Assembly (NCBI GenBank): GCA_900320865.1
Contig: ONTT01000010.1
Location: 1-54,247, forward strand
Source: an uncultured Bacteroidales bacterium
GTDB lineage: Bacteria; Bacteroidota; Bacteroidia; Bacteroidales; Paludibacteraceae
Length of the DNA: 54,247 nucleotides
Direction of reading: 5' to 3'
This document shows, piece after piece, positions 1 through 54,247 of this stretch (positions are counted from its first letter, which is position 1; each line of letters begins with the position of its first letter). Position numbers and translations under genes: made by a program. Under the pieces are notes generated by a model. The model worked only from the letters and a program-made list of their open reading frames with translations. It was not told the DNA's origin and searched no databases.

Positions 1-100
1 GTTGTCGCCGCTGTTAGTAGAACTAATACGCCGAATTCCTGTTATCAGATGGTGCGTACTGGGAGAGAAAACAAAACAAATCAAGAATTGAAAAATAACC

Positions 101-1303
101 ATGAATAAAGCAGATTTTCCGATATTGAAAGAGAAAGTACACGGACGCGAGTTGGTTTACTTGGATAATGCGGCAACGAGTCAGAAGCCTCAGCCGGTGT
201 TGGACGCGATTGTAGAGGCATATAGTCGATGGAACAGTAATATCCACCGCGGGGTACATCATCTGAGTCAGGTGGCAACAAGTAAGCACGAAGGGGCGCG
301 ACAGGCGGTGGCTGATTTTATCAACGCCCGCGAGGCGGAGGAGATTGTGTTTACAAAGGGCACAACGGACGCTATCAACGCGTTAGCTTTTGCAATAGGA
401 GAGGCGTTTATCTCCAAAGGAGATGAGATTATTGTAAGCGGCGTGGAACACCATTCGAATATCGTTCCGTGGCAAATGCTCTGTGAGCGAAAGAAAGCAG
501 TACTGCGGCATATTCCCTTACGCGAGGACTTATCGCTCGATTTAGAGGCTTTTAGAGGCCTTCTAAGCGATCGTACGAAGTTAGTGAGTGTGGCGCATGT
601 GAGCAATGTGTTAGGTACGATTCAACCGATAGAGGAGATTATTCATTTGGCGCATGCGAAAAATGTGCCGGTTTGTATAGACGGAGCGCAGAGTGTACCG
701 CATATGCACGTGGACGTGCAGGCTTTGGATTGCGATTTTATGGCTTTTTCGGGTCATAAGATGTACGGTCCGACCGGCATCGGAGTGCTCTATGGCAAAC
801 GGGAGTGGTTAGAGAAACTGCCGCCGCACGAAGGAGGAGGAGAGATGATCAACCATGTGCGTTGGAGCGGAACGACCTATAATGAGTTACCGTATAAGTT
901 CGAAGCAGGTACGCCGAATTTTGTGGGCAGTTATGCTCTGTCTAAAGCGATAGACTATATCCAAGCCCTCGGCTGGGAAGCTATCGAAGCACATGAACGC
1001 GAACTGACCGAATACTGCGAAGCACAACTATCCGCCATCGAAGGAGTGCATATCTATGCCGAACATCAACCCAAAGCCGGAGTCATCAGCTTTAATGTAG
1101 GCACCATCCATCCGTTTGATGTAGGTACCCTACTCGACCAGCAAGGTGTGGCTGTGCGTACCGGACATCATTGTGCAGAACCGTTGATAGATGCGATGGG
1201 GGTACCCGGAACAGTGCGCGTCTCGTTCGGATTATACAACGACAAAGCCGATGTGGATGCGTTTATAACAGCCTTGAAAAAAGCACAAAGTATATTGATG
1301 TGA
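101..1303 (+). CDS. sufS: Cysteine desulfurase SufS
   Basis: This is a 400-aa PLP-dependent group II cysteine desulfurase that takes sulfur from L-cysteine and supplies it to SUF iron-sulfur cluster assembly in the cytoplasm. The N-terminus YLDNAATSQKP is the class V aminotransferase start. HHSN (117-120) contains a cofactor-contacting His. SGHK (217-220) carries the PLP lysine K220. RTGHHC (353-358) carries the catalytic cysteine C358, and the nearby GHHCAEP sequence marks the SufS rather than IscS/NifS subgroup. Length is normal. The ATG at 101 is the only sensible start. SufD or SufC would be expected just upstream, but the 100 bases available show no identifiable end of either. The stop overlaps the next gene's GTG, suggesting translational coupling. 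Confidence 0.97.
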   Translation: MNKADFPILKEKVHGRELVYLDNAATSQKPQPVLDAIVEAYSRWNSNIHRGVHHLSQVATSKHEGARQAVADFINAREAEEIVFTKGTTDAINALAFAIGEAFISKGDEIIVSGVEHHSNIVPWQMLCERKKAVLRHIPLREDLSLDLEAFRGLLSDRTKLVSVAHVSNVLGTIQPIEEIIHLAHAKNVPVCIDGAQSVPHMHVDVQALDCDFMAFSGHKMYGPTGIGVLYGKREWLEKLPPHEGGGEMINHVRWSGTTYNELPYKFEAGTPNFVGSYALSKAIDYIQALGWEAIEAHERELTEYCEAQLSAIEGVHIYAEHQPKAGVISFNVGTIHPFDVGTLLDQQGVAVRTGHHCAEPLIDAMGVPGTVRVSFGLYNDKADVDAFITALKKAQSILM

Positions 1304-2283
1304 CTCTTACTCGCCTAGTACATACCCTGCATTTGACTCCGATTCGATTCTCTCTCGTTAGTGTCTCGTTAGTCTGTTTTGGACTAGGGATGGGTATGAA
1401 TGTCGTTTTTGCGGAGCCATTGAAAGTAGTCAGTTATAATGTAGAGAACCTCTTTTATCCAGAGCGGGACAGTTTGAAAGATGATAGTGAATGGACACCG
1501 GAAGGGGAGAGACGATGGAGCTATACGCGGTACTACCGGAAGGTCGAAAATATCGCCCGCGTGCTGACAAATATCGGCGAGTGGGATGGGGTAGATATAG
1601 TGGGGTTGCAGGAAGTCGAAAATGCCCTTTGCGTCAAAAGGCTTTGCTATACCTTGCGGCGCGGAGAATATGATTTTGTGCATTACGAAAGCCCTGATGC
1701 GCGAGGGATAGATGTTGCGCTGATTTACAAGAAGAGTAGAGTAGATACCATCGCCACAAGGGCGATAAAGGTAAAAGGTGAAAGGGTGAATGGTGAAAGG
1801 TTAATTACCCGGGATATTCTCTATGTATGTGCGCAAATCGATAAGCGAGATACGGTTCATTTCTTTGTGTGTCATTTACCAAGTCAACGAGGCGGGAAAG
1901 CAGAGAGTGAATGGAAGAGAAGAGTAGCGAAAGAGGTGTTGGAAGAGGCGGTAGATTCCGTTTTTAAGGTACAAGCTGAGGCGAAGATCGTAGTGATGGG
2001 TGATATGAATGCGGAGGACTTAGAGGTGAAAGGGTTAAAGGATGAAAGGATGAAGGGAGAGGGAACGCATAAGTACCAAGGACGATGGACGTGTCTGGAT
2101 CATTTTTACACCTCGCCTTCTTTAGACAGCCTCAGCAGGGCGGAGATATACAACGCCGCTTGGATTCAAGAGCCGGATGAGAAATATCTGGACTTGAGAC
2201 CCAAGCGGACGTATAATGGTTTTCGCTATCAGAAAGACGGCTTTTCAGACCACCTGCCGATTGTGCTTAGAGTTTCGCTTTGA
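1300..2283 (+). CDS. Secreted endonuclease/exonuclease/phosphatase-fold protein
   Basis: This protein has the metal-dependent endonuclease/exonuclease/phosphatase (DNase I-like) fold. The motifs are KVVSYNVENLF near residue 45, GLQEVEN, MGDMNAEDL and the terminal GFSDHLPI. I choose the GTG at 1300, which overlaps the sufS stop as GTGA. It gives 327 aa and an N-terminus with a hydrophobic stretch (about residues 17-38) that reads as a signal peptide ending near VFA-EP. Starting at the later ATGs (1390, 1396) would remove the signal. The substrate (nucleic acid, phosphoinositide or other phosphodiester) cannot be told from sequence. Two short tandem-repeat arrays (1770-1805, 2025-2061) lie in frame and code for low-complexity basic or acidic stretches. 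The 3' end overlaps the convergent TonB receptor gene by 17 bp, with no terminator between them. Confidence 0.85.
   Translation: MTLTRLVHTLHLTPIRFSLVSVSLVCFGLGMGMNVVFAEPLKVVSYNVENLFYPERDSLKDDSEWTPEGERRWSYTRYYRKVENIARVLTNIGEWDGVDIVGLQEVENALCVKRLCYTLRRGEYDFVHYESPDARGIDVALIYKKSRVDTIATRAIKVKGERVNGERLITRDILYVCAQIDKRDTVHFFVCHLPSQRGGKAESEWKRRVAKEVLEEAVDSVFKVQAEAKIVVMGDMNAEDLEVKGLKDERMKGEGTHKYQGRWTCLDHFYTSPSLDSLSRAEIYNAAWIQEPDEKYLDLRPKRTYNGFRYQKDGFSDHLPIVLRVSL
1770..1805 (+). repeat. Intragenic 7/8-bp tandem array
   Basis: Five consecutive units follow the pattern GGTRAAA/GGTTAAT (one is 8 bp): GGTAAAA, GGTGAAA, GGGTGAAT, GGTGAAA, GGTTAAT. The array lies in frame in the endonuclease/phosphatase-fold gene and encodes KVKGERVNGERLI. 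It belongs to the dispersed heptamer family described in the findings. Confidence 0.75.
2025..2061 (+). repeat. Second intragenic 7/8-bp tandem array
   Basis: Units GGTGAAA, GGGTTAAA, GGATGAAA, GGATGAAG and a degenerate GGAGAGG follow each other directly. They encode EVKGLKDERMKGEG between the MGDMNAED motif and the C-terminal part of the same protein. The unit is related to that of the array 220 bp upstream. Confidence 0.65.
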
Positions 2284-4378
2284 TGCTGATTTTTGCCCAA
2301 GCGCCAGGTTGGAGGATACCGCCGTAATCGTAATAGCGGGTGTTGGTTATGTTCGTGCAATCCGCAGAAACACGCAGGTATTTGTTTTGCCAATAGACCG
2401 AGCCGTCCAAGAGCCAAACGGGCTGATAATCCGCCACTTCGCCTTCGGCATTATTATATTGCCCTTCGCGTTTCTGAAAACGTACGGTCCATGAAGCACC
2501 CAGGCCTTTATAGATGCCATGCTCCAGACGGACGGCTAACTTGTGGCTCAAGTAATCCAAGTACCGCGAACCGGCTTCTTTGAGATCCAGATCCAGATAC
2601 GTATACGCATAATCGACCGACACGCAACGCAGCCATTCATTCAGCCGGTAAGCGAGTGACAGTTCAAGCCCTGTCGCATTCACCTGTTGCTGGTTCTCGG
2701 CATGGAAAGGACGCTTGGTATCCGTCGGGACATAGACCCAATCGATGATATTCTTTCCCCACCGGTAGTACCAATCGGCAGACCAGGACAATCCGCTCCA
2801 TGTTCCTTTATAGCCGACGGAGAGCAGCCATGCTTCTTCGGGTTTGAGGTTGCGGTTGCCGAGTTGGTTGCCGGCATTATAATACAGATCCGTGAACGTC
2901 GGCATCCGGAGCGAGCGGTTGGCATTCACATAGACCGTACCGGCTTTCTTAAACTCATAGCCGATGTTCGCTCCGCCGCCCAAATGATGCCCGAATTGCG
3001 TGTTGTACGTGCCGTTAATACCTATCGAAGCGGAAAGTCCGGCGTAATAAAAAGTCTGCTCGGCATAGTAGTTCGTATGAAAGCGATTACCGCCTTTGAC
3101 AAGATCCAACACGCGTACATCTGCTAAGGGAAAATCCGCCACATTCGGCACTTGGCCATCGGGATTGATGGTATCGCCAAGGTTGGTAGAGTGCATGTTT
3201 TCATTCCGTACGCTGATGCCAAAAGAAGTCGTTCCGACACGCGAGGCATAATGCGCAGAGAGTGCCGCTGAGGCTGTTTGTGCGAAATGGAAATTGCCGT
3301 ACAACCGTTGATCCCGATGCCATTCATATCGATCGTAATTAGCTCTATACGAGGCTTGTGCATCTAACCGCCAAGCGCCCCATTGGTGCTCGTATCTGCC
3401 GGAAGCAAAAGCCGTCCGGGTAGCGTCAAACTGATCCTGCGAACCAAAACCATAACCCATTCCGAGCCCTGCATCTTTCCATTGTGCGCCGGCCTGAACG
3501 TCTAATCCTCTCCAACGCGTCTGGAAGTAGATATTCGCTAACTGAAAATCCGAATTCCGGCACGCCGTAGCTTCTTTTTCCGTCGGCCGGGGTGCATAAT
3601 ACCCTTCTGCACGGCTGTATTCGGCAGAGACATTAAATAACGCCTCATCCTTTTGTATAGAAGCCGCCAGTTCGGGATTCACCAACCCGTTCATGCCGGC
3701 TGTCAGTTTGAGCGCTATTTCTTTCGACTTTTGACTTTCTACTTTCGACTTGGTCACAATATTGATTGCCCCGGAGAAAGCGCCATGAAGATTAGCCGAG
3801 GTACCTTGCAGCACTTCGACACGCTCGATCATCTCTGTGGAGACAGGGATATTCAGCGTATAATGCCCCGTGTGAAAATCACTTAGCGGAACCCCGTTCA
3901 GCAGCACTAACACCTGATCGAACGTACCGCCGCGCATACTGATATCCGCCTGTGCGCCGTTAGCGCCACGGGTTCGCACATCCACGCCCGGCAGGTATTG
4001 CAAGATATCCGCTACCGTCTGAACCGGCAGAGCTTCTATCTCGGCCTGCGAGACCTGCGTAATCAGCCTGTACGCTTCCGAATTAACCTCAGCTTTGTGA
4101 GAAACGACCAACACCTCCTGAAGACTAAGTTGTCGGGCTTCTAATGGAACGGAATCCTTCGGAACACCTTCATCGGCTTCCACAGCAGCGATGCCTGAGA
4201 AAAGCAGTAAGGCCGAAACAGCGATAGACTTACCGCTTTTAAGCATCTCCAAATCCGTCATATACGCTGCCACACGTCCTATGGTCACCTCCCGGTGAAG
4301 CGAACAAAAGGCTGCATAAGCCTTGTGGCTGAACTGACGGAAACGGATTCCTTGTTGTTTAAGAATAGTTTTGAACAT
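2267..4378 (-). CDS. TonB-dependent outer membrane receptor
   Basis: This is a 703-aa TonB-dependent transporter. A plug domain spans about 100-210 (LPVQTVADILQYLPGVDV, DISMRGGTFDQVLVLLNG, ERVEVLQG, GAINIVTK), followed by a 22-strand-type barrel ending in ISIKAKL. LSLQEVLVVSHK (84-95) is a plausible TonB box. I start at the ATG at 4378, about 25 nt downstream of a good promoter; the upstream in-frame region crosses that promoter. The N-terminus is odd: about 50 mostly polar, basic residues (HKAYAAFCSLHREVTIGRV at 18-36) precede the hydrophobic signal segment at 51-66. A heptamer array inserts SKVESQKSK right after the plug. The overall look is of the vitamin B12/BtuB-like or siderophore class, but the ligand is not determined; no lipoprotein partner or transporter is adjacent. 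Confidence 0.93.
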   Translation of the reverse strand: MFKTILKQQGIRFRQFSHKAYAAFCSLHREVTIGRVAAYMTDLEMLKSGKSIAVSALLLFSGIAAVEADEGVPKDSVPLEARQLSLQEVLVVSHKAEVNSEAYRLITQVSQAEIEALPVQTVADILQYLPGVDVRTRGANGAQADISMRGGTFDQVLVLLNGVPLSDFHTGHYTLNIPVSTEMIERVEVLQGTSANLHGAFSGAINIVTKSKVESQKSKEIALKLTAGMNGLVNPELAASIQKDEALFNVSAEYSRAEGYYAPRPTEKEATACRNSDFQLANIYFQTRWRGLDVQAGAQWKDAGLGMGYGFGSQDQFDATRTAFASGRYEHQWGAWRLDAQASYRANYDRYEWHRDQRLYGNFHFAQTASAALSAHYASRVGTTSFGISVRNENMHSTNLGDTINPDGQVPNVADFPLADVRVLDLVKGGNRFHTNYYAEQTFYYAGLSASIGINGTYNTQFGHHLGGGANIGYEFKKAGTVYVNANRSLRMPTFTDLYYNAGNQLGNRNLKPEEAWLLSVGYKGTWSGLSWSADWYYRWGKNIIDWVYVPTDTKRPFHAENQQQVNATGLELSLAYRLNEWLRCVSVDYAYTYLDLDLKEAGSRYLDYLSHKLAVRLEHGIYKGLGASWTVRFQKREGQYNNAEGEVADYQPVWLLDGSVYWQNKYLRVSADCTNITNTRYYDYGGILQPGAWAKISIKAKL
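3721..3748 (-). repeat. Heptamer array inside TonB receptor gene
   Basis: Four perfect-period 7-mers follow each other on the + strand: CTTTCGA, CTTTTGA, CTTTCTA, CTTTCGA. Read on the coding strand they give the peptide SKVESQKSK immediately after the plug motif GAINIVTK. The unit is the same as that of the array at the asd/U32 junction (45008-45042). Confidence 0.8.
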
Positions 4379-4408
4379 AAAATAATTATTTGCTTTCAAA
4401 AAAGCGTG

Positions 4409-4440
4409 CAAAATTACTGCTTTTTTTGCATATTTGCAAA
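4409..4440 (-). promoter_or_regulatory. Promoter of the TonB receptor gene
   Basis: Reading the minus strand, TTTG (4437-4440), a 20-nt spacer and TAATTTTG (4409-4416) match the Bacteroidetes -33/-7 promoter. Transcription would start near 4402, about 24 nt before the ATG. It overlaps the divergent promoter by 16 bp. Confidence 0.75.
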
Positions 4441-4456
4441 TATTTTCGTACCTTTG
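4425..4456 (+). promoter_or_regulatory. Promoter of the DUF2851-araC unit
   Basis: TTTG (4425-4428), a 20-nt spacer and TACCTTTG (4449-4456) match the Bacteroidetes consensus. The predicted start is near 4463, which leaves a leader of only about 12 nt. The -33 elements of this and the opposing promoter lie inside each other's spacers. Confidence 0.8.
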
Positions 4457-4474
4457 CGCCAAAATTAATCCTTT

Positions 4475-5695
4475 ATGCCGGAAATAGTTCTGCATTATAT
4501 TTGGGAGAAATGCCTCTGGGCGGGATATGAACAACGCACCACGGACGGAAAGTCGGTGGAAATCGTATCTGTAGGTGAGCACAACCGCGATGCAGGTCCC
4601 GATTACAGCCATGCGCGGGTTCGGATAGATGGCAAAGAATGGGTCGGAAATATAGAGATCCATGTCTGTTCGAGTGATTGGATCAAGCATCGTCATCAAT
4701 TGGATAAAGCGTACGACAATATTATCTTACACGTCGTTCGCACGGCCGACAAACCGATTTATAATTCGAAGGGTGAGTTGGTACCACAATGCGAGTTGAA
4801 CTACCCGAGTGATAAAGACTACCTGAGTGCTCTTTTTGAGTCCGCACAAAAGATGGACAGTGCCATCGCCCGAATCGGTTGTGCGGAGCAGTTATTGCAC
4901 GATCCGCGATTGCTGACAGAGGGTTGGCGCAAGACGCTTTTGCGGAAACGTCTGGAATGCAAACGGGCATCTATTACGCGACTCTTAGAGATCACGAAAG
5001 GCAGTTGGGAACACGCGTTGTATATCTCTATGGCACGTAACTTCGGGTTCCATACGAATAGTGTACCGTTTGAGGAACTGGCCATTAACACTCCGCTCTC
5101 TTGTCTGCAGAAACACCGGAACAGCCTGTTTCAACTAACTGCTCTGCTGTTAGGGCAGGCAGGCTTAGTGCAAGAACCGGAGTTGCAGAAAGAATATGAT
5201 TTTCTGCGGGTTAAGTTCGGTTTGACACCCCTGGAGGGCAGTATATGGAAACATGCACGGTTGAGGCCGCAAAATAGTCCGGAGTTACGGATCCGGCAGT
5301 TTGCGCAGCTCATTCATCAGTCGGAGAACCTGCTGAGTAAGATCTTGGATACGGATGACTTGAAGGAACTGGAAGTGCTGTTTGCCGTTCCACAAATGGG
5401 GAAGAGTAGTGTTGATATCCTGTTGATAAATACCGTTATCCCCTATAAATACGCATATGCATTGCATCAAAACAACCCGGTTAAGGCAGAACAGGTGCTG
5501 AGGCTAATGGAGAAGATTCCTGCCGAGAATAACACGATTGTTCGTCAATGGCGGGTATTGGGACAGGAAGTAAAAAATGCAGCTGATACGCAGGCACTAC
5601 TGCATCTCTATCAGAACTATTGCCAACATCACGAGTGCATCAACTGCGAAGTGGGCTATAAGATTTTCGAGAACCAACAACTGACCTTATTCTAA
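4475..5695 (+). CDS. DUF2851 family protein
   Basis: This 406-aa cytoplasmic protein matches the Bacteroidetes DUF2851 family. The N-terminus MPEIVLHYIWEKCLW and the block GPDYSHARVRIDGKEWVGNIEIH are characteristic, followed by SDWIKHRHQLDKAYDNIILHVV. The early part has a nuclease-like alternation of D/E and conserved K residues (NAGPDF-type, E-x-H), but no function is established and I do not assign one. It is transcribed from a strong divergent promoter. Only 2 nt separate its stop from the next ATG, so it probably forms an operon with the AraC regulator. Confidence 0.9.
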   Translation: MPEIVLHYIWEKCLWAGYEQRTTDGKSVEIVSVGEHNRDAGPDYSHARVRIDGKEWVGNIEIHVCSSDWIKHRHQLDKAYDNIILHVVRTADKPIYNSKGELVPQCELNYPSDKDYLSALFESAQKMDSAIARIGCAEQLLHDPRLLTEGWRKTLLRKRLECKRASITRLLEITKGSWEHALYISMARNFGFHTNSVPFEELAINTPLSCLQKHRNSLFQLTALLLGQAGLVQEPELQKEYDFLRVKFGLTPLEGSIWKHARLRPQNSPELRIRQFAQLIHQSENLLSKILDTDDLKELEVLFAVPQMGKSSVDILLINTVIPYKYAYALHQNNPVKAEQVLRLMEKIPAENNTIVRQWRVLGQEVKNAADTQALLHLYQNYCQHHECINCEVGYKIFENQQLTLF

Positions 5696-5697
5696 AT

Positions 5698-6558
5698 ATG
5701 CTTTTTCAGATCATACAACCGACTGAGGCTTTACGGCCGTACATCACGCGTTATGTGTTCGTGCGCGCGGAAGGTTCCACAGACACGATGACTCCTCCTT
5801 CGGACGACCCGCGGTTTGTGAACGGTAAGCACGTACAACCGCTGCTACCGAACTATGGCAGTTTTATCTTCATGCGGAACGTAGTAGCGGATTTCAGCGG
5901 AGTGGAATCGGACGGTTTGACCATCGTGGGGGCTAATCAGAAGACGATTGGTTTGACGACCGTAAGCGGTTGGTTTGAAGGTATGCTGATGGATTTTGAA
6001 CCGGGAGGTTTGTATGCCTTGTTAGGTATCGACCTGCAGCAGCTAGCCGGAAAGGTATTGACTGCCAAAGAATACGGAGACGAAGGCTTGCTGCAACTGG
6101 ATTCGATCTTCAAGCGCGTAGAGAAAGCGGAAGAGATAGCGATGCTGCTGGACGCGTTCTTTTTGGGGCATTTACCGCATAAAGAGGATCTTAACTATAC
6201 GCGTCTTAGCAAAGTTATTGCAGCTTGCGATGCAGCAAAAGGGAATATAACGGCAGCTGAGATGGCCAGTGTAGCATGTCTTGGCGAACGACAGTTCTTG
6301 CGCGTGTTCCGTATGTATGTAGGTATTCCGCCGAAGCAGTTTGTACGACTGAGACGTTTCCACAAGTCAATACAGCATATGCAGCAGATAGCCGCAGCGG
6401 GAAAACCGATTGACCTGATGTCCATCGCTCTGGCACACGGGTACTATGATCTGAGTCACATGGCGATGGAGTTTCAGCAGATGGGATGCGTGAGCCCGAG
6501 TCATTTCAGGATGCTGGGAATACCGCTAAGTGACGATTTTTCGGTCTTTTTTGCTTAA
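5698..6558 (+). CDS. AraC-family transcriptional regulator
   Basis: This is a 286-aa regulator. Residues about 1-150 form a sensing domain of the kind found in many Bacteroidetes AraC proteins (LRPYITRYVF at the start, GWFEGMLMDFEPGGLYALLG). The C-terminal 100 residues form the double helix-turn-helix domain: AAEMASVACLGERQFLRVFRM, then IALAHGYYDLSHMAMEFQQ and SPSHFR. The start lies 2 nt after the DUF2851 stop, so the two are co-transcribed. The target genes and ligand cannot be inferred; the divergent TonB receptor and the lipoprotein downstream are the nearest candidates, by position only. Confidence 0.9.
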   Translation: MLFQIIQPTEALRPYITRYVFVRAEGSTDTMTPPSDDPRFVNGKHVQPLLPNYGSFIFMRNVVADFSGVESDGLTIVGANQKTIGLTTVSGWFEGMLMDFEPGGLYALLGIDLQQLAGKVLTAKEYGDEGLLQLDSIFKRVEKAEEIAMLLDAFFLGHLPHKEDLNYTRLSKVIAACDAAKGNITAAEMASVACLGERQFLRVFRMYVGIPPKQFVRLRRFHKSIQHMQQIAAAGKPIDLMSIALAHGYYDLSHMAMEFQQMGCVSPSHFRMLGIPLSDDFSVFFA

Positions 6559-6604
6559 AAAACAGCCTAATAATACTCGAAAACAGCAATATGTCCGATT
6601 TTTC

Positions 6605-6636
6605 ATATCTTCATTCAGTCCAAAGCAGTACTTTTG
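6605..6636 (+). promoter_or_regulatory. Probable promoter of the lipoprotein gene
   Basis: TACTTTTG at 6629-6636 matches the -7 element. The position where TTTG is expected reads ATAT, so the -33 element is poor and the promoter may need an activator such as the AraC protein encoded just upstream (inference). Confidence 0.45.
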
Positions 6637-6670
6637 CATAGGATTTCAAAACAAATAAAAAAAGGAAGGT

Positions 6671-7165
6671 ATGAAAACGATGAAAAAATTAGCCATCTTC
6701 GTACTGGGAGTAGTACTGATGGGATTGACAAGTTGCAGTAATGAACCGAGTATAAAAAACATTACCGGCATGTACAACTACAAGTTAGCCGGATCGGCTC
6801 GTGTATACTACCAGGCTACCGGTGAGACCAAGCAAGTAGTGATGAACACCGAAACGGGTACGATGACCATCGTGCGGACGGAAGAAGCGGACGAAGTGAA
6901 GATCACGATGAGTGCCAACAATGGCGATTTATATGCAATGACAGGTGTAGTAACACATGATACTATCTTCTTCGAACCCGTAAGCCGCGATATCTATGTA
7001 GATGCAGTAGAGGACTTATTCCGCTGCCAGATGAACGGAGAAGGACAACTTCTCAACGATGGTTCTATCAGCGCTCGCATCTATATCACCGGACGGGCAC
7101 ATGAAGAGGAAAACGTCAATTTGACGGCTACAGACATCAAGCTGTACGCTACAAAAATCAAATAA
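6671..7165 (+). CDS. Small lipoprotein of unknown function
   Basis: This 164-aa predicted lipoprotein starts with a short basic head, a hydrophobic core and a lipobox LTSC with the lipidated cysteine at 22 (SPII type), so it should be membrane-anchored outside the cytoplasm. The rest is beta-rich with regular polar/hydrophobic alternation and resembles a lipocalin- or calycin-like small barrel (NITGMYNYKLAG, GTMTIVRTEE, LFRCQMNGEGQL), but I recognise no family. MKTMKKL at 6671 and MKKL at 6680 are both possible starts. A strong hairpin terminator follows. Confidence 0.7.
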   Translation: MKTMKKLAIFVLGVVLMGLTSCSNEPSIKNITGMYNYKLAGSARVYYQATGETKQVVMNTETGTMTIVRTEEADEVKITMSANNGDLYAMTGVVTHDTIFFEPVSRDIYVDAVEDLFRCQMNGEGQLLNDGSISARIYITGRAHEEENVNLTATDIKLYATKIK

Positions 7166-7187
7166 AGAGACCTTTCAAGGCATAAAA

Positions 7188-7208
7188 AAAGCGTCGTTGT
7201 GACGCTTT
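7188..7208. terminator. Bidirectional intrinsic terminator
   Basis: The 8-bp stem AAAGCGTC / GACGCTTT has a 5-nt loop (GTTGT), with A-rich sequence before it and T-rich sequence after. It can therefore serve both the rightward lipoprotein gene and the leftward Omp85 unit that converge here. Confidence 0.85.
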
Positions 7209-7212
7209 ATTT

Positions 7213-8727
7213 TTAGAACAAGTAGCCCATTTTGACGTAGAAATTGGCGTACTTGGCGTTGTCCTGCGTATTGATCGGCATACCCCAATCCGCCGAGAGA
7301 ACAAAGTTCTCATTCATACCGATCTTGAGTCCAATACCGGCTGTCATATGCGGCATATAGACGTTGCTGGGAGTATCATCGAAGTAGTCGCTATAGTTAT
7401 CTCCTGCCGCTTCCACGCGTTCGCGGAGTGTGCTATACGCACCATGCGTGTTACGCGCGACGAGTTGGTCGAGATTATAGGGTTGCGTAATAACACCCAT
7501 ATCGAAGAAGGGGTTCAAACCGATAAAGAAATGTTGGCGTTTGATATCGAAATTGACTACTCTGAATCGGAATTCGATATTCGCAAACGCAAAACCATTT
7601 GCTAAGATACGGTTCGCCATCATACCACGGATGGAGTTACCTCCTCCAAGTCCTTCATAATACACGCGCTGGATAAAGAGCGTATTCATGTAATTATTCA
7701 TGTAGAACGGCGAACGACCGGCAATATTGTTTTGGATTCCGATACGATAGGCAAAAGTGATGCGGTTGATGCCGTTTTTGTCGTAGTAACAAGGTACATA
7801 ATGACGGAAAGTGGCATTGAACTGCAGATGGTTATAACCAACCGCAGCTTGTTGTCCATAGGCTGCATTAAAGGCCGCAGAATAGGTGAAGAAGGCATCG
7901 GCATAGATACCTTTGTTCGGTCCCTGTCGTTTATCGCGCGTGTCGTACGTAATACCTGCGCGAACATACGGATGCCAACCGCCTTTCATCTCATCTGCAC
8001 CAATCAGTCTCCACGACTTATACTTGTCGTAGAGAAGTTCTTCATTCGGGTTCAGCGCTTTCTGCTCCCAATTTGCCTTTGTCGGATCATACTCGCGTTT
8101 TCCGTTAAGCATATTGATATCGCAGTCGTCGATGAGATAGCCTAATACGCCAAGACCGGCATTCCATTTAAGGTCTTTGTAGATCGTTCCTTCGATATCT
8201 CCCGCCACGCGGATAAGATCTCGTTTATATTTATAGAACACACGGGTGCGATAATCCATATATTCCGGATGATCGATGACAAATTGCGGATCAGCGGCTT
8301 TCTTACTCCAATTATGCCAAGAGTAGTTGTATTTGGACTGAAAGCCATTGAATCCGTAGAAGTCACACATGGCATCAGGCAGATAGGTAGCATCGAGAGT
8401 CAGACGATAGCCCGGAATGAGGTACTTCGAGTCGTAGTTAACGCGGAAAATACCATGGTGTTTTGTTGTGTACGCAGCCTCCACGTAAATCGAATGGATA
8501 TACTCGGGGTATTGCGAACCATCGCCATAGTAATAGACGTTAGTCAGCACACCTCCCTGAAAACCATAGTCCGCATCATAGGCGATAGAAGGAAGAATAC
8601 CGAAGTTCCAACCAGTTTTGATTTTACGACCCAACGAATCCACTTCCTGCGGCTTCGGGTCTTTCTTTTTGGCTGCAGCCGGAACAACGAGTAAAGAACA
8701 AAGAATAAGGATAATATATTTTCTCAT
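7213..8727 (-). CDS. Omp85/BamA-TamA-type outer membrane barrel protein
   Basis: This 504-aa protein has a cleavable signal peptide (residues 1-19, ending VPAAA). What follows looks like a 16-stranded surface-antigen (Omp85 C-terminal) barrel without recognisable POTRA repeats. The hallmark is LGGGNSIRGM, the VRGF-like motif of the family. The N-terminal block GWNFGILPSIAYDADYGFQGG is typical of Bacteroidetes members, and the chain ends in an aromatic beta-signal (KMGYLF). It is the last gene of the leftward unit nadA-plsC-DUF819-omp, 10 nt after DUF819. The cargo is unknown. With an acyltransferase upstream, a role in lipid or protein handling at the outer membrane is possible but only a guess. 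Confidence 0.85.
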   Translation of the reverse strand: MRKYIILILCSLLVVPAAAKKKDPKPQEVDSLGRKIKTGWNFGILPSIAYDADYGFQGGVLTNVYYYGDGSQYPEYIHSIYVEAAYTTKHHGIFRVNYDSKYLIPGYRLTLDATYLPDAMCDFYGFNGFQSKYNYSWHNWSKKAADPQFVIDHPEYMDYRTRVFYKYKRDLIRVAGDIEGTIYKDLKWNAGLGVLGYLIDDCDINMLNGKREYDPTKANWEQKALNPNEELLYDKYKSWRLIGADEMKGGWHPYVRAGITYDTRDKRQGPNKGIYADAFFTYSAAFNAAYGQQAAVGYNHLQFNATFRHYVPCYYDKNGINRITFAYRIGIQNNIAGRSPFYMNNYMNTLFIQRVYYEGLGGGNSIRGMMANRILANGFAFANIEFRFRVVNFDIKRQHFFIGLNPFFDMGVITQPYNLDQLVARNTHGAYSTLRERVEAAGDNYSDYFDDTPSNVYMPHMTAGIGLKIGMNENFVLSADWGMPINTQDNAKYANFYVKMGYLF

Positions 8728-8737
8728 AATAAATAAT

Positions 8738-9910
8738 TTACGGTAAAATAAAGGCTATGAGCACACCGAGATACGTTCCGATGGCATAACCGACGAGTCC
8801 GATTACAATACCGGAGATGAGTACTTTTTTATTCTGCATCGCACCTACTACAGGCGGAACGAACGGAGGAGAGCAGAGTAGGGCAATTTGACTGACGCAG
8901 AACAGGTCTCCACTCACATGCGCCACACGGCAGAAAAGCAGATGCAACACTGCCGTACTAACCATCACCCACGCTACAAACATACCGATTATCATCGAAC
9001 CACCGTTCACGCTATGGATATCAAAGAGCGAAGCCACAATGACAGAGAAAATGAGGATAAAGAACATCCCTAACTCAAAGGTCTTGGGCAGTTCACGCAC
9101 TTTCTTAAAGAACGAGGCGATGATAGACAGCGTAGTGATCGTTAAAATCACCACCAGTTCATTCAACGTACCCGTAATAAGCAAGGCCAGGCCCGCGCCG
9201 ATAGCAAGAAAAAGAACACTCAGACCCAGCCCGGCAAACATACCCCCTACGTTCTCCTTAGCAAACATCCCGGCGTAGTTCTCTACATCCTTGGACGCTA
9301 CCTCCTCGTCCGTTCGACCACGGCGAGTAACATCGTTATAAGGAAGTATCTTCCGAAAGACCTTATATCCTCCGCCGATGATGAAGAAGATATACGGCGT
9401 CGTCAATACCATCTCGAAAGCAAGTACGATAGCCATCAGGGTCTTATCTACACCTAACGAGGCACCGAGGGCATTGAAGTTCATCGTTCCTCCGGTATAA
9501 ATACCGGTCATCATGGCTGCCACTTTGTTAAACTCCGAAATTTCCGGTGTACGGAAGATGAAATAACCGGATACCACCGCTATCAACACCGCAGCGATAC
9601 CGCCTACAAGCGACCATATCGTCTTGGGCAGCGCCTTCGTCCATAAACGGAAATCACAGTTGAACAACATCAACGGAATAGCCAGCGGTACTGTAACCGA
9701 CATCAAGGTGGACTGCAGCTTCGAGAAAGTAACTGCCGCCTCTGTACCTGCCTCAAAATGCACAAAGCCCGTTAAGGCAAAGAGAATTCCGATGGCATAA
9801 GCGGCTACGACAGTGCCTATCTTGCGCATCCATTTCAAGCGCTTAAAGCACTCGATGATAGCAATCGGGATGAGTACATACAAGGCTAAAATTAAATAAA
9901 CACGTATCAT
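8738..9910 (-). CDS. DUF819 family integral membrane protein
   Basis: This 390-aa protein has about ten hydrophobic segments spread over its length and no signal peptide. It matches the DUF819 (YjcL-like) family through TGIYTGGTMNFNALGASLGV and a symmetric, Gly-rich second half (SQIALLCSPPFVPPVVGAMQ) that suggests an inverted-repeat transporter fold. Its substrate is unknown. Its ATG overlaps the acyltransferase stop as ATGA, so translation is likely coupled. Confidence 0.85.
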   Translation of the reverse strand: MIRVYLILALYVLIPIAIIECFKRLKWMRKIGTVVAAYAIGILFALTGFVHFEAGTEAAVTFSKLQSTLMSVTVPLAIPLMLFNCDFRLWTKALPKTIWSLVGGIAAVLIAVVSGYFIFRTPEISEFNKVAAMMTGIYTGGTMNFNALGASLGVDKTLMAIVLAFEMVLTTPYIFFIIGGGYKVFRKILPYNDVTRRGRTDEEVASKDVENYAGMFAKENVGGMFAGLGLSVLFLAIGAGLALLITGTLNELVVILTITTLSIIASFFKKVRELPKTFELGMFFILIFSVIVASLFDIHSVNGGSMIIGMFVAWVMVSTAVLHLLFCRVAHVSGDLFCVSQIALLCSPPFVPPVVGAMQNKKVLISGIVIGLVGYAIGTYLGVLIAFILP

Positions 9911-10932
9911 TTTTTATGTAATTGGAATTGATTCTTTAATTGGCGAATCTGATAGATATACTCCTGCACAAACATCCAAAACGGCAAGGGCAGACACAAG
10001 CTTAAGGTCAGACATAGCAATTGCCATACATACTGGATAGAGTTATGAAACGCCCTGTCCGCTACTTTATGACGGATAAAAAGGACCCCGAGCCATAAAG
10101 GCAGGGTAAGTGCGGCACTGAGAACAAAAAGCGGCAACAGCACCACCAACAGCGGCACAACTAATGCGGGCGGTAAGGTCCGTTTCTTAAACCGGTTAAA
10201 GGGAGCCGGAGGATCGCTCTGCAGCTTTGCTATATTCTGTTCATAATTATCGTCATCGGGTACCCATAAGATCAGTTCCCGCATCCGAAGGGTCAGTTCT
10301 TCCCGTAAGGCATTAATGAGCTGCGGATAATCCAGCTCTGAATGCTCCTTTACAAACTGTGTGACGTTGATCGGTTGACCGATGTTAACCGTCAAATCAT
10401 CCCAGAGATGAAAATAATCCCCGTACTCCAGTCCGACAGGTACGATATAAACCGGTTTATCCTGCCCGAATAACTCATTTGCACGCAAAGCAATTCGGAA
10501 AATACCCTTACGCAGCGGCAGAAGGGAATGTTTGGGTCGGTGTGTGCCTTCCGGAAGGATACAGAAGGGTACCCCGTCCCGCAAGGTTAAGACAGCATTA
10601 TGAATCGTCTCATCATTATGCATCACTTCATCCACGCCGTCCCGTATCCGGTTGATAGGCATGATCTTAAGCCAATTGAGAATCTTCGCTTGACGGGGGT
10701 TCTTAAAGATATCCGCTCGCGCTACAAACACCTTTCGGGACGAATTGATCGTCAGCACCGCCATCGCATCGCAAAGCGCATTCGAATGGTTAGGTGAGAA
10801 GATAACGGCGCCATCTGTAGGAATATTCTCTTTTCCTACGTATTGAATTCTTCTATAAGAACGTCTGAACATCCAGTCCACATACGGACGCAAGAACGCA
10901 TAAAGCCTATTTTTGTCTTGTACTTGTGCCAT
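9907..10932 (-). CDS. PlsC-like lysophospholipid acyltransferase
   Basis: This 341-aa membrane-associated acyltransferase has an LPLAT core in the N-terminal half: NHSNALCD is the acyl-transfer His-Asp motif (spacing as in the AGPAT-like subgroup), FVARADIFKNPRQAK is the second block and LPEGTHRPKHSL the third. Two hydrophobic segments (about 250-310) follow and probably anchor it to the inner membrane. It should acylate a glycerol-3-phosphate or lysophosphatidate-type acceptor, though the exact acceptor is not visible. I use the ATG at 10932; an in-frame TTG lies 6 nt upstream. It starts 9 nt after nadA. Confidence 0.88.
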   Translation of the reverse strand: MAQVQDKNRLYAFLRPYVDWMFRRSYRRIQYVGKENIPTDGAVIFSPNHSNALCDAMAVLTINSSRKVFVARADIFKNPRQAKILNWLKIMPINRIRDGVDEVMHNDETIHNAVLTLRDGVPFCILPEGTHRPKHSLLPLRKGIFRIALRANELFGQDKPVYIVPVGLEYGDYFHLWDDLTVNIGQPINVTQFVKEHSELDYPQLINALREELTLRMRELILWVPDDDNYEQNIAKLQSDPPAPFNRFKKRTLPPALVVPLLVVLLPLFVLSAALTLPLWLGVLFIRHKVADRAFHNSIQYVWQLLCLTLSLCLPLPFWMFVQEYIYQIRQLKNQFQLHKK

Positions 10933-10941
10933 TAACAAGAC

Positions 10942-11886
10942 TCAACTCATCGCGAGCATCCGTTGAATAGAAGAAATCGCTTTTTCAGCTATTTCTTGAG
11001 GTACCTGCATTTCCGGACTTTCGTTCAAGAGACAATTATACACTTTCTCAAGCGTATTCATGCGCATATACTCGCATTCATTGCATGAACAGCCAATACC
11101 CTCTGTCACTTCCGGTGGAACCGGAATAAACTCTTTATCCGGACACGCACGCTGCATCTCAAACAGGATACCGCTTTCCGTAGCAATAATAAACCGTTTG
11201 GCAGACGATTGAATGGTATGCTCGAGCAGCGCCTTGGTCGAACCGATCACGTCGCTCTGCGCGAGAATAGGCGCCTTACACTCCGGATGAGCCAACACTT
11301 CTACGCCCGGATTAGCGGCTTTGAGTTGCAATAGCGCTTCCAAGGAGAAACGGCTATGTACATGGCAGGCACCATTCCAAAGCAACATATTACGTCCGGT
11401 AACAGAATTGATATAAGAACCCAAGTTATGATCGGGACCAAAGATAATCTTTGCATCCGTAGGGAGTTGATCTACTATCTTTTTGGCATTCGAAGAAGTA
11501 ACTACCACATCCGTTAGCGCTTTTACATCTGCCGAAGTATTTACATAACTTACGACCATATGATCGGGATGTTGCGCTTTGAAAGCAGCTAAGTCTTCTG
11601 CTTTGCAACTATCGGCGAGTGAACAGCCTGCATTCATATCCGGAATAAGGACTTTTTTATCCGGACAGAGAATTTTCATTGTCTCGCCCATAAAATGCAC
11701 ACCGCACATTACTAATATATCCGCTTGTACGCGCGTAGCTTGTTGCGCGAGTGCGAGAGAATCTCCGATGAAATCAGCTATTTCTTGTATTTCCGGTCTG
11801 GTATAATAGTGAGCAAAAATAACGGCATTTTTCTGCTTCGCTAAACTCTTAATTTTATCTATATATTCTTTATTTTTAAAATCCAT
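10942..11886 (-). CDS. nadA: Quinolinate synthase NadA
   Basis: This 314-aa enzyme condenses iminoaspartate with dihydroxyacetone phosphate to quinolinate in de novo NAD synthesis, using a [4Fe-4S] cluster. Cluster-ligand candidates are C61 (VMCGVHFMGE), C174 (WNGACHVH) and a cysteine of GCSCNEC (266-271). The triple-repeat fold motifs FAHYYTRPEIQ, GPDHNLG and LAHPECK are all present. Length is normal. NadB and NadC are not in the window. It is the first gene of the nadA-plsC-DUF819-omp unit. No convincing consensus promoter is visible in the 160 bp upstream. Confidence 0.96.
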   Translation of the reverse strand: MDFKNKEYIDKIKSLAKQKNAVIFAHYYTRPEIQEIADFIGDSLALAQQATRVQADILVMCGVHFMGETMKILCPDKKVLIPDMNAGCSLADSCKAEDLAAFKAQHPDHMVVSYVNTSADVKALTDVVVTSSNAKKIVDQLPTDAKIIFGPDHNLGSYINSVTGRNMLLWNGACHVHSRFSLEALLQLKAANPGVEVLAHPECKAPILAQSDVIGSTKALLEHTIQSSAKRFIIATESGILFEMQRACPDKEFIPVPPEVTEGIGCSCNECEYMRMNTLEKVYNCLLNESPEMQVPQEIAEKAISSIQRMLAMS

Positions 11887-12047
11887 GAATATAATAGTTT
11901 GTTGAAAATGTTAATAAAGATGCAAAAATGCTCGATATCAACGAGTTAGATGCAATTTGAGTGGATATATTGATTGTTAAATTTTTTGATAAGTGTGATG
12001 TGGAACAAGTTATCAAATTGTGGAACTGAAGGTTGTTAACAAGTTGT

Positions 12048-12998
12048 TTATAACCACTTTTTCAGTTTGAAAATAAGCAAGATAAGTACAACCGAGAATA
12101 TCATCAATCCTAATGCCCAAACATAACCGTATTGCCAATGCAGTTCAGGCATAAAATCAAAGTTCATACCATATAAACTACCAATCAATGTAGGCGGCAG
12201 GAAGATGATATTGATGACCGTAAATATCTTAATGATCTTATTCTGCTCGATGTTTACCAAACCGAGGAAGGTATCCTGGAGGTAGTCGAGACGATCAAAA
12301 CCAAAACGGGTATAATCGAAGAGCGAGTTAATATCCTTAATAATCATCGTTAAACGTGGGTTAAGTTCTTCCGGGAAGAAATCGCATTTAAGGATATTGG
12401 AGATAACTCGTTGTTTATCCATGATATTTTGACGGATGATGGTCACTTTTTCCTGTAAGTCCTTGATTTGAACGAGCATATCTTCATCTACATGATCCGA
12501 CTCCGCGTTGATCTGTTGGGAGAGTTCGGTAATCATATCCGTTGTATCCTCGATCAAGTCGGCATCCTTTTCCACACGCGTTTCAAACAAGGCTACTAAC
12601 ACGTGATATCCTGTCGGGAAATTCCGGGTATTAACGAACACCTTCTTAAAAGTCTCGTTAAAGGAATCCAATTCATTATCGCGGATGGAAACCAGAATAC
12701 CATTCTTGAGAATGAAGTTAACCGGCTCCATCTCGAAGTTATTCTTCAGGAAGTTCGAGTTGGCAACGATAGAGTCGTCCGTTTGAATATAACGGGACGA
12801 GAGCTCAATTTCTTCCATTTCCTCGTCTTCCTGGATATCAATTTTGAGGAATCCCTCGAGTGTATCCTCTGTTTTATCGCTCACATCGAGCAGGTCAATC
12901 CAGATAATATCTTTCTTATCGAGTTCTTTGAGCGCGGAGATAGAACGTGCTACTTTGATTTTCTCCTTCTCTTTATAGAATATTTTGATTTCAGACAT
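12048..12998 (-). CDS. corA: CorA-family magnesium/divalent cation transporter
   Basis: This 316-aa protein has a cytoplasmic alpha/beta N-terminal domain, a long helical stalk (about 140-250) and two C-terminal membrane helices. The signature is YGMNF between them (SLYGMNFDFMPELHWQYGY), and a basic C-terminus (KLKKWL) completes the family pattern. It should form a pentameric Mg2+ (or Co2+) channel in the inner membrane. I use the ATG at 12998, which overlaps the rsmA stop by 8 nt; the longer reading would start at TTG 13007. The two genes are therefore co-transcribed and translationally linked. Confidence 0.93.
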   Translation of the reverse strand: MSEIKIFYKEKEKIKVARSISALKELDKKDIIWIDLLDVSDKTEDTLEGFLKIDIQEDEEMEEIELSSRYIQTDDSIVANSNFLKNNFEMEPVNFILKNGILVSIRDNELDSFNETFKKVFVNTRNFPTGYHVLVALFETRVEKDADLIEDTTDMITELSQQINAESDHVDEDMLVQIKDLQEKVTIIRQNIMDKQRVISNILKCDFFPEELNPRLTMIIKDINSLFDYTRFGFDRLDYLQDTFLGLVNIEQNKIIKIFTVINIIFLPPTLIGSLYGMNFDFMPELHWQYGYVWALGLMIFSVVLILLIFKLKKWL

Positions 12999-13758
12999 GT
13001 TGTTCAATCATTATAGTAAGTTCAACAAATTGTTCTACTGTCAGCTGTTCAGGGCGCTTGGTAAAAATCTTTTCTTCGAGGATGGGATTTCCCTTTCCTA
13101 CCAGCTGTTGAAGAGAATTGCGCATCTGTTTTCGTCGCTGGTTAAAGGCCGTTTTCACAACCGTTTTAAAAAGCGCCTCATCGCAGTCCAACCGTCGTCG
13201 TTTGTTTCGCGTCATGCGGATGACAGCCGATTTGACTTTAGGAGGAGGATTAAAAACGTGTTCATCCACTGTGAACAGATATTCTATATCGTAATAGGCT
13301 TGTAATAAGACGGATAAGATACCGTACGCTTTTTTACCCGGTTTGGAAGCGAGTCGCTCAGCTACTTCTTTCTGAATCATACCGGAGCAAACAGGAATAC
13401 GGTCTTTATAATCGAGTACTTTGAAGAAAATTTGGGAGGAGATATTATACGGATAATTTCCAATTACATTAAATTCTCCTTCGGGAATAAGGGTGTTAAG
13501 GTCCAGTTTTAAGAAGTCTCCTTCAATCAGATCCAACTCGGGATACCAATCCTTGAGATATGCCACAGACTCACGGTCAATCTCGATAGCCGTGAGTTGG
13601 ATAGAAGGATTTTTAAGTAAAAATTGAGTAAGAACACCCATACCCGGTCCGATTTCTATCGTTCGGCCCGAGGTGAGGGTTTCAGCTATTCTTTGGGCGA
13701 CGTTTAGGTCCGTCAAAAAGTGCTGTCCCAAAAATTTTTTGGCACGTACTTGTTGCAT
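12991..13758 (-). CDS. rsmA: 16S rRNA adenine dimethyltransferase RsmA/KsgA
   Basis: This 255-aa SAM-dependent enzyme dimethylates the two adjacent adenines in the 3'-terminal hairpin of 16S rRNA. It has the family start KKFLGQHFLTD, SAM motif I EIGPGMGVLT, the catalytic motif IV GNYPYNIS and the downstream FNPPPKVKSAV and FNQRRKQMRNSL blocks. It is transcribed from a consensus promoter 130 bp upstream whose leader overlaps, antisense, the leader of gtrA. Confidence 0.96.
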   Translation of the reverse strand: MQQVRAKKFLGQHFLTDLNVAQRIAETLTSGRTIEIGPGMGVLTQFLLKNPSIQLTAIEIDRESVAYLKDWYPELDLIEGDFLKLDLNTLIPEGEFNVIGNYPYNISSQIFFKVLDYKDRIPVCSGMIQKEVAERLASKPGKKAYGILSVLLQAYYDIEYLFTVDEHVFNPPPKVKSAVIRMTRNKRRRLDCDEALFKTVVKTAFNQRRKQMRNSLQQLVGKGNPILEEKIFTKRPEQLTVEQFVELTIMIEQHV

Positions 13759-13805
13759 TCTCCGCGTGGTAATCGTCCATAAATTATTACTTTTAGTTAA
13801 AAATA

Positions 13806-13837
13806 TTTGCGTGTTTCAAATATTTATAGTACCTTTG
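13806..13837 (+). promoter_or_regulatory. Promoter of gtrA-like gene
   Basis: TTTG (13806-13809), a 20-nt spacer and TACCTTTG (13830-13837). The start would be near 13844, giving a leader of about 100 nt that contains GGAGT/ACTCC (13867-13881) and the 18-bp palindrome at 13880-13897. Confidence 0.75.
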
Positions 13838-13879
13838 CACCCGATTTGTATAGCACGCAAAAAATGGAGTGGCTAACTC

Positions 13880-13897
13880 CTTTGCGGCCGCAAAGGT
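13880..13897. repeat. 18-bp perfect palindrome
   Basis: CCTTTGCGGCCGCAAAGG reads the same on both strands. One half contains the -7 element of the leftward rsmA promoter. A related arrangement (ACCTTTGC, 4 nt, GCAAAGGT) occurs at 20354-20373. Confidence 0.75.
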
Positions 13898-13922
13898 AGT
13901 ACTTTTTTTTGAATTGACCAAA
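13891..13922 (-). promoter_or_regulatory. Promoter of rsmA-corA
   Basis: On the minus strand, TTTG (13919-13922), a 20-nt spacer and TACCTTTG (13891-13898). The predicted start near 13884 leaves a leader of about 125 nt that runs back across the opposing gtrA promoter. Confidence 0.75.
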
Positions 13923-13946
13923 AAAATAACAATTTTTTTACAAAAA

Positions 13947-14447
13947 ATGCGTAAATTAGCGCAAATAATTACAAAAATCATCGATTTTTTCTATCGTCCC
14001 TTCTCCAAATGGATATCGGAGCAGTTGTTTCGCTATGCCGCTTGCGGAGGGGGAAACCTTGTCCTTGACTGGGTACTCTATTTCTTGATTTATAACTTTG
14101 TGATCGGTCATAATTTGGTATATTTCCAATTACCACTCACCAATTACCAATTATGCCTCACGCCTCATATCGCTACGCTCTGTATCGTTTTCCCAATAAC
14201 CCTGCTAACCGGTTTCTGGTTGCAGAAATATGTCACGTTTACCGCTTCGCGTCTCAACGGTTGGCGACAATTGTCGCGTTATATCTTGATCGTAGCTGTT
14301 AATCTGGCTATCAATTACTTCGGTCTTAAACTCTGTGTCGATGTACTGGGTTGGTATCCAACACCATCCAAGATGCTTATCACCATCATCACAGTTGTTA
14401 TCTCTTACTTAGGCCAAAAACACTACACTTTCCGTGTAGAAAAGTGA
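13947..14447 (+). CDS. GtrA-like flippase-type membrane protein
   Basis: This 166-aa protein has four membrane segments in the GtrA/DPMS fold: FRYAACGGGNLVLDWVLYFL (family motif), a second hairpin, then FPITLLTGFWLQKYVTF and the final VVISYLGQKHYTF. Family members help move polyprenyl-linked sugars across the inner membrane. I start at the ATG at 13947; the longer frame from GTG 13869 runs through a palindrome and a promoter element. A heptamer array at 14126-14153 replaces the loop between helices 2 and 3 with QLPLTNYQLCLT, an unusual insertion for this compact family. Confidence 0.88.
   Translation: MRKLAQIITKIIDFFYRPFSKWISEQLFRYAACGGGNLVLDWVLYFLIYNFVIGHNLVYFQLPLTNYQLCLTPHIATLCIVFPITLLTGFWLQKYVTFTASRLNGWRQLSRYILIVAVNLAINYFGLKLCVDVLGWYPTPSKMLITIITVVISYLGQKHYTFRVEK
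14126..14153 (+). repeat. Heptamer array inside gtrA-like gene
   Basis: Four consecutive 7-mers: CCAATTA, CCACTCA, CCAATTA, CCAATTA. They encode QLPLTNYQL at about residues 61-69, in a loop between predicted membrane helices. Confidence 0.8.
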
Positions 14448-14482
14448 TTTTTTTTATTCAAACTAAAAAAGTTCCACTTTTT

Positions 14483-14514
14483 TTTGCATATATCAATTTT
14501 TTTGTGTATCTTTG
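14483..14514 (+). promoter_or_regulatory. Promoter of the isomerase-aldolase-CoA-transferase unit
   Basis: TTTG (14483-14486), a 20-nt spacer and TATCTTTG (14507-14514), with a start predicted near 14521 and a leader of about 44 nt. Confidence 0.8.
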
Positions 14515-14564
14515 CAGCGAATTTGCATACTATGCCTAAAAGAACCCTATAAAATATTACGACC

Positions 14565-15653
14565 ATGTTACACAAATTATGTTCAGAGCTCCACACGGAG
14601 ACTTCTCCAATGCCGTTCAAGGTATCGGATTCATTTATTGAAGAAAATCAAGTTGTTGCCGTATTAACCGGTGGTACCGAGGCGCAGTTTGTGGACCTTG
14701 TTAAGCAGAAGAAGATTGATTTGAAACGTCCTGTTTACCTGATGGTAAGCGGTTATAGCAACTCGTTGGCTGCGGCTTTTGAAATCTTGAGTTTCATTCG
14801 TCAACGCAATGGTATTGCGAAAGTAATGACGCACGCGAAAGATACGGTTTTCCCGGATGTGAGTGAGACGGACTCGTTGACCCGTACACCGCTGGAGAAA
14901 GTGCTTAAAAACGAAAAGAAACAGCGTTTGGGTATTATAGGTAAGCCGTCTGATTGGTTGATTGCTTCTCAGGTGGATTACAAGCAAGTGCTCAAAGAAA
15001 TGAACATTGAGTTAGTGGACATACCCATTGAGGAAGTAAGCAGTTTAGGCGAGGTTGATCCGGGTATGCCGGGTGCATTGGCTATTTATGATCGCGTAAA
15101 AGAGCTGATTGCTAAATACAAACTGGATGGTGTGACGCTGCGCTGCTTCGATTTGTTAACCACCGTAAAGAACACCGGATGTATCGCCATGAGTAAGTTG
15201 AACGACGAAGGTATTCCGGCCGGTTGCGAGGGTGATATTCCGGTATTGCTGACGATGATGGCATGTAAGAAACTGACCGGTGAGCCGGGCTTTATGGTTA
15301 ATCCTGCTCGTATCCAACCGGATGGTCAGATTCTGATTGCGCACTGTACAATACCTTTGAACATGACCGAGAAGCACGAATACACGACGCATTTTGAGTC
15401 GGGAATCGGTGTGGCCATTCACGGTGATCTGCCTGCAGGAGACTACACCTTGGTTAAGTTAAGCGGTGATCTGAAACGTCTGTTGGCGGTTAATGTAACC
15501 TTGCTACGTTGTCAATACGAGCAGAACCTCTGCCGTACGCAGGCTTGGATTCAAACGACTCCGATCGTAAGTCAATATTTCTTGACATCGCCGATTGCTA
15601 ACCACCACTTGCTCATCAAGGGTCATCATGCCGCTAAGTTCTGGAGAGAATAA
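14565..15653 (+). CDS. L-fucose/arabinose isomerase-like protein
   Basis: This 362-aa cytoplasmic protein resembles the fucose isomerase/arabinose isomerase superfamily. The central block CFDLLTTVKNTGCIAMSKLND with GCEGDIPVLLTMM, and the later HCTIPLNM, correspond to the isomerase C-terminal region with its Glu/His metal-site pattern. It is shorter than true FucI (about 590 aa) or AraA (about 500 aa) and belongs to a compact subgroup, so the actual sugar or sugar-phosphate is not known. It precedes class II aldolase by 44 nt with no promoter between them, which suggests an aldose/ketose isomerisation feeding aldol cleavage (inference). Confidence 0.7.
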   Translation: MLHKLCSELHTETSPMPFKVSDSFIEENQVVAVLTGGTEAQFVDLVKQKKIDLKRPVYLMVSGYSNSLAAAFEILSFIRQRNGIAKVMTHAKDTVFPDVSETDSLTRTPLEKVLKNEKKQRLGIIGKPSDWLIASQVDYKQVLKEMNIELVDIPIEEVSSLGEVDPGMPGALAIYDRVKELIAKYKLDGVTLRCFDLLTTVKNTGCIAMSKLNDEGIPAGCEGDIPVLLTMMACKKLTGEPGFMVNPARIQPDGQILIAHCTIPLNMTEKHEYTTHFESGIGVAIHGDLPAGDYTLVKLSGDLKRLLAVNVTLLRCQYEQNLCRTQAWIQTTPIVSQYFLTSPIANHHLLIKGHHAAKFWRE

Positions 15654-15697
15654 AAACTCACAAAATACATATTATAATTCAAAATTTTAGTAAAACT

Positions 15698-16696
15698 ATG
15701 GTAAGTTACAAAGAATTAGGTTTGGTAAACACCCGTGAGATGTTTGCTAAAGCCATCAAGGGAGGCTATGCTATCCCGGCATTCAACTTCAACAACATGG
15801 AGCAGTTGCAGGCTATCATCAAAGCAGCTGCTGAGACCAAGAGTCCGGTTATTCTGCAGGTATCGAAAGGTGCGCGTAACTACGCTAATCAGACCCTGCT
15901 TCGTTACATGGCACAGGGTGCTGTTGAGTACGCAAAAGAACTCGGTTGGGAGAAACCGCAGATCGTGCTGCACCTCGACCACGGAGATAGCTTCGAACTC
16001 TGCAAGTCTTGCGTGGACTTCGGCTTCTCGAGCGTGATGATCGATGCTTCTTCCCTTCCGTACGAAGAGAACATCGCCCTGACGAAGAAAGTGGTTGAGT
16101 ACGCACACAAGTATGATGTTACCGTAGAGGCTGAGCTCGGTGTATTGGCAGGTGTTGAGGACGAAGTTTCGTCTGCCGTTAGCCACTATACGAAGCCGGA
16201 AGAGGTAGTTGATTTCGCTACTCGTTCGGGTTGTGATAGCCTTGCTATCTCGATCGGTACCAGCCACGGTGCATATAAGTTCACGCCGGAGCAGTGCACC
16301 CGTGACCCGAAGACCGGTAAACTCGTTCCGCCTCCATTGGCATTCGACGTGCTCGACGCTGTGATGGAGCAACTGCCGGGCTTCCCGATCGTGCTGCACG
16401 GTTCGTCTTCCGTTCCGCAGGAGTATGTAGATATGATCAACTCGCTGGGCGGCAAACTGCCTGATGCTATCGGTATTCCGGAGGAGCAACTCCGCAAAGC
16501 TGCCAAGAGCGCTGTTTGCAAGATCAATATCGACTCCGATAGCCGTCTTGCCTTCACCGCTGCTGTTCGTAAGGTTCTCACCGAGAAACCGGGTGAGTTC
16601 GATCCGCGTAAGTACTGCGGCCTAGCTCGTGACTTCATGGAGGACCTGTACAAGCACAAAATTATTGACGTGCTCGGTTCTGACGGCAAGGCATAA
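15698..16696 (+). CDS. fba: Class II fructose-bisphosphate aldolase
   Basis: This is a 332-aa zinc-dependent aldolase that interconverts fructose-1,6-bisphosphate with DHAP and GAP. LHLDHGD (91-97) contains the catalytic Asp and a zinc His. EAELGVLAGVED, ISIGTSHGAYKF and VLHGSSSVP carry the remaining zinc and phosphate-binding residues. Codon use is strongly biased, as for a highly expressed glycolytic gene, which also explains long spurious antisense frames. It lies in a unit with the upstream isomerase-like gene and the downstream CoA-transferase. Confidence 0.96.
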   Translation: MVSYKELGLVNTREMFAKAIKGGYAIPAFNFNNMEQLQAIIKAAAETKSPVILQVSKGARNYANQTLLRYMAQGAVEYAKELGWEKPQIVLHLDHGDSFELCKSCVDFGFSSVMIDASSLPYEENIALTKKVVEYAHKYDVTVEAELGVLAGVEDEVSSAVSHYTKPEEVVDFATRSGCDSLAISIGTSHGAYKFTPEQCTRDPKTGKLVPPPLAFDVLDAVMEQLPGFPIVLHGSSSVPQEYVDMINSLGGKLPDAIGIPEEQLRKAAKSAVCKINIDSDSRLAFTAAVRKVLTEKPGEFDPRKYCGLARDFMEDLYKHKIIDVLGSDGKA

Positions 16697-16718
16697 GTCA
16701 TTTTAAACGCAGACAACA

Positions 16719-18215
16719 ATGGCTTTACCTTTCATGACAGCGGAACAAGCCGCTGAATTGATACAACATGGTGACGTCTTGGGTATGGGTGGTTTTACGG
16801 CCACCGGAGTGCCCAAGGCCGTTCCTTTTGCCCTGGCCCAACGTGCTGAGAAACTGCATGAGCAGGGAATTCCTTTCCGCGTAGGTCTGGAGACAGGTGC
16901 GTCTATGGGTGATAGTTGCGATGGAGCTTTAGCTCGCGCGCATGCAGTGGAGTTCCGTACGCCCTATCAGTCGAATAAGTCGATGCGCGAAGAGATCAAT
17001 GCCGAAGGTACCCACTATTTCGATATGCACTTGAGCCACATGGCCCAGGATATCCGTTATGGCTTCCTGCCGAAGCCGAAATGGGCAATCATCGAGGCTT
17101 CGTACGTAGGTGAAGATGGTACTATCGTTCCGGCAGCCGGTATCGGTATCATGCCGACAATCTGTCGTGTAGCTGATAAAATCATCGTCGAGCTGAACGA
17201 GATGTTCCCTGCTGCCATGCGCGGAATGCACGATCTCTATGAACCGCTTGACCCACCTCAGCGTCGTGAGATACCTATCTACAAACCGTCTGATCGCTGC
17301 GGCTCGGATCATATCAAAGTAGATCCGGCTAAGATAGCAGCAGTCGTAAAGACTAACCGTCCGAACGAGATTCCGGCATTCACACCGGTAGATGAGACAA
17401 CGGCTAAGATCGGAGCGAATGTAGCTGCTTTCTTGGAGGCAGAGATGAAAGCCGGACGTATTCCTGCTTCGTTCCTGCCCATCCAGAGTGGAGTGGGAAA
17501 CGTAGCGAATGCGGTCCTCGGAGAGTTGGGCAAGAACCCCAATATCCCGCCGTTCGAAATGTACTCCGAAGTCATCCAAGACTCCGTAGTGGATCTTATC
17601 AAAGCCGGACATTGTAAGTTCGCTTCGGGTTGCTCGCTGCGTCTCGTGGAGAGCAAGATGGCGGAAGTCCTTGCTGACCTCGATTTCTATCGTGATAAGT
17701 TGTTACTTCGTCCGCAAGAGACATCCAACAGTCCGGAGATAGCTCGTCGTCTCGGTATCATCGCTATCAACACCGCGTTGGAAGCAGATATCTACGGAAA
17801 TGTCAACTCGACGCATGTGTGCGGCACGAAGATGATGAACGGTATCGGCGGTTCAGGTGATTTCGCCCGCAACTCGTACCTCAGCATCTTTACTACCGCT
17901 TCAACGGCTAAGAACGGTGCGATCTCGTCGATCGTACCGATGGTTACCCACCTCGATCACTCCGAGCACTCTGTCAAAGTGATTGTGACCGAACAAGGTG
18001 TAGCGGATCTGCGTGGTAAGAGTCCGCGTCAGCGTGCCGAGGAGATCATCAATAACTGTGTGGCTCCCGAGTATCGCGAGATGCTACGTGATTATCTGAA
18101 GTATGCTAAACACGGACAGACGCAACACAACCTCTCGCTTGCGTTTGCAATGCACGAGGAGTTCATGAAGAGCGGTGATATGAGAAATACTAAGTGGGAG
18201 AATTATCTGCGTTAA
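16719..18215 (+). CDS. Acetyl-CoA hydrolase / succinate CoA-transferase family
   Basis: This 498-aa class I CoA-transferase is of the Ach1/Cat1/SCACT type. It has the N-terminal Gly-rich GMGGFTATGVPK, the middle QSGVGNVANAVLGEL oxyanion region and the glutamate that would form the CoA-thioester (E284 in MYSEVIQDS). The C-terminal GGSGDFARNS and VTEQGVADLRGKSP are also typical. In fermenting Bacteroidales such enzymes pass CoA between acetyl-CoA and succinate (or propionate), yielding acetate plus succinyl-CoA for propionate formation; direct hydrolysis is the alternative. It starts 22 nt after fba. Its 3' end overlaps the convergent xseB by 26 bp. Confidence 0.92.
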   Translation: MALPFMTAEQAAELIQHGDVLGMGGFTATGVPKAVPFALAQRAEKLHEQGIPFRVGLETGASMGDSCDGALARAHAVEFRTPYQSNKSMREEINAEGTHYFDMHLSHMAQDIRYGFLPKPKWAIIEASYVGEDGTIVPAAGIGIMPTICRVADKIIVELNEMFPAAMRGMHDLYEPLDPPQRREIPIYKPSDRCGSDHIKVDPAKIAAVVKTNRPNEIPAFTPVDETTAKIGANVAAFLEAEMKAGRIPASFLPIQSGVGNVANAVLGELGKNPNIPPFEMYSEVIQDSVVDLIKAGHCKFASGCSLRLVESKMAEVLADLDFYRDKLLLRPQETSNSPEIARRLGIIAINTALEADIYGNVNSTHVCGTKMMNGIGGSGDFARNSYLSIFTTASTAKNGAISSIVPMVTHLDHSEHSVKVIVTEQGVADLRGKSPRQRAEEIINNCVAPEYREMLRDYLKYAKHGQTQHNLSLAFAMHEEFMKSGDMRNTKWENYLR

Positions 18216-18360
18216 TTGCAGTTAATTCATCCTTGCATTGTTTCAAAAGACTGGTAGCTTCGGCTGCCAGTCTTTTGTATACATCCATACTGATGGCCTC
18301 CGCTTGTTCCAATTGCGAAATGATAGTCTCCGCCTTTTCTATTTTCTCATCGTAAGTCAT
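18190..18360 (-). CDS. xseB: Exodeoxyribonuclease VII small subunit
   Basis: This is a 56-aa protein read from ATG 18360 to TAG 18190. MTYDEKIEKAETIISQLEQ followed by the amphipathic MDVYKRLAAEATSLLKQCKDEL is the two-helix hairpin of XseB (E-x-L-x-x-I-v-x-x-L-E pattern). It partners XseA to degrade single-stranded DNA. The gene is the last of the unit tsaC-sugar transferase-xseB and lies 29 bp after the transferase, a spacer made of heptamer repeats. XseA, which normally sits directly upstream, is not there. The last 26 bp overlap the convergent CoA-transferase gene. Confidence 0.82.
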   Translation of the reverse strand: MTYDEKIEKAETIISQLEQAEAISMDVYKRLAAEATSLLKQCKDELTAINADNSPT

Positions 18361-18364
18361 AATT

Positions 18365-18399
18365 AATCACTAATCACCAATCACCAATCACCAATCTAT
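18365..18399 (-). repeat. Heptamer array at the transferase/xseB junction
   Basis: Five units on the + strand: AATCACT, then AATCACC three times, then AATCTAT. The TAG stop of the sugar transferase gene (18396-18398, minus strand) lies inside the last unit, and xseB starts 4 bp beyond the other end, so the array is essentially the whole intergenic spacer. Confidence 0.85.
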
Positions 18400-19667
18400 T
18401 TCCCTTTTCCTCTAATGATGACGCCGGTAGTAAAAAACAGGATTTTCAAATCGAGAAGGAGCGACATATTCTCCACGTATACGATATCGCAGTTAAGTCG
18501 TTCGATCATCTTCTCGGTAGTATCGGTATAACCGACGCGAATCGGTCCCCAACTGGTGAGTCCCGGGCGCACTTTATACAAGAGGCAGTAATAAGGTGCT
18601 TCCTTCATAATTTGCTCGATGAAGAAGGGTCTTTCCGGTCTGGGGCCTACGATAGACATGTCGCCGCAAAGAATATTCCATAACTGCGGCAGTTCATCGA
18701 GACGGTACTTACGCAGCCAATGCCCGACCTTCGTGATACGCGGGTCGTTATCGTGCGTCAATTGCGGAAGTCCCGCTTCTTCGGCATGGTCTATCATCGT
18801 GCGGAACTTATAGATACGGAATGGCAGGCCGTAAAGACCGATGCGCTCTTGGCTATAGAATACAGGTCCACGGGAGGATAGTTTGACTTGCAGTGCAATC
18901 AAAGCAAAAAGCGGCGAGAGGAGGATGAGTCCAAGCGCTGAGGCGATAATATCGAAAGCTCGTTTGATGCATAGTTCCGCATCGGTCATATGATAATCCG
19001 TAATACGGATCAGCGAGGGGCGATCGAGTTGACCGATTCGTGCCGCACCCGTGAGCATGTCGTATACGCGCGGTACCATACTAATCTCGCAGGAAAGCGG
19101 GTATAAGCGCGCGATGAGTAGATATAAATCGCGATCCGTATAGCCTTTGGGAAGGTCAATAATCACTTCGTCTTGTTCTCCTGCCACGAGCCCTTCAGCC
19201 TCTTCCATCGAGTGTATGGTCTTTGTACGAAGTACTCCGCGGCGACGGGAAAGTAGGGTAATCGTCAGACGGGGAATATAACTGAGTACAAATTGAAGTG
19301 CAAATAAGACGCCTAAAGAACCCCAATAACGATGGTAATCGACTACCACATCATCTATGATGATGATAAAGAAGAAAAGCAGCGAAATGATGAGTGCGCA
19401 AATGAAGGTTCGCAAGAACTCCCGCCATAAGGGTTTTTGGAAGGGGCGCAGATAGTATCCGGATAGGTAATAGATACCCATGCAGACAATGGGATAGACG
19501 ATCAGCGGAGGCCAGAAATTGAATGCCGGTACCAGTACATCTTTCAGCGACTCAACCCGTCCGTCATAGACCATCCAACGGAAAGCCAGAAAACACAACC
19601 AAACCAGTTCACTACTGATGAGGTCGGCCAGGATATACCATATTTGTTGTCTTCTCCGGAGGGTCAT
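18396..19667 (-). CDS. Polyprenyl-phosphate sugar-1-phosphate transferase
   Basis: This 423-aa initiating glycosyltransferase of the WcaJ/WbaP class transfers a sugar-1-phosphate to undecaprenyl phosphate to begin capsule, exopolysaccharide or O-antigen synthesis. Four N-terminal membrane helices (about 10-130) precede a degenerate central domain. The C-terminal bacterial sugar transferase domain has CIKRAFDIIASALGLILLSP (re-entrant membrane helix), PFRIYKFRTM, YRLDELPQLWNILCGDMS and VGPRPE with catalytic acidic residues. The ATG overlaps the tsaC stop as ATGA. No other polysaccharide genes are near, though gtrA is 4 kb away. Confidence 0.93.
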   Translation of the reverse strand: MTLRRRQQIWYILADLISSELVWLCFLAFRWMVYDGRVESLKDVLVPAFNFWPPLIVYPIVCMGIYYLSGYYLRPFQKPLWREFLRTFICALIISLLFFFIIIIDDVVVDYHRYWGSLGVLFALQFVLSYIPRLTITLLSRRRGVLRTKTIHSMEEAEGLVAGEQDEVIIDLPKGYTDRDLYLLIARLYPLSCEISMVPRVYDMLTGAARIGQLDRPSLIRITDYHMTDAELCIKRAFDIIASALGLILLSPLFALIALQVKLSSRGPVFYSQERIGLYGLPFRIYKFRTMIDHAEEAGLPQLTHDNDPRITKVGHWLRKYRLDELPQLWNILCGDMSIVGPRPERPFFIEQIMKEAPYYCLLYKVRPGLTSWGPIRVGYTDTTEKMIERLNCDIVYVENMSLLLDLKILFFTTGVIIRGKGK

Positions 19668-20272
19668 GGGCGAATGATTTTAAATGAGCCGTCGTTGTTG
19701 ATTTTTATAATGCTACTGGGTTCGTGCGGACAGTCATCGTTCCGACGGAATTGACAGACGTAGTCTGCTCCGTCTAAAATGGCTTGCTCTATCTCATGAA
19801 AGAAATGCGCTGTCGGATGTCCGCTGATGTTAGCGGATGTAGAAACAATAGGATGCCGTAACTGTTCACACAAGGCCTTAGAAAAGGGTTCGCCGGTAAT
19901 GCGAATACCAATTGAGCCGTCTTCAGCAACCAAATTCGGCGCCAAATTGCGGGCATTCGGATAAATGATCGTTAACGGTTTTACTTCATCATTCTCTTCA
20001 TTTCCATCCGTCTCTGCCACCTCGAGCAGTGCCCAAGCGGAATCCGGAATATCGGCTATGTAGTAGTTCAATTTCGCCGGGCTATCCAACAGAACGAGCA
20101 TGGATTTGGAGTCCTCGCGTTGTTTGAGGGCATATATTTTAGCGACAGCTTCTGCGTTCGTTGCATCACATCCTATACCCCAAACGGTATCCGTGGGATA
20201 GACGATGATGCCTCCGGCGCGCAACACACGCAGCGCTTCCTGCAAATCCGTTTTATCGTATCGCATATTCAT
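19664..20272 (-). CDS. tsaC: L-threonylcarbamoyladenylate synthase (TsaC/YrdC)
   Basis: This is a 202-aa YrdC-domain enzyme making threonylcarbamoyl-AMP for t6A at position 37 of ANN-decoding tRNAs. Family blocks are VYPTDTVWGIGCDA, the basic/serine nucleotide site ALKQREDSKSM, GIRITGEPFSKALC and PIVSTSANISGHPT. There is no Sua5 C-terminal domain. The ATG at 20272 (or 20266) is preferred, because the longer TTG reading would overlap the -7 element. The promoter sits so close that the mRNA would have almost no leader. Confidence 0.93.
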   Translation of the reverse strand: MNMRYDKTDLQEALRVLRAGGIIVYPTDTVWGIGCDATNAEAVAKIYALKQREDSKSMLVLLDSPAKLNYYIADIPDSAWALLEVAETDGNEENDEVKPLTIIYPNARNLAPNLVAEDGSIGIRITGEPFSKALCEQLRHPIVSTSANISGHPTAHFFHEIEQAILDGADYVCQFRRNDDCPHEPSSIIKINNDGSFKIIRP

Positions 20273-20281
20273 AAAACGGCG

Positions 20282-20313
20282 CAAAATTACTGCTTTTTTT
20301 GCGAATACGCAAA
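20282..20313 (-). promoter_or_regulatory. Promoter of tsaC unit, nearly leaderless
   Basis: On the minus strand, TTTG (20310-20313), a 20-nt spacer and TAATTTTG (20282-20289). A start 5-8 nt downstream falls at about 20274-20277, only 2-5 nt before the ATG at 20272. Confidence 0.7.
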
Positions 20314-20328
20314 TATTTTGACTTTTTT

Positions 20329-20360
20329 CTTGTGTATGTCTAAAAAATTTTATACCTTTG
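20329..20360 (+). promoter_or_regulatory. Promoter of the structured-RNA/33-codon ORF region
   Basis: CTTG (20329-20332, one change from TTTG), a 20-nt spacer and TACCTTTG (20353-20360). The -7 element overlaps an imperfect palindrome (ACCTTTGC, 4 nt, GCAAAGGT). Confidence 0.7.
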
Positions 20361-20389
20361 CAGCCGCAAAGGTTTAGAATAGGAAAAAT

Positions 20390-20491
20390 ATGACTACTTT
20401 AACACGTAGCGAAAAAGCACAAATAATGGCAGACATGAAGTCGTACGATGAACACTGGGATCTCGGTCACGGCTGGTCTGGCGATATGTAA
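20390..20491 (+). CDS. 33-codon ORF, possible leader or small protein
   Basis: This ORF begins about 25 nt after the predicted transcription start, with AGGA 6 nt before the ATG. It encodes MTTLTRSEKAQ, a middle rich in Met/Asp/Lys and an acidic, aromatic end (DEHWDLGHGWSGDM). I recognise no family, and it is short enough to be chance. Its position directly after a good promoter and before a series of hairpins is what a leader peptide or a small-protein gene would show. Low certainty. Confidence 0.4.
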   Translation: MTTLTRSEKAQIMADMKSYDEHWDLGHGWSGDM

Positions 20492-20756
20492 TAACACCCC
20501 GCTGCGAGGTTTTCGCGGCCGCTGAGCTCAGCAGCGTAAAAAAGTGAGGACACAATAAAAGGCGTTTATTAACGTTGTTTGCGACTAACTGAAATCTTCG
20601 CAACATTTCGTACACAGTCCAAACAACAACGATGAATGTCCTCGTGGATATGTATATTCTATCCACGCTCGCTCAGTGGGCGGGCGGGTTGTACATATCG
20701 AGCGTGGATTTCGGTTGTTTTTCTACTGTGTACAGGGATTGCGAAGCCCTCAGTTA

Positions 20757-20786
20757 GCGTGAAGAATAAACGGACTTCACGCTTTT
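20757..20786 (+). terminator. Terminator-like hairpin before the beta-helix gene
   Basis: The 8-bp perfect stem GCGTGAAG / CTTCACGC with a 10-nt loop is followed by TTTT. It lies about 80 bp before the ATG at 20865, where it could end the structured RNA or act as an attenuator. Confidence 0.6.
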
Positions 20787-20864
20787 CGTGTATATATATG
20801 TGATCAAATAAACTTATATGCCAATCCCCGAAGGCGTTAGAGGGGGAAATAAAACAACAATCTA

Positions 20865-21965
20865 ATGAAAAAGTATCTCTTTTTTGCAGCAGCGCTGCTA
20901 TGTGCAACCGCTGCCAACGCCAAACTCTGGCGAATTAACTACGATGACAACGCGCAAGCGGACTTCAAAACAATCAAATTATGCCTCGCTTGGAATGGCT
21001 TTACGGATGGCGACACGCTGTACATGGAGCCGGGTGTCCATAACGGTTCATCTACCGATAATACCGTTTCTAAATCCTGTACTATCATTGGCCCGGGATG
21101 GGGTTTCCAATCTTCAACAAATAGTATTTCGGAACTTGAAAGTGCTGTGTTGAATGGCAATTTATATTTAAGTAGTAAAGACGGGATTTCCGTAAAAATA
21201 TATGGCATTGTAGCTACTAACGGAATTAGTGTGAATTCGACTTCTACAGCGTATAAACTCTCCAACTTGGTAATAGAAAGGTGTTACGCTTCAACAATAA
21301 CTAATCTCTATACAAATAATTTGACAGTGAAGAATTGTTTTACATTTGGAAATATATCAATTTCTAGTACAACCACAGCCAGTATTATAGGCAATATTAT
21401 CCGCGGTCAATTAAACTTATGTACACCAGGAGTCCGCTTGGTGGTTGACCATAATACAATATGTGCTTCCACGGGAACATCTAATATGTTAGTTGATATG
21501 GATGAAAAAACCGTATTCTCAAATAATATTGTTATTAATTCATCTAAAGCGGATTATGTGAATATTAATGCTTTCTTGGAGCCTTCTTATTCCATGTATA
21601 ACAATGTGATTTCTTTCACTACTGCAACGATCGAAGATGCAGAATATAAAGGAGATCACACATATGATGCGTTGAAAGATCCATCTTGCACCAATAAGAT
21701 TGACGCTACGGTTGCTAACACATTTAAGTGTCATATTGACAACGGCATTGTTGACAACGCAATGTATTACTATGTAAAAGATGACGCTGTTGCTAAAACA
21801 GCTGATAGCAAAGGCGGCGAGTGTGGTGCCTTCGGTGGGGACTATCCTTACCAACTCAATGGTCGTCCGAACGGTGTGCCGTACCTCTACGACATTGTTG
21901 TGCCGACGCACACCGACAATAATCAACTTAAAATTTCATTCAAAGTAGCAGGCAACAATGAATAA
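20865..21965 (+). CDS. Secreted right-handed beta-helix protein
   Basis: This 366-aa exported protein has a signal peptide (residues 1-19, cut after ATAANA). The body shows repeated short rungs (SNLVIERCYAS, NNLTVKNCFTFGNI, VVDHNTICAS, VFSNNIVINSS) typical of pectate-lyase-like parallel beta-helices in Bacteroidetes, with an N-terminal DGDTLYMEPGVH block that starts the helix. No catalytic residues of a polysaccharide lyase can be pointed out, so it may be structural or adhesive. There is no sorting domain of its own. Its stop overlaps the ATG of the next gene by 8 nt, so the two are co-expressed. Confidence 0.75.
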   Translation: MKKYLFFAAALLCATAANAKLWRINYDDNAQADFKTIKLCLAWNGFTDGDTLYMEPGVHNGSSTDNTVSKSCTIIGPGWGFQSSTNSISELESAVLNGNLYLSSKDGISVKIYGIVATNGISVNSTSTAYKLSNLVIERCYASTITNLYTNNLTVKNCFTFGNISISSTTTASIIGNIIRGQLNLCTPGVRLVVDHNTICASTGTSNMLVDMDEKTVFSNNIVINSSKADYVNINAFLEPSYSMYNNVISFTTATIEDAEYKGDHTYDALKDPSCTNKIDATVANTFKCHIDNGIVDNAMYYYVKDDAVAKTADSKGGECGAFGGDYPYQLNGRPNGVPYLYDIVVPTHTDNNQLKISFKVAGNNE

Positions 21966-23766
21966 GCAATCACTATTCCATTTCAAGGGATTGACGATGC
22001 TCGTCTTTCTTCTTGGAATAGCAGTGCTTCCTCTCTCGGCAGCTCTGCGAGGCGAGTATTGGCTGGATAGTGACCCGGGGCATGGTAAAGCAACCGCTTT
22101 TACCCCACAAGAGAATACACAACTAACCATTTCTACAAGCAGTATACAAGACGGGTTACACCTCTTAGGCGTGCGCGTCAAAAATAATAAGGTTTGGAGC
22201 CAGACATATCTCTATATGTTCTTTAGACATACGGCTTCTATGAGCGAAATTATTGCAGGTGAGTATTGGTTAGATAGTGACCCCGGGCATGGTAATGCAA
22301 CTGCTTTTACACCTTCAGCCAAAACAGATCTGGCTATTCCGACGAACTCCTTAGAGGACGGATGGCATGTGTTAGGTCTGCGCGCCCGAAATAATACTAA
22401 TTGGAGTCAGACATATATCTATATGTTCTACAAAGACTCCTATGGCCCGAACGAACTTTCCGCCGCAGAATACTGGATTGATACAGACCCCGGAATAGGA
22501 AAAGCCACTTCTATTGCAGTCTCTCCTTCATCCTCAACGGTGGAGTTCACACTTGATCAATTAGACACCTTGCCTAAAGGTTATCACACGCTTGGCTTGC
22601 GTGCCAAACGTGGACACGATTGGTCGTTCACCTACAAACGTCAGTTTATGAACGTCAATGCCGGGCTGAAAATGAACGTAGAGAAAGTGGTTGCTTGGTG
22701 GGATAGCGACACAGAGAATCTCATCAATGTGCCGTTTGTTATTGAGAACGGAGAAGCAGTTATTAACAATTATATCTTAGACGCTTCTGCACTCACCTAC
22801 GGCGCACACCAACTCCATTTGCGTGCTACAGCCGATACGCGTGAGAGCGCAACCTACACTTACGATGTCTGCAAAAATGCCATCCCGCAGTTCTCCGTCC
22901 TACAGGATACGCTTTGTTTAGGAGATGAACTGATCATCTTGGACGAAAGCCAGGATGTGCAGCCGGAGACCTCGTACGCTTGGGATATGGATGGAGACGG
23001 TAAGACCGACTATACCGACAAGGGCGATTTACTCTATACTTATTCCAAAGCCGGTAAATATACGATCACGCTTACTATACAAACCGGCGAGGGATGCGAA
23101 AGTGTTTACACCAAAGACGTTGTCGTCTTAACTAAGAGTGCGCCTACTGTCAAACTAACTCGTGACAAGAATGCCATATGCGAAGGAGAAAGCGTCATAT
23201 TTACTGCGACGCCGACCAACGGTGGTGATCAACCGCTCTATACATGGTATAAGAACAACGTAGAAATAGCCGGAGAAAAAGAAGCACAACTTACCTTGAG
23301 TGACCTAAAGGACAAGGATACCATCCAAGTGCAGTTAACTACAAGCAATAAGTGCGCATCTTCTACAACGGCGCTCTCTTCCAAACTAACCCAGACCGTG
23401 TATGCCCTGCCGGTGATAGAGTTCCTCTTCGCTGAAACCTATTACACGGACGAAAATGCCTTCTCGTTGACCAATTTGGCTACGCCTACCGGCGGTACGT
23501 TCTACATCAACGATGCAGAAGCCAAACTATTCAACCCAAAGACCAACGAGACGGGCACTTATACCGTACGTTATGAGGTAACCAATAACAACGGCTGTAA
23601 GTCTGAAGCAGAAACGACTTTCGAACTGAAAGAGCGTCCGATAGACCCGACTGCGAATGAGAACATCACAAATGAACTCATACCCACTAAGGTATTGATC
23701 AACGATGTCATCTTCATCCTTCGTGGCGATAAAACCTACACCATAGACGGACGATTAGTCCGTTAA
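21958..23766 (+). CDS. Secreted repeat/PKD protein with T9SS-type C-terminus
   Basis: This 602-aa exported protein has a signal segment at about 12-30. Three repeats of about 60 residues follow, each opening with (G/A)EYW(L/I)D(S/T)DPG and closing with LG(V/L)R...WSxTY (about 32-90, 101-159, 169-230); a degenerate fourth may lie at 240-300. A PKD-like domain (AWDMDGDGKTDY, about 335-345) and an Ig-like domain come next. The end, KVLINDVIFILRGDKTYTI, resembles the short type IX secretion sorting signal of Bacteroidales, so surface attachment via T9SS is likely. The first two repeats are close at DNA level, implying recent duplication. The function is probably adhesion or envelope structure (inference). 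Confidence 0.78.
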   Translation: MNKQSLFHFKGLTMLVFLLGIAVLPLSAALRGEYWLDSDPGHGKATAFTPQENTQLTISTSSIQDGLHLLGVRVKNNKVWSQTYLYMFFRHTASMSEIIAGEYWLDSDPGHGNATAFTPSAKTDLAIPTNSLEDGWHVLGLRARNNTNWSQTYIYMFYKDSYGPNELSAAEYWIDTDPGIGKATSIAVSPSSSTVEFTLDQLDTLPKGYHTLGLRAKRGHDWSFTYKRQFMNVNAGLKMNVEKVVAWWDSDTENLINVPFVIENGEAVINNYILDASALTYGAHQLHLRATADTRESATYTYDVCKNAIPQFSVLQDTLCLGDELIILDESQDVQPETSYAWDMDGDGKTDYTDKGDLLYTYSKAGKYTITLTIQTGEGCESVYTKDVVVLTKSAPTVKLTRDKNAICEGESVIFTATPTNGGDQPLYTWYKNNVEIAGEKEAQLTLSDLKDKDTIQVQLTTSNKCASSTTALSSKLTQTVYALPVIEFLFAETYYTDENAFSLTNLATPTGGTFYINDAEAKLFNPKTNETGTYTVRYEVTNNNGCKSEAETTFELKERPIDPTANENITNELIPTKVLINDVIFILRGDKTYTIDGRLVR

Positions 23767-24064
23767 AGGGATCCCGCAGATTTTTAATCTGTGGGAAGAG
23801 GAGGAAACATGACCATTACATTTGTTATATAGTAACTTAATCATGGATCATCGTTTTCGACGAGGACAAGAGGTAAAATAGCGTCTATGCGCGGCAGATT
23901 CATATGCCGCCTTACATCTTTGTTAAGTGCGCGGGACGTCAGTTCCGCGTATTTTCTTTCTTCCTTTTCAGGGCAATAGGATTGCCCGCTTGCCCTCTGT
24001 TCATTACTCCGGCATCACATGTCGGATAGAGATGCCGTGAAACTGTTCCTTTCTTGAAAACTAC
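23767..24064. other. Palindrome-rich spacer without genes
   Basis: No coding frame is supported from 23767 to 24248. Five short stem-loops follow one another: 23772-23796 (10-bp stem, one wobble), 23891-23910 (GCGGCA/TGCCGC), 23930-23949 (CGCGGGAC/GTTCCGCG), 23971-23987 (GGGCAAT/ATTGCCC) and 24010-24037 (CGGCATC/GATGCCG). The first may end the surface-protein operon, although no T-run follows it. The rest resemble repetitive extragenic palindromes. Confidence 0.6.
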
Positions 24065-24092
24065 AAAATTATGATATTTCCGCACCCCAAAA

Positions 24093-24124
24093 TTTGCATA
24101 TATCAAAAATTTGTTGTACCTTTG
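24093..24124 (+). promoter_or_regulatory. Promoter of the unrecognised basic-protein gene
   Basis: TTTG (24093-24096), a 20-nt spacer and TACCTTTG (24117-24124). The start near 24131 leaves a leader of about 118 nt that contains two TTAGGG words and is otherwise featureless. Confidence 0.75.
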
Positions 24125-24248
24125 CACACAAAATTAGGACCCGAGTTAGGGTAATCGTTAGGGCGGAAGATATGCGGCATTAGGTAATCCTAGACCATGC
24201 TTATTGTAACAAACATGTAACTAACTATAAATCAGCAACCTAAAAATC

Positions 24249-25007
24249 ATGTCTCAACATCTGAAATCTCGCATTATTCGGCGTTTGAAAGCTGCTGTTT
24301 CGTACTACCCGCCTCATGCCGACATTTCCGCTTCCCATGCACGGGGAGTGCGCTATTTTGTGCCGGTAATAGGCATTGATGCGTTGTGGGGCGCCATGAA
24401 CACCGTCAAGGAAGGACGCCACTACAAAAAACACATCATCGTCCGCCGTGTCCCGCGCCGCGGAGGACAGCTCCTGCAGCTCTACACCTACCGTTTCCCC
24501 AAGTCTTGGTCTGCAGCCTGTGTCGCTAACCGCGAACTCATCAAGGAAGCGCAACGCCGCGCACATGCCCTCGAACATGACTGCTCCTATGCCGGTATCG
24601 ACTGGCATATCCGCTTCTTCAAGCATTATTTCCGTGTCGTCAAAGGCGGTGCCGCACCCGAACCTGGCATGAAACGCTACTCCCGTTTCTACCAATACAC
24701 CTACGTCGCCATCTACCGCGAACTCAAGGCCGCACAATCCGAACAAACCCAAGTGCAAACCACCCAACAAGCGCAAGCCACCCAACAACAGGCAGAGCCT
24801 CTGCAACACCCCGCGCAAACCGCACAACAAGCCCATGAACCCGCGATTAACATGGATGACATCACCTTCAACCCCATCCGATATCTACCTTCGCGCACTC
24901 GCCGTGTCTATCCCTTGCGTCGTGTCCTTGCAGCTCGTGACTACATAAACGACCCGCCACCCAAACCCTCCCCCCTAATCCCTAACCCCTATTTGACAAG
25001 CAAATGA
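24249..25007 (+). CDS. Unrecognised basic protein with Q/A-rich linker
   Basis: This is a 252-aa soluble-looking protein of unknown function. Residues 1-160 are compact, basic and aromatic (KHIIVRRVPRRGG, RFPKSWSAACVANRELIKEA, FKHYFRVVKGG, YSRFYQYTYVAIYREL). Residues about 161-198 are a Gln/Ala/Thr low-complexity linker. The tail carries RRVYPLRRVLAARDYINDPPP and ends in a heptamer array encoding PLIPNPYL. Codon use is C-ending and unlike neighbours such as pckA (many GCC, CGC, ACC), which could mean low expression or transfer. There is no signal peptide or membrane helix. The charge suggests nucleic-acid binding, but this is only a guess. It has its own consensus promoter. Confidence 0.7.
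   Translation: MSQHLKSRIIRRLKAAVSYYPPHADISASHARGVRYFVPVIGIDALWGAMNTVKEGRHYKKHIIVRRVPRRGGQLLQLYTYRFPKSWSAACVANRELIKEAQRRAHALEHDCSYAGIDWHIRFFKHYFRVVKGGAAPEPGMKRYSRFYQYTYVAIYRELKAAQSEQTQVQTTQQAQATQQQAEPLQHPAQTAQQAHEPAINMDDITFNPIRYLPSRTRRVYPLRRVLAARDYINDPPPKPSPLIPNPYLTSK
24973..24993 (+). repeat. Heptamer array at the 3' end of the unknown gene
   Basis: Three units CCCTAAT, CCCTAAC, CCCTATT sit just before the stop codon and code for the last residues PLIPNPYL. Confidence 0.65.
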
Positions 25008-25045
25008 TACAATTTTAAGAAAATTTCTTAAAAAACACGGAATAT

Positions 25046-25077
25046 CTTGCATAATTGCAAAAAAAGTTGTATCTTTG
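25046..25077 (+). promoter_or_regulatory. Promoter of pckA
   Basis: CTTG (25046-25049), a 20-nt spacer and TATCTTTG (25070-25077), giving a leader of about 42 nt rich in A and T. Confidence 0.75.
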
Positions 25078-25125
25078 CAGCCGATTTAAAAATGTCTGAT
25101 TAAAAATTCAAAAATATTTAAAACA

Positions 25126-26730
25126 ATGAAAGAGTTAGATCTTACCAAGTATGGTATCAAAGGTGCGACTGTAATCGCCCACAACCCGTCCTACGAGTAT
25201 CTGTTCGCAGAGGAGACCAAGCCGGAGTTGACCGGTTATGCTAAAGGTCAGAACACTGAGCTGGGCGCTGTGAACGTAATGACCGGTATCTATACCGGCC
25301 GTTCGCCGAAAGACAAATACATCGTGATGGACAAGAACTCGAAGGACACCGTTTGGTGGACCACCGAGGGTTACAAGAACGATAACCACCCGATGTCTGA
25401 AGAAGTTTGGGCTAAGGTAAAAGAGTTGGCTATCAAAGAGTTGAGCGGCAAGAACCTCTATGTAGTGGACGCCTTCTGCGGTGCTAACAAGGACACCCGC
25501 ATGGCTGTTCGTTTCATCGTAGAGGTAGCATGGCAGGCTCACTTCGTAAAGAACATGTTCATCCAGCCGAGCGAAGAGGAGTTGGCTAACTTCGAGCCGG
25601 ACTTCGTGATCTACAACGCTTCGTTGGCAAAGGTTGAGAACTACAAAGAGCTCGGTCTGAACAGTGAGACTTGTGTGGCTTTCAACACTACGAGCCGTGA
25701 GCAGGTTATTTTGAACACCTGGTATGGCGGTGAAATGAAGAAAGGTATGTTCTCCATGATGAACTACTACCTGCCGTTGAAGGGTATCGCTTCGATGCAC
25801 TGCTCGGCTAACACCGACATGGAGGGCAAGAACACCGCTATCTTCTTCGGTCTGTCCGGTACCGGTAAGACCACGTTGAGTACCGATCCGAAACGTCTGC
25901 TCATCGGTGATGACGAGCACGGATGGGATGATCAGGGTGTGTTCAACTTCGAGGGCGGTTGCTATGCAAAGGTAATCAACTTGGACAAAGAGTCTGAGCC
26001 GGACATCTACGCTGCTATCCGTCGTAACGCATTGTTGGAGAACGTAACTGTTGACGCTAACGGCAAGATCGATTTCGCTGATAAGAGCGTAACCGAGAAC
26101 ACCCGTGTAAGCTATCCGATCAACCATATCGAGAAGATTGTTCGTCCGGTATCTGCAGGTCCTGCAGCTAAGAACGTGATCTTCCTGAGTGCGGATGCTT
26201 TCGGCGTTCTGCCTCCTGTATCGATCCTGACTCCGGAGCAGACGAAGTACTACTTCCTGAGCGGTTTCACCGCTAAGTTGGCAGGTACCGAGCGTGGTAT
26301 CACCGAGCCGACTCCGACTTTCTCTGCTTGCTTCGGTCAGGCATTCCTGGAGCTCCACCCGACGAAATATGCTGAGGAGCTCGTTAAGAAGATGGAGAAG
26401 AGTGGTGCGAAGGCATACCTCGTTAACACCGGTTGGAACGGAACGGGCAAGCGTATCTCGATCCGCGACACCCGCGGTATCATCGACGCTATCCTCGGTG
26501 GTGACATCCTCACTGCTCCGACGAAGAAGATCCCGTACTTCAACTTCGAAGTACCGACTGCTCTGCCGGGTGTTGATCCTGCTATCCTCGATCCGCGCGA
26601 CACTTATAAGGACGCTGCTGAGTGGGAAGTTAAGGCAAAAGACTTGGCTGCTCGCTTCATCAAGAACTTCGATAAGTACACTACGAACGAAGCTGGTAAG
26701 GCGCTTGTTGCTGCTGGTCCGCAACTCTAA
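25126..26730 (+). CDS. pckA: Phosphoenolpyruvate carboxykinase (ATP)
   Basis: This 534-aa enzyme interconverts oxaloacetate and PEP with ATP/ADP and CO2. In fermentative Bacteroidales it works mainly as the CO2-fixing, ATP-yielding entry to the succinate branch. The kinase-1a P-loop [12 protein letters not shown] (241-252), the following metal site DDEHGWDD (262-269) and TGRSPKDKY near the start identify the ATP-type family. Length is typical. Codon bias is extreme, indicating very high expression, and it creates a spurious 529-codon antisense frame. A small membrane-protein gene follows 15 nt later. Confidence 0.98.
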
Positions 26731-26745
26731 TTGTTCGCACAGCCT

Positions 26746-27270
26746 ATGGCTGAAGATAAAACAAAGAAAATCGCCATGTACCGCCGTTGGGCGTACATGG
26801 CGATTGCTATTTTAGCAGCTGCTTTGCTGCCTTTGTCTTCTCCCTTATCGTTTCTGCAAGACGAGGGCATCATCTACATACGCAGTTTTACGATGAATCA
26901 GGAGCGTTTTATGATGCTTCAGACCGAGTTAGACAGTGGTGTTACCGAAGTAGCGGCCACGATGTCGGTTAAAGGGTTGTATTATTGCTATTGGGCGATG
27001 CTGATAGGGGCTATAGGTGCTTTGCTATGTATGATGTCGCCTTATGCTCGTCTTTGGATGTGCGATATCACGATGGTGGCAGCAGGAGCCTATTATGTGC
27101 TTTTGATTATCTATGCGCTGCGCATAGGGGATGTCTATTTCCCGACCATAGGAGTGTCTTGGGGAACTTTCTTACCGGCCATTGTCTTGGAGATGATGGT
27201 TCTCACGCATGGTAACGTGCACCGATACGGTCATTATCTGGATGACGAGATAGAGGGAGAAGAGGATTAG
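26746..27270 (+). CDS. Four-helix membrane protein, unknown
   Basis: This 174-aa protein has four hydrophobic segments (about 12-33, 77-97, 103-125, 134-155) and an acidic C-terminus (YLDDEIEGEED). SVKGLYYCYWAMLIGAIGALLC is reminiscent of the Bacteroidetes DUF4293 family, but I cannot be sure. I start at the ATG at 26746 rather than the TTG directly after the pckA stop. It is probably read from the pckA promoter. Its last 4 bp overlap the convergent rluD gene, with no terminator visible. Confidence 0.65.
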   Translation: MAEDKTKKIAMYRRWAYMAIAILAAALLPLSSPLSFLQDEGIIYIRSFTMNQERFMMLQTELDSGVTEVAATMSVKGLYYCYWAMLIGAIGALLCMMSPYARLWMCDITMVAAGAYYVLLIIYALRIGDVYFPTIGVSWGTFLPAIVLEMMVLTHGNVHRYGHYLDDEIEGEED

Positions 27271-28304
27271 GTCAAGGTATTGGGTTCGTACCGTCTCCAT
27301 TTCTCAATGAGGGCGGTCATGTCTTCCGGCCATTGGCTATCAAAGAAAAGTCTTTCTCCCGTGCGCGGGTGCGTAAAACCTAATGTACGCGCGTGTAATA
27401 CCTGTCTGGGGCAGAGCGCGAAGCAGTTTTCGATATATTGTTTATATTTCTGGGTGCGGAGTCCTTTGAGGATTTCGCATCCTCCGTATTTCTCGTCGCA
27501 GAAAAGCGGATGCCCGATGTGCTTCATGTGCACGCGTATCTGATGGGTGCGTCCTGTTTCCAGACGACATTCCACTAAAGTCACATACGGAAAACGCTCG
27601 AGTACACGCCAATGAGTGATTGCGTCTTTGGCTTGCGGGCAGTCCTCGAGATCCCAAACCCGATAAATAGTTCGGTCTTTATTATCACGGGCCAGCGCCC
27701 CTTCTATGGTACCGCTGTCTTCTTGGAACGTGCCCCATACGAGTGCGTTGTAGGTTCGTTCGGTCGTATGATTGAAGAATTGCTTGGCGAGATGGGCTTT
27801 GGCTTCCGGTGTCTTGGCTATGAGAAGCAGACCTGAGGTGTCCTTATCAATGCGATGGACGAGGCCGATTGATGGATCATTCATGTCAAGTTTTTCGCCG
27901 AAATAGTACGCGAGAGCGTTCAATAAGGTGTGCTCATAGTTCCCATGCCCGGGATGCACAACAAGCCCCGCCGGTTTGTTGATGACCATCAGGTCGTCGT
28001 CTTCGTATACAATGGTTAGAGGAATATTTTCCGGCGTGATGGTAAAGTCGTGCGGTTCATGGTCAAGAAGGACCTGTATGACATCGCCTGGTTTCACGCG
28101 ATAATTGGAGGCCACAGGTGTTCCGTTCACCCATACATTACCTGCATCCGCCGCAGTTTGTATACGGTTTCTGCTGGTATTGGTCATATGCTCCGCCAGA
28201 TATTTGTCAATGCGTTCTTTGCCTTGACCCTTATCTACTTCGCAACGCCATCTCTCCCAAAGTTCTTCGGATTCTATGGACTCTATGTCTTCGTTCTCAA
28301 CCAT
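27267..28304 (-). CDS. rluD: RluD-family 23S rRNA pseudouridine synthase
   Basis: This 345-aa RluA-family enzyme has an N-terminal S4 RNA-binding domain (RIDKYLAEHM..., about 31-90) and a catalytic domain with HRIDKDTSGLLLIAK, where D153 is the catalytic aspartate. The later TGRTHQIRVHMKHIGHPL is the family's substrate-binding block. It isomerises uridines in 23S rRNA helix 69 if it is RluD in the strict sense; other RluA-family targets cannot be excluded. The first 20 residues are an acidic extension. Its ATG directly abuts the stop codon of the PASTA gene upstream, indicating one operon. Confidence 0.93.
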   Translation of the reverse strand: MVENEDIESIESEELWERWRCEVDKGQGKERIDKYLAEHMTNTSRNRIQTAADAGNVWVNGTPVASNYRVKPGDVIQVLLDHEPHDFTITPENIPLTIVYEDDDLMVINKPAGLVVHPGHGNYEHTLLNALAYYFGEKLDMNDPSIGLVHRIDKDTSGLLLIAKTPEAKAHLAKQFFNHTTERTYNALVWGTFQEDSGTIEGALARDNKDRTIYRVWDLEDCPQAKDAITHWRVLERFPYVTLVECRLETGRTHQIRVHMKHIGHPLFCDEKYGGCEILKGLRTQKYKQYIENCFALCPRQVLHARTLGFTHPRTGERLFFDSQWPEDMTALIEKWRRYEPNTLT

Positions 28305-29126
28305 TTAGAACCATGTTTCTTCTTCGTGATCCGTATTGGTTACGGTTGCTGTTTTCTCGATATCGGCGGAGAGGTACATCGTAACCGTTTCGCCCTCTAA
28401 GAGAAGATGTCCTTCGGAGGGTTGCTGACGATAGACGTATTGCGGCACGCCTTCTTCGGACGGTTCGTCATAGTAAACCGCTCCTACGGTGAGTCGGTTT
28501 CTAAGAAGTGTGCTTCGTGCTTCCTGGAAGCTTAAACCGATGATGCTCGGAACCTCCACCTGCTCCGTTCCTTTTCCGAAGCCTACTACCAGCCGCACTT
28601 TGGTGCCTACTGCAATCTTCTCGCCAGGCTGTACACTCTGTCCATGGGCTTTCACATCCAGTACCAAATCGCGGAAAGCGGAAGGTTCGTAATCATATAT
28701 CGTGTCTACGATGAGACCTAATCCACGCAAGGTAGTCTCAGCTTGTCGATAACTCATATCTTGGAGGTTCGGCATCGGAATTTGTCGTTTACCCGAAGCA
28801 TTGACCGTAACATACACCGCTCGTCCGAGTTTGGCATGGCTATCAGGCATTGGGTCTTGCTCTACGATGGTACCGAAAGGCACTTTCTCGGAATAGGTAG
28901 AGTCGATGACCACTAAGCGCAGACCTTGTTGATCCAGTACAGCTTCTGCTTCTTCTTTCGGTAACCCGCGCACATTCGACACTTCCACTTCCACTCCATG
29001 CTGGGTATAACTCTTGAGGTACGCGATCAGGGACACTAAAATAATGACTACTACTACAATCGCTAAAAGTATATTTATACCCAGAAAAATGGCGTCAGAT
29101 TTATCAAAAATATTCTTTTTTCCCAT
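28305..29126 (-). CDS. PASTA-domain membrane protein
   Basis: This 273-aa protein has one N-terminal membrane helix (about 13-37) and three extracytoplasmic PASTA domains (about 48-112, 115-185, 188-255), the fold that binds peptidoglycan fragments in kinases and PBPs of other phyla. There is no kinase or PBP domain. In Bacteroidetes this stand-alone form is regularly found next to rluD, as here. The function is unknown but a cell-wall contact is likely. I use the ATG at 29126 (MGKKNIFDKSD), about 14 nt after the predicted transcript start; the TTG reading upstream would coincide with that start. Confidence 0.9.
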   Translation of the reverse strand: MGKKNIFDKSDAIFLGINILLAIVVVVIILVSLIAYLKSYTQHGVEVEVSNVRGLPKEEAEAVLDQQGLRLVVIDSTYSEKVPFGTIVEQDPMPDSHAKLGRAVYVTVNASGKRQIPMPNLQDMSYRQAETTLRGLGLIVDTIYDYEPSAFRDLVLDVKAHGQSVQPGEKIAVGTKVRLVVGFGKGTEQVEVPSIIGLSFQEARSTLLRNRLTVGAVYYDEPSEEGVPQYVYRQQPSEGHLLLEGETVTMYLSADIEKTATVTNTDHEEETWF

Positions 29127-29146
29127 AAAATGCAAAATTTATTGCG

Positions 29147-29178
29147 CAAAATTACAATTTTTTTTGGATATATGCAAA
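29147..29178 (-). promoter_or_regulatory. Promoter of the PASTA-rluD unit
   Basis: On the minus strand, TTTG (29175-29178), a 20-nt spacer and TAATTTTG (29147-29154). It overlaps the divergent promoter by 16 bp. Confidence 0.78.
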
Positions 29179-29194
29179 AAATATCGTACTTTTG
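29163..29194 (+). promoter_or_regulatory. Promoter of the small lipoprotein gene
   Basis: TTTG (29163-29166), a 20-nt spacer and TACTTTTG (29187-29194). It has the same 16-bp offset to its divergent partner as the pair at 4409-4456. Confidence 0.8.
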
Positions 29195-29259
29195 CACCGT
29201 TTTTCGCAAAAAGGCGAAGACATAACATAATTTTTAAGCTTAAAAAAACAATTTTGAGT

Positions 29260-29475
29260 ATGAAAAAGATGCTTCTTATCGTAGCTGTTGCTTTCGCTGC
29301 AATGGCTTGCGGAAACAAGTGCGACAAAAAGTGCTGTGAGGCTGAGGCTGAGGCTCCTGCTGTTGAGGCAGTAGAGGCTCCTGCTGAGGAAGAGGCTGCT
29401 CCTGCTGAGGAGCAAACTCTGATCGAGCGCGCTGTTGAACTTGGTGAGGATGTTGCTGCTGAGGCTCAGAAGTAA
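29260..29475 (+). CDS. Small acidic lipoprotein
   Basis: This is a 71-aa predicted lipoprotein: a basic start, a hydrophobic core and lipobox AMAC (C17). It continues as GNKCDKKCC and an Ala/Glu/Pro-rich stretch (EAEAEAPAVEAVEAP), and ends with an amphipathic helix (LIERAVELGEDVAAEA). The composition suggests an extended, surface-exposed stalk. No family is recognised. Codon use is highly biased and the gene is monocistronic, with its own promoter and a strong terminator, so it is probably abundant. Confidence 0.8.
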   Translation: MKKMLLIVAVAFAAMACGNKCDKKCCEAEAEAPAVEAVEAPAEEEAAPAEEQTLIERAVELGEDVAAEAQK

Positions 29476-29507
29476 TTAACCTTTACTTACGTAGAGGAAA
29501 CTCACAA

Positions 29508-29541
29508 AAAGAAGCGACCCTTTCGGGCCGCTTTCTTTTTA
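29508..29541. terminator. Bidirectional intrinsic terminator
   Basis: The stem AAGAAGCG-CCC / GGG-CGCTTTCTT (one mismatch, one bulge) around a TTTC loop is flanked by A-rich sequence on the left and T-rich sequence on the right. It serves the rightward lipoprotein and the leftward gpmI. Confidence 0.8.
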
Positions 29542-29542
29542 T

Positions 29543-31072
29543 TTAGTTTTTGATCAAGCACTTACCGGTCATTTCTTTCGGCTGCTCGATGCCTAAGATA
29601 TGACAGATCGACGGAGCTACGTCGGCGAGAATACCGTTCTCTACTTTTGCGTTCGTATGGTTCTTGCTGATATATACGAAGGGTACAGGATTGAGCGAGT
29701 GAGCGGTATTCGGCGAACCGTCGGCATTGATGGCATTGTCGCAGTTACCGTGATCCGCAATGATGATGATCTCGTAGTCATTGCGTAAAGCCGTTTCTAC
29801 GGTCTCGTTTACGCAGATATCGATAGCTGTGATGGCCTGCTGGATCGAGTTGTACACTCCCGTGTGACCTACCATGTCGCCATTGGCGTAGTTGAGGATG
29901 ATGCAGTCGTATTTCTGGCTGTTGAGCGCGTCGCGCAGCGCGATCGTCACTTCCGGAGCCGACATCATCGGTTGCAGGTCGTATGTCGCTACTTTCGGAC
30001 TCGGGATCAGGATACGGTCTTCGTTCTCGAATTCCGCTTCACGACCACCGTTAAAGAAGAAGGTTACGTGTGCAAATTTCTCGGTTTCGGCAATACGTAA
30101 CTGCTTGAGGCCCAGCTTGCTGACTACTTCTCCGAGGGTGTTGCTGACATTCTCTTTGGGGAACAGCACGTGCAGACCTTGGAAGGACGAATCGTACGGG
30201 GTCATGCAGCAGTAATGGAGGTTCGGAATGGTCTTCATTCCATTCTCCGGCATGTCTTGCTGCGTGAGTGCGATCGTGATCTCTTTGGCGCGGTCGTTAC
30301 GATAGTTAAAGAAGATGACGGCATCGCCTTCTTCAATCGTAGCGAGCGGTTTGCCGTTGCGCACATGTACGATCGGCTTGATGAATTCGTCCGTTACTTC
30401 TGCGTCATAGCTGGCTTGCATCGCTTCGTGCATGTTCTCGAAAGCAGCACCTGTGCCGTTTACCAACAGGTCGTATCCTACTTTGACGCGCTCCCAGCGT
30501 TTGTCACGGTCCATGGCATAGAAACGACCGCAGATAGAAGCGATCTCACCGGCCGATTTCGCGCAATGTGCCTCGAGCTGGTCAATGAATCCGATACCCG
30601 AACGCGGGTCGGTATCACGACCGTCCATGAAGCAATGGATGAAGGTTTTGCCTTGCAGTTCGTATTTAGCTGCTATGTCGCAGAGATAGAACAGGTGCTC
30701 GAGGCTGGAGTGCACTCCTCCGTCCGAAGTGAGGCCCATGAAATGGATCTTCTTGCCGTTCTCCTTAGCGTAACTGAAGACGGCTTTGATCTCCGGATTT
30801 TCTAAAATACTACCGTCTTTGCAGGCGCGGTTGATTTTTACTAAGTCTTGATACACCACGCGACCGGCTCCGATATTGAGGTGACCTACTTCGGAGTTAC
30901 CCATCTGGCCATCGGGAAGACCGACATTTTCGCCACTCGCTTGCAACTGCGAGTTGGGGTAGGTTTGCAATAACTTGTCCCAGTGGGGCGTGGAGGTACA
31001 ATGGATGGCATCAGCGGTATCTTTATGACCGATGCCCCATCCGTCCAAAATCATTAATAATGCTTTACTCAT
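29543..31072 (-). CDS. gpmI: 2,3-bisphosphoglycerate-independent phosphoglycerate mutase
   Basis: This 509-aa dimanganese alkaline-phosphatase-superfamily enzyme interconverts 3- and 2-phosphoglycerate in glycolysis. It has the start [10 protein letters not shown] (metal Asp), the phosphoserine nucleophile S60 in [11 protein letters not shown] and the late metal sites [11 protein letters not shown] and [10 protein letters not shown] start at the ATG at 31072 ([13 protein letters not shown]); the upstream in-frame TTG is not needed. The promoter is about 40 bp upstream. Monocistronic. Confidence 0.97.
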
Positions 31073-31109
31073 TTTGCTATATTGTTTAGTTGATTTCAAT
31101 TTTGCGGCG

Positions 31110-31141
31110 CAAAATTACTACTTTTTTTCCATATATGCAAG
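31110..31141 (-). promoter_or_regulatory. Promoter of gpmI
   Basis: On the minus strand, CTTG (31138-31141), a 20-nt spacer and TAATTTTG (31110-31117). The leader is about 31 nt. Confidence 0.72.
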
Positions 31142-31312
31142 AAAACGGTAAAAAAAATGCAGAACCCAACTTTCTCAACGACAATACGACTTTAGTCCAA
31201 CAAGCCTCCGATTTGCCTCTAATAAAAGTTAAAAGTCTAATTAATTTAGAAAAACAAAAAACGGGTGCATAAATGGATTTTTAGGGAAAATAGCGCAAAA
31301 TTTCTAAAAAAA
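31142..31312. other. Gap between gpmI and secDF promoters
   Basis: The gene-free stretch runs from 31073 to 31434. Apart from the two divergent promoters it holds AT-rich sequence. A 45-codon frame starts at ATG 31135 but has no promoter, no recognisable protein and ordinary codon scatter, so I do not call it. No hairpin or repeat stands out. Confidence 0.6.
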
Positions 31313-31344
31313 TTTGCGTAATTGAAAAAAATGTTGTATCTTTG
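31313..31344 (+). promoter_or_regulatory. Promoter of secDF-clpP-clpX
   Basis: TTTG (31313-31316), a 20-nt spacer and TATCTTTG (31337-31344), with a leader of about 85 nt. Confidence 0.8.
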
Positions 31345-31434
31345 CGCACTTTTTGTGTGTCGTGCGCGAATGTGTGCGCTACGCATACGCGAAAAATTGC
31401 ATATTATATTATTAAAAATACACAACAAACAATT

Positions 31435-34400
31435 ATGCAAAACAAAGGACTAATTCGAATTTTGGCCGTATGTCTTTTCTTGGCATGCGCCTACTATCTG
31501 TCGTTCTCTTTCAGAACGCGCCAGTACGATCGAAAAGCCAAAGCCTACGCTGAGGCTCAGGCCACGGTTGACGGGGTAGTGAATGACTCTGTAGCGAAAG
31601 TGAAAGAGGCATTTTTCTATGACTCGATTGCAACCAAGAAGATTTGGTTTGGTAACACGCTGAAGCAGTGCCGCGAGAAAGAGATCAACTTGGGTCTTGA
31701 CTTGAAGGGCGGTATGAACATCACGATGGAGGTTTCCGTACCGGAGATCCTCGATGCGTTGAGTGGTCATAACACTTCGGAGAACTACAAGAATGCGATT
31801 GCTGCAGCTAAAGAGAAGCAGAAAAAGAGCGGCGATGATTTCCTGACGCTGTTCTTCCAGTCTTTCCACGAGGTAGCTCCGAATGCTAAGTTGGCTTCGA
31901 TCTTTGCTACAATGGAGTTGAAGGACAAAGTGAAGAGCAACATGGAGGACGCTGAAGTTGAGAAAGTGATCCGCGAAGAAGTAGAGGACGCTATCAACAA
32001 CTCGTTCAATGTGCTTCGTACCCGTATCGACCGTTTCGGTGTTGTACAGCCGAACATCCAGAAGTTGGCTCAGTCCGGTCGTATCCTGATTGAGTTGCCG
32101 GGTATCAAAGATCCGAAGCGTGTAGAGAAGCTGTTGCAAGGTAGTGCTAACTTGGAGTTCTGGGAGACCTATGAGTTATCCGAGATCCTTCCTGCTTTGG
32201 CACAGATCAATCGTGAGTTCGCAGCAATGGCTCCTGAGGCTGAGGCTGTAAAGGAAGAGGCTCCGAAAGCAGAGGCGAAAGAAGAGAAGGCAGAGGGTGA
32301 TGACCTGGCTGACTTGGTGGAGAACCTGAATGCGGATTCTGTTGCAGCTGCAGCTAACCAAGAGGCTCAGATTGCTGAGTACAAGCGCAACAACCCGCTG
32401 TTTGCCCTGTTGAACACGCCGATCAACGAGAATGGTCAGGCAAGTCGTGGTCCGGTAGTAGGTGCTTATGTTCACTATTCGGATACCGCCAAGGTAAATG
32501 AGATGTTGCAGTCTCGTATCGCGAAGACCGTTCTGCCGCAGGATGTACGTTTCTGCTGGTCGGTTAAGCCGGTAGATGAGCGCGGTTCGTACTATCAGGT
32601 GATTGCTTTGAAGGCAAAGGCTGATGGTCGTGCAAGTTTGGAAGGCGATGTGATCACGGATGCTCGTGCTGACTTCTCGCAGATGAGTGTTTATGCCGAG
32701 GTTTCGATGGCTATGAACGCAGAGGGTGCCCGTAAATGGCAGCACCTGACAGGTCAGAACATCGGTAAATGTGTAGCTATCGTATTGGACGGCTATGTAT
32801 ACAGTTTCCCGAAGGTTAATGATGAGATCGCAGGCGGTCGTAGCCAAATCACCGGTAACTTCACCGTTGAAGAGGCAAAAGACTTGGCAAACACCTTGAA
32901 GTCCGGTAAGATGCCGGCTCCGGCACATATCATTGAGGAGAGCGTTGTAGGTCCGTCTCTGGGTCGCGAGGCTATCCGTGCCGGTTTGCTCTCGTTTGTA
33001 TTGGGCTTCGTGCTGATCCTCATCTACATGATTTTCTATTACGGTTGGATCCCGGGTCTCATCGCCGATGCGGCTTTGGTATGTAACGTCTTCCTGCTGG
33101 TAGGTATTCTGTCTTCGTTCAGTGCTGTTCTGACCTTGCCGGGTATTGCCGGTATCGTCTTGACGATGGGTATGGCGGTCGATGCGAACGTGCTTATCTA
33201 CGAGCGTATCCGTGAGGAGTTGCGCGGCGGTAAGGGTATGCGTAAGGCTATCGAGGACGGTTTCAAGGGAGCCATCAGCGCTATCGTCGATGCGAACGTA
33301 ACTTCGTTCCTCACCGGTGCTATCTTGGCTATCTTCGGTACGGGTCCGATCAAGGGCTTCGCTGTAACCTATATGATCGGTATCATCTCGTCCTTCTTGA
33401 CGGCTGTGTTCATCACTCGTCTGTTGCTGGAAGACTACTGCAAGAAAGAGGACGCAAAGGAGTTGAGCTTCACTACGAAGTTGATGCAGAACTTCTTGCA
33501 GAATATCCACTTTGACTTTGTCAATGCTCGTAAGATTGCTTACTGCGTATCCGGTGTTGTATTGATCTTCGCTATCCTCGGTTTGGAGCCGCACTTGTTC
33601 GGTAAACTGAACTTGGGTATCGACTTCTCCGGTGGACGTAACTATGTGGTTCGTTTTGATCAGAGCATCAATACGCAAGAGGTACGCGCTAATCTGGATA
33701 AAACCTTCAGCGCTACGCTTGAGGACGGTGAGTTGTTCTCGTTGAACGTAATTACCTATGGTAATGACGCTAACCAGGTACGTATCTCGACCAACTATCG
33801 TATCAACGATGAGTCGGCTAATGCGAACGATAAGATCGACTCTCTGCTCTATGTGGGTTGCAAGCCGTTCTTGGGTGAGAACATCACCTATGAGGACTTC
33901 ACGACGACGGAGTCGAATGCAGAGGTTGGTATTATGTCGAGCCAGAAAGTAGGACCGGCTATTGCCGATGATATCAAGACAAGTGCCGTTTGGGCTGTCT
34001 TGGCGGCATTGGTAGTTATCTTCCTTTATATCTTGCTGCGTTTCCGCAACTTCGCTTACTCGGTAGGTGCTATTGCTGCCTTGGCGCACGATACAATCAT
34101 CATCCTGGGTCTGTATGCTATCCTCTGGAAGATCATGCCGTTCTCTATGGAGATCGACCAAGCGTTCATCGCGGCTATCCTGACTGTTATCGGTTATTCA
34201 ATCAACGATACGGTGGTTATCTTCGACCGTGTACGTGAGTACAATACGCTCTATCCGAAGCGCGACCGCAAGATCAATATCAACGATGCATTGAACAACA
34301 CCTTGAGCCGTACGTTCTCGACCTCTATGAGTACGTTCGTAGTATTGCTGGCTATCTTCGTATTCGGCGGTGAGACGATCCAAGGCTTCGTATTCGCGCT

Positions 34401-34518
34401 CCTCATGGGTGTGATCGTAGGTACTTACTCGTCTGTGTTCATCGCTTCGCCGATCGCTTATGACATCCAGATGGCGCAAGCACGTCGCGCAGAGAAGAAA
34501 GCAGCATTGAAGAAATAA
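31435..34518 (+). CDS. secDF: SecD-SecF fusion protein translocase subunit
   Basis: This 1027-aa inner-membrane protein uses the proton gradient to help pull exported proteins out of SecYEG. SecD half: a first membrane helix near the N-terminus, LGLDLKGGMNITMEV (D1), a large periplasmic P1 region, then LGFVLILIYMIFYYGWIPG and MGMAVDANVLIYERIREELR. SecF half: LNLGIDFSGGRNYVVRFD, then IAALAHDTIIILGLYAILWK and SINDTVVIFDRVRE. A Glu/Ala-rich segment (about 230-260) in the periplasmic part is a lineage insertion. I start at the ATG at 31435; the upstream reading crosses the promoter. The fused form is usual for Bacteroidetes. clpP follows 18 nt later. Confidence 0.97.
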   Translation: MQNKGLIRILAVCLFLACAYYLSFSFRTRQYDRKAKAYAEAQATVDGVVNDSVAKVKEAFFYDSIATKKIWFGNTLKQCREKEINLGLDLKGGMNITMEVSVPEILDALSGHNTSENYKNAIAAAKEKQKKSGDDFLTLFFQSFHEVAPNAKLASIFATMELKDKVKSNMEDAEVEKVIREEVEDAINNSFNVLRTRIDRFGVVQPNIQKLAQSGRILIELPGIKDPKRVEKLLQGSANLEFWETYELSEILPALAQINREFAAMAPEAEAVKEEAPKAEAKEEKAEGDDLADLVENLNADSVAAAANQEAQIAEYKRNNPLFALLNTPINENGQASRGPVVGAYVHYSDTAKVNEMLQSRIAKTVLPQDVRFCWSVKPVDERGSYYQVIALKAKADGRASLEGDVITDARADFSQMSVYAEVSMAMNAEGARKWQHLTGQNIGKCVAIVLDGYVYSFPKVNDEIAGGRSQITGNFTVEEAKDLANTLKSGKMPAPAHIIEESVVGPSLGREAIRAGLLSFVLGFVLILIYMIFYYGWIPGLIADAALVCNVFLLVGILSSFSAVLTLPGIAGIVLTMGMAVDANVLIYERIREELRGGKGMRKAIEDGFKGAISAIVDANVTSFLTGAILAIFGTGPIKGFAVTYMIGIISSFLTAVFITRLLLEDYCKKEDAKELSFTTKLMQNFLQNIHFDFVNARKIAYCVSGVVLIFAILGLEPHLFGKLNLGIDFSGGRNYVVRFDQSINTQEVRANLDKTFSATLEDGELFSLNVITYGNDANQVRISTNYRINDESANANDKIDSLLYVGCKPFLGENITYEDFTTTESNAEVGIMSSQKVGPAIADDIKTSAVWAVLAALVVIFLYILLRFRNFAYSVGAIAALAHDTIIILGLYAILWKIMPFSMEIDQAFIAAILTVIGYSINDTVVIFDRVREYNTLYPKRDRKININDALNNTLSRTFSTSMSTFVVLLAIFVFGGETIQGFVFALLMGVIVGTYSSVFIASPIAYDIQMAQARRAEKKAALKK

Positions 34519-34536
34519 ATCCATTCCCTAAAACGA

Positions 34537-35223
34537 ATGAAAAGCGACTTTCTTAAATACGCCGTTTCGCAGGGTTTGAATTCCATGCATGTAGAGAATA
34601 TCATGTCTCGCAGTATGGATTCAACCCGCGCGAGCAGCGGATATATATCGCCTACTATCCTGGAGGAACGTCAGTTGAACGTGACCCAGATGGACGTCTT
34701 CAGTCGCTTGATGATGGATCGTGTTATTTTCCTCGGTACAGAGGTAAATGACTATACGGCCAATGTCATCCAGGCGCAGTTGCTCTATCTGGACTCTACG
34801 GATAGCGAGCGCGATATCAACCTGTATCTTAATACGCCGGGCGGTTCTGTTTATGCCGGTTTGGGCATCTATGACACGATGCAGTTTGTTAAGGCGCGTG
34901 TAGCCACTATCTGCACGGGTTTGGCAGCTTCTATGGGTGCGGTGCTACTCGTAGCCGGAGAGAAAGGAATGCGTGCTGCATTACCTCATAGCCGTGTGAT
35001 GATTCATCAACCCTTAGGAGGCATCCAGGGTCAGGCGAGTGATATTGAGATTACAGCCAAAGAGATTCTTAAACTGAAAGACGAACTCTATCAGATCATC
35101 TCCGATAAGTCCGGTAAGTCTATGGAGCAGATTCGCCAAGATGCAGATCGAGACCACTGGATGACAGCTGCAGAGGCCTTGGAGTATGGTATGATTGATC
35201 GTGTTTACACCAAGAAAGAATAA
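34537..35223 (+). CDS. clpP: ATP-dependent Clp protease proteolytic subunit
   Basis: This is a 228-aa serine peptidase forming the tetradecameric chamber that ClpX feeds. The catalytic triad is S132 ([13 protein letters not shown]), H157 ([10 protein letters not shown]) and D206 (QDADRDHW), with the H-to-D spacing of 49 seen in E. coli ClpP. The N-terminal 35 residues are longer than usual and may be a propeptide. The stop codon shares one base with the clpX start (TAATG). Confidence 0.97.
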
Positions 35224-36470
35224 TGGCACGTAAGTCACAAAGAGTTTGTAGTTTCTGCGGTCGTCCGATGGAGCACCTCTTCACAGGTATGTCGGACGAA
35301 GTGCTGATTTGTAACGAGTGCATTGAAGCCGGTCATCAGATGATCGCTACAATGCCGAAGAAGAAAAGTACTGCGGAGGATTCCCTAAATATGGAAACCC
35401 TCCCAACTCCGCAAGAGATGAAAGAATTTATGGACTTATATGTCATTGGCCAAGATGAGGCCAAACGTTACCTTTCCGTAGCCGTTTATAACCACTACAA
35501 GCGTCTCTTGCAGGAAATCAGCAATGATGATGTAGAGATCGAGAAAAGCAATATCTTGCTGGTTGGTTCGACGGGTACGGGAAAGACGTTATTGGCTCGT
35601 ACGATAGCGAAGATGCTGAAGGTGCCTTTTGCTATCGGCGATGCGACTGCCTTAACGCAGGCCGGATATGTAGGCGAAGACGTGGAGTCTTTGTTGGTCC
35701 GCCTGCTGCAAGATGCGGACTTCGATGTGAAGAAAGCACAGCGAGGTATTGTCTTCATTGATGAGATCGATAAGATCGCGCGAAAATCGGAAAATATGTC
35801 CATCACTCGTGACGTGAGTGGCGAAGGCGTACAGCAGAGTTTGTTGAAGATGCTGGAAGGTTCGATCGTCAATGTACCGCCCAAGGGAGGACGTAAACAT
35901 CCGGAGCAGGAGTTGCTGCAGGTGGATACGAAGAATATCCTTTTTATTTGCGGCGGTGCCTTTGACGGTATTGAGCGTATGATCTCGCAGCGCATGAACA
36001 CCCAAACGGTAGGTTTTGCTGCGCAAGAGAAGGCCGCTCAGGTGGATAAGAACAACTTGCTGCAGTATATCGCGCCGCAGGACCTTAAGTCGTACGGATT
36101 GATTCCTGAGATTATCGGTCGTTTACCGGTTTTGACCTATCTGCAGCCGCTTGATAAGGTAGCGCTGCGTAATATCCTTACCGAACCGAAAAACGCGCTT
36201 ACCAAGCAATATAAGAAGTTGATGGCGATGGATAACGTATCGCTGTCCTTCGATGATGATGCGCTCGATTTCATCGTAGATAAAGCCATCGAGTATAAAC
36301 TCGGCGCACGCGGATTACGCGGACTGATGGAGTCCGTGATGAACGACCTGATGTACGACTTACCGAGTCATAAAAAAATCGGTGAATCGAAATCATTCAC
36401 CGTTACCAAAGCTTTTGTTCAAGAGAAATTAGATCGCGCCCGTCTGACGCGTCTTCAGAAAGCGGGTTAG
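35223..36470 (+). CDS. clpX: ATP-dependent Clp protease ATPase subunit ClpX
   Basis: This 415-aa AAA+ unfoldase has an N-terminal zinc-binding domain with C9, C12, C30 and C33. Walker A is GSTGTGKT (115-122), the pore loop is GYVGED, Walker B is [10 protein letters not shown], and the C-terminal ARGLRG sensor-2 arginine region is present. The ClpP-contact loop is recognisable around IGRLPV. It works with the preceding clpP. The gene ends 2 bp before the convergent DUF4270 gene, with no room for a separate terminator. Confidence 0.98.
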
Positions 36471-36472
36471 TC

Positions 36473-37912
36473 TTAGAATCCGCTGTACACTATCTCCAAT
36501 GACATTCCGTTCTTAGCGGAGCGAATCTGCGTAGCAGAGACAGTCTGTTGCTGCCTTACCGAGGTAACAACGGAACTGCTATTAATATTTACCGTCACAG
36601 GCACTAGCATCATCGATAAGTAGGAATCTCCCGACTCCTTGCGAAGCTGATTTGTTAAGAAATCTGAAAGATCATAGGAGTAGAAATACGTCGTGTTACC
36701 TAATGAGTCAGTGCCTTGTTGCAATGCCGATAAGAGGGCGCAGGTGTCCGAAGGCAGTTCTTTATTCTTAAAGAAACGCTCCATACTGTTCTCTTTGATG
36801 AGCAACATGTACGCGGCCGGTTGTAACCAATCATCGCGTGTGATATCGCCTGTAGCACCGGAGAATACATTTGTTACCTCTACGCGTACCTGCGCTTTAT
36901 TAACGTACGGGCGCTTGAAGAGAATGGTAACGCTATCGTGGGTTGCATTCCATGTTGTATCATATATCAGGCTACTGATAATAGTATCCGCGATCACTTC
37001 CATCGGAAACTCCAGGCGCGTGTACACGCCCGCGGGTGCTACGATATAATTATAGGTGTCGGAGTCCTGTTGCATCTCCTCTACCAACTGCTTTTTATCC
37101 TCGTAAGAGAGATGATTCACCGTGCGTACTTCGGAGTTGGCATAGAAGGCTTTCATGTCATTCACTGTGGTATCCTTTCCGTTCTTGGAGTACGTGAAAT
37201 GATAGAACACGCCTAATGCGATATCGGAGATATTCAGGATGGTAGAGGAACCGAACGACGTCTCAATCAACAAGCCTTTGAATTGCTCATTGAAACGCTC
37301 CTGACTCTCGAAAGTCTGGATCGCAGCGAAGTATTGCGTGAAGTCGTCATTGAGTTTCATGCGAAGCATGGGCGAGTAGGTACCGTCGCTATTCTTAATG
37401 GAATCCAGTTTCTCCGAGGCCACAACGATGCGATGGTTCTGCAGGATACTCAAGTCACGTGAGCAGTAATCCGAGATATTGATATTCGTGGGATATGTCC
37501 CGGAATAACGGAAGGTATTCCGATCCATCATGTAGGCGTTGATCGCCAAGGGCGAGTTAGCATCTCCTACCCAACTCTGATAATACATGAAAAGGCAAAT
37601 CGAGTCCACCGATTCAAGAGAGAAGCCCTCCGGATAATGATAGCCCTCCGGGCAGGCCAATTGCGTTAAGATAGAGGCATGCAATACACCGTAGTCCGAC
37701 TCGATTTCACCCAATAAGAAGGAGTCTGCCTGGGAAATAATAGCCCGACAGCTATCCACTGCCGAACGAAAAGCAAAAGTATCAGCCAATACAATCACTT
37801 CGTCCTCGATGGTCAGCACCGATTCTCCTGTATTCGCCACATCGTCTTTGCAGGCCGTGAAGGCAATTACAAAGGCGAGGATGAACCCTATCAACGCTTG
37901 TTTTTTACTCAT
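36473..37912 (-). CDS. DUF4270 family lipoprotein
   Basis: This 479-aa predicted lipoprotein has a hydrophobic leader (6-20) and lipobox FTAC (C21), followed by a large beta-rich domain matching the Bacteroidetes DUF4270 family in length, Asp-rich start (KDDVANTGESV) and neighbourhood. Function is unknown. Its ATG overlaps the stop of the glycogen-synthase-like gene by 8 nt, so the two are translated together. The pairing with a glycogen-synthase-like half protein and divergent panC recurs in the phylum. Confidence 0.85.
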   Translation of the reverse strand: MSKKQALIGFILAFVIAFTACKDDVANTGESVLTIEDEVIVLADTFAFRSAVDSCRAIISQADSFLLGEIESDYGVLHASILTQLACPEGYHYPEGFSLESVDSICLFMYYQSWVGDANSPLAINAYMMDRNTFRYSGTYPTNINISDYCSRDLSILQNHRIVVASEKLDSIKNSDGTYSPMLRMKLNDDFTQYFAAIQTFESQERFNEQFKGLLIETSFGSSTILNISDIALGVFYHFTYSKNGKDTTVNDMKAFYANSEVRTVNHLSYEDKKQLVEEMQQDSDTYNYIVAPAGVYTRLEFPMEVIADTIISSLIYDTTWNATHDSVTILFKRPYVNKAQVRVEVTNVFSGATGDITRDDWLQPAAYMLLIKENSMERFFKNKELPSDTCALLSALQQGTDSLGNTTYFYSYDLSDFLTNQLRKESGDSYLSMMLVPVTVNINSSSVVTSVRQQQTVSATQIRSAKNGMSLEIVYSGF

Positions 37913-38753
37913 TCTCCTCTGTTTCTTTCTCCAAGATAGTCTGGCAGAAATCCCATAGACGCTTGCTGGCCTCTACCGGTGTTTCTGTTTGTTCAAAAGG
38001 CAATATTGGTTTTCCCTTCGTCTCCGCATAGTTCGCAACACGCTGGTTCACTTTAGGGGTGGCATATACGATGGCATCCGAGAAATCAACCGCCAAGCGC
38101 ATCAGTTCCTCATAGCCTACCGGGAAGCCGTCTATGCCGCGCACATCGGTATTGGTGATACCCTCGATACGCAGTTTCTCCGTGAAGCGGGTAGGGAACG
38201 GACGTTCGTATTCGTTATCATCCAGCATCAGCACTATTTTCGAATGCGCGAAGAACGGTTCGTCATTGAAGACGCGCTTCAGGTACAGCGGTGCCAAGGC
38301 ACTCAGCCAGCCGGAGCATAAAATGATATCCGGCGTCCAACGTAGTTTCTTCACCGTTTCGATCACACCGCGCGCATAGAAGATAACGCGATCGTCGTTA
38401 TCGCTGTACTCTACGCCATTCTCGTCCTTCACGCCTTTGCGGCGATGGAACAAGTCATCATTATCAATGAAATAAATCTGAATACGAGCCGATTGGATAG
38501 AGGCTACTTTAATGAGCAGCGGATGATCCGAATCCTCAATGATCAGATTCATACCCGAGAGACGAATCACTTCATGCAGCTGATTCCGGCGCTCATTGAT
38601 TTCACCAAACTTGGGCATGAAGGTCCGTGTCTCATAGCCGTGCCCCTGAAAATACTCAGGTATTTGACGATTCAGCAAGCGTACAGGCGTCTCTTCTGCC
38701 AAGTAAGGGTATATCTCCTGCGAGATAAATAAAATACGATTCGGCTCTTTCAT
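37905..38753 (-). CDS. Glycogen/starch synthase N-terminal-domain protein
   Basis: This 282-aa protein corresponds to only the N-terminal Rossmann half of GT5 glycogen synthase: ILFISQEIYPYL (where KVGGL-type binding would be), EVIRLSGMN, DNDDLFHRRKGVKDENG, DRVIFYARGVIETVKKLRWTPDIILCSGW. The C-terminal nucleotide-sugar half with the E-x7-E motif is absent, so catalysis as a classic glucosyltransferase is doubtful. I use the ATG at 38753; GTG 38765 is possible. Its coupling to a DUF4270 lipoprotein suggests a structural or regulatory envelope role (inference). Confidence 0.82.
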   Translation of the reverse strand: MKEPNRILFISQEIYPYLAEETPVRLLNRQIPEYFQGHGYETRTFMPKFGEINERRNQLHEVIRLSGMNLIIEDSDHPLLIKVASIQSARIQIYFIDNDDLFHRRKGVKDENGVEYSDNDDRVIFYARGVIETVKKLRWTPDIILCSGWLSALAPLYLKRVFNDEPFFAHSKIVLMLDDNEYERPFPTRFTEKLRIEGITNTDVRGIDGFPVGYEELMRLAVDFSDAIVYATPKVNQRVANYAETKGKPILPFEQTETPVEASKRLWDFCQTILEKETEENE

Positions 38754-38779
38754 AGGCGTATGCACATTTTTTCGCGCTA

Positions 38780-38811
38780 CAAAATTACAAAAAAAAATTG
38801 GATTAACGAAA
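38780..38811 (-). promoter_or_regulatory. Promoter of the glycogen-synthase-like/DUF4270 unit
   Basis: On the minus strand, TAATTTTG (38780-38787) is a clear -7 element. The expected -33 position reads TTTC, one change from consensus. Confidence 0.6.
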
Positions 38812-38837
38812 AAAAAAGCTAAAAAAGTGCTGAAAAA

Positions 38838-38869
38838 TTTTATTTTTCAATAATTTTTCACTAACTTTG
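38838..38869 (+). promoter_or_regulatory. Promoter of panC-pdxB
   Basis: TAACTTTG (38862-38869) with TTTT at the -33 position (38838-38841). The leader is about 37 nt. Confidence 0.65.
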
Positions 38870-38912
38870 CACGTTTTTTTGTGAAAAAGTACCTATTTTT
38901 ATCATTTTTATT

Positions 38913-39773
38913 ATGCAAATAATAACTACCAAAAAAGAACTTCAGGCTATAGTAACAGCCTGCAAAACGTCCGGTAAAACCATTGGACTGGTGCCAACTA
39001 TGGGTGCATTACATGCGGGGCACGCCAGTTTAGTGGAGCGTGCGGTGAATGAGAACAATGTCTGTTTCGTTTCGGTATTTGTGAATCCTACTCAGTTTAA
39101 TAACAAAGAGGATTTGGCGAAGTATCCGAGGGATATCAAACGCGATGCGGAGTTATTGCAGAGGATCGGTGCTGATTTTGTGTTTGCCCCTACGCCCGAA
39201 GAGATGTACACCGCTGAAGAGATGGATTCGACCTTCGCTTTTGATTTTGCGGGTTTGGATACGATGATGGAAGGTAAGATGCGTCCCGGACATTTCAACG
39301 GAGTCGTACAGGTGGTAAGTCGTCTGTTCTATCTGGTACAACCTGATAAGGCTTATTTTGGTGAGAAAGATTTTCAGCAGTTAGCGATCATCCATCATAT
39401 GGTAGAACGCAGTTCTATGGCCGGTACGTTTGGAAATTTGCAGATAGTGAATTGTCCTATTGTACGAGAGGAATCGGGTTTGGCGCTTTCCAGTCGTAAT
39501 GAACGCCTTTCGGATGCCGAGAAAAAAACTGCTTTGGCTATCAGTAAGACACTTTTTGAATCGTTAAAATGGGCGAAAGAGGCAGGGGCTACGGTAGCGC
39601 AAGTGCAGCAACGTGTTATTGATACAATCAATGCGGTAGAGGGTCTGGAAGTGGAGTATTACGAAATCGTGGACCAGACGACTTTGTTACCTGCTACGGG
39701 TTTTGAGCATGCTATCGGGTGTGTGACGGTCTATTGCGGTCCTGTTCGACTGATAGATAATATCAAATACTAA
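38913..39773 (+). CDS. panC: Pantothenate synthetase
   Basis: This 286-aa enzyme joins pantoate and beta-alanine with ATP to make pantothenate. The nucleotidyl-transferase motif HAGH (34-37, in PTMGALHAGHASL) and the SSRN block (ALSSRNERL) near 193 correspond to the HIGH and KMSKS-like ATP sites. FVNPTQFN and PGHFNGVVQVVSRLF bind pantoate. panD and panB are not here. The stop codon TAA is the first bases of a heptamer array that leads into pdxB. Confidence 0.96.
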   Translation: MQIITTKKELQAIVTACKTSGKTIGLVPTMGALHAGHASLVERAVNENNVCFVSVFVNPTQFNNKEDLAKYPRDIKRDAELLQRIGADFVFAPTPEEMYTAEEMDSTFAFDFAGLDTMMEGKMRPGHFNGVVQVVSRLFYLVQPDKAYFGEKDFQQLAIIHHMVERSSMAGTFGNLQIVNCPIVREESGLALSSRNERLSDAEKKTALAISKTLFESLKWAKEAGATVAQVQQRVIDTINAVEGLEVEYYEIVDQTTLLPATGFEHAIGCVTVYCGPVRLIDNIKY

Positions 39774-39792
39774 TTGGTAATTGGAAATTGGT
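39772..39792 (+). repeat. Heptamer array supplying the pdxB start
   Basis: Three 7-mers: AATTGGT, AATTGGA, AATTGGT. The panC stop (39771-39773) overlaps the first unit, and the only plausible pdxB start codon, TTG at 39788, lies inside the third. Confidence 0.8.
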
Positions 39793-40726
39793 CCTTGTTT
39801 GCGACGCACATATTCCGTATCTCGTAGAAGCGGTCCGCATGAACTGGCCGCAGGTGCAGATTTGTCCGCTTGAACCGGAACAAATCGATGCTTTGGCAGT
39901 ACGGGAAGCGGATGTATTAGTCGTGCGCACACGCACGCAGGTCAATAAAATATTATTAGAAGGTTCACGCGTGCGGCTGGTCTGCACGGCTACGATTGGT
40001 TTTGACCATATAGACACGGCCTATTGTGAAGCGCAGGGTATTCATTGGGCGTCTTGTCCGGGCTGTAATGCCAAGGCGGTTTGCGAATATATCGAAGAAG
40101 CGATAGAGGAAGTAATTTCCCATTTCCAATTTCCCATTTCCAATTTTTCAACTATCGGTATCGTGGGAGTGGGTCATGTCGGTTCGTTGGTGACCGAAAT
40201 GGCTAAGCGAAGAGGGATGAATGTACTGCTGAATGATCCGCCTAAAGGAATTGGTGTTCCGCTTGACGAGATAGCCGAAAAAGCGGATATCATTACTTTC
40301 CACACTCCTTTGGATAGTTCTACGTTCCATCTCTGCGATGAAGCGTTTTTGAAGCGCTGTAAACCCGGTGCACTCATCATCAATGCGGCACGTGGAGGCG
40401 TAGTGGATGAAAAAGCACTATTAGAGAGCGGACATCCGTATATCTTGGATACCTGGGAGAATGAACCGGCTATCGATAGAAAGGTCTTAAACGGTGCTTT
40501 TCGCGCCTCTATGCATATTGCGGGCTATTCACAGGAGGGAAAATGGAATGCTTCGCAGATGTGCTTGAATCGGATTACAGAAGAATTTCAGTTACCGGCT
40601 GTTTCTTTACCGCTTTTGCCGCCTAAAAAGGTGCAGGAGAAGAATTGGCTTGAAACCATTACCGAAGTGCTCAAAGCATATCCGGAGCGATTTGAGACCT
40701 TGCGCAAAAACTATCCTTTGCGCTGA
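39788..40726 (+). CDS. pdxB: 4-phosphoerythronate dehydrogenase
   Basis: This 312-aa D-2-hydroxyacid dehydrogenase of the PdxB type acts in the DXP-independent branch of pyridoxal-phosphate synthesis. VCDAHIPYL at the start, TATIGFDHID, the Rossmann motif GIVGVGHVGS (124-133), ARGGVVDEKAL and the late HIAGYSQEGK fit PdxB rather than generic lactate or phosphoglycerate dehydrogenases. No in-frame ATG precedes the conserved start; TTG 39788 is the only common start codon available and is part of a heptamer array. A second array replaces the linker before the Rossmann motif (SHFQFPISNF). A hairpin terminator follows. Confidence 0.9.
   Translation: MVLVCDAHIPYLVEAVRMNWPQVQICPLEPEQIDALAVREADVLVVRTRTQVNKILLEGSRVRLVCTATIGFDHIDTAYCEAQGIHWASCPGCNAKAVCEYIEEAIEEVISHFQFPISNFSTIGIVGVGHVGSLVTEMAKRRGMNVLLNDPPKGIGVPLDEIAEKADIITFHTPLDSSTFHLCDEAFLKRCKPGALIINAARGGVVDEKALLESGHPYILDTWENEPAIDRKVLNGAFRASMHIAGYSQEGKWNASQMCLNRITEEFQLPAVSLPLLPPKKVQEKNWLETITEVLKAYPERFETLRKNYPLR
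40115..40149 (+). repeat. Heptamer array inside pdxB
   Basis: Units ATTTCCC, ATTTCCA, ATTTCCC, ATTTCCA, ATTTTTC. They encode ISHFQFPISNF between the catalytic domain hinge and the NAD-binding motif. Confidence 0.82.
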
Positions 40727-40751
40727 TTTTTCAGAAGAAAACCTCTATAAA

Positions 40752-40818
40752 ACAAAGAAGGTTGTCTCACGACAACCCAATCTTTTTACTTAACCTTAAA
40801 TCTAATACCATGAAAAAC
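40752..40818 (-). ncRNA. Candidate small RNA between pdxB and trmD
   Basis: A leftward promoter (40825-40856) fires into a spacer with no leftward gene. About 40 nt after the predicted start comes a perfect 7-bp hairpin (40760-40777) followed on the minus strand by TTCTTTGTTTT. The product would be roughly 65-70 nt with a single-stranded 5' part and a terminator hairpin, the usual shape of a trans-acting regulatory RNA. No ORF of note is present in it. I cannot name an RNA family. Confidence 0.55.
40760..40777. terminator. Terminator shared by pdxB and the candidate sRNA
   Basis: GGTTGTC, loop TCAC, GACAACC: a 7-bp perfect stem. On the + strand it is followed by CAATCTTTTT; on the minus strand by TTCTTTGTTTT. 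Confidence 0.8.
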
Positions 40819-40824
40819 ACGGTG

Positions 40825-40856
40825 CAAAAGTACTGCTTTTTGACGAACTGACCAAA
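40825..40856 (-). promoter_or_regulatory. Leftward promoter of the candidate sRNA
   Basis: On the minus strand, TTTG (40853-40856), a 20-nt spacer and TACTTTTG (40825-40832): full consensus, with no protein gene downstream of it before pdxB's end. Confidence 0.72.
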
Positions 40857-40886
40857 TATTTTATCAAAAAAGTGTCATTTTTCTTC

Positions 40887-40932
40887 ATTCTGTCAATTGC
40901 AGTTTACAAAATGTAGCCATTACTGGCAGAAT
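40887..40932 (-). terminator. Possible terminator after trmD
   Basis: ATTCTGTCA (40887-40895) can pair with TGGCAGAAT (40924-40932), 9 bp with one wobble, and encloses a smaller hairpin. The T-run after it on the minus strand is interrupted, so the assignment is weak. Confidence 0.35.
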
Positions 40933-40940
40933 AGAATATT

Positions 40941-41621
40941 TTAGTTCTCTTCCAATAAATCAGGTCTCCTTTCTTTGGTATGCGCTAAAGACCGCTCATA
41001 GTTCCATTCTTCTATCTTAGCCTGGTGTCCGCTGAGTAGGATCTCGGGCACTTTCCATCCTTTATATTCAGCAGGGCGTGTGTATACACCGGCTTCGAGT
41101 AGTCCGTCTTGGAATGAGTCATTGAGTGCGCTTTCTACATCGCCCAGTGCTCCGGGCAACAGACGTACGATCGCGTCTGTCATCATGGCCGCCGGCATCT
41201 CTCCGCCTGTGAGCACAAAATCTCCGATACTATATTCGCGCGTGATAAGATGATCGCGCACGCGCTGATCTACGCCTTTGTAATGACCGCAAAGGATGAT
41301 GATATTTTCTTTGAGGGAAAGGCTGTTAGCCGCTTTCTGGTCAAAGCGTTCTCCGTCCGGTGCGGTGAAGATGATCTCGTCGTAGTGGCGTTCGGATTTA
41401 AGATGGGTGATGAGGCGATCAATGGGTTCTATCTGAAGCACCATACCGGCGCCAAAACCGAAAGCATAATCGTCCACTTTACGATGTTTGTCCAGCGTCC
41501 AGTCGCGTAAGTTATGCACGTATATTTCACAAAGACCTTTGGTCTTTGCGCGCTGGATGATCGAGTGATTTAACGGCGACTCGAGTAATTCGGGACAACA
41601 GGTGATGATATCTATTCGCAT
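40941..41621 (-). CDS. trmD: tRNA (guanine-N1)-methyltransferase TrmD
   Basis: This 226-aa SPOUT-class enzyme makes m1G37 in tRNAs with G36. The trefoil-knot SAM site is visible: [13 protein letters not shown] and [20 protein letters not shown]. The tRNA-binding Asp region is [20 protein letters not shown]. The family loop usually rich in glycine reads AFGFGAGM here. It is the last gene of the long leftward cluster; a 29-bp spacer made of GAGATTT heptamers separates it from yidD. Confidence 0.95.
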
Positions 41622-41623
41622 TG

Positions 41624-41651
41624 GAGATTTGAGATTTGAGATTTGAAATTT
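41624..41651 (-). repeat. Heptamer array between yidD and trmD
   Basis: Units on the + strand: GAGATTT three times, then GAAATTT. The array fills the spacer; its last base begins the yidD stop codon and it ends 2 bp before the trmD ATG. Confidence 0.85.
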
Positions 41652-41905
41652 TATGGCACCGGGTCATAGCCGGATCCGCCCCAAGGATGACAACGGAGGA
41701 TCCGTTTGATACCCAGCCATCCGCCTTTAAAAATACCGTATTTGAGTACCGCTTCAACCATATATTGGCTGCAGGTAGGTGTATAGCGGCAGGAGGGAGG
41801 TGTCAACGGTGAGATAAAGACCCGATAGAAATAGACAGGGAGGAGGAAAAACTTTCGGATAAAAGTTTTCCATTGGGAATTGGACATGGGAGATTGATTT
41901 TTCAT
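41651..41905 (-). CDS. yidD: Membrane protein insertion efficiency factor YidD
   Basis: This small membrane-associated protein (84 aa from ATG 41905; 78 aa from ATG 41887) acts with the YidC pathway. The family core is complete: [31 protein letters not shown] and KRILRCHPW, with a short end SGYDPVP. The N-terminal residues before WKTFIRK (NQSPMSNSQ) come from a heptamer array, so the true start is uncertain. It lies between rnpA and trmD in the conserved rnpA-yidD arrangement. Confidence 0.92.
41872..41899 (-). repeat. Heptamer array at the yidD start
   Basis: Units ATTGGGA, ATTGGAC, ATGGGAG, ATTGATT on the + strand. Both candidate yidD start codons lie in or next to the array. Confidence 0.7.
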
Positions 41906-41919
41906 CTCCGGTTTTTGAT

Positions 41920-42276
41920 TTAACTCTCCGCTATTTTTTTCAGGGCTTTGCATATGGCTTTTTCGATGACGGCGAAGGATTGTGGGTCTTTATCCATATA
42001 ATTGAACGCGATCTCATAGTGCTTTTCGCCCAGTAAGTCTTGATGAAGGCGATAAGCTTCGCGCATCAGGCGACGCAGGTGGTTTCGCTTGACTGCTTTT
42101 TTGAAGAGGGATTTGGGCGCCCAGACGAGAATCTGATTGGTTATGGGTGATTGGTTATTGGTGATTTCCTGAAACGTCACACGTAAAGGCCAAGCCGTGA
42201 AGCGCTGACCTTCTTTGTACAGTTGTGCGATGCGCAGCTGTCCGCATAGTTTATGTTCCTTTGGAAACCTATTCAT
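41920..42276 (-). CDS. rnpA: Ribonuclease P protein component
   Basis: This 118-aa basic protein helps RNase P RNA process tRNA 5' ends. The RNR motif [14 protein letters not shown] (63-76) and the preceding PKSLFKKAV are clear. Between beta strands, where other RnpA proteins have a short turn, residues 37-48 read [12 protein letters not shown], encoded by five heptamers. The gene is preceded by a 71-bp spacer made wholly of 7- and 8-bp repeats. Confidence 0.93.
42135..42169 (-). repeat. Heptamer array inside rnpA
   Basis: Units on the + strand: GATTGGT, TATGGGT, GATTGGT, TATTGGT, GATTTCC. The encoded peptide is [12 protein letters not shown], inserted into the RnpA fold. Confidence 0.85.
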
Positions 42277-42280
42277 TCAC

Positions 42281-42345
42281 TCACCAATCACCAATTACCA
42301 ATCACCAATTACCACTCATCCACTCATCCACTCATCCACTCATCC
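42281..42345 (-). repeat. Mixed 7- and 8-bp arrays between hemD and rnpA
   Basis: Units TCACCAA, TCACCAA, TTACCAA, TCACCAA, TTACCAC run into four perfect ACTCATCC octamers (42314-42345). The hemD stop (42348-42350) lies in the degenerate tail, so the 71-bp spacer is all repeat. Confidence 0.9.
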
Positions 42346-42347
42346 AC

Positions 42348-43094
42348 TCACTCATTCTTCTCCAGGTAGTCCGCAATAGCCAGCGGCAGGGAAGCGAAAG
42401 GCAGTCCTTGTCCGGCTTCTATATCGACGCGGAAACCGGCTTCTTCCAGAGCGCGGATAGTACCATTACCGAAGGCTGCAATAAGGGTCTTACCCTGTTT
42501 CCAGTCCGGGAAATTCTCCTTGAGGGACGTAACACCAGCCGGCGTGAAGAGCGCGATGAGGTCGTAGTCAAAGGGTTTGTCCGAAGGCCAGGGAGTGGTC
42601 ACCGTGCGGTACATAATAGCGGGTGTCACTTCAATGCCGTTCTCGGCGAACATATTGATCTGGTCGTCTGTATGGATATCCGATAGTACCATCAGATATT
42701 TCTCATTGGGACGGCGATGCATAGCCGGCAGCAGATCCTCAAATTTATTACCGCTCTCGGGGAAGAAGACTTTGCGCTTGCGATAGTTGATGAATTTCTG
42801 CAAGTACAGTCCTACCGACTCGGAATTGCAATAATAGTGCATCGAGTCCGGTACGTTAAAACGCATCTCCTCGCACATACGGAAGTAATGCTCGGCTCCG
42901 AGTTTGGAGTTCAAGATAACCGCCGTGTAGTCCATGGGGTTGATATGCTGCTGACGAAACTCACGTGCTTCCAGTCCTTCGATATGAATGAACTGATAGA
43001 AATCGCATTTCACACCAAACTGCGTCTCCAAACGGGTATAGGGGTTGTGCTCCGTAGATGGACGGGGTTGAGAAAAAAGTAGTTTTTGTATCAT
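42348..43094 (-). CDS. hemD: Uroporphyrinogen-III synthase
   Basis: This 248-aa two-lobed enzyme closes hydroxymethylbilane to uroporphyrinogen III in haem and cobalamin precursor synthesis. HemD is poorly conserved, but YTAVILNSKLGAEHYF (first lobe), LMVLSDIHTDDQ and FDYDLIALFTPAGVTSLKENFP with IAAFGNGTIRALEEAGFRV (second lobe) are the expected blocks. I use the ATG at 43094, which overlaps the DUF4271 stop as ATGA. The DUF4271-hemD pair is a regular Bacteroidetes arrangement. Confidence 0.88.
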   Translation of the reverse strand: MIQKLLFSQPRPSTEHNPYTRLETQFGVKCDFYQFIHIEGLEAREFRQQHINPMDYTAVILNSKLGAEHYFRMCEEMRFNVPDSMHYYCNSESVGLYLQKFINYRKRKVFFPESGNKFEDLLPAMHRRPNEKYLMVLSDIHTDDQINMFAENGIEVTPAIMYRTVTTPWPSDKPFDYDLIALFTPAGVTSLKENFPDWKQGKTLIAAFGNGTIRALEEAGFRVDIEAGQGLPFASLPLAIADYLEKNE

Positions 43095-43741
43095 AGGATA
43101 GCAATTATTTGATCGGATATAATGAATAGCAGTGCCCAAGGCAGCAACTCCAGGGTAATGCTATAGATAAGCAAATAAAGGATGGCGATAGGACTATTGA
43201 CAAATTGTTTCCAGGAACGATAGAACCAGATCAGTAAGAAAACCGCGGCGATGGAGCCGACCAACCATCTGTTGAGTAAAGGCGAACCCACACGCATCAG
43301 GATCAACAGCACCGGGTAAAGGAGGACTGTAACGAGCGTGACGATATTGCCGTAATGCTCGTAGTGGGACCCGAAATGACGGGATAGGTCAAAGGTGAAA
43401 TCGATGAACAGATGGCATAGCATTTTGATACTCAGTCCGGCCAGAACGATGCCGTAGATGACACCATAGCCCTTTATTGTAAAAGCCTCGGTCGTGCAGC
43501 AAAGATAGATCGCCATGGCGATGATACCGATGCGGAAGATCCCCATGAGCAGTTGTCCCATCAAGGTAGCCGGAGACTCTTTGTACATACGGTCGGTCTG
43601 TGCCGACAGGGAGTTCTTCGCCTGGGTGATGATGCCCGGTTGATACGCTTCGCTGAGTAAAGCACAGAGAAGGAGGCCGAACATCAACCAAGCGCACCAG
43701 GGTGCACTCGAGTAGGATACTATGTGCGCGATCTCATTCAT
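43091..43741 (-). CDS. DUF4271 membrane protein
   Basis: This 216-aa integral membrane protein has five or six hydrophobic segments, matching the DUF4271 family by size, topology and its constant place upstream of hemD. Function is unknown. Its start overlaps the U32 peptidase stop (43734) by 8 nt, and its stop overlaps hemD, so the three genes are one translationally coupled block. Confidence 0.8.
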   Translation of the reverse strand: MNEIAHIVSYSSAPWCAWLMFGLLLCALLSEAYQPGIITQAKNSLSAQTDRMYKESPATLMGQLLMGIFRIGIIAMAIYLCCTTEAFTIKGYGVIYGIVLAGLSIKMLCHLFIDFTFDLSRHFGSHYEHYGNIVTLVTVLLYPVLLILMRVGSPLLNRWLVGSIAAVFLLIWFYRSWKQFVNSPIAILYLLIYSITLELLPWALLFIISDQIIAIL

Positions 43742-45014
43742 TCGTTTCGTCCCATATAAACAGTTTATCGCCTCGGCGGATCAAGCGGTCGGTCTTAAGC
43801 GAGAAGAACTCGCCTTGTCGTACGCGCTTGGTGGGGTTACCGTTGGTGTCGTGCATACCGGTGGCGGTACACTCATAGACACCGGTGGTTTCGCCGGTGA
43901 TGAGTAGCGGCTGACCCTCTTCGATAGCGTCAACAGCTTCTACGATGAACTCGGCCACACTCAGGTTCTTGAAGAAATTGGTGCATTTCGCCGCATAGAC
44001 TTTCTTACGGGTAGCTTTATTGCCGTAGGAGTGGGTCCATTCACCCAGTTTTTGGCCTTGGTAATATCCGTCCCAGAACCCGCGGTTGAAGACACGGCTG
44101 AGGCGTTCATTCCAGTCGGCTATCTTAGCATCAATCCCGCATGGCTGTTCGCCTCCGGAGGCTCTCCGGTATTCGCCGTTCTGCCATGCTTCCACGGCTT
44201 CTCGATAACAGCGCACAACGGTATCGACGTATTCGGCTCCGCGTGCACGGCCTTCGATCTTCAGCACCCGTACGCCGGCATCCAGCATCTTATTGAGGAA
44301 ATGAATGGTCTTCAGGTCTTTGGGCGACATGATATATTGGTTGTCGATGTCGAGTTCGAGATCGGAGGATTTATCTTTGACGGTGTATCCCCGACGACAT
44401 ACCTGTACGCACGCTCCGCGGTTAGCGGATAGGCCGTAGTTATTGAGGCTCAAATAGCATTTTCCGCTGACCGCCATGCAGAGGGCACCATGACAGAACA
44501 TCTCGATGCGGATCGGTTCGCCGCTGCGGCCGCAGATATGTTGCTCTTGGATGTCGCGATAGATAGAGGCTACCTGTTCCATATTCAGTTCGCGCGCCAA
44601 GACTACGACGTCCGCAAACTGGGCATAGAACTTCAAGGCTTCGGTGTTCGCGATGTTGAGTTGGGTAGAGAGATGTACCTCCTGACCGATACTGTTGGCG
44701 TATTGCATGACCGCGATATCGCTGGCGATGACGGCATCTACACCTACGGCGTGGGCTTTATCCACGATCTGACGCATCAGCGGCAGGTCTTCGGGATACA
44801 TGACGGTATTGACCGTCAGGTAGGTCTTCACCCCTGCTTCGCGACAGGTAGCTACGATGGTAGCCATGTCGTCGGTCGTGAAGTTAACGGACGAACGAGC
44901 ACGCATGTTAAGGTGCTCAATACCGAAATAGACGCTGGTAGCTCCGGCTTGTATCGCCGCAGCCAAACTCTCCCAGCATCCTACCGGAGCCATTATTTCA
45001 ATCGGGTCTTTCAT
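43734..45014 (-). CDS. U32 family peptidase
   Basis: This 426-aa protein is of the U32 (collagenase-like/YegQ) family. MAPVGCWESLAAAIQAGATSVYFG is the usual start, and EMFCHGALCMAVSGKCYLS carries the family signature with clustered cysteines. The C-terminal third is the beta-barrel accessory domain. Many U32 proteins act in tRNA or ubiquinone hydroxylation rather than proteolysis, so the peptidase name is conventional. I start at ATG 45014; this codon and the asd stop lie in the same heptamer array. Confidence 0.92.
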   Translation of the reverse strand: MKDPIEIMAPVGCWESLAAAIQAGATSVYFGIEHLNMRARSSVNFTTDDMATIVATCREAGVKTYLTVNTVMYPEDLPLMRQIVDKAHAVGVDAVIASDIAVMQYANSIGQEVHLSTQLNIANTEALKFYAQFADVVVLARELNMEQVASIYRDIQEQHICGRSGEPIRIEMFCHGALCMAVSGKCYLSLNNYGLSANRGACVQVCRRGYTVKDKSSDLELDIDNQYIMSPKDLKTIHFLNKMLDAGVRVLKIEGRARGAEYVDTVVRCYREAVEAWQNGEYRRASGGEQPCGIDAKIADWNERLSRVFNRGFWDGYYQGQKLGEWTHSYGNKATRKKVYAAKCTNFFKNLSVAEFIVEAVDAIEEGQPLLITGETTGVYECTATGMHDTNGNPTKRVRQGEFFSLKTDRLIRRGDKLFIWDETNE

Positions 45015-45042
45015 CTTTCGACTTTCTACTTTTGACTTTCGA
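45008..45042 (-). repeat. Heptamer array spanning the asd stop and the U32 start
   Basis: Units on the + strand: CTTTCAT, CTTTCGA, CTTTCTA, CTTTTGA, CTTTCGA. The first unit contains the U32 ATG (minus strand) and the third contains the asd TAG. The last residues of Asd (VESQK) are repeat-encoded. Confidence 0.9.
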
Positions 45043-46030
45043 CTAAAATCTCCGCTATTTGTACGGCATTGAGGGCGGCACCTTTGCGGATCTGGTCGCT
45101 TACGCACCAGAAACTGAGTCCGTTCTCATCCGTGAGGTCTTTACGGATACGTCCGATGAACACTTCATCTTTACCGCTGAGGAACAGCGGCATGGGGTAT
45201 ATCTTGTTTTCCGGATCGTCCATGAGTACGCACCCTTGCGCCTTGGCAAAAGCCTCTTTGGCTTGCTCTACGCTGATGGGTTGTTCTGTTTCGATCCAGA
45301 TACTCTCGCTATGTGCTCGGAGGGAGGGTACACGCACGCAAGTAGCGCTGACCTTGATATCCGAGTGCATGATTTTACGCGTCTCGTTAAACATCTTCAT
45401 CTCCTCTTTGGTGTAGCCGTTTTCGGTAAACACGTCAATATGCGGGATGACATTATAGGCTAACTGATACGCGAATTTGTTTACCGTCACTTCGTCGCCG
45501 TTCAGCACTTGACGGTATTGGTTCTCAAGTTCTTTCATCGCTTGCGCACCTGCTCCTGAAGCGGCCTGATAAGTAGCTACATGCACGCGACGGATGTGCG
45601 TGATGTTCTCTATGGCCTGCAGGGCTACCACCATCTGGATGGTCGTGCAGTTCGGGTTCGCGATGATATTACGCGGACGATGGAAGGCATCCGCGGGATT
45701 CACTTCGGGTACTACGAGAGGCACATCCTCCTCCATACGGAAGGCGGATGAGTTATCGATCATGATGGTACCGAAGCGGGTGATGTCCTCCGCATACGCA
45801 CGTGACACGCCTGCGCCCGCGGAGACAAAAGCAATATCGACGCCCTTGAAAGCGTCGTTATGTTGCAGCAGTTGTACTTCGTATTCCTTGCCGCAGAATG
45901 TGTACTTTGTTCCGGCACTCCGTTCCGAACCGAATAGTTTTAGTTCGGAAACGGGGAATTGCCGCTGTTCAAGAACAGCCAGCAATTCCTGTCCGACGGC
46001 GCCTGAAGCGCCAACGATAGCTATAACCAT
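45026..46030 (-). CDS. asd: Aspartate-semialdehyde dehydrogenase
   Basis: This is a 334-aa NADP-dependent enzyme of the lysine/methionine/threonine and diaminopimelate pathway. The nucleotide motif GASGAVGQE is at 8-16, the catalytic cysteine is C128 in NPNCTTIQ, and the [14 protein letters not shown] and [11 protein letters not shown] blocks follow (substrate Arg and catalytic His). Length is typical. The winged-helix gene ends 1 bp upstream. The C-terminal VESQK is encoded by a heptamer array. Confidence 0.96.
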
Positions 46031-46031
46031 A

Positions 46032-46226
46032 TTAAGCCAGAGCTACAATGGTGTCAGCTTCAGCTTCGGTAAAGGTCAGTTTACCCTCACGAGCGAGCCA
46101 ACCGAGAGCCAAAAAGAGGTCCTCGTTTTTCAGTTTGGTTGCTTTTTTCAGAGCCTTGATACTCTGAGCACCATTTTGCAGAGCACCCCATACGAGGCCT
46201 GCGTTCTCACCGATTTTAGTAATCAT
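46032..46226 (-). CDS. Winged-helix protein of the DUF2582 type
   Basis: This is a 64-aa small protein with the whole length forming a winged helix: [54 protein letters not shown]. It matches the short winged helix-turn-helix family (PF10771/DUF2582). It probably binds nucleic acid or another protein; the target is unknown. It sits directly before asd. Confidence 0.82.
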
Positions 46227-46257
46227 AATACCTTAAATTATTTTTTGTGACTAATAC

Positions 46258-46278
46258 GGATGCTTTTAAGGGGCATCC
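46258..46278. other. Intercistronic hairpin
   Basis: GGATGC (46258-46263) and GCATCC (46273-46278) form a 6-bp stem between fabF and the winged-helix gene. There is no T-run, so it is more likely an RNA-processing or stability element than a terminator. Confidence 0.4.
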
Positions 46279-46292
46279 ATCCCTATATCTCA

Positions 46293-46334
46293 AATTACCA
46301 ATCACCAATCACCAATCACCAATTACCAATCACT
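46293..46334 (-). repeat. Heptamer array at the fabF 3' end
   Basis: Six units: AATTACC, AATCACC three times, AATTACC, AATCACT. The fabF stop TGA (46330-46332, minus strand) falls in the last unit. Confidence 0.9.
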
Positions 46335-47589
46335 CCTCCCACTTCTTAAAGAGCAGGCAAGCGTTATGTCCGCCGAAGCCGAAGGTGTTACTCAGGGCAT
46401 AGCGGATATCGCGTTTCTGCGCTTTGTCAAAGGTGAAGTTCATACGATAGTCGATGTTCTCGTCCAAGTCTTCGGGGTCGTGGTTGATGGTCGGCGGGAT
46501 GATACCGTCTTTGAGGGCCATAACGCACGCCATAGCTTCTACGGCTCCTGTAGCACCGATCAGGTGACCGGTCATCGACTTGGTGGAGTCCAGGTTCATG
46601 TCATAGACATGATCGCCGAACACGCGCTGGATCGCCTTCAGTTCCGTCACATCTCCCAGCGGAGTGGAGGTACCGTGTGTATTGATATAATCGATGTCCT
46701 CCGGCTGCAGTCCGGCATCTTTGATGGCGAGCCGCATGACGCGTTCCGCTCCTTTTCCGTCGGGGTCGGGTGCCGTCATATGATACGCATCGGAGGTCAT
46801 ACCTTCACCTACCATCTCGGCGTAAATCTTCGCGCCGCGTGCTTTGGCATGCTCGTACTCCTCCAGGATAAGACAAGCCGCTCCTTCACCTAACACGAAT
46901 CCGTCTCTGGACTTCGAGAAAGGACGGCTGGCTGTCTCGGGGTGTTCGTTATTGGTAGAGAGAGCATGCATGGCAGAGAATCCACCGATACCGCTGAAGG
47001 TCACATCGGCATCCGCACCTCCGGTGAGCAATACATCCGCGTGACCCAGACGAATCTGGTCAAAAGCAGAGGCTACTGCGTGCGACGAAGAGGAACAAGC
47101 CGTGGAGACCGAGAAACTGAGGCCACCCAGACCGAAGCGAATGGATATATGTCCGGCCGCAATGCTGGGGATGGCTTTCGGGATCATGAAGGGGTTGAAA
47201 CGAGGTACGCCGTCGCCTTTGGCGAAGTCGATGATCTCCTCTTCGGTCGTCAGCAATCCGCCCATACCGCTTCCCCAGATCACGCCTACGCGGCTGCGGT
47301 CCTCTTGCTCCAAGTCCAGCCCGCTATCGCGCAAAGCTTCGTCGGCCACGCACACGGAGAACTGCGCATAACGATCCATCCTACGCACCTCTTTCTTGTC
47401 GATTACCGTCGTCGGGTCAAAACCCTTGACTTCACCGGCAAACTGCGTCTTATATTGCGACGCATCGAAGGCGGTGATAGGAGCGATACCATTCTCGCCA
47501 TTCACCAGCGCACGCCATGTCTCCGGAGCGGAATTACCAACCGGTGTTAACGCTCCGAGACCTGTTATAACAACTCGCTTTAATTGCAT
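46330..47589 (-). CDS. fabF: 3-oxoacyl-ACP synthase II
   Basis: This 419-aa condensing enzyme elongates fatty acids by joining acyl-ACP with malonyl-ACP. The catalytic Cys165 is in STACSSSSHA, and the two active-site histidines are in NTHGTSTPLGD and SMTGHLIGATG. Length and the N-terminal RVVITGLGALTPVG are standard for FabF. It follows acpP with a 77-bp gap holding a stem-loop, so it is likely co-transcribed with it but at a lower level. Confidence 0.97.
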   Translation of the reverse strand: MQLKRVVITGLGALTPVGNSAPETWRALVNGENGIAPITAFDASQYKTQFAGEVKGFDPTTVIDKKEVRRMDRYAQFSVCVADEALRDSGLDLEQEDRSRVGVIWGSGMGGLLTTEEEIIDFAKGDGVPRFNPFMIPKAIPSIAAGHISIRFGLGGLSFSVSTACSSSSHAVASAFDQIRLGHADVLLTGGADADVTFSGIGGFSAMHALSTNNEHPETASRPFSKSRDGFVLGEGAACLILEEYEHAKARGAKIYAEMVGEGMTSDAYHMTAPDPDGKGAERVMRLAIKDAGLQPEDIDYINTHGTSTPLGDVTELKAIQRVFGDHVYDMNLDSTKSMTGHLIGATGAVEAMACVMALKDGIIPPTINHDPEDLDENIDYRMNFTFDKAQKRDIRYALSNTFGFGGHNACLLFKKWEE

Positions 47590-47618
47590 TCTAACCCCTC
47601 GTCCTTATATATAGCATA

Positions 47619-47645
47619 CGAGTTTACAGTATTCCCGTAAACTCG
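47619..47645 (-). other. Intercistronic hairpin between acpP and fabF
   Basis: CGAGTTTAC and GTAAACTCG form a perfect 9-bp stem with a 9-nt loop in the acpP-fabF spacer. No T-run follows. It could protect the acpP mRNA 3' end or cause partial termination, which would fit the much higher demand for ACP. Confidence 0.55.
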
Positions 47646-47666
47646 CAGACTCCATTGAAAAGACTA

Positions 47667-47906
47667 TTACTTTCCAAGCTTCTTCTCTACGTAAGCGATA
47701 GCGTCACCTACGGTAGCGATCTTCTGTGTATCCTCATCCGGGATCTCGATCTCGAATTCTTTCTCGAACTCCATGATCATCTCTACGGTATCCAGAGAGT
47801 CTGCACCCAGATCGGTTTGGAAGTTAGCTTCGTTAACTACTTGCGATTCCTCGACACCCAGTTTATCAGCAATAATTGCTTTTACTTTTGCATCAATTTC
47901 TGCCAT
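47667..47906 (-). CDS. acpP: Acyl carrier protein
   Basis: This is a 79-aa acidic four-helix carrier. S37 in [11 protein letters not shown] takes the 4'-phosphopantetheine arm. It is the first gene of the long leftward cluster and has a strong promoter with an 80-nt leader containing two small stem-loops. Confidence 0.98.
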
Positions 47907-47990
47907 AATATTTAGTCTTTAATAAGTTAATATGTATGTTTTTCTTAAATTTCGAAATCTTTGATTTCCGCATATTTCGGAAAATCGGCG

Positions 47991-48022
47991 CAAAGTTACT
48001 GCTTTTTTCTGAAATACGCAAA
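47991..48022 (-). promoter_or_regulatory. Promoter of acpP
   Basis: On the minus strand, TTTG (48019-48022), a 20-nt spacer and TAACTTTG (47991-47998). The 5' leader (47984 to 47907) can form TTTCCG/CGGAAA and GAAATC/GATTTC stem-loops. Confidence 0.75.
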
Positions 48023-48032
48023 TTTTTTTGTT

Positions 48033-48857
48033 TTATTTTTCGTTTTTGTCACCCAGAAGTAGCATTATCTTACCTAAATAGACGCCGGATTTGGCCATTT
48101 GGGCTACAGGAATACTATCTCCGTCGAGGTTCGGCTCGAAGTGGTTGACGTGCAACTCATGGGTATGTCCGCCGATGATCGCGTCGATGCCCCGGGTGCT
48201 GTGCGCCAGGCCTACATCGCTGAAATCTTCTGGTGCTTTACCGAAGGTACCCATGTGGCTGAGGCAGAGCACAACGTCGCAGTTCTGTGCCCGCAGGGTG
48301 TCCACCATCGCTTGCGCTAACTCGGGATAGGGCGCGAGGTATTTCGCCGGAGCGAAGTTCTTATCGGAGATGATGCCTTTCGGGTCGCAACCCAGACCGA
48401 AGATACCGATCTTCAGGCCGCCTTTGTTCACGATCGTGAAGGGTTTTATCCTATTTTCCAGAGCCGTACCGGTGAAGTCATAGTTCGCGCAGACGATAGG
48501 GAACTGAGCGGTCTTCAGCACAGCCGCTAAGGTATCCAGCCCGTTGTCGAACTCATGGTTACCGAGCGTACCGCAGTCATAGCCCATGCGGTTCATCGCA
48601 TCGAGTTCTACACGTCCGCGGAAGAAATTAAAGAAAGGACTGCCCTGACTGAAGTCCCCGGCATCAACCAACAGCAGGTTCGGGTCAGCTTTACGCTCCT
48701 GCTCGATCTGTCCCATACGGCGTGCATAGCCTCCTAAGTTCTTCGCATTGGGTTCTACCTGCGAATGGGTGTCATTGGTGTGCAGGATGGTGAGGTGGTC
48801 GGGTTTGGAGCAAGCTACTAACAGGGCTGCTACCACAAAGATAAGTGTCTTTTTCAT
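48033..48857 (-). CDS. Lipoprotein metallophosphatase of the 5'-nucleotidase type
   Basis: This 274-aa lipoprotein (lipobox VAC, C16) carries the N-terminal metallophosphatase domain of UshA-like 5'-nucleotidases: LHTNDTHSQ, DAGDFSQGS, GNHEFDNG and GGHTHE provide the dimetal ligands. The C-terminal substrate-binding domain is missing; in this phylum it is often encoded by a separate adjacent gene, but none is next to it here. It probably hydrolyses nucleotides or sugar-phosphates outside the cytoplasm. It starts 2 nt after mutL. Confidence 0.9.
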   Translation of the reverse strand: MKKTLIFVVAALLVACSKPDHLTILHTNDTHSQVEPNAKNLGGYARRMGQIEQERKADPNLLLVDAGDFSQGSPFFNFFRGRVELDAMNRMGYDCGTLGNHEFDNGLDTLAAVLKTAQFPIVCANYDFTGTALENRIKPFTIVNKGGLKIGIFGLGCDPKGIISDKNFAPAKYLAPYPELAQAMVDTLRAQNCDVVLCLSHMGTFGKAPEDFSDVGLAHSTRGIDAIIGGHTHELHVNHFEPNLDGDSIPVAQMAKSGVYLGKIMLLLGDKNEK

Positions 48858-48859
48858 GA

Positions 48860-50674
48860 TTAAAAACGTTTACTTATTTCATCATCGCTCAGGAGCGACA
48901 AGATGGTTTTTCCTTCCGGGGTGCGGCGGTACTGCGGCAGGGCGATCAGGCGCTGCATCATATCGCGCATCTCGGTTTCGGTAAGGGTTTTCCCATAAGG
49001 AATAGCGGCACTCTCGGCCATCGTCCGGGCGATTTGTTCGCGCCATTCGGTAGGGGTGTCGGCTCCGCGTTCGCGCACTTGGGACAGGATATGTTGCAAT
49101 ATCGGTATCGGCGACTGGTTGATCAGTTGCGCCGGTACGCCTTGGATGGAATAGCTGTCGGGGCTCAGTTGCTCGATATCGAAGCCGATGGTACGCAGGT
49201 CTGTAGCGATCTGCGCCAGGAGGACCATGTCCTCCGGACTGAGACTGAGCACCTCGGGGAAGAGCAGTTGCTGCATGGCGCCTTTAGTAAGGCGGATCTG
49301 GTCGATGAACTGCGCATGGAGGATCGCCACATGGGCGCGATGCTGGTTCACGAGCACCAGACCTTGCTGCGTAGGCACTAAGATATATTTTCCTCCGTAT
49401 TGCCAGAGCGCACAGGACTCGAGGTCGGTTGCGTTCAGCAAATCCTCTTCGGGTTCAGCAGGCGTCTTATCCGCCAGGCGGTCGGTATTCTGCAGACCCT
49501 CGTACAGCGTCTCCCAGTGACGCGGGGCGGGTTGACGGTCCGGATAGATGACGGTGTCCCGTTTTTTAAACGGGTTATAGGAGTTATCGACGGTCACCTG
49601 AGGTTGTACCACAGGTTGGTCGTGCAGCACGGGGATATCAATCTGGCCGGAGGTATCGAAGTCGATCGTGGGGGCTAAGGTGAATTTGCCCAATGCCTCC
49701 CGCACGGCCGCCATCAGGATCTGGAAGATCGTCTGCTCGTCGGCAAACTTAATCTCGGTCTTGGTGGGGTGGATATTGACGTCTATCGCTTCGGGATTGA
49801 TCGTAAAATAAAGGAAGAAAGAGGGTTGATAGTCATTGGCTAACATCCCGGAGTAGGCCGTAAGGACGGCTTTTTGGAAATACGGATGGCGCATGTAACG
49901 GCCGTTGACGAAGAAATACTGCTCCGCTTTGCGGGTTGCATTCTCGGGTTTGACGACAAAACCATGAATGGACACCAGGTCCGTATCGGTCGCTACATCC
50001 ACAAAGGCGGATGTATAGACATTGCGTTTGGGGTTGCCGAAGACGGCCTCGATACGTTGTTTCTCCGTACCGGCCGGCAGTTCGAGCAGGATCTCGTCGT
50101 TATGCACGAAGGTGAAACTCACCTTCGGATAGACGAGCACGATGTGGTAGAACTCGGTCAGCAGGTTTCGTAACTCGGTCTGGTCGGTCTTAAGGAATTT
50201 CCGTCGAACGGGTACGTTAAAAAAGAGGTTGCTGACCTTGATGTTGGTGCCTACGGGGCAGGCACACACCTCTTGCCGCACGACGTCCGAACCCTGTATC
50301 TCGATGAGGGTACCGGTCTCGTCTTCGGCTCTGCGGGTGGTCATCTCCACCTGGGCTACGGCGCATATAGAAGCTAACGCTTCTCCGCGGAAACCCATGG
50401 TGCGAAGCGAGAAGAGATCCTGCGCCTCGCGTATCTTACTGGTGGCATGGCGTTCGAAGGCCAGACGGGCGTCCATCTCGCTCATGCCGATACCGTCATC
50501 TATCACCTGCAGCAGCGTGCGACCGGCATCGCGAACGATGACCTGAATGCGTTTGGCTTTGGCATCCAGGCTGTTCTCCACGAGCTCTTTCAGGCAGGAG
50601 GCGGGGCGTTGAATGACCTCACCTGCGGCGATCTGATTAGCTACGCTGTCCGGTAATAGATGAATGATATCCAC
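48860..50674 (-). CDS. mutL: DNA mismatch repair protein MutL
   Basis: This 604-aa GHKL ATPase links MutS to downstream repair. Motifs: ELVENSLDA (ATP-Mg), DDGIGM, TSKI, TMGFRGEALASI; the C-terminal dimerisation domain begins near 410. The position of the endonuclease motif DQHA(x)2E(x)4E reads NQHRAHVAILH, lacking the metal ligands, so nicking activity is doubtful. The start is a GTG at 50674, which gives the conserved DIIHLLPDSVANQIAAGEV and directly abuts a heptamer array. No in-frame ATG or other start precedes it closely. Confidence 0.96.
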   Translation of the reverse strand: MDIIHLLPDSVANQIAAGEVIQRPASCLKELVENSLDAKAKRIQVIVRDAGRTLLQVIDDGIGMSEMDARLAFERHATSKIREAQDLFSLRTMGFRGEALASICAVAQVEMTTRRAEDETGTLIEIQGSDVVRQEVCACPVGTNIKVSNLFFNVPVRRKFLKTDQTELRNLLTEFYHIVLVYPKVSFTFVHNDEILLELPAGTEKQRIEAVFGNPKRNVYTSAFVDVATDTDLVSIHGFVVKPENATRKAEQYFFVNGRYMRHPYFQKAVLTAYSGMLANDYQPSFFLYFTINPEAIDVNIHPTKTEIKFADEQTIFQILMAAVREALGKFTLAPTIDFDTSGQIDIPVLHDQPVVQPQVTVDNSYNPFKKRDTVIYPDRQPAPRHWETLYEGLQNTDRLADKTPAEPEEDLLNATDLESCALWQYGGKYILVPTQQGLVLVNQHRAHVAILHAQFIDQIRLTKGAMQQLLFPEVLSLSPEDMVLLAQIATDLRTIGFDIEQLSPDSYSIQGVPAQLINQSPIPILQHILSQVRERGADTPTEWREQIARTMAESAAIPYGKTLTETEMRDMMQRLIALPQYRRTPEGKTILSLLSDDEISKRF

Positions 50675-50702
50675 TTGAGAGTTGAAAGTTTAAAGTTGAA
50701 AG
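50675..50702 (-). repeat. Heptamer array abutting the mutL start
   Basis: Units on the + strand: TTGAGAG, TTGAAAG, TTTAAAG, TTGAAAG. The array ends exactly at the mutL GTG, where a ribosome-binding site would normally lie. Confidence 0.8.
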
Positions 50703-50710
50703 AACGGGAC

Positions 50711-50733
50711 AGAGCCTCTAGTTTAAAGGCTCT
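50711..50733 (-). other. Intercistronic hairpin before mutL
   Basis: AGAGCCT and AGGCTCT form a 7-bp stem with a 9-nt loop immediately after the small membrane-protein gene, whose stop codon lies at the edge of the stem. Confidence 0.5.
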
Positions 50734-50974
50734 AAAAGAGATAAAAAAACGCGAAGAGCAGCAGGCCTAAGAGCACGAGCCAGAACACCAGACGGTTCTG
50801 TTGTTTGTTGGCTTTGGCTTTTTGGCTCTGCATCTTCTCGTGCTCCTCACGGAAGGACCCGTGATGAAGACGCGCAAGTTTTTTATCCTTGCGCGCCTCC
50901 TTTTCCTCGTCGTAGTAAATGGGGCGGTAGTCCCACTCACGGGGTTTATTTACCTTCGGAAATAAAACCGACAT
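50732..50974 (-). CDS. Small tail-anchored membrane protein
   Basis: This is an 80-aa protein with a highly charged first 60 residues (DEEKEARKDKKLARL, KMQSQKAKANKQQ) and a single C-terminal membrane helix (VFWLVLLGLLLFAFFYLF), so it should be tail-anchored with the basic part in the cytoplasm. Family unknown; its position just before mutL and after a TPR lipoprotein is its only context. Its ATG shares one base with the upstream stop (TAATG). Confidence 0.75.
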   Translation of the reverse strand: MSVLFPKVNKPREWDYRPIYYDEEKEARKDKKLARLHHGSFREEHEKMQSQKAKANKQQNRLVFWLVLLGLLLFAFFYLF

Positions 50975-52659
50975 TATTTAACGATAGCTTTGAACGCCTC
51001 GTCCTCAGCGAACTTAGCGAACTCGATATCCTTAGCTGCGCGAGCCTTCATTGCCGGGTCTTTCGCGATGGCTACTTTCAGGTTCTCGAGAACAGCCTGG
51101 GTGTCGTTGGTGCGAGCACCTACGATAGCCTTGAGGTAAGCGGTGGTAGCGTTCGGCTCTTTTACTGCATCCAGGGTCTTGGCAGCTGCGTCATACTCCT
51201 CGTCGAGGATCTGCTGAGCAGCCGCATTATTGGTAGCGGTATTGCCGTATGCTTTCTTAGCAGCCTCATAGTCGCCCTTCTGGGTGTAGAGGGTACCGAG
51301 CGCAGCGTCGAGGTTAGCCTTGGTGCCACCTGCCTTGCCGAAGTACTCTTCTGCCTTCTCCTGGTCACCGTCTGCCAAAGCGGCTACACCGGCGTTGTAG
51401 TTCAGGTCCGGATTATTCGGGTTGAGCTCAAGCGCCTTAGCGAAGTTACGGCGAGCCTCAGCGATGTTCCCCTCTTCGAAGTAAACCTGGCCCAGACCGT
51501 TGTAAGCACGGTAGTCGTTGTACAACTCGGCAGCCTTCTGATAGATAGCTTTCTTCTCTGCGTTGTCGTTGGTCAGCGTAGCTGCATAGAGCAACTCCTC
51601 AACGCTCAGCTTAGCCGGGTCGTTCTTTGCCAACTCGCGGATTTCGTCATCGGTCTTGCCAATGAGGTTGGTGGTCAAGATAAGACGGCTGCGACGGAGA
51701 GCCGGCAGGATCTCATCTTTGATGGTACCGTAAACAGAACTGAGGTTCTTGATTTGAGCCTCACGCTCCTCCGGGTCGCTATACATAGCGAGGACGCGAA
51801 GAACGAGGTCTTTATCCTGCATGTTGCTGTTCTCCATTGCTTTCTGGAAGCCTTCCCAGTCCTCAGCGGTGATGTTCGACTCGATAGCAGCATTTACTTT
51901 ATTTTTCTTCAGACCCTTCTTGAGGAAGTCCTGAGCTACTTTCTGACGGTTCTGAGCCAGTTTCTCGTTCAGAGCCACGCCACCATCCGGCGAAGCATAA
52001 CCGGCAACTTCGAGGCTTGCGATCTCTTTGCGGTCAGCCTGGTTAGCGTCCTTGATAGCATCCTCGAGGGCTTTCATCTCAGCGGTCTTGGTCTCCGAGC
52101 TGCGGAGGTTAGCGCTTTGGATGAGGAACTTGATGTCCGCCTCGGTGAGCTCCTGGATAACGCGTTGGAACTGATCCGGGGTAGTAGCGGTTCTGTTGTC
52201 GCTCGCTTTAGCGAGAGCAGCGGTCGTAACGACGCCGTCAGCAATCTTGAGGTCCGGAATCTCGATCTCTTTCTTACCTACGGTAGCTTTGAAGCGGAGG
52301 TACAACTCCGATTTAGCCATCTCAGGAACATAGTCGAAGGAGCAAGTCTGGCTGTAACGGCCACCCTCGCGGTAGTTAACGGTCGTACCGTTCTCTTTGG
52401 CTTTCTCGCCTACATAAGTAACGGATTTGCTAACAGCCTCTTGGCCCTCGTACTTCAGCACCGGAGTAACGGTGAGAACACCCTTCTTGGCGAATTTCTT
52501 CTCAGGGAAAGTACCGGTAATGGTAGCCTGTACCTTACCGCCTTTCAATACCAGCGGGTTCGGGTTTACCTGAATCTGCTCCGGGTTTTGCAACGTCTTG
52601 TTGCAAGATGCCAACACCACTACAGCAGCGATGAGGCTAAAGAATAAACCTTTTTTCAT
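50974..52659 (-). CDS. TPR/OmpA-like lipoprotein
   Basis: This is a 561-aa predicted outer-membrane lipoprotein: leader, lipobox LASC (C19), a beta-rich N-terminal part to about 150, then an OmpA-like peptidoglycan-binding region (LEVAGYASPDGGVALNEKLAQNR at about 216-238), and at least four TPR-type helical pairs in the last 200 residues (YNGLGQVYFEEGNIAEARRN, DLNYNAGVAALADGDQEKAE). Strong codon bias points to an abundant protein. The role is likely envelope stability or a scaffold linking outer membrane and wall. ATG 52659 is preferred; ATG 52665 is also possible. Confidence 0.88.
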   Translation of the reverse strand: MKKGLFFSLIAAVVVLASCNKTLQNPEQIQVNPNPLVLKGGKVQATITGTFPEKKFAKKGVLTVTPVLKYEGQEAVSKSVTYVGEKAKENGTTVNYREGGRYSQTCSFDYVPEMAKSELYLRFKATVGKKEIEIPDLKIADGVVTTAALAKASDNRTATTPDQFQRVIQELTEADIKFLIQSANLRSSETKTAEMKALEDAIKDANQADRKEIASLEVAGYASPDGGVALNEKLAQNRQKVAQDFLKKGLKKNKVNAAIESNITAEDWEGFQKAMENSNMQDKDLVLRVLAMYSDPEEREAQIKNLSSVYGTIKDEILPALRRSRLILTTNLIGKTDDEIRELAKNDPAKLSVEELLYAATLTNDNAEKKAIYQKAAELYNDYRAYNGLGQVYFEEGNIAEARRNFAKALELNPNNPDLNYNAGVAALADGDQEKAEEYFGKAGGTKANLDAALGTLYTQKGDYEAAKKAYGNTATNNAAAQQILDEEYDAAAKTLDAVKEPNATTAYLKAIVGARTNDTQAVLENLKVAIAKDPAMKARAAKDIEFAKFAEDEAFKAIVK

Positions 52660-52713
52660 ATGCATATAAAATTGTTTAATAATGGTTTTTACGCAATATT
52701 GCAAATTCGGCTA

Positions 52714-52745
52714 CAAAATTACTACAAAAATTTGGAATACACAAG
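52714..52745 (-). promoter_or_regulatory. Promoter of the TPR lipoprotein unit
   Basis: On the minus strand, CTTG (52742-52745), a 20-nt spacer and TAATTTTG (52714-52721). The leader is about 48 nt. Confidence 0.72.
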
Positions 52746-52819
52746 GATTTTTACAAGAAAATGCAAATTTATTTAAATTTTATACCCTAAAAGCCGCTCT
52801 TATCCCTCCATTTGTTGTC

Positions 52820-52866
52820 CAATCCCGCGACCATCTCGCGACCATTACGGACATCTACGTCCCGTC
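52820..52866. repeat. Repeat module M1, copy A
   Basis: This 47-bp block is identical to 53352-53398. It contains GCGACCAT twice and GGAC/GTCC flanking 6 nt, so it is itself partly palindromic. Confidence 0.85.
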
Positions 52867-52920
52867 TTTTTCGTATGTTCTGTTCCTCGCGGTATTCCGC
52901 GGTTTTCTTTCTTCTGTTCA

Positions 52921-52945
52921 GCCATGGAGAATTGCCTTGACTTGG
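52921..52945. repeat. Repeat module M3, copy A
   Basis: This 25-bp block is identical to 53454-53478. In this copy it continues into a perfect stem GAATTGCC/GGCAATTC (52929-52951). Confidence 0.8.
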
Positions 52946-53016
52946 CAATTCGAACGGGAGGAGCCGCGGGGAGCGATGCTCCGACCCAGACTTTAATCCG
53001 GCATCTACGTTCTCTT

Positions 53017-53056
53017 TTCCCCGGCATTCGATGCCGGCTTTCATTGCGTCCATTGT
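53017..53056. repeat. Repeat module M2, copy A
   Basis: This block is nearly identical to 53413-53453 (a few substitutions and a one-base length difference) and contains the stem CCGGCAT/ATGCCGG (53021-53037). A second CCGGCAT/ATGCCGG stem follows at 53058-53074. Confidence 0.8.
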
Positions 53057-53080
53057 CCGGCATATTATGCCGGCATTTTA

Positions 53081-53182
53081 GGGTGACGGGGTGACAGGGT
53101 GACACCCTTGTTTATATATCTCACACACGCGTGTGGGTGTATAGTTTTAGGAAAAGGGTGTCACCCCGTAACCCTGTCACCC
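53081..53182. repeat. Inverted pair of octamer arrays
   Basis: GGGTGACG, GGGTGACA, GGGTGACA (53081-53104) faces TGTCACCC, CGTAACCC, TGTCACCC (53159-53182), the reverse complement with one extra degenerate unit. The 54 bp between them contain the palindrome CACACGCGTGTG. The arms could form a long cruciform or hairpin. Confidence 0.8.
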
Positions 53183-53229
53183 CCGACCTTCTATATTCTT
53201 CGAATTTTGGTGCAAAGATAGGCATAAAA

Positions 53230-53256
53230 AACGAGTCTCAAATTTCGGGACTCGTT
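53230..53256. terminator. Hairpin, terminator-like
   Basis: AACGAGTC and GACTCGTT form an 8-bp stem with an 11-nt loop, A-rich before and TTTC after. Which transcript it would end is unclear; dinD's stop is 500 bp away. Confidence 0.45.
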
Positions 53257-53325
53257 TCGGAATGACCTGCCATGGAATCCATTGTTGTGGTACGCATTAT
53301 TGGCGTGTAGTACATGCGGGTTTGT

Positions 53326-53346
53326 CTATCATCTATCATCTATTTA
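53326..53346. repeat. Heptamer array in the repeat island
   Basis: Units CTATCAT, CTATCAT, CTATTTA immediately precede copy B of module M1. Confidence 0.6.
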
Positions 53347-53351
53347 CGGTT

Positions 53352-53478
53352 CAATCCCGCGACCATCTCGCGACCATTACGGACATCTACGTCCCGTCCT
53401 TTCCGTATGTCCTTTCCCCGGCATTGAATGCCGGCTTTCATTTTGTCCATTGTGCCATGGAGAATTGCCTTGACTTGG
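53352..53478. repeat. Repeat modules M1-M2-M3, copy B
   Basis: This holds M1 (53352-53398), M2 (53413-53453) and M3 (53454-53478). The order differs from copy A (M1-M3-M2). The whole stretch from 52746 to 53772 has no supportable gene; the rest is AT-rich. Confidence 0.8.
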
Positions 53479-53772
53479 CTATTGGATATGGGATTCCAAA
53501 AAAATACATTTAGTGTGTAGTGCCTGATTTCCAGCATGTTACGAGTATGGGCAATTTTTGGCATTTTTACTGTTTTTATAACCAATTGATTTATTGTGGT
53601 TTACAAACATGTTATCGGACTCAAGAAAGACTCATCTAAGAGTAATCTCGGAGGCAATACGGACTCAAATCACCTGATTCCGGGTGTGGTTGGTCATTTT
53701 CCATCCGAAACCGCCTGCAACGGTACTACAAAAAATTTGAAGTACCAAATAAATTGGTAAAAATGACGCGAT

Positions 53773-54247
53773 TTATTCTTCTTTGTCCTCGTCTTTAAAA
53801 GGCAATTCTTGTGCCTTCCCTTCTTCAATCGGGCGGATATGGTCCGAGGCACGTTCGGAAGAGATGATCGAACGACCTAAGCGGCTTTCGATATCTGCTC
53901 GAGCACTACGAGCTACCTCACCTCCTTCTTTAGCCGTTTGAGCGCTTTGCGCCATACCTTTCGGATTGCGTTGACGGGATATTTCTGTAGCAGTTACTTC
54001 AGCTAACGTATTAAGTGCCAGTTCGACATTGGTCATGTTGTCGCGGAGGTTCTCTTTGGTCAGCCCTTTATGGCGTTTGTACTCGCCGGTTGTCATTCCG
54101 CTCCAAGCCTTCGTTAACACATTCGTCAGGATAGCGAAGTCTTTGTGTTCCGTAATACCCGCGCGTTGCCATTCGTCGGTCAACTCTTTGCGCATCTCTA
54201 TGGAACGCATGCGCTCGTTGATCCACTTATCCGAATAACCCTGCCGA
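53773..54247 (-). CDS. dinD: DNA damage-inducible protein D-like, C-terminal part
   Basis: The frame is open to the right edge of the window, so the 5' part of the gene is missing. The visible 157 residues match the C-terminal half of the DinD/BRO-type proteins: QGYSDKWINERMRSIEMRKELTDEW (first ~25, here overlapping the edge), FAILTNVLTKAWSGMT, YKRHKGLTKENLRDNMT, TATEISRQRNP and EGGEVARSARADIESRLGRSI. DinD is induced by DNA damage and inhibits RecA filament functions in E. coli; many homologues lie in mobile islands. Here it borders a repeat-rich gene-free stretch. The end PFKDEDKEE is acidic. Confidence 0.85.
   Translation of the reverse strand, partial: RQGYSDKWINERMRSIEMRKELTDEWQRAGITEHKDFAILTNVLTKAWSGMTTGEYKRHKGLTKENLRDNMTNVELALNTLAEVTATEISRQRNPKGMAQSAQTAKEGGEVARSARADIESRLGRSIISSERASDHIRPIEEGKAQELPFKDEDKEE

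Follow-up and report, generated by a model that had tools for sequence, protein, structure and literature searches.

Short tandem arrays that share one period while differing in unit sequence lie scattered over this locus, which raises the question of what makes them and whether their units are independent of one another. We call the window the whole stretch of 54,247 nucleotides analysed here, from an uncultured gut bacterium of the Paludibacteraceae. An earlier note had listed about 18 arrays in it, and TRF (score cut-off 30 or more) recovers 17 of these; the one at 41872 is seen neither by TRF at that score nor by our own period scan, a second detector tried at three thresholds, at any of the three. 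At the threshold taken as standard, the scan also gives no detection at 1770, 24973 and 53159, and TRF adds one array left off the list, a perfect 8-bp array at 42312-42350. The arrays of the window are as follows, with the strand where one is assigned.

1767..1801: weak period-7/8 array, AAAGGTR-like; TRF score 33-35, under the standard threshold of the scan
2025..2058: period-8 array TGAAAGGA; TRF and period scan
3721..3751, minus strand: CTTTCGA heptamer array in ORF 2267-4699 (minus); the peptide includes TKSKVESQKSKE
14122..14153, plus strand: ATTACCA heptamer array in ORF 13869-14447 (plus)
18350..18396: AATCACC heptamer array ending at the stop codon of ORF 18396-19667 (minus)
24972..24991: short CCCCTAA heptamer array; TRF score 33, under the standard threshold of the scan
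39771..39791, plus strand: TAATTGG heptamer array that includes the panC stop codon and extends into the TTG start (39788) of a pdxB-like 2-hydroxyacid dehydrogenase ORF
40114..40146, plus strand: ATTTCCC heptamer (14-mer) array in the pdxB-like ORF; peptide ISHFQFPISNF
41620..41651, minus strand: ATTTGAG heptamer array in the interval between yidD stop and trmD start
42134..42166, minus strand: heptamer array in rnpA; the 11 residues encoded are an insertion in the RnpA loop joining two beta strands
42278..42318: AATYACC heptamer array in the interval between hemD (HEM4) stop and rnpA start
42312..42350: perfect period-8 array CCACTCAT, 4.9 copies (TRF), overlapping the hemD stop and adjoining the preceding AATYACC array
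45007..45044, minus strand: CTTTCGA heptamer array where the U32 peptidase ORF start and asd ORF end overlap; relatives have different arrays at this junction
46293..46333, minus strand: AATYACC heptamer array immediately after and overlapping the fabF stop codon
50675..50702: TTGAAAG heptamer array adjoining the start of ORF 48860-50674 (minus)
53080..53104: period-8 array AGGGTGAC
53159..53182: weak period-8 array TGTCACCC; TRF score 34, under the standard threshold of the scan
53325..53343: TCTATCA heptamer array

In the window, the period scan detects 12 segments of period 7 and 3 of period 8, where 20 second-order Markov sequences average 0.05 for each period by chance. In a sample of the genome made up of the window and 20 hand-chosen stretches (415.6 kb, ≈21% of 1.97 Mb), there are 99 period-7, 17 period-8 and 13 period-11 arrays, the last being the highest count below period 14 besides 7 and 8, with 0-10 segments for each of periods 4-6, 9, 10, 12 and 13; three Markov versions contain no period-7 array, and the density may be somewhat overestimated because several stretches were picked on contigs already known to bear AATYACC arrays. 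The heptamer arrays are thus a real feature, with a median of 4.6 units per array, and the constant period with varying unit described earlier is borne out, the period being sharply 7 and the unit sequence free. The earlier note had counted nine arrays between 39.7 and 46.4 kb, where its own list gives eight, and had called the pdxB-fabF region the densest; this is true within the window, but equally dense stretches occur elsewhere in the genome (arrays per 6.56 kb: 9 in L018, 8 in the window, 7 each in L013 and L014), and the cluster has no special status. That unit sequences differ between arrays is likewise correct but incomplete: there are 45 distinct canonical units among the 99 arrays of this genome and 123 among 316 arrays of the whole clade (342 before removal of poly-A/T-like arrays and of arrays 60 bp or less after the previous one), and AATYACC-like units account for 35 of 93 arrays of the genome.

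About 43% of arrays lie within called ORFs, mostly on a stop-free strand, and 52 of the 99 period-7 segments of the window's genome do so entirely. Among testable in-ORF arrays, 24 of 40 give a protein 3-22 extra residues, as in the RnpA loop. Other arrays are found at stops, at starts and between genes, many of them at gene junctions, and also in signal peptides, with mixed orientation relative to genes. Arrays inside a contig agree in strand in 510 of 660 pairs in the window's genome and little in other loci (196 of 351); we rejected this as a separate signal, since it is largely accounted for by in-ORF arrays, which must lack stops on the coding strand.

At least one array is present in 66 of 77 loci from relatives, which come from many projects and nearly all from MAGs, as judged by titles, while three are found in 260 kb sampled from 20 genomes outside the family but within the order. 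At orthologous junctions, relatives hold different arrays or none rather than the same bases at the same places. Turnover is fast: when 109 distinct sites were compared between closely related genomes, the other member of the pair had a unit of the same kind at 44, a different unit at 15, no array at 47 and a mixture at 3, so that 62 sites are array-free or differently filled in the partner. Lengths vary as well, differing at 18 of 47 same-unit sites, by a multiple of 7 in nine of the 18 (binomial p = 0.0004) and by other amounts in the other nine. An apparent burst of AATYACC in G105 (25 pattern matches, against 1 in G103, with the fabF locus 97.6% identical) was rejected because the G105 bin looks chimeric, one region of it with those arrays being only 72% identical to G103.

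We find that units are not independent within a genome. Within genomes 12.1% of pairs attain a similarity of at least 6/7, between genomes 6.2%, compared to 2.0% and 2.0% for control heptamers from the flanks, and 0 of 2000 permutations reach this measure (1 of 2000 for the mean). In the window's genome the figure is 18.7% across its different contigs and 8.9% versus other genomes, and the genome-specific component vanishes when the letters of the units are shuffled (8 to 500 shuffles). For arrays outside ORFs the sharing is reached by 0 of 1000 permutations with the window's genome and 15 of 1000 without it, the mean similarity in the latter case not being significant (100 of 1000). The earlier proposal of a heptamer-making mechanism rather than spread of one element therefore stands as to the constant period, but not as to independent units, and some spread of units within genomes must be added to it. 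The strongest test of this spreading step, which would carry units to new places, is one genome pair, G125 and G129 (92.6% identity across the fabF locus), where arrays unique to one member are similar in 19.1% of within-genome versus 2.9% of between-genome comparisons (0 of 3000 permutations). The other pairs pooled, with just 71 and 77 unit pairs, give 14.1% and 13.0%, a difference reached by 1803 of 3000 permutations; 198 arrays were queried in this test and 152 kept, leaving out those near stretch ends, close to N or with flanks unmatched in the partner. No donor of the fabF array was caught: many arrays in the genome are similar, with matches extending at most ≈14 bases past the array, and shared flanks among AATYACC arrays were rejected accordingly.

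The account we put forward, tentatively, as plausible is slippage in 7-nt steps combined with template switching between arrays, with selection as a filter; the arrays would then be mutational products rather than a mobile element or binding sites. While a gap is being filled or a fork restarted, the nascent strand would slip or re-pair in 7-nt steps, less often 8 or 11, a step that polymerase geometry may set, and a short stretch would be copied several times. With so many heptamer arrays present in the genome, a detached strand end could also anneal to a different one and be extended there by a few units before going back, so that prevalent units of the genome would reach new places and unit variants would mix. 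Selection would clear most products, with survivors where extra DNA is harmless, at stop/start junctions, in signal peptides and, for a strand without stop codons, in protein loops. The account does not require a loss of mismatch repair, which finds no support as a cause, since MutS_I is found in the window's genome and in 57 of 61 genomes.

A serious possibility, to which we nevertheless give less weight, is local replication slippage alone, with 7 nt as its preferred step, proposed by Mrazek et al. 2007 according to PMC4679880, followed by ordinary mutation, with shared units being simply those sequences that slip easily. The excess of 7-nt length steps speaks for it, and the sharing between genomes above the flank control points to a general unit preference. 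It also draws on composition, in that C or G is absent on one strand from 64.6% of units, a larger share than in flank heptamers (29.5%) and than the 50.4% that the low GC of units would give; most units are therefore non-palindromic, an observation that bears on REP/MITE-type mobile elements, which are marked by a palindrome or by terminal inverted repeats with a transposase. New units resemble the local sequence of the partner site more closely than shuffled contexts (5.73/7 versus 5.19/7, 0 of 300), pointing to local seeding of some, but in 16 of 36 array-free partner sites the best match is 5/7 or worse. Local slippage also leaves unexplained a genome-specific sharing that exceeds base composition, as well as the different units used by the unshared arrays of G125 and G129. 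Nor does the substitution spectrum look like ordinary mutation, with transitions and transversions between units at 239:348 (0.69) and in flanking noncoding DNA at 496:279 (1.78; Fisher p = 1e-17); arrays under 28 nt were left out of the variant counts, and equal-length orthologous arrays with more than 20% differing bases out of the substitution comparison. Variable positions within the unit do not cluster, being adjacent in 33 of 98 cases, the expected one third. Hairpins with three-base loops do not stand out from those with larger or smaller loops, short hairpins of every loop size being ≈2-fold more frequent than in Markov sequence, a count inflated by N runs.

Somewhat more doubtful is a trans-acting copier with a built-in 7-nt step, which would keep adding heptamer words already used by the genome at further sites and so yield a lineage-specific, drifting dialect and, in this clade, a steady supply of novel stretches of protein such as signal peptides and loops. 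A dedicated templating enzyme, a reverse transcriptase or other polymerase writing heptamers at breaks, is improbable: it would suit the constant step, the imperfect copies and some units unlike the partner's local sequence, but the number of canonical units across the clade does not fit a single template, and domain searches support neither a reverse transcriptase nor a Y-family polymerase as the cause. RVT_1 is patchy (22 of 61 genomes, including one in the window's genome) and was not found in array-bearing G003, G006, G032, G034 and G035, some of them incomplete, which separates the arrays from RT-templated systems (DGR, telomerase-like) and leaves the enzyme of the earlier note, taken as a reverse transcriptase, without support; the Y-family domain was not found in the array-bearing genome of the window (82.65% complete). 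Slightly less probable still are functional sites, for regulator binding or a role in translation or termination, as has been proposed for Beggiatoaceae TAACTGA repeats; gene junctions do hold many arrays, but the units at orthologous junctions differ or are missing, a lack of conservation that speaks against such sites, many arrays lie within coding sequence and orientation is mixed. An assembly or binning artefact, suggested by the prevalence of MAGs and the one chimeric-looking genome, is very improbable given arrays in most loci and from many projects, in-frame, stop-free insertions in conserved proteins, and orthologous arrays common to close pairs.

Repeats that lie in frame within conserved proteins recall the Rickettsia palindromic elements (RPEs), which are longer palindromic elements, whereas the arrays here are non-palindromic heptamer tandems. 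Cyanobacterial STRRs typically have one or few fixed unit sequences; like them, our arrays are dispersed tandem heptanucleotides, at many genome sites above chance and with more than one unit per genome, but here units are many and imperfect, many arrays are peptide insertions in ORFs, and replacement between close relatives is quick. Three tandem heptanucleotides are reported for Calothrix in PMC4692102, which also describes GGGNATC G-quadruplex heptamers in Xanthomonas and Nostoc that are likewise genome-wide, with about four units per array, and enriched outside genes. Here no G-tract is needed: the commonest units AATCACC, AATTACC and AAAGTTG, read from the unit list, have none of three or more, and G/C runs in the commonest unit, AATYACC, do not exceed 2. 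Borg tandem repeats, as described in PMC9879509, are similar in independent origin, rapid evolution, location in and between ORFs and the making of new protein segments, but are near-perfect and unique per locus, with in-ORF unit lengths divisible by three, whereas the arrays here are of 7 nt, imperfect and shared between loci, about half of them within ORFs.

The earlier note knew of no equivalent described in Bacteroidales, but one exists close by: PMC4679880 finds sets of the heptamer TAACTGA in five Bacteroidetes, including two sets in Paludibacter propionicigenes, of the same order and family (Paludibacteraceae) as the window's genome, and also in Beggiatoaceae and cyanobacteria. These too are described there as 7-nt tandem sets with 7-step indels between strains, mostly intergenic and present in one genome while absent from a close relative, and in the type genome they lie directly upstream of start codons. 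That account follows one unit, and two sets in Paludibacter, compared to many genome-typical units and 99 arrays, all units counted, in 415.6 kb here; TAACTGA (canonical AACTGAT) is the commonest unit in 1 of the 99.

Heptamer repeats are thus already known, also in Paludibacter, and the arrays described here are an extreme variant, in which the non-independent units, the fast turnover, the peptide insertions in ORFs and the low transition/transversion ratio of unit variants are new. The clade offers numerous births, losses and replacements of arrays among genomes of 89-98% identity, array-free partner sites included. With further genomes in the comparison, these can show directly what the step is, what seeds an array and where its units come from. 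The clade also shows one way in which repeats come to be in-frame segments of conserved proteins, among them the RNase P protein subunit.

We find that heptamer arrays abound in the window and throughout its genome. A gapless period scan (match +1, mismatch -1.5, score ≥ 11) returns 12 segments of period 7 and 3 of period 8 from the window, where second-order Markov sequences average 0.05 of each. The earlier note listed 18 arrays, of which TRF recovers 17 and misses the one at 41872; four of the 18 fall below the standard threshold of the period scan, and the list overlooked a perfect 8-bp array at 42312-42350. A 415.6-kb sample of the genome (1.97 Mb, 65 contigs, 82.65% complete), made up of the window and 20 stretches partly picked on contigs with known AATYACC arrays, holds 99 arrays of period 7, 17 of period 8 and 13 of period 11, every other period from 4 to 13 giving at most 10, and its Markov versions contain no period-7 array. 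The pdxB-fabF cluster, singled out in the same note as densest, loses its special standing, other stretches of this genome being equally dense. The listed TTG start of a pdxB-like ORF (39788) falls at the end of a heptamer array that also holds the panC stop codon.

Using the window's FabF as query, we obtained 80 named loci (1.52 Mb), 77 of which (L025-L101) have record titles of Paludibacteraceae, Bacteroidales or, once, Bacteroidia and many of these rumen or other animal-gut source names; L102-L104 are other Bacteroidota (Cryomorphaceae, Flavobacteriaceae, Maribacter). FabF identity, up to 91%, suggests that the window groups with the 77. Period 7 accounts for 243 arrays in the 80 loci and period 11 for 67; periods 8 and 9 have 43 apiece, period 6 has 12, period 10 has 5, period 13 has a single one and period 5 has none. 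Since 66 of the 77 loci have at least one period-7 array (11 have none) and other families of the order yield 3 in 260 kb (20 genomes sampled by a single contig stretch apiece, two stretches being all N), period-7 enrichment is a property of this clade, not of the whole order. A second periodicity of 11 bp is seen at L009:17200-17275, L029:3835-3926, L047:1973-2070 and other places; none of the 13 period-11 arrays in the window-genome sample lies fully within a called ORF, and the window has the same 11-bp tandem, ATCCCGCGACC, at two places about 530 bp apart (52822-52845 and 53354-53377).

The units at a given site turn over. Beside the fabF stop codon they are GGTRATT in the window, GGTTATT in L062, TTGAGTG/TTGATAG in L079, AAAGTTG in L091 and AAAGTCG in L085, and in L086 the stretch facing the L085 array is sub-threshold and followed by a second array. 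Counting the more distant one in L092, arrays above threshold occur at this end in six of the 77 loci, and visual reading or a relaxed threshold shows shorter GTTTAGA-like runs in L026, L034, L035 and L088. Other arrays of the pdxB-fabF region turn over similarly where relatives are matchable (at most 16 shown per array, and a single one for each of the two pdxB sites). Across 11 close-genome pairs, 152 of 198 queried arrays were placed by both flanks in the partner; these represent 109 distinct sites, at which the partner has the same kind of unit (44), a different unit (15), no array (47) or a mixed state (3). ATATTGG units in L074 face AAAGTTG units in L094 at one site, the loci being 95% identical. 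The heptamer array at L128:4463 faces an 8-bp ATCACGAG-like array in the close relative G092, showing that even the repeat step can vary at a single site. The public bin containing L050 looks chimeric, its fabF locus being 97.6% identical to L048 and another contig region about 72% identical to L048's genome. Opposite a close relative's array, heptamer-free junctions can hold other blocks with short hairpins (such as GTTTTTAC-loop-GTAAAAAC) or GACCGCT..GCTGTAAGACC-like words:

L069, facing the array at L065:15718
L085, facing the array at L086:15990
sites in genome G129, facing the arrays at L133:9288, L135:316 and L080:18469

Length differs at 18 of the 47 close-pair sites having a same-unit comparison, and 9 of these 18 changes are multiples of 7 (7, 7, 14, 21, 21, 21, 35, 63 and 105; p = 0.0004); one further same-unit site changes by 21 or 25 depending on the direction of comparison. 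This recount of sites shifted weight slightly away from the main explanation given below and towards plain local slippage with a 7-nt preference followed by ordinary mutation, an account that we consider possible though rather less than probable. Local seeding does contribute, as new units match the partner's local sequence at 5.73 of 7 positions versus 5.19 by chance. Variant bases in arrays of at least 28 nt comprise 239 transitions and 348 transversions, and orthologous equal-length arrays differing at no more than 20% of bases give 24 and 33; well-aligned noncoding flanks give 496 and 279, and coding DNA 7616 and 4011. Because both array spectra depart from that of the flanks (p = 1e-17 within arrays, p = 0.0016 for orthologous arrays), array variation does not reflect ordinary point mutation, and such a spectrum would follow from error-prone copying or from unlike units being mixed.

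Units are also shared within genomes. Among 316 arrays, consensus units match at 6 or more of 7 positions in 12.1% of pairs from one genome (the window's left out) and 6.2% of pairs from two genomes, a level reached by none of 2000 label permutations on this measure and by 1 of 2000 on mean similarity, and flank heptamers used as control give 2.0% for both. Shuffling letters inside each unit removes the sharing, which is therefore not base composition. Within the window's genome, 17.1% of pairs within and 18.7% between contigs are this alike, versus 8.9% to other genomes, or 14.3% versus 7.8% after removal of AATYACC-like units. For arrays outside ORFs, sharing persists with the window genome included (0 of 1000 permutations) and is weaker with it excluded, where 15 of 1000 permutations reach the 6/7 value and 100 of 1000 the mean similarity. 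Arrays found in only one of genomes G125 and G129 share units in 19.1% of pairs within and 2.9% between genomes (0 of 3000; 17.1% and 3.1% in a first pass at a slightly different threshold); the remaining close pairs, pooled, show no dialect effect (14.1% versus 13.0%), so this stronger result rests on a single pair.

Among 61 genomes, MutS_I occurs in 57 and RVT_1 in 22, the window's genome included in both, and a Y-family polymerase domain in 50, with none found in the window's genome at 82.65% completeness; none of the three accounts for the arrays across these genomes.

Simple ORF calls place 135 of the 316 arrays inside ORFs. In 86.7% of these the consensus unit contains no stop codon in any frame of the coding strand; for the opposite strand the figure is 37.0%. 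Since 7 is not divisible by 3, AATCACC repeats pass through three frames and encode the heptapeptide NHQSPIT. The window's genome has 149 arrays not fully inside ORFs per 100 kb of non-ORF DNA versus 13.5 inside. All ten array-bearing ORFs hand-picked from it have a Pfam match, their domains suggesting a MiaB-like enzyme, a pseudouridine synthase, an LD-carboxypeptidase and an RlmL-like methyltransferase among them. When 95 in-ORF arrays (window and named loci) were queried for orthologues, 40 had at least five that span the array; the median orthologue is 3-22 residues shorter there in 24, about equal in 14 and longer in 2, though some of these entries repeat a single site across close relatives. 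In an AlphaFold2 model of the window's RnpA (mean pLDDT 80.3; 64 for residues 41-50), an array-coded 11-residue segment occupies the loop between beta strands 31-37 and 48-52, and in L043 and L083 array-coded residues lie in a second RnpA loop. Translations of L048 and L058 predict array-coded, lipoprotein-like signal peptides that are replaced between relatives.

PMC4679880 describes sets of TAACTGA in five Bacteroidetes as well as in Beggiatoaceae and cyanobacteria, and cites a proposal by which the polymerase interacts with a length of 7 nt; PMC4692102 reports heptamers over-represented in many genomes and a scant detailed literature, and PMC9879509 portrays Borg repeats as fast-evolving and arising from local seeds. 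A literature search, with most subscription papers outside its scope, found no title or abstract on genome-specific heptamer dialects or on heptamer arrays as protein insertions. Elhai reportedly studied small repeats within the heptamer arrays of cyanobacteria.

Our main explanation, favoured only tentatively over local slippage alone, is stepped slippage combined with template switching between arrays and a selective filter. A step fixed at 7 while sequence is free suggests that the geometry of the copying machinery, rather than a template, would set the step. Units common within a genome, together with the odd spectrum, point to copying between arrays, which would be additional to stepped copying. 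The position of arrays and their stop-free strand argue that selection may act as a filter on the products.
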